DNA of 20,188 nucleotides, taken from positions 1 to 20,188 of IMG/VR virus record IMGVR_UViG_3300025379_000100; one strand, written 5' to 3'. Shown here in pieces: positions 1 through 20,188 of this stretch; position 1 is the first letter of the stretch, and each line of letters begins with the position of its first letter. The notes under the pieces were generated by a model. The model was not told where the DNA came from, ran no database searches, and saw only the letters and a list, made by a program, of their open reading frames with translations. This DNA is from a virus. A program made the position numbers and the translations under genes.

Positions 1-1
1 A

Positions 2-787
2 CAAACTGAAAATGGTACTGCAATTTTTAGTACACAAATAAGTGAAAACTTTGTATCGTCTAAGACACCTGCAACTGATTCATTTGATACTGATTCAGTT
101 TTAATATATAGAACAGGTACAGGATTGTTACAAATGCCAAAATCGGTGTTGTTATCTCATGTTCCTGTAATACCTGTTGGAACTATATTACCGTTTGCCG
201 GTACAGTTGTACCAACAGGATATCTGTTATGTGACGGTTCTGAAGTTTTAATTAGCGAATACTCAACATTGTATTCAAAAATTCTATTTACTTATAAAGA
301 TAGAACTTTATTAAAAGGCGCAAGCACATTTGCATTGCCCGATTTAAGAGGAAGATTTCCACTTGGCGCCGATAATATGAACAATGGGACTACTGTACCT
401 AGTTCAGATGGATCTGGTAATTTAATTAGTACTACAACAGACTTAAACGGCAACGCAAGTTCTTCTGCTAAACGAGTTAATGAATCTACAGCGAGTGTTG
501 TTGGATTAGGAAATACATCTGCTACAGGTACTACTCAATTAACATCTAGTAATTTACCCGATCATACTCATACACTTAATAATGGACACAGCCAATATTT
601 TGCTGTGAATACTCCCAATGAAGCTCCTGATAGTACAGCTCAACCAAACAAAGGAACTACTGGCGGAGCTGGTACAGGTTCTGCAATTTCAAATACAGGC
701 GGAGTAAATGGTAGTTCAAATTCTCCAATTAACATTATGAACCCGTATTTGACTATCAACTATATAATTTTTACTGGTAATATTTAA
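2..787 (+). CDS. Phage tail-collar fibre protein (5' truncated by window edge)
   Basis: The reading frame is open from the first bases of the window to the stop at 785-787, so the gene begins upstream; a TTG at 125 is only an internal codon. The visible 261 residues carry the phage tail collar domain: PVGTILPFAG, then PTGYLLCDGSEV, then the hallmark LPDLRGRFPLG near nt 335-366. A low-complexity Gly/Ser/Thr/Asn stretch follows, then LPDHTHTL (an HxH pair like the metal-binding histidines of T4 gp12-type short fibres) and the typical end MNPYLTINYIIFTG. In the family this domain sits at the distal end of short tail fibres and baseplate-associated fibres that contact the host. The next fibre gene starts 1 nt after the stop, so the two are probably co-transcribed. 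Whether it is the gp12 equivalent or another collar-domain fibre cannot be decided without the N-terminus. Confidence 0.88.
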   Translation, partial: QTENGTAIFSTQISENFVSSKTPATDSFDTDSVLIYRTGTGLLQMPKSVLLSHVPVIPVGTILPFAGTVVPTGYLLCDGSEVLISEYSTLYSKILFTYKDRTLLKGASTFALPDLRGRFPLGADNMNNGTTVPSSDGSGNLISTTTDLNGNASSSAKRVNESTASVVGLGNTSATGTTQLTSSNLPDHTHTLNNGHSQYFAVNTPNEAPDSTAQPNKGTTGGAGTGSAISNTGGVNGSSNSPINIMNPYLTINYIIFTGNI

Positions 788-788
788 A

Positions 789-2720
789 ATGAGCTATACT
801 ATAACGCATACCGATGGAACCACATTAACTGTTATTCCTGACGGGCAAATTAATCAAACAGCATCGGATCTGACACTTGTTGGCAAAAATGCTACAGGTT
901 ATGGTGGATTTTTTAATGATAACTTTATACGTCTTTTAGAAAATTTTGCCAACACTACCCAACCAAATTATCCTGTAGTCGGACAGCTATGGTACGATAC
1001 TTCGGAGAATCGTCTAAAAGTATATGCCAACGGCGGTTTTACTGGTACAAGCGGAACTATTGTAAGTCCAACACCTCCTAGCGGAATAACTATTGGAGAT
1101 ATTTGGATTGACAATGCAAATGGTCAGTTATATTTTAATGATGGGATATCGACAAAATTAGCAGGACCTTTGTATAGTAGTAGTCAGGGAGTTAGTGGAT
1201 TTAACATAGAATCTGTAGTTGATATTAATGGTCAAAGTCATACTATTGCTGTGTTGTATGTTGCTGGTACAATATTAGGTATTTTTAGTAAAAATACTTT
1301 TATTCCTGCTAGCCCAATTGCAGGCTTTACAAGCATGGCGCAATTTATAGGCTATCAAACAAATAATATGTTAACAGTTGTATCAATTACTTCGGGTAAC
1401 ATGAGCGTAGGACAAGTTGTTTCTGGTATAAATGTATTATTGAATACACAAATTACTAGTCAGTTATCCGGAGATACAGGCAGTACAGGAACTTATACAG
1501 TTAGTACAAGTGCAACTGTTGGGTCTTCAGGTAGTCCTTCAACATTAACAGCAACAAGCGATGTCATACATGTTGGATTTAACACAAGTTCTTATCCTGG
1601 TGTAATTTTCAATGCAATTGCTACTGAAGCAAATGCTTTATTAGCTGCAGATGGTAGTTTAAAAACAGCAGAAAGTTTTTTAAGTGTTGACGGAAATAGT
1701 ACAACTAACGGATCAATTACAATACAAAATGCCAATCCGTTAACACTTGGTATAAATTCTAATGTTACGTTAAAATTCAATACTTTTAATAATACATTTC
1801 AATTACAATCAAATGTTATAAATCAAAATTTTGAAATTAATTTGCAAACATCTGGTAGTCTACAAACAGCAATGCATTTTGATACTCAGCATCAGCGTGT
1901 GGGAATTTATAATATTAATCCCCAGGCAATGTTAGATGTTGCAGGCGATGTAATTATTGAAGGAAATCTAACTGTTAATGGTACAACTGAAACAATTAGC
2001 AGTACTACAGTAACCATTGCGGATAAAAATATAGTATTAGGACAAACTCAAACTCCTACAGATACTACTGCCAGTGGCGGCGGAATAACAGTTGCTGGTC
2101 TCACAAATAAAGTAATATCCTGGAGTGCTTCTGCAAGTAATAGCGGCAGTTCATCTAATGCAGGTTATTGGAATTTTTCAGACTTTGTTAACGTTGGATC
2201 ATCGGGAACTAGTGCCGGATACTACCTAAACGGGCAACCAGTAGTAAGTGTCAATACAAATAATACTCAGTTTAGTCTAGGATCTAACATAACTGGATCT
2301 TCGCTAACTAGTGTAGGTGTGCTAACAAATTTACAAGCAAGTAATTTATATTTTAACGGTAGTACAATTAGTTATGTAAATGGCTCCCAGTCAACCGGTA
2401 CTGTATATCTGGCTCCAAAAGGCAACGGCACAGTTGATGTTTCAGGCGCAAGAATTAGCAATTTACAAAGCCCTCAATCTAGTTTGGACGCTGCTAACCA
2501 ACAGTATGTAATTACCCAAGTAACTACAGCACCGTTAGGCATTGGATTAATAACCACAGGATATAATAACACTACAATTGGAACATCATTATTGAGCAAG
2601 ATTTTTCCTCCTAGCGAGCACGGAAATTCAACAATTTGTAGGGTTCAATGCTCAGATAGCACACTAAAAGAGTACATATTAATAGGCGGAACGTGGAGTT
2701 GGCAATTTGATATTGTCTAA
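789..2720 (+). CDS. Virion fibre/structural protein, paralogue of the next gene
   Basis: A 643-residue, Asn/Thr/Ser/Gly-rich protein starting 1 nt after the collar-fibre stop. The N-terminal ~125 residues (MSYTITHTDGTTLT, LTLVGKNATGYG, NDNF, LLENFANTTQP, GQLWYD, GDIWID) form a module found at the start of many marine T4-like phage structural proteins, and it is repeated in the gene at 2770. Around residues 194-245 lies a repeat-type motif (SGNMSVGQVVSG followed by GSTGTYTVS) common in phage fibres. Later come RVGIYNINPQAMLDVAGD, NLTVNGTTETI and ADKNIVLGQT followed by GGGITVAG, a beta-rich stretch typical of cyanophage fibre shafts. No enzymatic motif was seen. The likely role is an adsorption fibre or baseplate decoration, inferred from family and neighbours. 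Confidence 0.8.
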   Translation: MSYTITHTDGTTLTVIPDGQINQTASDLTLVGKNATGYGGFFNDNFIRLLENFANTTQPNYPVVGQLWYDTSENRLKVYANGGFTGTSGTIVSPTPPSGITIGDIWIDNANGQLYFNDGISTKLAGPLYSSSQGVSGFNIESVVDINGQSHTIAVLYVAGTILGIFSKNTFIPASPIAGFTSMAQFIGYQTNNMLTVVSITSGNMSVGQVVSGINVLLNTQITSQLSGDTGSTGTYTVSTSATVGSSGSPSTLTATSDVIHVGFNTSSYPGVIFNAIATEANALLAADGSLKTAESFLSVDGNSTTNGSITIQNANPLTLGINSNVTLKFNTFNNTFQLQSNVINQNFEINLQTSGSLQTAMHFDTQHQRVGIYNINPQAMLDVAGDVIIEGNLTVNGTTETISSTTVTIADKNIVLGQTQTPTDTTASGGGITVAGLTNKVISWSASASNSGSSSNAGYWNFSDFVNVGSSGTSAGYYLNGQPVVSVNTNNTQFSLGSNITGSSLTSVGVLTNLQASNLYFNGSTISYVNGSQSTGTVYLAPKGNGTVDVSGARISNLQSPQSSLDAANQQYVITQVTTAPLGIGLITTGYNNTTIGTSLLSKIFPPSEHGNSTICRVQCSDSTLKEYILIGGTWSWQFDIV

Positions 2721-2739
2721 AAATTAAAAGCTAAAACGG

Positions 2740-2747
2740 TATAAATA
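2740..2747 (+). promoter_or_regulatory. T4-type late promoter motif TATAAATA
   Basis: A perfect match to the T4 late-promoter -10 consensus TATAAATA lies in the 49-nt gap between two fibre genes, 22 nt before the ATG at 2770. An AAGGA ribosome-binding site (2756-2760) follows. T4-like phages use this motif with their gp55-type sigma factor for virion genes, which fits the downstream gene. Late-factor genes are not in this window, so the assignment rests on motif and context. Confidence 0.6.
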
Positions 2748-2769
2748 CTAGGAATAAGGAACGAGCGAG

Positions 2770-4296
2770 ATGTCATATACGATTAAGCATTATAATGGTA
2801 CTTTACTAACTACAGTTGCGGACGGTACCGTTGATACAAGCACCGATCTTACCCTAATTGGTAAAAATTATGCCGGTTACGGCCAGTCACAAAACGATAA
2901 TTTTGTGTGGTTATTAGAAAATTTTGCTAACACCACCCAACCACCCAACCCACTAGCTGGCCAAGTTTGGTTTGACAGTGCAAATTTAAAATTAAAATTT
3001 TACGACGGAAGTCAATTTAGAACGGCTGGCGGCACCGAAGTAAGCAATGTACAACCCACAGGGCTAACAACAGGCGATTTATGGTTTGATACAGCTAGTG
3101 ATCAGTTATTTGTATATAACGGTACAACTTTTACACTAATTGGCCCACAAGGTATAGCTGGTGCATTGCCAACCGAGATGCAGAGTATTTCGGTTAAAGA
3201 TCTCGAAAACGGTGCAACACATGATATTATTCAAGCTATTGTAAACGGACAAGTAGCTTTTATTATTAGTCCCGATACTATTCCATTTACATTAGATCCT
3301 TCGATTAATTCTATTACAGGATTTGATAAAATACATCAGGGTATTACCCTAGCATACACAAGAAATTCTGATAACGGCATAACAAACAGCAGTTCTAGTT
3401 ATAGATTTTGGGGAACAGCTACAAATGCAGAAAAGTTAAATGGACTTCCGGCCAGCAGTTATTTGACATCAATAAATCCGTCATTCAGTACATCCGTAAG
3501 TTTTTCAGATTTTGGTTATACAGTAGGCGGCTCAGGTGGCACTTATTCTACAAAATTACAAGTGAGTATTGTTAATAACGGACAAACTCCGTTAATTTCA
3601 AATAAAATTAGCGATTCTATTTTATTCCAAACAACTAATAACAATTCACCAATAACATATTATCCATTGACAATTAAAGGTACTGATTTATTACCAGGAG
3701 GTCAGTTACCTGCAAATGGTTATACTAGCACTAATATAAACAATATTGGTAGTAGTTCAGCAACATGGGCTAATGTGTATGCGACTAATTTTATTGGTAC
3801 AGCTACTAATGCTAATTATTTGTCTTTAGGTGGTACACCTGTATCTGCTACTACAGCCAGTAGTGCAAATACAATTGTTGGTAGAGATAGCAACCAAGAT
3901 ATTTTTGCAAATGTTATTCACGGTACAGCTACTACAGCAAACTATGCTGACTTGGCTGAAAAATATCTTGCTGATGCCGAATATGAAACTGGTACAGTTG
4001 TTAGCATTGGCGGCAAAGCTGAAATTACAGCCAGTACTAAGGGCGATTTAGCCATTGGTGTTATTAGTGAACATCCTGCGTTTAGAATGAATCAAACACT
4101 AGTAGGCGGCGTTTATGTAGCATTAAAAGGACGAGTTCCAGTCAAAGTAATTGGCCCGATCACTAAAGGTCAAAGATTATCTGCTAGTAATAATGGATAC
4201 GCAGAATTGGCTACTGATAACACATTGGTGTTTGCCATAGCGTTGGAAACAAATTTAACAGATTCGATAAAAAATGTCGAGTGTGTTATACTTTAA
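2770..4296 (+). CDS. Virion fibre/structural protein with C-terminal ADLAEKY module
   Basis: A 508-residue protein. Residues 1-125 are a clear paralogue of the start of the preceding gene (MSYTIKHYNGTLLT, LTLIGKNYAGYG, NDNF, LLENFANTTQP, GQVWFD, GDLWFD). The C-terminal part from about residue 385 reads TANYADLAEKYLADAEYE, TGTVVSIGGKAEIT, GVISEHPAFRMN, VYVALKGRVPVKV, a beta-rich module that ends many marine myovirus structural proteins. Upstream of it, repeated GTATNANYLS and GTATTANYAD phrases suggest small shaft repeats. The gene has its own late-type promoter motif and an AAGGA site 9 nt before ATG. Like its neighbour it is probably an adsorption fibre or baseplate-attached protein; the exact place in the virion is unknown. 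Confidence 0.8.
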   Translation: MSYTIKHYNGTLLTTVADGTVDTSTDLTLIGKNYAGYGQSQNDNFVWLLENFANTTQPPNPLAGQVWFDSANLKLKFYDGSQFRTAGGTEVSNVQPTGLTTGDLWFDTASDQLFVYNGTTFTLIGPQGIAGALPTEMQSISVKDLENGATHDIIQAIVNGQVAFIISPDTIPFTLDPSINSITGFDKIHQGITLAYTRNSDNGITNSSSSYRFWGTATNAEKLNGLPASSYLTSINPSFSTSVSFSDFGYTVGGSGGTYSTKLQVSIVNNGQTPLISNKISDSILFQTTNNNSPITYYPLTIKGTDLLPGGQLPANGYTSTNINNIGSSSATWANVYATNFIGTATNANYLSLGGTPVSATTASSANTIVGRDSNQDIFANVIHGTATTANYADLAEKYLADAEYETGTVVSIGGKAEITASTKGDLAIGVISEHPAFRMNQTLVGGVYVALKGRVPVKVIGPITKGQRLSASNNGYAELATDNTLVFAIALETNLTDSIKNVECVIL

Positions 4297-4304
4297 AATA
4301 AATA
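4297..4304 (+). promoter_or_regulatory. Late-promoter-like AATAAATA
   Basis: AATAAATA differs from the T4 late consensus TATAAATA by one base. It lies right after the stop of the preceding fibre gene and 22 nt before the ATG at 4327, the same spacing as the perfect motif before 2770. AT-rich DNA gives such matches by chance, so this is tentative. An AAAGG stretch (4316-4320) is the likely ribosome-binding site. Confidence 0.35.
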
Positions 4305-4326
4305 GTTTTTAAATAAAAGGTAGAAC

Positions 4327-7300
4327 ATGGCAACAACCCCATCAGTTGGATCAAAAATTCTTGCTAGTGATTATAATGCATTGCAATCAAAAGTTGCTTC
4401 TGTAATGGGGGTAGGATCTGGTACATATGGTTATGGTCAAACTAGTCCACAATACACCAGTAGTCAGATAGTCGGAAACCCTACAATTACAGTCACTCAG
4501 TGGAGAAATCTACGTAACGATTTAATTAACGCATATACACACCAAGGCAGTATTGGAAATTTAACAATTCCATCAATTCCAACTACATCTGCAAAAGTTA
4601 CATCAGCAGATTATGCATTATATTCAGCATTGGCAACTTCAATTTATAACAATGTAAATGCTACACCGCCGTCAAGTCAAGCTAGTCTTACTTCATTTTC
4701 GTCAGGACAACGTACTACTGCATGGAACGGAACAGTTCATCATACAGTAACTTTAACATTTGCTTCAGCAGCGGCTGCTAGATACTATTTTAATTCTGGT
4801 GGAAATTTTCAATTCAGTGCTAGCCTGATCAATTATCCTGGTTATCCAGGCCACGGATCTGCTGATGCCAGTTATGCCAAGGATGCAGACTGGAACATGT
4901 TATTGACTAATATTGGAACAATTACGTTTAATATAAGTGGTACATCTACTACAGGATCTTATACAACTATTGGCAGCAGTATTGGATTTTACCAACTAAC
5001 TACTACACCACAGAATATCTTTCAGAAGAAAACATCGAGTCCATATTATACAAATAATCAATATGATATTTTAGCAAGCATTAATGCTGGTGGAACTGTA
5101 ATAACTTTTGATATTCAATTTGCTGACTTGTCAACTGGCGGGACAGATGAAAATATTGAAGGTACGCTAACTAGTCTAGTACAAGCATATTACGCTACCG
5201 GATCTAGTGTTCAAGTTAATTTACCTAGTTATAGTGCTACAATGACTGGCGGCACAATAGTAACTCCACCACCACCTGCACCTCCACCACCTGCGCCACC
5301 ACCACCTGCACCTCCACCACCTGCGCCACCACCACCTGCGCCACCTCCACCTGCGCCACCTGCACCGCCTCCACCGCCCAGCTACGGTGCATTTACTATT
5401 AGCCCTAGCCCAGTATATGCTGGACAATCAGTTACAGTGAGTGCAGTTGCAAATAGTGCAACGGGTCTAGCATATTCTTTAATTGTGTATGATACAAACA
5501 ATAACAGAGTAGTTAATACAACAGGTACAATTTCAACTAATCCACAAACAGTTACCGGATCGTTTACAGCATTATATAGTGGTCAACCTTATCTAGCTTC
5601 GTTTGATATCAATGGATTAACAACAGAAAGTCAGTCTATAAGTTTTGGCATACCAACTACCAGTGCACTAACAGCATCTCCTAATCCAGTAAGTGACGGT
5701 GGAACAGTAACTATGAATGCAACTGCAACTAATTTTGCTCCAGGATCAACGTGGTCAATAGTTGCAACAGCAGCACCAGCTAGTGGAGGTGCAACAGTTC
5801 TTAATGCAACTGGTACAATTTCAACCAGTCCGCAAACATTATCAGGTACATTCACTGGTTATTATAGTATTGGCAATTACGGTCCATATTCAAGTATACT
5901 TACAGTTGGTGGCGTTGGAAGTTCTGGCCCAACCATAACAGTGTCCGCACCACCTGCAATTAGTCTTAGTAATTTTGCATTCTATAGTGGATCAAATCCC
6001 GTTACTACTGTAGTTGGTGGTACCAGTGTAACATTACGAATAACAGTTTATAATGCAGTTGGACAAATTTGGAACTGGTTGGCTAGTAGCGGCGGCCAAA
6101 CTTATATTGCTAATGGAACATCTGGCACTATTAGTACTAACCCACAAACAATTATTAGCAGCCCATTTTCAGTAGTTTATACAGGTTTGGTCGTTAACGG
6201 ATCGTTTGATATAACTGGATACATACCCGGTGCAGTGGGTATAGCTTTAACAGTAACTGATCCAACACCTCCACCACCTCCACCACCTCCACCACCAACA
6301 ACTTACGGAGCATTTACAGCTAGCACAACTAGTCCTACAAACGGTCAAAGTGTAACAGTATATGCTGTGGTCAATTATCCACAAGGTCAATCATATTCGT
6401 TAGAAGTATTTAATAGTGCAAGTACTACTATAATATCTCAAACTAGCACTTTAAACAGTACTGGTTCGTCGCAGACAATTTCGGGATCATTTACTGCATC
6501 TTCTAGCGGTTCTCCTTACCATCCTTATTTTAATGTTTATGGATTATCGACAGAAACCGGTCCAACTATAACTGTACCACCACCGCCACCAAGCTATAAT
6601 GAAATTGTATCAGGACCCAGCACAGTTTATGTTAACCAAAGTTTCAACGTTAACTTGTCTGGCGGCGCACCGTACGCTACAGTACAGTGGTCTGGTGCAG
6701 CCAGTGGATCTGCTACGCTCGATGGTTCAGGTAATGGAGTCTTTGCCGGAGTATCATTCAGCAGTATAGGCACTTATAATTTTACCTTTGTCTTTGGAGT
6801 AACAATTGATGTTAGAACATATTCTGTCCAGGTAATTAATCCACCACCACCTGCGCCAACAGTAACAGCAAGTGGTGCACCAGTACCAAATACAACTATG
6901 TACTCAGGTACAGGTTATTTTTATGATGTTGCAGTGACTTCAACAAATGCTACTAGCGGAAGTTGGAGTGATACAGCCGGACACAGTGGTGCTGTTAATT
7001 TTATAGGCGGATTAAGTTCAGGCTTTAGCTTTACTATTTCTGGTTTACTCACTCCTGGATCTTATACAATATCAATTACAGTAACTGGTCCAGGCGGCTC
7101 AGCATCTACAAGTATTGGATATACACTAGCAACAGCACCGGCCCCAACATTAACATTCGTTAGTGTTTCTCCTACTAGTATTTCTGGATCGGTTGGCGGC
7201 ACAGTAACTGCTTACTATACAACTACTGGAGTTCCAACTGGCGGATTCTGGTACTGTTCAGGATCTGCCGGAACACTGGTAAGTACAACAGGATTTACAC

Positions 7301-7437
7301 CAAGTAATCCAAACGGATCATTAAGTGTATATATTCCTCCAGATTCAGCAGCCGGTACTCAAACTATCGGTGCTGATGACTATAATACTCAAGTAGATCC
7401 AACCGGCGGCAGCTCGATTTCGTTTACTATTACCTAA
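4327..7437 (+). CDS. Large proline-tract / Ig-like repeat virion protein
   Basis: 1036 residues. The N-terminal ~110 residues (MATTPSVGSKILASDYNALQ, GYGQT, TQWRNLRNDLINAYTHQG) match the start of structural proteins of marine T4-like phages. Residues 314-351 are a proline tract: six PPPPA units, then PPA and PPPPP. Seven Ig-like beta-sandwich repeats follow, approximately 352-443, 444-540, 545-647, 658-750, 756-838, 839-935 and 936-1036; several begin with further proline tracts at 648-657 (ten Pro), 751-755 and 839-844. Repeats 1 and 4 share YGAFT, GQSVTV and QTxxGSFTA. It has no signal peptide, membrane segment or enzyme motif. The likely role is an elongated, stiff surface fibre that binds host polysaccharide; Ig-like domains are common on phage virions. 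Two prolyl-hydroxylase-like genes follow at once (its TAA overlaps the next ATG by 1 nt), making the proline tracts obvious candidate substrates. The PPPP runs should also make translation EF-P dependent. Confidence 0.82.
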   Translation: MATTPSVGSKILASDYNALQSKVASVMGVGSGTYGYGQTSPQYTSSQIVGNPTITVTQWRNLRNDLINAYTHQGSIGNLTIPSIPTTSAKVTSADYALYSALATSIYNNVNATPPSSQASLTSFSSGQRTTAWNGTVHHTVTLTFASAAAARYYFNSGGNFQFSASLINYPGYPGHGSADASYAKDADWNMLLTNIGTITFNISGTSTTGSYTTIGSSIGFYQLTTTPQNIFQKKTSSPYYTNNQYDILASINAGGTVITFDIQFADLSTGGTDENIEGTLTSLVQAYYATGSSVQVNLPSYSATMTGGTIVTPPPPAPPPPAPPPPAPPPPAPPPPAPPPPAPPAPPPPPSYGAFTISPSPVYAGQSVTVSAVANSATGLAYSLIVYDTNNNRVVNTTGTISTNPQTVTGSFTALYSGQPYLASFDINGLTTESQSISFGIPTTSALTASPNPVSDGGTVTMNATATNFAPGSTWSIVATAAPASGGATVLNATGTISTSPQTLSGTFTGYYSIGNYGPYSSILTVGGVGSSGPTITVSAPPAISLSNFAFYSGSNPVTTVVGGTSVTLRITVYNAVGQIWNWLASSGGQTYIANGTSGTISTNPQTIISSPFSVVYTGLVVNGSFDITGYIPGAVGIALTVTDPTPPPPPPPPPPTTYGAFTASTTSPTNGQSVTVYAVVNYPQGQSYSLEVFNSASTTIISQTSTLNSTGSSQTISGSFTASSSGSPYHPYFNVYGLSTETGPTITVPPPPPSYNEIVSGPSTVYVNQSFNVNLSGGAPYATVQWSGAASGSATLDGSGNGVFAGVSFSSIGTYNFTFVFGVTIDVRTYSVQVINPPPPAPTVTASGAPVPNTTMYSGTGYFYDVAVTSTNATSGSWSDTAGHSGAVNFIGGLSSGFSFTISGLLTPGSYTISITVTGPGGSASTSIGYTLATAPAPTLTFVSVSPTSISGSVGGTVTAYYTTTGVPTGGFWYCSGSAGTLVSTTGFTPSNPNGSLSVYIPPDSAAGTQTIGADDYNTQVDPTGGSSISFTIT
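5266..5379 (+). repeat. In-frame 15-bp tandem repeat encoding (PPPPA)6 PPA PPPPP
   Basis: A run of 38 codons using only CCN and GCN. The first 60 bp are two identical 30-bp copies, each made of two synonymous 15-bp units (CCACCACCACCTGCA then CCTCCACCACCTGCG); two further 15-bp units and a degenerate end follow. The identity of the 30-bp copies points to recent slippage or unequal recombination. The plus strand is almost free of G within CCN runs and the minus strand has repeated GGT/GGA blocks. It is a coding repeat, not a CRISPR. Confidence 0.93.
6268..6297 (+). repeat. Ten-proline tract (CCT/CCA repeat)
   Basis: Ten consecutive proline codons in a CCT CCA CCA pattern repeated three times plus one CCA, encoding residues 648-657 of the large Ig-like protein. 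It separates Ig-like repeats 3 and 4 and, like the main PPPPA tract, precedes a YGAFT-starting Ig module, so the tract and the domain seem to have been copied together. Confidence 0.9.
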
Positions 7438-8024
7438 TGGATTTTGAAGTTTTAAATGATACTCCTAGAGTAGTCTATTATCATAACGTACTCACTAGCA
7501 GTGAGTGCGATTATGTTATTGCCAACATAGATAACTTTGAAAAATCTATGGGGTTTGATCTTGAAACTAAACAGTCAAAACCCACAGAGTGGCGTACTAG
7601 TAGCGGTTATCATGATTTTAATGATAAATTTAAGTATATTACAGAACGATCGGCAGAGTTGTCTAATTACCCGTTTGCTAATATAGAACAATTGCAAGTA
7701 TTACAGTATAAACCAGGCGAGTTTTATAAACCACATAATGATTATTTTAACTTTCCTCCCACTATTGTGTCCACTGATAACGACAGAGTTGCCACAATAA
7801 TTTTTTATTTAAATGATGATTTTACAGGTGGCACTACAGAATTTCCTACGTTAAATATCAACGTTAAACCTAGAAAGGGTTCTGCGTTATTTTTTGATTA
7901 CAAGTATACAGCTGAAATAAACAAACTAACATTACACGGCGGAATGCCAGTAGATTCAGGTGTAAAATACGTCGCTACATCTTGGATACGTGGCAATCAA
8001 TGGAGGCATGCCGATGGGCCTTAA
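7437..8024 (+). CDS. 2OG-Fe(II) oxygenase, prolyl 4-hydroxylase-like (first copy)
   Basis: A 195-residue protein with the P4H double-stranded beta-helix core. The iron triad is H100-x-D102 (in YKPHNDYF) and H167 (in LTLHGG). K177 in GVKYVATSWIR is the expected 2-oxoglutarate-binding lysine, placed ten residues after the distal histidine as in P4Hs. YLNDDFTGGTTEFP is the usual family strand. It is predicted to hydroxylate prolyl residues using Fe(II), 2-oxoglutarate and O2. The ATG overlaps the stop of the proline-tract fibre gene (TAATG), so the two are translationally coupled; this supports the fibre as substrate by inference. Host targets such as EF-Tu, known for some bacterial P4Hs, are an alternative. 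Length is normal for phage single-domain P4Hs and all key residues are present. Confidence 0.9.
   Translation: MDFEVLNDTPRVVYYHNVLTSSECDYVIANIDNFEKSMGFDLETKQSKPTEWRTSSGYHDFNDKFKYITERSAELSNYPFANIEQLQVLQYKPGEFYKPHNDYFNFPPTIVSTDNDRVATIIFYLNDDFTGGTTEFPTLNINVKPRKGSALFFDYKYTAEINKLTLHGGMPVDSGVKYVATSWIRGNQWRHADGP
8002..8006 (+). promoter_or_regulatory. Ribosome-binding site GGAGG deciding the start of the second oxygenase
   Basis: GGAGG lies 7 nt before the ATG at 8014, inside the end of the preceding gene. A GTG at 7990 and an ATG at 8008 are in frame, but the first lies upstream of this site and the second is only 1 nt after it, so 8014 is the preferred start. Confidence 0.7.
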
Positions 8025-8628
8025 TTACGTCGATACAGGTTATAAAACAATCTTTAGAGTTGATAACGCACTGGATTCTGACACTTGCGATCAACTCTAT
8101 AATTTTATGATCACAAACAAATTGAATTTGCAACCAACAGACAGCGTTTTACCTTGGTTTGATGACGAAACATATATTCCTTGGGACCTAGCAGATGTCG
8201 AGTTAAAGAAAAAGATTGTTAATTATAGACGATTGGTTACAGAAATAGTTTCTGAAAAATTCAATAAAACTCTTTATCCAGAGTTTACTCATCTTGTATT
8301 ATGGCGTACTGGACGACAAATGGCTCGCCATAAAGATGATGGATACGAATTAAATGATCCACTTGCCGCAAGAAAAGTCAGCTGTGTTACATATCTGAAC
8401 GATAACTTTACTGGTGGCGAAACATTTGTTACCAATGAAACAGGCACGGATTATATTAGCAAACCTGTTAAAGGATCTTTTGCCTGTTATCTGAGTGACA
8501 GTACAAACGAGCATGGTGTGAATCCTGTGTTATCAGGAATTCGTGTTACCATGCCAATTTGGTTTTGCGATGATATAACCAAATCCGAAGACGTTAGGCT
8601 TGCGGATATTATCAAATCTTTATCATAA
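8014..8628 (+). CDS. 2OG-Fe(II) oxygenase, prolyl hydroxylase-like (second, divergent copy)
   Basis: 204 residues from the ATG at 8014 (chosen for the GGAGG site; the open frame extends to a GTG at 7990). It overlaps the previous gene by 11 nt. The triad is H106-x-D108 (in ARHKDDGYE) and H167 (in NEHGVNPV). The 2-oxoglutarate-anchoring basic residue is R177 (GIRVTMPIWF) where the first copy has Lys. TYLNDNFTGGETF aligns with YLNDDFTGGTTEF of the neighbour, so the two are related, but most of the rest has diverged. The Lys-to-Arg difference and a different N-terminal half suggest a different substrate or position specificity, for example another tract or a different prolyl/lysyl site. A fully intact active site argues against decay. 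Confidence 0.87.
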   Translation: MGLNYVDTGYKTIFRVDNALDSDTCDQLYNFMITNKLNLQPTDSVLPWFDDETYIPWDLADVELKKKIVNYRRLVTEIVSEKFNKTLYPEFTHLVLWRTGRQMARHKDDGYELNDPLAARKVSCVTYLNDNFTGGETFVTNETGTDYISKPVKGSFACYLSDSTNEHGVNPVLSGIRVTMPIWFCDDITKSEDVRLADIIKSLS

Positions 8629-8646
8629 AATAATCACCTCTACCCA

Positions 8647-8675
8647 TTGACAAGATAATTAAAGTAGTATATTAT
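8647..8675 (+). promoter_or_regulatory. Sigma70-like promoter upstream of the 116-residue gene
   Basis: In the 66-nt gap after the second oxygenase, TTGACA (8647-8652) and TATTAT (8670-8675) are spaced 17 nt apart, a near-perfect host housekeeping-type promoter. The ATG at 8695 lies 19 nt past the -10 box, after CGGAG (8683-8687). This would let the hypothetical gene and the glycosyltransferase-like genes be expressed early or independently of the late fibre transcript. Confidence 0.68.
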
Positions 8676-8694
8676 ACTAGCTACGGAGTTATCT

Positions 8695-9045
8695 ATGGAC
8701 GAAAGAATCGAAAAAGCCTTTGGTGTTGCTAACTACATGGCTACATTATCAAATCAAAGACGTATTATTTTAGAAGAATACAATCAAAATTTGATACACT
8801 ATATCAATGGTGCAACATTTAAAATTACCTACGAATTAATTAGTTTTGTAAAAACACTAGTTGATTTGGGTAAAACAGAAAATATTGTACTTGTCGACAG
8901 CAATAATTTTCCAGTACTAATTGATAATTTAGAAGATTTTCTAAACAGTATTGTATCAACATATTTAGAAACTGTGTCTACGTATGCTGACAAGTTTAAC
9001 GAAATAAAAGTTAAACGTAAGATTGCAGACATAGTGGATCTATGA
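8695..9045 (+). CDS. Conserved small phage protein of unknown function
   Basis: 116 residues, mostly predicted helical (MDERIEKAFGVANYMATLSNQ, then ILEEYNQNLIHYINGATFKI, a LVDSNNFPVLIDN strand-turn, then a helical end with IKVKRKIADIV). It resembles a small protein family I associate with marine T4-like phages, but I know no function for it. No catalytic motif, membrane segment or cysteine is visible. It is the first gene behind a strong sigma70-like promoter and overlaps the next glycosyltransferase-like gene by ATGA, so it probably leads that transcription unit. Confidence 0.75.
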   Translation: MDERIEKAFGVANYMATLSNQRRIILEEYNQNLIHYINGATFKITYELISFVKTLVDLGKTENIVLVDSNNFPVLIDNLEDFLNSIVSTYLETVSTYADKFNEIKVKRKIADIVDL

Positions 9046-9881
9046 GTCAGGGCATCGTAATTTTTGCTCAAAATAATGCTGATATAGATTACATAAAACT
9101 GTCAGTATTTTCAGCACGTCAAGCACAACGATATCTTGATTTGCCTGTAAGCATAATCACAGACAGCAGAGGATGGTTAGAACAAAGCTGTCCTGATCAC
9201 CTGTTTGATCAAATTATAGATGTAGACTATACAGTGTCTGCACAGCGTAAAAATTTCTTTGATGGTGCGTTGACATCTAAAACACTTGAGTGGCGAAATT
9301 TTGCACGTAATAGAGCATATGATTTGACCCCATACGATACTACTCTAGTAATTGATAGCGATTATATTATCAACAGCAGTATTTTAAAACCCGCATTTGA
9401 TAGGGATATACCATTACAAATATATTCAAATAGTATAGATCTTGCCGAGTGGCGCAACACTGATGAATTTGCTCGTATCAACATGTTCAGTGTTCCTTTT
9501 TACTGGGCTACGGCATTTATATTTGAAAAAAATAAAACTACTGAAGCGTTTTTTGATCTAGTTGCTTATATAAAAACCAATTGGAATTACTACCGAATGC
9601 TTTATAATATAGATGCTATGTTGTTTAGAAACGATTATGCATTTAGCATTGCTATACATATTATGGGCGGTGATAATTTTGTTACAGAATTACCTGGCAC
9701 AATGACATATACTAAAGATAAAGATTTATTGGTTAGTATGCAAGACAATCAATTACAATTCTTACTCGAGAAAAAAGATTATGTGGGCGAATACATTGCC
9801 GCAAAAACACAAGGAATAGATGTTCACGTAATGAATAAATTTAGCCTTAGTAGATATATCGACGGAGGTACAGGTGTCTAG
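9042..9881 (+). CDS. GT-A-type glycosyltransferase-like protein (pair 1, copy A)
   Basis: 279 residues. The start, GIVIFAQNNADIDYIKLSVF, is a Rossmann-like first strand and helix; SIITD follows; then TTLVIDSDYII places a DxD motif at D105-S-D107, the usual metal and sugar-nucleotide site of GT-A enzymes such as GT8. A later YNIDAMLFRNDYAFSIAIHIM segment is also reminiscent of GT-A acceptor-side motifs. The neighbour starting at 9874 is a paralogue (GFLVLAQNTEDVDYVRQAYA, VLDTDMLLL). It overlaps its upstream gene by ATGA and its downstream gene by 8 nt. No membrane segment was seen, so a cytoplasmic enzyme acting on a phage or host acceptor is likely; donor sugar and acceptor are unknown. The family call rests on motif and fold pattern only. 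Confidence 0.7.
   Translation: MSQGIVIFAQNNADIDYIKLSVFSARQAQRYLDLPVSIITDSRGWLEQSCPDHLFDQIIDVDYTVSAQRKNFFDGALTSKTLEWRNFARNRAYDLTPYDTTLVIDSDYIINSSILKPAFDRDIPLQIYSNSIDLAEWRNTDEFARINMFSVPFYWATAFIFEKNKTTEAFFDLVAYIKTNWNYYRMLYNIDAMLFRNDYAFSIAIHIMGGDNFVTELPGTMTYTKDKDLLVSMQDNQLQFLLEKKDYVGEYIAAKTQGIDVHVMNKFSLSRYIDGGTGV
9864..9868 (+). promoter_or_regulatory. Strong GGAGG site supporting a GTG start
   Basis: GGAGG ends 5 nt before the GTG at 9874. It lies inside the last codons of the previous glycosyltransferase-like gene, and the product begins with SRGFLVLAQN, which aligns with the start of the paralogue (SQGIVIFAQN). The site and the alignment together fix GTG as the start. Confidence 0.7.
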
Positions 9882-10704
9882 AGGATTTTTAGTTTTAGCT
9901 CAAAATACTGAGGATGTTGATTATGTTCGACAGGCTTATGCACTGGCATTGAGTATTCGTAATAGTCAAACTATAACGAGTATATCGTTAGTAACAGATG
10001 ATCCTGTCCCTGAAGAATACCAACTTGTATTTGATAATATAATTCCTATTCCATTTGGCAACACTGATACAGTATCTCCATATCGGGCAGAAAATCGTTG
10101 GAAATTGTACCATGCAACTCCGTATGAAGAAACAATTGTTTTAGACACAGATATGTTGTTGTTAGAAGATATATCATCTTGGTGGACTTATTGCAACAAT
10201 TATGATATAAAATATACCAGTCGAATTCGCAATTATAAAATGGAAGTTGTTGAGGATCGTGTTCATAGAAAGGCATTTATTGCTAATCATCTGACTAGTC
10301 CATATAGTGCACTACACTATTTTAAAAAATCTCAAACAGCTTATGAGTTTTATCGAGTGTTAGAATTTGTCTGTAATAATTGGGAATGGTGTTGGAATAA
10401 GTTTGCACCTGAAGAATATCAAAATTGGTTGAGTATGGATCTCGCGGCAGCAATAGCAATAGAAATTACAGGCATGCAAGAACAAATACTAGATGTTAAT
10501 AGTCCATTGGAATTTGTGCATATGAAAACACATTTACAAAATTGGCAAGTTAATTCAACTAGCTGGCAAGATTTTGTATTAACTAATTTTGGTAATAATT
10601 TATCTGTATCAAATATATTGCAACATAAAGTATTTCATTATGTAGATAAAGATTTTTTAACTGACGAAATTATTAGCAAATTAAAGGATATTTCACATGG
10701 CTAA
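9874..10704 (+). CDS. GT-A-type glycosyltransferase-like protein (pair 1, copy B)
   Basis: 276 residues from a GTG start. SRGFLVLAQNTEDVDYVRQA aligns with the start of the previous gene. SISLVTDDPV is a second strand, and EETIVLDTDMLLLED carries the DxD motif (D91-T-D93). An aromatic-rich segment (FVCNNWEWCWNKFAPEEYQNW) may form an acceptor surface. LSMDLAAAIAIEITG parallels the YNIDAMLF region of copy A. It is predicted to be a cytoplasmic GT-A fold transferase; sugar and acceptor are unknown. It overlaps the previous gene by 8 nt and the next by 8 nt. Divergence from copy A outside the core suggests the two act on different acceptors or add successive sugars. Confidence 0.7.
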   Translation: MSRGFLVLAQNTEDVDYVRQAYALALSIRNSQTITSISLVTDDPVPEEYQLVFDNIIPIPFGNTDTVSPYRAENRWKLYHATPYEETIVLDTDMLLLEDISSWWTYCNNYDIKYTSRIRNYKMEVVEDRVHRKAFIANHLTSPYSALHYFKKSQTAYEFYRVLEFVCNNWEWCWNKFAPEEYQNWLSMDLAAAIAIEITGMQEQILDVNSPLEFVHMKTHLQNWQVNSTSWQDFVLTNFGNNLSVSNILQHKVFHYVDKDFLTDEIISKLKDISHG

Positions 10705-11335
10705 AGTTTTTCGTAAACGTAAAATTATAGAAGATCAGCCAACAGTACAAAAATATTATGTACATTATGATCCAACATCTAATCAAATTATAAGCGTTAA
10801 TAATCATAGGCACGACAGCTATACACATGCTGTAGAAGTTTCTTTTGATGAATACGATAGACTAGTTACAGGTAGAGATAAATTTAACGACTTTCATATT
10901 GGAGTTGTAATTCAATCAGACGGATCTGCTGTAAACGGTTTAGTATCTAAAAAAATAATACAAGAGCATAATTTTAAAAATAGATTTTTAGTATGGATAG
11001 ATCAAGAACGAGACTTGGCAGATATCTATGTACACTGGGATCAGTTTAACGAGCATTGGGTATTTTTTGTATCAGACGATTTTAGACAAAAATATTACGA
11101 TAACAAGTTACCTATTAGTACAATAAGTTTCTTTGTTACACTGGGAAAAGATCCTAATTTTTTATTAAGATCTATAGAAATAGACTTAAAAAAATTAGTC
11201 GAAGATAAAGTTGTTATTAAATTTGAAAATAAATGGGAAAAAAATCTCGATATGGTTTCTTTAACCGCTAACTTATCAAGTTTACGTTATTCATTAAAAG
11301 TTTGGAAATTAAATGAGCAAGATCAAAGTAATTGA
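10697..11335 (+). CDS. Hypothetical protein inside the glycosyltransferase cluster
   Basis: 212 residues; I do not recognise the family. It begins with a basic MAKVFRKRK segment and then looks beta-rich with many aromatics (KYYVHYDPTSNQIISVNN, FLVWIDQE, DIYVHWDQFNEHWVFFVSDD, SISFFVTLGKD). The end is helical and strand-like with repeated Lys and Leu. No DxD, HxD or nucleotide-binding motif was seen. It overlaps the preceding gene by 8 nt and the following gene by 23 nt, so it is embedded in the same transcript between the two glycosyltransferase pairs. It could be a virion component decorated by the neighbours or an accessory factor; nothing in the sequence decides. Confidence 0.72.
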   Translation: MAKVFRKRKIIEDQPTVQKYYVHYDPTSNQIISVNNHRHDSYTHAVEVSFDEYDRLVTGRDKFNDFHIGVVIQSDGSAVNGLVSKKIIQEHNFKNRFLVWIDQERDLADIYVHWDQFNEHWVFFVSDDFRQKYYDNKLPISTISFFVTLGKDPNFLLRSIEIDLKKLVEDKVVIKFENKWEKNLDMVSLTANLSSLRYSLKVWKLNEQDQSN

Positions 11336-12209
11336 ACAAGATATTGTTTTCCTCAGCTATGACGAACCTAATGCTGAGAAAAATTATGCAGATTTATTAA
11401 CTAAAGTGCCATGGGCTAAACGTGTGCACGGAGTTAAAGGTAGTGATGCCGCACATAAAGCCTGTGCAGCAAAATGTGAAACAGAATACTTTGTTACTGT
11501 AGACGGTGACAATATTGTCGACCCTGCATTTTTAGAAGTTGAAATAGACTTAGATGAATTAGGATTGACCAAAGATTATGTTTTTAGTTGGTGCGGAAAA
11601 GTTCATGTAAATCATCTAATGTATGGCAATGGCGGTCTTAAGATGTGGACTCCTGAATTTGTCAACAACATGCGCACACATGAAAATTCAGATCCTAGCG
11701 ACACCAAAGGCCTTGTTGAGTTTTGTTTTGATGAACGTTACTATCAATTTAATGAAAATTATAGTGAAAGTTTCACGAACGCCAGTCCGTTCCAAGCATG
11801 GAGAGCAGGCTTTCGAGAAGGCGTAAAAATGAGTTTAGATCAAGGTGCTAAGGTAACAGATCTTAAAACTATATGGTGGCAAAACTACCATAGACTGCTA
11901 GTATGGTGTAATATCGGAGCAGATGTAGCCAACGGACTATGGAGCATGTACGGAGCAAGAGAAGGTGCATACTTGACCAACTGTACTGATTGGGATTATA
12001 GCAATGTACGTGATTTTGATTGGTTAACTGAACAGTGGGAAACACAATACAGTAAAGTCACAGATGATATGTTAAGGCATGAAATTTCTGGCCTAGGAGA
12101 AACACTTAAACATGAATGTGGACTAGAGCTTTTTGATCCATGCAAAGACTCTAGTAAATTTTTCAAAACTGTGTTTAATAACAGCCCACGAATTGTTAGG
12201 AAAAGATAA
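11313..12209 (+). CDS. GT-A/GT2-type glycosyltransferase-like protein (pair 2, copy A)
   Basis: 298 residues. DIVFLSYDEPNAEKNYADLL is the first strand and helix of a GT2-like fold; RVHGVKGSDAAHKACAAKC precedes YFVTVDGDNIVDPAF, with D64-G-D66 as the DxD metal site. YGNGGLKMWTPEF, FQAWRAGFREGVKMS and DFDWLTEQWE each have a match in the next gene, showing a paralogous pair. No signal peptide or membrane segment is present, so it is likely cytoplasmic. The ATG at 11313 lies 23 nt inside the previous gene; no strong alternative start is seen. The next gene starts at its stop (TAATG). Donor and acceptor are unknown; surface-protein or DNA modification are both possible, and context favours virion proteins. 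Confidence 0.68.
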   Translation: MSKIKVIEQDIVFLSYDEPNAEKNYADLLTKVPWAKRVHGVKGSDAAHKACAAKCETEYFVTVDGDNIVDPAFLEVEIDLDELGLTKDYVFSWCGKVHVNHLMYGNGGLKMWTPEFVNNMRTHENSDPSDTKGLVEFCFDERYYQFNENYSESFTNASPFQAWRAGFREGVKMSLDQGAKVTDLKTIWWQNYHRLLVWCNIGADVANGLWSMYGAREGAYLTNCTDWDYSNVRDFDWLTEQWETQYSKVTDDMLRHEISGLGETLKHECGLELFDPCKDSSKFFKTVFNNSPRIVRKR

Positions 12210-12910
12210 TGTACGATATTGCATTTATCAGTTACAACGAAACTCAAAGTACAAGTAAATATATTGAACTTGTAACATCCTTTCCGTACAATCGTACTGT
12301 AAGAGTTAACGGTATCAAAGGTATACATCAAGCACATATAGAAGCAGCCAAACAAGTAAAATCCAATATGTTTTATGTAGTAGATGCTGATGCAAAACTG
12401 TTGCCTAGTTTTAAATTTGATATTAAATTAGATCCCAGCGAAGAGGATATAGTACATGTTTGGCGAAGTATTAATCCAGTCAATGGTTTAGAATACGGAT
12501 ATGGCGGAGTAAAACTTCTTCCTACAAAATTAACATTGAATTTGGATATTAAAACTTTAGATATGACTACCAATATAAGTAGCAGATTTAAAGTAATGCC
12601 TGATGTCAGTAATATTACACAATTTAATACTGATCCGTTAAGCACATGGCGTAGTGCATTTAGAGAATGTGTAAAATTATCTAGTAGACAATCTAACGAA
12701 GAAAGTCAACATAGATTATATACTTGGATACACTTGGGCGGCGATGAAACGTTTGGAGAATATTCCAAAGGTGGTGCTAGTGCAGGGCAATGGTATGGAA
12801 CAACTTATAAAGATGATCCGGACGCACTGGCCAAGATTAATGATTATGATTGGTTAGAAGAACAGTTCAAAGCGCATATTGAACTGTTTCCTCCGGAGAC
12901 TTTTAAATAA
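12209..12910 (+). CDS. GT-A/GT2-type glycosyltransferase-like protein (pair 2, copy B)
   Basis: 233 residues, about 65 shorter than its paralogue. YDIAFISYNETQSTSKYIEL, then RVNGIKGIHQAHIEAAKQV, then MFYVVDADAKLLPSF with D59-A-D61 as DxD. EYGYGGVKLLP, LSTWRSAFRECVKLS, WIHLGGDETFGEYSKGGASA and DYDWLEEQF match the preceding gene segment by segment. It lacks the Cys-containing C-terminal extension of copy A. Translation is probably coupled (1-nt TAATG overlap). It is the last plus-strand gene, and its stop end overlaps that of convergent thyX by 8 bp. Function is inferred from fold motifs only. Confidence 0.68.
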   Translation: MYDIAFISYNETQSTSKYIELVTSFPYNRTVRVNGIKGIHQAHIEAAKQVKSNMFYVVDADAKLLPSFKFDIKLDPSEEDIVHVWRSINPVNGLEYGYGGVKLLPTKLTLNLDIKTLDMTTNISSRFKVMPDVSNITQFNTDPLSTWRSAFRECVKLSSRQSNEESQHRLYTWIHLGGDETFGEYSKGGASAGQWYGTTYKDDPDALAKINDYDWLEEQFKAHIELFPPETFK

Positions 12911-13580
12911 GCTCAGTAGTCATTGGGAAGATATCAGCAATGACTTTTGCACAAGCAATTGCAACTTCCTGATGTTCTTTTTGTGTGCCATTTGCACTAC
13001 GTAATTCAATAAAGTGAATCCAGCTACGCAGTGTACCGTTCATGTATAATCGACTTTCAATAAGTCCTTCGGGCAATACAGCACGAGCTTGCTCTTTGGC
13101 AATACCGTTAACAATAGCCCAATCGTATGCTTCTCTAGCTTTAGTGATCAGACTATTCTGTATATTTTCCCAACCAGCTGCAAGAAATCGATCAGCATCG
13201 TTATTAAGATCTAACTCTATACTGTTCTGTCTATTTTTGGTATCTTGTCTGCGAGCATCTCTAAATACAAAGTTGAGATCCTTTGTTGGGTCAGCATAAC
13301 GTTGGGAGAATTCTTGAAAGCTGAAACTTCTGTGTCTAAGGATTTGTCTTGCGATATCTCTTGTAGTAGTAATCTCGATGCAGGCGGACACCATTTCGAG
13401 AGGACTCCAATGTTGGTGCTTGATAAGATATCGTATGAGCTTTTCTGAGGTTTCTGTATTAAGTTGATTGCTCGGATTACTGACTCTTGCACAGTAGGCA
13501 ATGAGTTCTTGTGCATCAGAGATTCCCATGCTTGAAAATTCTTTAGTTGGCTGGCTGTAACTAAGCAATTTAACATTCAT
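12903..13580 (-). CDS. thyX: Flavin-dependent thymidylate synthase ThyX
   Basis: 225 residues, a normal ThyX length. It catalyses dUMP to dTMP using FAD, NADPH and methylene-tetrahydrofolate, supplying thymidine for phage DNA synthesis. The signature RHRxxSxxxxSxR is present as R82-H83-R84, S87, S92, R94 in RHRSFSFQEFSQRY. HQHWSPLEM (His/Ser region), EQARAVLPEGL (residues 163-173) and LRSWIHFIELR (184-194) are the other conserved blocks. It is the last gene of the minus-strand operon; its ATG follows the preceding TAA with no gap. All catalytic residues are present, so it is likely functional. ThyX rather than ThyA is usual in many marine phages. Confidence 0.96.
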   Translation of the reverse strand: MNVKLLSYSQPTKEFSSMGISDAQELIAYCARVSNPSNQLNTETSEKLIRYLIKHQHWSPLEMVSACIEITTTRDIARQILRHRSFSFQEFSQRYADPTKDLNFVFRDARRQDTKNRQNSIELDLNNDADRFLAAGWENIQNSLITKAREAYDWAIVNGIAKEQARAVLPEGLIESRLYMNGTLRSWIHFIELRSANGTQKEHQEVAIACAKVIADIFPMTTELI

Positions 13581-13901
13581 TTATAACTTCTTTCTTTTTA
13601 AAAATTTCTGTGTACTAGATTCTATATCTTTACGCACACGCTCTGTATCTAATTTAAAATCGATATTATCAATACTATCTTCATATGATTTACATATTTC
13701 GGATAGGCTTTGTTCCAATGACGGCCACCCCTCGCGCCTTGCCTTAGCTGTTATTTTAATTTCCCAAGTTTTACCATCTCTAAAATTGACCAAAACGGTT
13801 TCAAGATACCTAATAGGTAACACATTAAGTTTAACATCACCGAATACTTCTGGCCAAAGTGCTATGACATCCTTGGGAAGAGTCTTCCCAGTTCTTGTCA
13901 T
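13581..13901 (-). CDS. Conserved marine T4-like phage hypothetical protein
   Basis: 106 residues: DVIALWPEVFGDVKLNVLPI, then RYLETVLVNFRDGKTWEIKI, then a basic and helical end (DTERVRKDIESSTQKFLKRKKL). It resembles a small protein family seen in marine T4-like phages, for which I know no function. The ATG overlaps the previous stop (ATGA), and thyX begins directly at its stop, so it is in the same operon. The C-terminal Lys/Arg cluster could contact nucleic acid, but no defined motif is visible. Confidence 0.8.
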   Translation of the reverse strand: MTRTGKTLPKDVIALWPEVFGDVKLNVLPIRYLETVLVNFRDGKTWEIKITAKARREGWPSLEQSLSEICKSYEDSIDNIDFKLDTERVRKDIESSTQKFLKRKKL

Positions 13902-14503
13902 TTTACAGTTTGCTTCTTGGTCGGAACCAATTCCTCTGCTAGTCTACGATAGTTGGCAGCTTCTTTAGCAAGTTTATCAGCTTTAGAACGATATTCTTTA
14001 GCTTGCGCTTCAGGAGTTAATGCTGTTGTGGTTTCTGTTTCTACAACTTTGGCTGTAGGAGCAAGTTCGTTAACTTGTGCAACTGTTGGCTCTTTCTTCT
14101 TGTCGTTGATACCTTCACTAATAGCTAAATCGTCAACTGCAATACCGCGTTGTTCTGCAATAATTTGATTTAGTTCGCTAAGTAAAATACCAGCACCTGG
14201 AACAGGTGTCATTTCGATAGCATCAGTTGGTGCCTTAAGCAATCGATTGTTAACATGCAACCATGGCAACATACGACTACCGTCTGGGAACTGTGTACGA
14301 TCTAATGCTTCTGCAAACTCGTTGGCTTCTTGTCCAGCTGAGCTTTCTACTAGATTAATGATAGCATCGTGATAAATGTCAGGCATGTTTTCTGTAGGAA
14401 CAATTAAACAACTATATGCATCGCCGGGCAAGGTGCGATAAGCCACTAGACATTTTTTATTAGTGGCTGTAACACGGCCCACGTGTTTGAGTTCTTGGGC
14501 CAT
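13898..14503 (-). CDS. Conserved marine T4-like phage protein, 201 residues
   Basis: The start is ATG at 14503 (MAQELKHVGRV), 1 nt after the previous stop and 7 nt after an AGGAG site; a longer frame to 14518 would overlap the upstream gene. The core reads HVGRVTATNKKCLVAYRTLP, GDAYSCLIVPTENMPD, NLVESSAGQEANEFAEALDR, FPDGSRMLPWLH and LLSELNQIIAEQRG. It resembles a conserved family I associate with cyanophage-type T4-like viruses, with no known activity. The second half is low-complexity and charged, ending in a probable coiled coil (residues ~155-190, KADKLAKEAANYRRLAEELV). It could be a structural or scaffold-associated protein, but no evidence decides this. Confidence 0.82.
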   Translation of the reverse strand: MAQELKHVGRVTATNKKCLVAYRTLPGDAYSCLIVPTENMPDIYHDAIINLVESSAGQEANEFAEALDRTQFPDGSRMLPWLHVNNRLLKAPTDAIEMTPVPGAGILLSELNQIIAEQRGIAVDDLAISEGINDKKKEPTVAQVNELAPTAKVVETETTTALTPEAQAKEYRSKADKLAKEAANYRRLAEELVPTKKQTVK

Positions 14504-14504
14504 A

Positions 14505-14786
14505 TTAAGCTCCTGCAACAGCGTTTGCTACAGCTTGACTATTTGTTTGTGGTGCAGTTGGTTGAGTACCTGCTTGTGGTTGTGCAGCTTGTTGTGCAGC
14601 AACTGAGTCTAAAAATGTAGTTAACTTGGTATAAGTTTGACCTACAGCTACCATTTCATTTGGCTTAAATGCACCGCGTGAACTGGCAATATCAATGATT
14701 ACTTTCATTGCGTTTAAGTCGTTGATAGTAAGATCGTTGCTTTGAGCAGCTTCTGCTCCAGTTGGTTGATTTTGTACATCAGACAT
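14505..14786 (-). CDS. Small conserved phage protein with Ala/Gln-rich tail
   Basis: 93 residues. The middle (LTINDLNAMKVIIDIASSRG, AFKPNEMVAVGQTYTKLTTF) is a helical core I associate with small proteins of marine T4-like phages; the ends are Ala/Gln/Pro/Thr-rich and probably disordered. AAGGAG precedes the ATG. It sits directly before the 201-residue conserved gene with a 1-nt gap, and the pair likely works together. Function is unknown. Confidence 0.8.
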   Translation of the reverse strand: MSDVQNQPTGAEAAQSNDLTINDLNAMKVIIDIASSRGAFKPNEMVAVGQTYTKLTTFLDSVAAQQAAQPQAGTQPTAPQTNSQAVANAVAGA

Positions 14787-14821
14787 TAGAATCTCCTTGT
14801 TTTGATTAAGTACACATTTAA

Positions 14822-15109
14822 TTATCTTGTCTGTAAATGTGGACAGGCAATTGTGAAAAAACTCAGTTCTTTTTCACTTTCAAATCCTATACGTGTGCAA
14901 TACACGATAGTGTTAGTATTATCTAGCGTAATATCTTGTCCTACATAATACCTGTTATTTAAATTTTTACGTATCCAAGCATCAAATAATTTGATTGTAT
15001 TTGGACTGTATTTGTCTATAACTGTATATTTAAAATGAGGACAGGCAAACTCTACCCTCCTCAAGTCAAAGTAATTTAAGGGGTTAGGTTTGCCGTTTTT
15101 AAGTGCCAT
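14822..15109 (-). CDS. Small hypothetical protein with two CPH motifs
   Basis: 95 residues starting at ATG 15109 (MALKNGKPNPLNYFDLRRVE), 1 nt after the stop of the VWA gene; the open frame reaches back to 15217, but that part lies inside the VWA gene and is unlikely to be translated. It contains FACPHFKYTVID near the start and FTIACPHLQTR at the very end, two Cys-Pro-His motifs that might bind a metal or bracket the fold. No family is recognised. The start choice rests on spacing; the ribosome-binding site must lie in the last codons of the VWA gene. Confidence 0.72.
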   Translation of the reverse strand: MALKNGKPNPLNYFDLRRVEFACPHFKYTVIDKYSPNTIKLFDAWIRKNLNNRYYVGQDITLDNTNTIVYCTRIGFESEKELSFFTIACPHLQTR

Positions 15110-15110
15110 T

Positions 15111-16295
15111 TTATGCCGCTTCTTTAACTTCTTCGTAGTAAGCGTATTCGCCGAATGGAGGCACAATCTTGTCATTACCGTGGATAATGAATACTGTATC
15201 ACAGTAGTTTTCATCACCCCAACTACCCCAGGGATAACCGTCAGTGAACATGATAAACTTTTTAGGTTGAATATCGTGTTCCTTCATGTAATCCCAGTTG
15301 GCATCAAACTCAGTGCCACCGCCGCCCATTGGTTCGTAGTAATCAAACTCGTCTAAATTGTAACCATCAAAGTCAGCTTCATTATAAACTTTAGTATCAA
15401 AGCACCATACTTTAATTTTAAAGTCTCTGTACTCTTCCATGATGCCTTTAATCTCGGATAAGAAATCTTTAGCCTGTTCATCTCCAATTGATCCTGACAT
15501 ATCAATTGCTACACAAATATCAATAGTTTCTTGGAATTGTTGACCTGGTAGCACAGCGTTCATATGCCAACCCTTACGGTTAGGACGCATAAATGAGTAA
15601 TCATTCTTAATAGTGCTTTGTATTTGTTGACGTAGTATTTCACGCCAGTTCATCTTAGGCTCTGTCAATTCTTTAATCATGCGCTGTACACTAGCAGGAG
15701 TGTTACCAGCACCCGCGGCCTGTGCGGCTTGCATAGTAGCTTCACGCATCTCGTCTCGGATTTGTTTTAGTTCTTCTTTAGAGTATTTTGGTTTACCATC
15801 TTTGCCATCTTCTCCCCAATCAATGTGATCATCCAACAATTGACCAAGTGCGTTAAGTTCTTCTTCGTCCATTTCGTCGAAGATTTTGTCGTAAACTTCC
15901 TCAGCACCCATACCATAGTATTTGGCATCGTGGAAGATTTTGATACCATCAATATTATGATCACCAATACGGTCACGAACTAATTGTCCGTTCACACAAT
16001 AGTCTGCGGCAATATTAAAAATTCGTGGGTTACGGGTTTCACGCCGTCCCATGTGATCAAACACATTATGCAAAATTTCATGTGCAATAACAAATTCTAC
16101 TTGTTTAACGCTAAGAGGTTCAAAAAATTCTCGATTAAAGTAAATGACACGGCCGTCTGTAGCAGCCGTGGTCATCCATTCAGATCCTTCTTGGATTTTA
16201 AGACGAGTTGCCAAATTACCAAAAAACGGATGGCGAAGTAGTAATCCTACTCGTGCTACGATAATTTTATCAATAATTGGATCTGTATGTGACAT
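15111..16295 (-). CDS. DUF2201-like metallopeptidase/VWA protein, partner of the MoxR ATPase
   Basis: 394 residues with two domains. The N-terminal part carries a zincin-like site AHEILHNVFDH (H72, E73, H76) followed by NIAADYCVN (residues 94-102), the layout of the DUF2201 putative metallopeptidase domain. An acidic and helical linker (about 140-225) follows. The C-terminal half is a VWA-like domain with a full MIDAS: DMSGS (D265, S267, S269), Thr in GGGGTEFD (T328) and FTDG (D352). In cells such proteins pair with MoxR AAA+ ATPases, which remodel or activate targets and often insert metals; CobT, partner of CobS, also has a VWA domain. The ATPase gene is immediately upstream in the same direction. 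It has its own sigma70-like promoter with an internal hairpin, and a CAGGAG site before ATG. Substrate is unknown. Confidence 0.87.
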   Translation of the reverse strand: MSHTDPIIDKIIVARVGLLLRHPFFGNLATRLKIQEGSEWMTTAATDGRVIYFNREFFEPLSVKQVEFVIAHEILHNVFDHMGRRETRNPRIFNIAADYCVNGQLVRDRIGDHNIDGIKIFHDAKYYGMGAEEVYDKIFDEMDEEELNALGQLLDDHIDWGEDGKDGKPKYSKEELKQIRDEMREATMQAAQAAGAGNTPASVQRMIKELTEPKMNWREILRQQIQSTIKNDYSFMRPNRKGWHMNAVLPGQQFQETIDICVAIDMSGSIGDEQAKDFLSEIKGIMEEYRDFKIKVWCFDTKVYNEADFDGYNLDEFDYYEPMGGGGTEFDANWDYMKEHDIQPKKFIMFTDGYPWGSWGDENYCDTVFIIHGNDKIVPPFGEYAYYEEVKEAA

Positions 16296-16322
16296 TTAAA
16301 CTCCTGTTTTGCTATAGTATAT

Positions 16323-16351
16323 ATTATAACACCACCCGAAGGTGGTGTCAA
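16323..16351 (-). promoter_or_regulatory. Sigma70-like promoter for the VWA gene with a hairpin spacer
   Basis: On the minus strand TTGACA (16351-16346) and TATAAT (16328-16323) are separated by exactly 17 nt, a full-consensus promoter, 27 nt before the ATG at 16295. The spacer plus the last three bases of the -35 box are one perfect inverted repeat. It lies right after the ATPase stop codon, so the VWA gene can be transcribed on its own or by read-through. Confidence 0.78.
16329..16348 (-). repeat. Perfect 8-bp hairpin with UUCG tetraloop in a promoter spacer
   Basis: Minus strand reads ACACCACC, TTCG, GGTGGTGT: an uninterrupted 8-bp stem closed by C(UUCG)G, an exceptionally stable tetraloop frequent in T4-type phage intercistronic hairpins. 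It starts 19 nt after the ATPase stop. No U-run follows (TATAATATAT comes next), so it is not a standard intrinsic terminator. It could be an mRNA 3'-end stabiliser, a processing site or a DNA operator. Confidence 0.9.
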
Positions 16352-16367
16352 ATAGCTTTAAATCCAA

Positions 16368-17459
16368 TTACTTTTCAGTAGCTTGTGCAATGTATTTGCC
16401 ATATTTGGCATGGAAATCATCAAAGCATTTGATTTCATCTGGATCCAATGGCAACTTGTAAGTACTTAAAGCCAATTTTGTACCCATGATAACCAATTCT
16501 GTTTCAAAGTTATTCATCATAAATTCGAAAAAGCAATTAACTTGATCATTCCAATTTTTGGCATTCTTCTCGCAAGCATCTTTCAACTCGTAACACAATG
16601 ACACAGTCAAACTGTACATAGCTGAGATTTCTTTTGAATCCATTTTCTTGACTTTGCCGCCCAAAATATCTGTAGGATTAGGCATTTTGCTAGCATGTTT
16701 ACGGTGAGCCATGAACTTAATAGCAAGACCTTCACCAACAGAACCGGATACCAAGTCAGTTAATGTATCTGCATCGGTATCGTCGTCATGCAATAACTCA
16801 GATACGAAACTCCAAGAGCGTGGAGTAGCAAATGCACGTGAACTAGACTTTGGATCAAAGTCGTACAAATCTTTCTTGCTAAAGCTCAAGAAGCCAACTA
16901 CGTCTTTATGGATACGATTTTCAGCGGCCCACTCAAAGTAGTCATCCCAGTCAACAGTCATTTCCAAGTGAACAAAACGATTTGCCAACGGAGCAGGCAT
17001 ACGGAATGTAACACCTTTGTCAGTTTCACGGTTACCAGCCGCAACAATTACAACATTGTCTGGCAATGTATATGCACCAACTTTACGGTTGAGAATAAGT
17101 TGATAGGCAGCCGCTTGCACACTGGGTGCGGCGCTGTTCATCTCATCCAAGAACAAGATGATACTTTTATACTTGCTAGCCAAATCTGCACTTGGCAATT
17201 CTGCTGGTGGCGCCCAACGCATAGTGCCATCATTAGAATCAAAATATGGAATACCTTTAATGTCAGTAGGTTCCCAAAGGCTCAAACGAACGTCAATTAC
17301 ATGTGCTTCAGATTCAGCACCAAGTTGTTTGATAATATCTGACTTGCCAATTCCGGGAGGACCCCAAAGGAAGATTGGACGTTTGTTTTTAAAAGCCTTA
17401 CGCAAAGACTTTTTAGCGCCGCTAGGGCCAACTGTGCGACTGACGATTTCGGATGCCAT
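16368..17459 (-). CDS. MoxR-like AAA+ ATPase (CobS-like of T4-like phages)
   Basis: 363 residues with one AAA+ domain: Walker A GPPGIGKS (33-40), a MoxR-type DIKGIPYF insertion (66-73), Walker B ILFLDE (101-106), sensor-1 Asn in AAGN (143) and an arginine in LANRFVH (R161) at the arginine-finger position. A C-terminal helical part follows. Cyanophage homologues are usually annotated cobS after the cobaltochelatase subunit; the same fold also describes MoxR chaperones, and the adjacent DUF2201/VWA gene argues for a MoxR-VWA pair rather than cobalamin synthesis. It is predicted to form an ATP-driven ring acting on the VWA partner and its client. AGGA sits before the ATG, and a strong sigma70-like promoter lies upstream. 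All catalytic residues are intact. Confidence 0.9.
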   Translation of the reverse strand: MASEIVSRTVGPSGAKKSLRKAFKNKRPIFLWGPPGIGKSDIIKQLGAESEAHVIDVRLSLWEPTDIKGIPYFDSNDGTMRWAPPAELPSADLASKYKSIILFLDEMNSAAPSVQAAAYQLILNRKVGAYTLPDNVVIVAAGNRETDKGVTFRMPAPLANRFVHLEMTVDWDDYFEWAAENRIHKDVVGFLSFSKKDLYDFDPKSSSRAFATPRSWSFVSELLHDDDTDADTLTDLVSGSVGEGLAIKFMAHRKHASKMPNPTDILGGKVKKMDSKEISAMYSLTVSLCYELKDACEKNAKNWNDQVNCFFEFMMNNFETELVIMGTKLALSTYKLPLDPDEIKCFDDFHAKYGKYIAQATEK

Positions 17460-17515
17460 CTTGTTTCCTATCTTAGTTAAAAAAATACGTTGTTGAATTA
17501 ACTCTGTATGTATAT

Positions 17516-17544
17516 ATTATACAGGCTTAGTTGCAGACAGTCAA
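17516..17544 (-). promoter_or_regulatory. Sigma70-like promoter for the ATPase operon
   Basis: Minus strand TTGACT (17544-17539), a 17-nt spacer and TATAAT (17521-17516), 56 nt before the ATG at 17459, lie in the 95-nt gap after the upstream gene. The -10 box and following bases form TATAATATATAC, identical over 12 nt to the promoter of the VWA gene. It probably starts early transcription of the ATPase-to-thyX operon. Confidence 0.75.
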
Positions 17545-17554
17545 CACTTATTTT

Positions 17555-17962
17555 TTATTTTTTGTCAGTATTGGCTAATTCTTTTTGTCGTTCGTTCATG
17601 GCTTTTATCAAACCAAATTTTCTAATGTCGTCAGAAAACAACATTAGCTCAAAACTCTTACGTTCAGAAAAGACAGTGATTGACATTGGAGTAAGATAAT
17701 ATGGACAGTCTACATATCTCTCCAAAAATATGATTGTTTGGGGACTAAGTTCAATAGGTTCAGTAAATGGAATCTCGTACTCTTTTAAGTCCAATTCTTT
17801 TACCAAAAACTCGTAACCATCGTCGCTAAGTCTAAAAGCATCATCTTTGCCAACTCTTGTACTTTGCCACCATTTGCGGCCAAACAGTTTTAAATTGGCA
17901 TCGTCTGTACTTTTGCCCCACTGCTGTAGGAAAATTTTGGTTAGGGTATTTCTAGATATCAT
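17555..17962 (-). CDS. Conserved phage hypothetical protein, 135 residues
   Basis: The protein reads NTLTKIFLQQWGKSTDDANL, FGRKWWQSTRVGKDDAFRLS, DDGYEFLVKELDLKEYEIPF, then LSPQTIIFLERYVDCPYYLT, ITVFSERKSFELMLFSDDIR. The first half looks like a winged-helix-type or small alpha/beta fold and the second like a helix followed by a strand. It resembles a family in marine T4-like phages; no function is known to me and no active-site motif is visible. The ATG overlaps the stop of the preceding gene (ATGA). The C-terminus is charged and helical (NERQKELANTDKK). Confidence 0.8.
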   Translation of the reverse strand: MISRNTLTKIFLQQWGKSTDDANLKLFGRKWWQSTRVGKDDAFRLSDDGYEFLVKELDLKEYEIPFTEPIELSPQTIIFLERYVDCPYYLTPMSITVFSERKSFELMLFSDDIRKFGLIKAMNERQKELANTDKK

Positions 17963-18243
17963 TTCACGATAGTGCCAGCAGTTAACATAACTACTTGGAA
18001 ATCAGTAGTTCCAAAAGTTAAGTTAAGTTTTTTGGCAAGATTGTGAGCATGGCCAGGATTACTGAATGATACTTTTTTATATTTAGGACCTGGGTAAGAA
18101 GTAAGACTATTAAAGCTCTTTAAATTAAAAGGCTCATTCTTGTAGAATACTGCCCAGATGGCTTCAGATTCCAGAATTTGTTCTGATTTATAATTTTGCT
18201 TGTTAGTGTACTCAAGCAAGACTTTTGGTTTTGGGCGACTCAT
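17959..18243 (-). CDS. Small conserved phage protein of unknown function
   Basis: 94 residues from ATG 18243 (MSRPKPKVLLEYTNKQNYKS), preceded by GAGGA; the open frame continues to 18303, but that start would overlap the preceding gene by 26 nt and has no good ribosome-binding site. Conserved-looking blocks are ESEAIWAVFYKNEPFNLK, PGPKYKKVSFSNPGHAHNLA and a C-terminal FQVVMLTAGTIV strand. SNPGHAHNLAKKLN is reminiscent of small proteins near the nuclease genes of marine T4-like phages. Function is unknown. A GATAAATA late-promoter-like motif lies 25 nt upstream. Confidence 0.78.
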   Translation of the reverse strand: MSRPKPKVLLEYTNKQNYKSEQILESEAIWAVFYKNEPFNLKSFNSLTSYPGPKYKKVSFSNPGHAHNLAKKLNLTFGTTDFQVVMLTAGTIVK

Positions 18244-18268
18244 TGCGTATCCTCGAAATATACGCATA

Positions 18269-18276
18269 TATTTATC
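18269..18276 (-). promoter_or_regulatory. Late-promoter-like GATAAATA
   Basis: Minus-strand GATAAATA (one mismatch from the T4 late consensus TATAAATA) lies 25 nt before the ATG at 18243, partly overlapping the stop region of the preceding gene. The same octamer occurs at 19038-19045. AT-rich sequence makes chance matches likely. Confidence 0.3.
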
Positions 18277-18277
18277 C

Positions 18278-18523
18278 TTAATTCTCCCGAAACGCCCCGC
18301 CATCCATAGTTATAGTAATTACTTCATTATCTGTGGTTGTTTTAAGTTTTAATAACAATTCATTGTAGTCTTGAAGAAGCTTGTCTTGTATTTCATTAAG
18401 TGCCAAAGACAGCAATCTTGCCTGCTGAATAGTCATTTTAACTTCTTTACTTTGACTCAACTCAGCAGCACGAAGTTGCTGAGTGAATTGTGTAATAGGC
18501 GATAGATTAATCTGATTTTGCAT
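18278..18523 (-). CDS. Small coiled-coil hypothetical protein
   Basis: 81 residues from ATG 18523 (MQNQINLSPITQFTQQLRAA); a TTG at 18529 is in frame but less likely. It is nearly all helical: ELSQSKEVKMTIQQARLLSL, ALNEIQDKLLQDYNELLLKL, consistent with a coiled coil, then TDNEVITITMDGGAF. No family is recognised. The start lies inside the last codons of the preceding gene (17-nt overlap), suggesting translational coupling; the ribosome-binding site is weak (ACAGGT). Confidence 0.75.
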   Translation of the reverse strand: MQNQINLSPITQFTQQLRAAELSQSKEVKMTIQQARLLSLALNEIQDKLLQDYNELLLKLKTTTDNEVITITMDGGAFREN

Positions 18524-18986
18524 TAGCAAGTACCTGTTTCATTTCAAACTCAGTTTTAAATGGTCCTTTGAATTCATTACGTTCGAGTGTAATGACTTTA
18601 GGACAAAAACTTTTAACCCAACCTTTGTTGAATTTGATAACATAGTAGCCTGCACAATACAAACTCTTACTGGCATTGCTTTTGGTAAACAATGGTAATT
18701 TACGTCTTACATCATACATAGCATTGTATGGTTTAACACTTGTAGCAAAACCGTGGCATTCGTTTAGGTCGGCTGGTGTAACTTTAACTTTAGGACTATT
18801 TAGGAAAAATCCTTCTCCAAACTGTTTAGTTAGGTCCTGTTTTTTGTTAAACATAACTTCGCCTGTAGTACTACTCAGTACGAATTTATTGTTTTCTTTT
18901 TTGTGTAATGTTGCGACTTTAGAACCATCTTGTTCTACAATCCAAAATTTACCATCCACAATTGGCTTGGCGTATATAACTGTCAT
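18507..18986 (-). CDS. Conserved phage hypothetical protein, 159 residues
   Basis: A strong AAGGAGA precedes the ATG. The protein reads VIYAKPIVDGKFWIVEQDGS, KVATLHKKENNKFVLSSTTG, FGEGFFLNSPKVKVTPADLN, ECHGFATSVKPYNAMYDVRR, KLPLFTKSNASKSLYCAGYY, then FNKGWVKSFCPKVITLERNE, a basic, beta-rich protein with three cysteines. The pattern resembles a family found in cyanophage-like T4 viruses near the RNase H gene; function is unknown. The 61-nt gap upstream holds a GC-rich hairpin and a late-promoter-like octamer, so this gene may have its own regulation. Confidence 0.78.
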   Translation of the reverse strand: MTVIYAKPIVDGKFWIVEQDGSKVATLHKKENNKFVLSSTTGEVMFNKKQDLTKQFGEGFFLNSPKVKVTPADLNECHGFATSVKPYNAMYDVRRKLPLFTKSNASKSLYCAGYYVIKFNKGWVKSFCPKVITLERNEFKGPFKTEFEMKQVLANAKSD

Positions 18987-19002
18987 ATTTTTCTCCTTAA
19001 TA

Positions 19003-19031
19003 TTACTTGGGCCCTGACGGCACCCGAGTAA
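19003..19031 (-). promoter_or_regulatory. GC-rich imperfect hairpin in the leader of the 159-residue gene
   Basis: Minus strand 5' arm TTACTCGGG and 3' arm CCCAAGTAA pair over 8 of 9 positions (one C-A mismatch), with possible further CC/GG pairing inside. It ends 16 nt before the ATG at 18986, just upstream of AAGGAG, and follows a GATAAATA motif. It stands out in AT-rich surroundings. No U-run follows, so an mRNA 5'-end stabiliser or leader element is more likely than a terminator. Confidence 0.55.
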
Positions 19032-19037
19032 TGTACG

Positions 19038-19045
19038 TATTTATC
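19038..19045 (-). promoter_or_regulatory. Late-promoter-like GATAAATA
   Basis: Minus-strand GATAAATAC shares ATAAATAC with the perfect late motif at 2740-2748. It lies just after the end of the acidic protein gene (overlapping at its stop) and 51 nt before the next ATG, with the hairpin between. Tentative. Confidence 0.35.
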
Positions 19046-19047
19046 TC

Positions 19048-19551
19048 TCATTCTTCTGCGAAATCTATGACATTGCCGTCAGCATCTGCACAGATAATAC
19101 GAACAGTATCGCCTGCTTCATTTTTAATTTCGATTGGTCCCCAAACCCACCATTCTGTGTCATTTTGGTACCATGGATCGTCTTCGCGTTCTTCTAATTC
19201 ATAGATGCTATTTTCATCTATGAATTCTTGAATCTCTTCTTCTTCCTCTTCGTTAAGTCCTTCGATCTCAACATCATACCAACAACCGCCGTCATACATT
19301 TCGTTAAGATCGACACTTTCGATATTATTGACTTCACAGTCGCACATATTGATACTGTCTTTCTTGCCATCTCCACCTGGTACTTCTACAAACTCGAACT
19401 CGGGAGGATTGTCGTCTGTAGTTTCTACAGTCCATTCGCCATAACGGAAACCATTAACAACCGTAATTTTACCATCACCATTCTTTTGAGACCAATACTC
19501 ATTTTCTTGACAAGATTTTTTATAATATGTACTAATAGTCCAAGTTGCCAT
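19048..19551 (-). CDS. Very acidic conserved phage protein, 167 residues
   Basis: By my count 46 Asp/Glu against 10 Lys/Arg, including a run of six Glu (LNEEEEEEIQEFIDEN). The start MATWTISTYYKKSCQENEYW is reminiscent of a protein family in T4-like cyanophages. Tryptophan-rich phrases (DGGCWYDVEIEG, DPWYQNDTEWWVWGP) and four cysteines, with MCDCEV in the middle, suggest a folded domain rather than a disordered tail. Such charge is typical of DNA-mimic or nucleic-acid-protein inhibitors, but no known family is recognised. The ATG follows an AAGGA site in a 10-nt gap after the preceding gene, in the nuclease cluster. Confidence 0.8.
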   Translation of the reverse strand: MATWTISTYYKKSCQENEYWSQKNGDGKITVVNGFRYGEWTVETTDDNPPEFEFVEVPGGDGKKDSINMCDCEVNNIESVDLNEMYDGGCWYDVEIEGLNEEEEEEIQEFIDENSIYELEEREDDPWYQNDTEWWVWGPIEIKNEAGDTVRIICADADGNVIDFAEE

Positions 19552-19561
19552 GATTTATTCC

Positions 19562-19753
19562 TTAATTATCCAAATCCATTGTGTTGTATTCTTTGATCAA
19601 CACAATTAATTCTTCTTCTGTGTTGCAGACCGTTTTAGTAGTCTTCCAATCTTCTTTCTTGTCACGTCCACCAATTTCCACCATCCATGCGTTGTCGTAA
19701 CGATTGATTGTAATCGATTCATTTACTTTTGCTAATTTGTTTAATTTTGCCAT
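19562..19753 (-). CDS. Small hypothetical protein, 63 residues
   Basis: MAKLNKLAKVNESITINRYD, then AWMVEIGGRDKKEDWKTTKT and a helical TEEELIVLIKEYNTM. It looks like a compact alpha/beta domain with a strand pair and one helix. GAGG lies before the ATG, which begins 1 nt after the stop of the RNase H gene. No family is recognised, but spacing, start site and coding direction support a real gene. Confidence 0.75.
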   Translation of the reverse strand: MAKLNKLAKVNESITINRYDNAWMVEIGGRDKKEDWKTTKTVCNTEEELIVLIKEYNTMDLDN

Positions 19754-19754
19754 T

Positions 19755-20188
19755 TTAATCCTCTAGTTGAATATATGTTGTTGGGTATTTTGCTTGGAAA
19801 GGTTCTGCATAAGATTGTATGTTGTCTGCAATCTTTTTCATATCCCATGCATTACAGAATTTTAGCATACGAATACCTACTTGATCTACTGCTTTAGGTA
19901 CCGCATTAGCTGTAATTGTTTCTTGAATCTTTTCTTTAATATCTGCGGGCTGTGCTGTTAAATCACATAACTGTACATTACGCTGATAGTCTTCTAACAC
20001 ACGATGTTCTTGTCCATTGTGGTCGACCCACCTCTGAAGCATGAGATTGTTCCACGCATATCCGCGGCTTTTACGGTCTTCGAACGCTTCAGTAAGACCA
20101 ACTTTGTTTTTAGAACCTTTAGTACGCACACCTGGATACGCCGAGAAGACATTATCACTGGTATCACCACGCATACATTTCTCGAACA
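19755..20188 (-). CDS. rnh: Phage RNase H / 5'-3' flap exonuclease, C-terminal part (5' truncated by window edge)
   Basis: The frame is open to the window edge (FEKC precedes the Met at 20174), so the N-terminal half is missing; about 143 residues are visible, against ~305 for T4 RNase H. RGDTSDNVFSAYPGV matches the FEN-family GDxxDN block that carries two metal-binding aspartates and leads into the helix-turn-helix DNA-binding loop (VRTKGSKNKVGLTEAFED). The later VLEDYQRNVQLCDLTAQPAD matches the T4 RNase H pattern of a C-terminal helix with a 'LIDL' type strand. In the family it removes RNA primers and flaps from lagging strands during phage replication. The gene symbol is by family resemblance only. 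Confidence 0.85.
   Translation of the reverse strand, partial: FEKCMRGDTSDNVFSAYPGVRTKGSKNKVGLTEAFEDRKSRGYAWNNLMLQRWVDHNGQEHRVLEDYQRNVQLCDLTAQPADIKEKIQETITANAVPKAVDQVGIRMLKFCNAWDMKKIADNIQSYAEPFQAKYPTTYIQLED

Follow-up and report, generated by a model that had tools for sequence, protein, structure and literature searches.

A phage fibre-like gene whose proline-tract extension and linked 2OG-Fe(II) oxygenase genes are gained or lost together

The chlorovirus PBCV-1 encodes a prolyl 4-hydroxylase (P4H) that acts on proline-containing peptides in vitro; hydroxyproline was not detected in its virions, although the active enzyme is encoded, and the review assigns it no role (PMC7019647). Mimivirus encodes collagen-type proteins plus modifying enzymes, e.g. 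the glucosyltransferase R699 (PMC9546862). Cyanophage 2OG oxygenases are described as abundant and of uncertain function (PMC3037559), EGLN3-like structures are reported among marine phage oxygenases (PMC12774648) and a paper on AMGs mentions collagen in tail fibres (PMC9301287). Many 2OG-Fe(II) oxygenases of aquatic phage genomes are without an assigned substrate, the published guesses being 2-oxoglutarate modulation, DNA repair and collagen. Here we describe two such enzymes, OxyA and OxyB, encoded in the window (the whole 20,188-nt stretch of IMG/VR record IMGVR_UViG_3300025379_000100). Both belong to the superfamily of the oxygenases known from marine phages, cyanophages included (phrog_61), and OxyA resembles the PBCV-1 enzyme (PDB 5c5t; E 3e-29) in being a small, virus-encoded predicted P4H. 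That these oxygenases come and go together with a proline-tract extension of the adjacent fibre-like protein names a testable substrate.

The fibre-like protein and its linked oxygenases

The relevant features are as follows.

4327..7437, + strand: fibre-like protein, 1036 amino acids (open reading frame; N-terminal core, then beta-rich repeats and proline tracts)
5256..8622, + strand: present/absent module (proline tract, fibre C-terminal extension, OxyA and OxyB), missing as one block in relatives L094 and L095
5266..5379, + strand: main proline tract, (PPPPA)6 PPA PPPPP, fibre residues 314-351
6268..6297, + strand: P10 tract, fibre residues 648-657
7437..8024, + strand: OxyA, prolyl 4-hydroxylase as predicted from sequence, HxD..H..K
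8014..8628, + strand (reading frame opens at 7990): OxyB, 2OG-Fe(II) oxygenase, HxD..H..R

The fibre-like protein has a conserved N-terminal core of about 310 amino acids, the sole fibre part retained in relatives without oxygenases, beyond which lie beta-rich repeats with the proline tracts as joints. Within the main tract, (PPPPA)6 occupies residues 314-343 and PPPPP residues 347-351, and further runs are found at 751-755 (PPPPP) and 839-842 (PPPP). Residue shuffles of the protein gave a run of at least 10 prolines in none of 5000 cases and a run of at least six in 6/5000. The codons of the repeat units differ synonymously, and in relatives the C-terminus is strongly divergent yet the proline tracts are retained (PPPPA, PPPPPPYVA, PPPPPYV). 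No Gly-X-Y repeat tract occurs in the translation, and searches with it yielded neither a PHROG nor a named phage record, nor any Pfam match that passed the cut-off; named phage homologues were likewise not found for the glycosyltransferases GT1 and GT3 described below, and Rfam and tRNA scans gave no matches. From its position beside genes with tail-collar and structural-protein matches, we regard the fibre-like protein as a putative virion component.

The OxyA start and the fibre stop share 1 nt (TAATG), a coupling present in every complete locus that carries the oxygenases. OxyA matches PF13640 (2OG-Fe(II) oxygenase domain, E 4e-17), and its profile retrieved the solved P4Hs of B. anthracis (E 1e-55), Chlamydomonas (1e-39) and PBCV-1 (3e-29), all nine of its PDB matches (9/9) being P4Hs. 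The iron ligands (H100-x-D102 and H167) and K177, which aligns with the P4H lysine that binds the 2OG carboxylate, are invariant among relatives. R53-T-S55, E84, Y97, R117 and W183, which we take to be peptide-groove residues, align with residues of Cr-P4H-1. The preliminary description had called this first oxygenase P4H-like, and the profile matches to solved P4Hs, together with the retained iron ligands and lysine, bear out its prediction as a prolyl 4-hydroxylase. OxyB probably starts at the ATG at 8014, where homology to relatives begins. It also matches PF13640 (E 7e-11), with H114-K-D116, H175 and R185 invariant in five relatives; its match to prolyl 3-hydroxylase 1 is weak (E 6e-6 over 79 residues), the next being a PKHD-type hydroxylase (0.009). 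Beside the clear OxyA, OxyB is a likely candidate for a second prolyl-hydroxylase gene.

Gain or loss of the block and recurrence elsewhere

In the nearest relatives (L094 and L095), exactly positions 5256-8622 are missing, with 9 bp in their place and the flanks intact. Among 73 distinct relatives, in which a proline run of at least four defined a Pro-positive locus, five carried both proline run and oxygenases, one the proline run only, none the oxygenases only and 67 neither. Thus, all oxygenase-positive loci (5/5) had the run and 67/68 oxygenase-negative loci lacked it (Fisher test, 4e-7, kinship being ignored). When only relatives with a fibre of at least 600 amino acids were considered, the corresponding numbers were five, one, none and 11. 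All five oxygenase-positive contigs were also recovered by scans with the glycosyltransferase families, i.e. not through OxyA alone. A tree-based independent-pairs test pointed in the same direction, its three well-supported pairs being too few for significance. In L071/L097, proline tracts are kept and no OxyA-like gene is present on the 42.8-kb fragment. Co-occurrence of proline tracts and P4H genes across related phages, set as a test in the preliminary description, was found, and the data support gain or loss of the proline extension and the oxygenase genes as one DNA block. Since OxyA-like genes in other phages also adjoin, and follow, a gene for a portal-like protein of about 816 amino acids, adjacency is weak evidence, and the case for a link between oxygenase and proline tract is made by the one-block absence and the contingency.

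Proline repeats accompany oxygenases in an unrelated system too. A 2OG oxygenase was encoded within the next three genes downstream of 44/60 unrelated (PPFF/PPYF)n genes and upstream of none (0/60), and proteins with (PPFF/PPYF/PPHF)n repeats precede oxygenase arrays with as many as about ten members, together with DUF6065 proteins. In the cultured phage S-SCSM1, which grows on Synechococcus WH7803, seven oxygenases surround an Arg/Pro-repeat short tail fibre (SSCSM1_245). A random sample of phage proteins bearing P8 had an oxygenase nearby in 1/23 cases, which rules out a universal need of poly-proline for oxygenases. For one gene within the PPYF arrays (L240:1806-2576), a sulfotransferase reading made by eye was dropped, as neither PHROGs on the gene nor Pfam on its L294 counterpart supported it. 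We raise tentatively, at slightly less than even confidence, the wider reading that several unrelated phage lineages, possibly including S-SCSM1, carry proline-repeat rods in their virion fibres that are hydroxylated by linked 2OG-Fe(II) oxygenases; if true, this would provide a function for numerous orphan 2OG oxygenases in aquatic phages and place hydroxyproline in bacterial virus particles.

The glycosyltransferase cassette

Downstream of OxyB lie the following features.

8647..8675, + strand: promoter-like TTGACA-N17-TATTAT before h116, kept in 81/96 relatives
8695..9045, + strand: h116, conserved non-glycosyltransferase protein, first cassette gene
9042..9881, + strand: GT1, GT-A-like glycosyltransferase, core cassette, outside the present/absent module
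9874..10704, + strand: GT2, GT1 paralogue
10697..11335, + strand: h212, conserved non-glycosyltransferase protein within the cassette
11313..12209, + strand: GT3, GT-A-like, similar to GT2-type enzymes
12209..12910, + strand: GT4, GT3 paralogue

The order given in the preliminary description (a 1036-residue proline-tract fibre coupled to OxyA, then OxyB, then four DxD-bearing GT-A-like proteins in the same direction) was recovered, and is refined by two non-glycosyltransferase genes (h116 and h212), the arrangement of the enzymes as paralogous pairs and a 66-bp gap between OxyB and h116, which holds the strong promoter-like site and divides the cassette from the fibre and oxygenase genes. The DxD motif is invariant across the GT1 and GT2 family (D105/D107 in GT1) and across the GT3 and GT4 family (D64/D66 in GT3). 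GT1 and GT3 have GT-A-like folds in predicted structures, the best Foldseek matches of these models being GT-A enzymes with a probability of 1.00 but TM-scores of 0.3-0.5; neither matched a curated glycosyltransferase family above cut-off. The cassette is found in relatives, the majority with a fibre of about 300 amino acids, no proline tract and no oxygenase, and co-inheritance of the glycosyltransferases with proline tracts was not found, the cassette lying outside the block and occurring without tracts or oxygenases. It is a core operon apart from the fibre-oxygenase module. Naming a host by GT3 kinship was abandoned, the Bdellovibrio-like MAG relatives being too distant (only 35-47% identical).

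Proposed function and comparison with known systems

We consider it probable that the block is a substrate-plus-modifier module in which OxyA hydroxylates prolines of the fibre tracts and OxyB probably other positions of the same protein, the glycosyltransferases being separate. Positions 5256-8622 would supply a C-terminal extension of beta-rich domains linked by proline tracts, encoded with the two oxygenases. OxyA, using Fe(II), 2-oxoglutarate and O2, would hydroxylate tract prolines before assembly, either while the fibre is being synthesized in the host cytoplasm or once its synthesis there is complete, and hydroxylation would stabilize the interdomain polyproline-II rods and stiffen the fibre. 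Gene content, the P4H homology and active site of OxyA, co-inheritance of oxygenases and tracts, and the separateness of the glycosyltransferase unit are observed here; we infer the tract as substrate, hydroxyproline formation, the virion location and the mechanical role. This reading of OxyA draws on its P4H identity, the one-block absence, the contingency among the 73 relatives, tract persistence, gene coupling and the recurrence at PPxF loci; it is weakened by the L071/L097 exception, the P8 sample (1/23), the small number of independent pairs in the tree-based test, the PBCV-1 virions and the portal-adjacent OxyA-like genes. The locus suggests a chemical modification of proline rods by the very phages that encode them. 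If so, phage fibre maturation would in part require O2, iron and 2-oxoglutarate, and small prolyl hydroxylases whose natural substrates are poly-proline could be obtained from phages.

The preliminary description had gone further, with GT1-GT4 O-glycosylating the hydroxyprolines made by OxyA and OxyB to give a hydroxyproline-rich glycoprotein fibre. The adjacency of the fibre, oxygenase and glycosyltransferase genes on one strand, the GT-A-like folds with DxD motifs and the algal precedent, in which polyproline-II prolines become O-glycosylated hydroxyprolines (PMC11015965), agree with that model. However, relatives that lack both proline tract and oxygenase have the cassette as a core feature, and it lies outside the block behind its own promoter-like site (81/96 relatives). 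Glycosyltransferases dedicated to hydroxyproline are therefore not supported; a proline-tract protein with a linked prolyl hydroxylase stands, co-inheritance of the glycosyltransferases with the tracts does not, and we judge the glycosylated fibre unlikely.

It is similarly improbable that the substrate of the oxygenases is a small molecule, a host protein or another fibre residue, the enzymes travelling with the fibre extension through one-piece transfer of the block. The substrates of 2OG oxygenases are many, for cyanophage members a link to the modulation of 2-oxoglutarate or to DNA repair has been drawn (PMC3037559), similar enzymes adjoin non-fibre genes, and OxyB has Arg for Lys and resembles prolyl 3-hydroxylase 1 only weakly; yet among solved structures OxyA matches prolyl 4-hydroxylases only, and the oxygenases accompany proline-tract fibres, not equally long tract-free ones. 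We give very little credence to the tracts being plain spacers associated with oxygenases by chance at a variable locus. The absence of oxygenases near 22/23 of the randomly sampled P8-bearing proteins and the tracts without oxygenase in L071/L097 would fit such spacers, but the one-block absence, the contingency and the recurrence at PPxF loci do not, and the locus interval in relatives holds, apart from the block, almost only fibre genes and is therefore no site for random cargo.

Compared with the P4Hs of B. anthracis and Chlamydomonas (Cr-P4H-1), the OxyA profile spans nearly the whole catalytic domain, with iron ligands, lysine and groove residues retained; it differs in being a phage gene, known from sequence, coupled to a proline-tract fibre-like gene. 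PBCV-1 is a eukaryotic virus for which the review (PMC7019647) describes no linked substrate module, unlike the OxyA locus, and the considered portions of the literature on cyanophage and marine oxygenases propose no proline-tract substrate module of the kind seen in the present block. Dedicated hydroxyproline glycosyltransferases, as for the plant and algal hydroxyproline-rich glycoproteins (extensins, mastigoneme MST1), are not evident here, and the cassette is not co-inherited, whereas the pairing of PPPPA/PPPYV-like tracts with a P4H is common to both. Mimivirus collagen modification likewise joins substrate and modifier in one virus, there with collagen Gly-X-Y and hydroxylysine chemistry, here with a proline-tract fibre that is free of Gly-X-Y repeats.

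Proline tracts and oxygenases of the fibre locus

The window is a complete virus record of 20,188 bases, and its sequence is also present in a 51.9 kb contig (L003/L093) with 100% identical proteins. The following features were distinguished:

2-787, +, tail-collar protein
789-2720, +, protein with virion-structural matches
2770-4296, +, second protein with virion-structural matches
4327-7437, +, fibre-like protein
7437-8024, +, OxyA, a 2OG-Fe(II) oxygenase
7990-8628, +, OxyB ORF, a second such oxygenase
8647-8675, promoter-like site TTGACA-N17-TATTAT upstream of h116, before the glycosyltransferase (GT) genes
ending at 12910, +, h116, GT1, GT2, h212, GT3 and GT4, in that order
minus strand, ThyX, together with a block that encodes an AAA ATPase and a DUF2201/VWA protein

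Two PHROG labels look wrong: the gene at 15111-16295 is DUF2201/VWA by Pfam versus HNH endonuclease by phrog_1314, and phrog_2297, labelled DNA endonuclease, matches 2OG oxygenases.

The fibre-like protein contains six PPPPA units (residues 314-343) and further runs of PPPPP (347-351), P10 (648-657), PPPPP (751-755) and PPPP (839-842). A run of ten prolines arose in 0 of 5000 shuffles of this protein; codons of the repeat units vary synonymously, and the repeat is therefore not simply a fresh slippage product.

Both OxyA and OxyB matched PF13640. A profile built from ten OxyA relatives and run against all PDB sequences retrieved prolyl 4-hydroxylases (P4Hs) only, including those of B. anthracis (1.4e-55), Chlamydomonas (Cr-P4H-1, 1.4e-39), human (P4HA2, 3.6e-30) and PBCV-1 (3e-29). 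Residues H100, D102, H167 and K177 of OxyA are invariant and align with Cr-P4H-1, as do the equally invariant positions R53-T-S55, E84, Y97, R117 and W183. OxyB carries the motif HKD...H...R, its best solved-structure match being a weak one to prolyl 3-hydroxylase 1 (6e-6), and some relatives encode OxyA without OxyB. The simplest interpretation is that OxyA, as a small P4H lacking partner subunits, would hydroxylate the Pro rods of the phage's own fibre-like protein. The polyproline-II helix is favoured by 4-hydroxyproline, and we infer that hydroxylation of the rods may have an effect on the particle.

Joint presence of Pro tracts and oxygenases

In the near relatives L094 and L095 (GT1 94% identical), the Pro tract, fibre C-terminus and both oxygenases are missing as a unit. 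Window positions 2-5255 and 8623-19862 align to L094 4317-9572 and 9582-20836, respectively, and L094 has 9 bp in place of the intervening block (5256-8622), which runs from just 5' of the Pro tract to the end of OxyB. This alignment implies joint gain or loss of the Pro-tract extension (candidate substrate) and OxyA/OxyB (candidate modifiers).

Relatives were gathered by scans with two GT families (about 150 loci), with no selection on oxygenases, and keep the order collar, g2, g3, fibre, h116, GT1, GT2, h212, GT3, GT4, ThyX. In most of them the fibre is about 300 aa long, corresponding to window fibre residues 1-310, its Pro runs are 1-3 residues in length, and an oxygenase gene is lacking. 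Among 73 distinct loci having the whole interval, five combined an oxygenase with a run of 4 or more prolines, one had the Pro run only, none the oxygenase only and 67 neither (Fisher 4e-7, ignoring relatedness); when only fibres of 600 aa or longer were counted, the same classes numbered 5, 1, 0 and 11 (p 0.001, likewise ignoring relatedness). Pro tracts and neighbouring oxygenase genes thus co-occur in related phages, as anticipated from the preliminary description, in which the phage hydroxylates its own Pro-tract fibre. A tree of GT1+GT2+h116 required at least five changes in oxygenase state and four in Pro state, and the well-supported independent pairs (n = 3) all ran in the same direction or tied, being too few for significance. 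The single exception, the L071/L097 contig, keeps P12 and P5 tracts, and an OxyA-like gene is absent from this 42.8-kb fragment. Two fibre genes lie in tandem there (L097:5543-9534), the second bearing both tracts without an oxygenase. Elsewhere in the group, a DUF6065 (PF19541) gene adjoins a 2OG oxygenase (L029:1077-1871; L111:728-1522).

The glycosyltransferase cassette

GT1 and GT3 are very likely glycosyltransferases. Their AlphaFold models (pLDDT 88.8 and 82.0) matched GT-A enzymes, at TM-scores of just 0.3-0.5: for GT1 these were glycogenin, UGGT and GT6-type enzymes, and for GT3 the PBCV-1 capsid glycosyltransferase and enzymes of GT2 type. The GTs are core to the phage group, located outside the block and behind their own promoter-like site. 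This site precedes h116 in 81 of 96 relatives; directly upstream of the individual GT genes, the counts are 0, 0, 0 and 4 (about 100 each). The proposal that these enzymes add sugars to hydroxyproline is therefore unsupported, though it keeps a low probability. For GTs of other aquatic phages, authors have proposed host-surface modification (PMC7029224) or named virion glycosylation among several options (PMC12619734). Relatives of GT3 (35-47% identity) also occur in Bdellovibrio/Bacteriovorax-like MAGs (L502-L505, genome_contigs).

Recurrence in other phages and known systems

One distant OxyA match (L240) adjoins a protein with a (PPYF)n end and a row of oxygenases. A (PPxF)3 DNA pattern scan, blind to oxygenases, yielded 60 distinct evaluable PPxF genes. 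An oxygenase was the next gene in 26/60, compared with 85/565 other genes of those loci (p 9e-7), and lay within the next three genes in 44/60 compared with 232/565 (p 2e-6); these p-values are inexact because the loci are interrelated (a single N-terminal cluster comprises 55 of 81), and the comparison is conservative since oxygenase arrays in the same loci raise the background rate. None of the 60 had an oxygenase within three genes upstream, and up to nine occurred within 12 genes downstream. All four called oxygenases checked at these loci scored above the PF13640 cut-off. In contrast, plain P8 runs (pattern sample) had a nearby oxygenase in only 1/23.

Phages unrelated to the window (L263, L303, L294, L368, L371 and others) encode a C-terminal (PPFF/PPYF/PPHF)n protein followed by an array of up to about 10 2OG-Fe(II) oxygenase genes, the gene upstream of the repeat gene having tail-fibre and structural matches. 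DUF6065 genes lie in such arrays (L303:5006-5725; L263:6012-6725; L294:3642-4340), making DUF6065 a candidate third component alongside the Pro-repeat protein and oxygenases.

In the cultured phage S-SCSM1 (MK867354.2, L509:1834-10856), a single case, a tail fibre gene and a gene for a short tail fibre with an Arg/Pro-rich repeat (RQPRNFRQP...) have seven annotated 2OG-Fe(II) oxygenases on either side of them. ACG-2014f_Syn7803C8 (L510:4037-9513) encodes a collagen-repeat protein, a glycosyltransferase and a 2OG oxygenase (PiuC) within 5.5 kb near tail fibre genes. We found no description of a phage module of this kind in the open-access literature. PBCV-1 is a precedent that counsels caution in placing hydroxyproline in the virion here: although the P4H of that virus is active, its virions were not found to contain hydroxyproline (PMC7019647).

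Follow-up and report, generated by a model that had tools for sequence, protein, structure and literature searches.

A hairpin nested in the spacer of a consensus promoter probably separates the MoxR and VWA genes of a large group of freshwater phages

Hairpins of the cUUCGg type were reportedly described between T4 genes by Tuerk and others in 1988; to our knowledge, none of them is known to lie inside a promoter spacer. The junction analysed here resembles them in having a UUCG-capped intergenic hairpin closed by C-G. Promoters combined with stem-loops are known from T4-like phages such as RB49, where promoter-early stem-loops (PeSLs) are credited to Arbiol 2010 and Comeau 2014 in PMC4503421 (refs 36-37); according to the account given there PeSLs mediate shuffling, and one of the titles it cites calls them composite conserved promoter-terminator motifs. 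The haloarchaeal virus HGTV-1 carries TATA-box/inverted-repeat motifs that its authors likened to PeSLs (PMC3950731).

The genome of RB49 was found to contain many promoters with TTGACA and TATAAT or TATACT boxes and a stem-loop filling the spacer, e.g. TTGACAGGGGATCGGTGATCCCCTATAAT, placed directly after one stop codon and before the next start. In NC_005066.1 there are about 10 early-type promoters with GGGGATC-type or similar spacer stem-loops, several of them between small tandem genes (for example 121736-121708 and 115033-115005, both on the minus strand). To judge from the citations in PMC4503421, they very probably correspond to the PeSLs published in Arbiol 2010 and Comeau 2014. The element described here is like a PeSL in being a sigma70-type promoter with a stem-loop between co-directional genes. 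It differs in number and place: RB49 has many copies, some in a region of small hypothetical genes, whereas the present element occurs once per contig at a fixed junction and, as far as contigs that may be partial can tell, is not dispersed in many copies through one genome. The RB49 stems are of the GGGGATC type with other loops, whereas the elements described here mostly have UNCG loops and an extended -10. HGTV-1 also has a promoter-like element with an inverted repeat preceding many genes, but its motifs are archaeal, TATA-type and multi-copy (PMC3950731), unlike the single sigma70-type element per contig reported here. The nested layout is already known from RB49; at the present locus it is found at one fixed gene pair, in single copy and apparently maintained by paired mutations.

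The window, the whole stretch of DNA analysed, is an IMG/VR virus contig of 20,188 bases in which a MoxR-type ATPase gene is followed on the same strand by a VWA gene (Table 1). PHROGs and many GenBank records call the VWA/DUF2201 family 'HNH endonuclease'; Pfam finds DUF2201 domains. Between the two genes lies TTGACACCACCTTCGGGTGGTGTTATAAT (minus strand, 16351 down to 16323), which matches the sigma70 consensus at 12 of 12 positions, with a 17-nt spacer and a TG preceding the -10 box, and is the only 12/12 promoter in the scanned stretch. Within it, a perfect inverted repeat, ACACCACC-TTCG-GGTGGTGT, runs from the ACA of the -35 box through the entire 17-base spacer, its 3' edge flush with the -10. 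The full-consensus promoter and the 8-bp repeat filling its spacer had both been noticed in a sequence-only reading of the window, and both descriptions were borne out, with the refinement that the repeat includes ACA and that its three outer pairs are promoter bases, the ACA of TTGACA pairing with the TGT of the extended -10. Since these three pairs belong to the promoter, independent evidence for a hairpin comes from the five inner pairs only. Markov-shuffled windows are expected to hold 0.047 12/12 promoters and 0.05 8-bp repeats (at least 5 GC, 3-6 nt loop); the window has one of each, and these two rare features coincide. Folded as RNA, the junction is far more stable than its shuffles (z -4.2), giving the stable GC-rich hairpin of an intrinsic terminator, and the DNA strand likewise folds better than shuffles. 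No Rfam family was found at the MoxR/VWA junction, and megablast of the window against named phages gave no match.

Table 1. Features at and around the MoxR/VWA junction, in window positions
Feature	Position	Strand	Basis or remark
Sigma70-type promoter TTGACA-17-TATAAT, extended -10 (TGTTATAAT)	16323..16351	minus	sequence; boxes kept in 80 near relatives
Hairpin ACACCACC-UUCG-GGUGGUGU, 8 bp	16329..16348	minus	fills spacer and last 3 nt of -35 box; folding, covariation
A/T-rich TATAATATATAC directly 3' of hairpin	16317..16328	minus	-10 box at the U-tract position of a terminator
Predicted transcription start, ~7 nt past -10	16316	minus	from spacing only
AGGAG ribosome-binding site of VWA gene	16301..16305	minus	sequence
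MoxR-type AAA ATPase gene (363 aa), phrog_1297, upstream of element	16368..17459	minus	
DUF2201 putative metallopeptidase + VWA-like domain gene (394 aa), phrog_1314, downstream of element	15111..16295	minus	
MoxR gene promoter TTGACT-17-TATAAT, without spacer hairpin (internal control)	17516..17544	minus	

The segment TATAATATATAC is common to both window promoters (the second copy at 17510-17521, minus strand) and TATAATATATACATA to many relatives; an extended start region shared phage-wide is possible. An additional outer helix flanking the promoter (in the window, AGCTAT/ATAGC) was rejected, since permuting the upstream sequences among the loci gave results just as good. Elsewhere in the window, a perfect 12-bp inverted repeat (AATTCATAGATG...CATCTATGAATT) lies at 19196-19226 within an ORF at 19048-19551, and a long ORF at 4327-7437 encodes proline-rich PPPPAPPPP repeats.

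Conservation was assessed in 80 VWA homologue loci from other IMG/VR contigs, picked by protein similarity alone. In all 80 of these nearest loci a hairpin-in-spacer promoter stands directly 3' of the MoxR gene with its boxes kept (-10 variants TATACT, TAAACT and TACAAT); a search for the same arrangement at syntenic sites of related phages had been suggested in the sequence-only reading. The phages concerned form a large freshwater group. The element is also directly 5' of VWA in 79 of the 80; in the exception, L026, it adjoins the MoxR 3' end and an extra gene intervenes before VWA, a single insertion just downstream of the element at a junction that is otherwise fixed. By eye only, the inserted gene (L026:2360-3001, ~190 codons) is oxygenase-like.

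Covariation was measured on 37 distinct elements, the 18-nt-spacer form L076 being left out. Bases are paired in 99.3% of pair cells, with 1 wobble and 2 unpaired among 296, and compensatory two-sided changes occur in four of the five inner pairs; the three outer pairs are made up of promoter bases and hence invariant. Covariation scores 0.429 in these elements, 0.104 in shuffles (0/500 reach 0.429) and at most 0.139 with the partner slid. The inner pairs interchange freely among relatives (CCACC, CCTCC, GGACC, CCGCC, GGGCC), and many stems switch several pairs together, with intermediates almost absent. The VWA tree requires at least 34 stem changes, at least 18 of them for CC/GG; the relatives are not independent of one another, and whole elements could be exchanged by recombination between phages, which may explain part of these changes, so the counts are not mutation counts. 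In the sense RNA the loop is UNCG in 61 of 80 loci, and the antisense equivalent CGNA is found in 0/80. The element is real rather than a chance coincidence, and the comparison marks it as conserved and functionally constrained, with putative roles in 3'-end formation and transcription start.

Other promoters do not share the feature. In the MoxR promoters of the same loci the spacer stems are 1-6 bp, mostly 2, with no spacer hairpin, and in an IMG/VR sample of 89 strong extended -10 promoters a full hairpin was present in one, itself at a MoxR/VWA junction. The view that such economy is unusual holds relative to most phage promoters (1/89 sampled) but not absolutely, since there are many cases in RB49 and some at NrdA/NrdB junctions. 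A search pattern in which the inner CC/GG pairs alone were specified left three pairs unconstrained; the stem was completed, wobble allowed, in 79/79 viral matches among the matches listed and in 7/58 bacterial matches of the same pattern. No further copies were found in 16 contigs, each with one element, and looser rules revealed no dispersed family in three contigs of 94-128 kb (contigs in either set may be partial). Terminators of ordinary appearance, their stems GGACC or GGGCC and their loops UUCG, are also present on contigs with the element.

Beyond the near relatives, an ordinary terminator-like hairpin follows MoxR in sister clades, in which VWA is ~50-60% alike, and in the distant jumbo phages Atu_ph07, XaC1, RaK2, SNUABM_19 and Phosso. 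In most sister-clade loci and in Phosso a separate TTGACA-type promoter comes after that terminator. Gene order and the two functions at the junction are alike, but sister clades have an intact U-tract and a promoter outside the hairpin, whereas in the window the promoter encloses the hairpin and the -10 box takes the place of the U-tract. The U-tract abuts or runs into the -35 box in L485, L489 and L498, and the arrangement is nested in L480, L482 and L484. This series from separate through abutting to nested suggests that a terminator and a promoter that were once separate may have given rise to the nested form.

Termination at the hairpin is probably leaky. The stretch 3' of it (UAUAAUAUAUAC) is U-poor, the TATAAT box replacing most of the U-tract, and the tail, UAUAAUAU, lacks the U-rich tract of an intrinsic terminator, which makes strong termination doubtful. 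A terminator scan of the window made no call at the hairpin, and a heuristic terminator score is ~0 for the window element versus ~20-57 for most sister-clade terminators; these two results do not support a strong terminator by consensus.

The explanation that best accounts for the locus, and one that is considered probable, is a nested 3'-end hairpin and promoter separating two tandem phage genes. It is supported by the conservation, the compensatory pairs, the UNCG loops, the sister-clade terminators and the linkage of the element to MoxR in L026. The same comparative evidence gives good support to the proposal of the sequence-only reading that one short sequence serves as a hairpin for the ATPase message and a promoter for VWA, although, with so poor a U-tract, strong termination is doubtful. 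In a narrower form of this explanation, which is possible if somewhat doubtful, the hairpin would work purely in RNA, where it would stabilise 3' ends or mark a site of processing on read-through transcripts, with little or no termination, and the overlap would serve compactness. The poor U-tract and near-zero terminator score fit that proposal, as do the stable hairpins that UNCG loops give and the RB49 elements, mostly with even poorer tails; the U-tract terminators of sister clades at the same junction argue instead for termination as the ancestral task.

The sequence between the boxes is symmetric and its GC-rich spacer could be a protein site, so a DNA operator was also weighed, at which a dimeric regulator, possibly phage-coded, would sit between -35 and -10 and control the VWA promoter. 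One protein should keep its half-site, but no conserved half-site is seen, and UNCG loops on the sense strand together with unconserved stem sequence favour base pairing in the sense RNA. MerR-type regulators act on spacers of 19-20 bp, and the spacer here is 17. An operator, which the earlier reading had offered as an alternative, is on this evidence very unlikely, the stem sequences being swapped freely between relatives. The strand-specific loop preference also opposes a role for the structure as DNA, in which the repeat would extrude or bend in supercoiled DNA and tune the promoter; the DNA strand does fold better than shuffles, but a repeat of only 8 bp is short for cruciform extrusion, and this idea is considered highly improbable. 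Multi-pair switches, with 1 wobble and 2 unpaired cells among 296, could come from templated correction of quasi-palindromes, a mutation bias that would keep the stem perfect independently of selection on function. That account, too, has very little probability, as it leaves unexplained the position at one promoter per contig, the UNCG loops and the sister-clade terminators at the same junction, and no palindrome is seen in the MoxR promoters at these loci.

In the nested hairpin and promoter model, RNA polymerase would start at the MoxR promoter (boxes 17544-17516) and transcribe the ATPase gene and then the 20-nt inverted repeat, which in RNA would fold into a stable UUCG-capped hairpin marking the 3' end of the ATPase message, through leaky intrinsic termination, by blocking 3' exonucleases, or both. 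In DNA the same bases would be the 17-bp spacer of a full-consensus sigma70 promoter, from which the VWA message would start ~12 nt further on. As the ACA of the -35 is complementary to the TGT of the extended -10, the promoter itself would supply the outer stem. Both promoter activity and 3'-end formation are inferred from the sequence comparisons.

Hairpin-in-spacer promoters were also sought at other junctions. Between the genes for the large and small subunits of ribonucleotide reductase (NrdA/NrdB), 17 of 68 distinct upstream regions scored under a permissive rule. In the NrdB upstream regions (L183, L527-L606) the stems vary and most loops are not UNCG; in other relatives the hairpin is a different one or is absent. 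Upstream of the clamp loader 4 of 70 regions scored as nested, three of them convincingly, and the L115-type junction was ruled out as a conserved second case. It is possible, and put forward tentatively, that the nested hairpin-in-spacer is a general, repeatedly evolved phage separator of tandem genes beyond the mobile T4-like PeSL cassette, evolving from a terminator followed by a promoter and found where core genes adjoin in a fixed order (MoxR/VWA, NrdA/NrdB and the gene preceding the clamp loader). On this view the DNA at which one message acquires its 3' end would also initiate the next, and the two events may be coupled.

If the proposed model is true, ~29 bp hold two signals that are normally separate and are jointly constrained by sigma70 acting on DNA and by base pairing in RNA. 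Relatives offer, in their stem variants, a ready series of natural compensatory mutants on which both functions could be tested, and the separate and abutting stages are available for comparison in the sister clades. The finding would also warn that terminator predictors miss such gene boundaries, and it would carry the PeSL idea beyond mobile cassettes to gene junctions that stay fixed.
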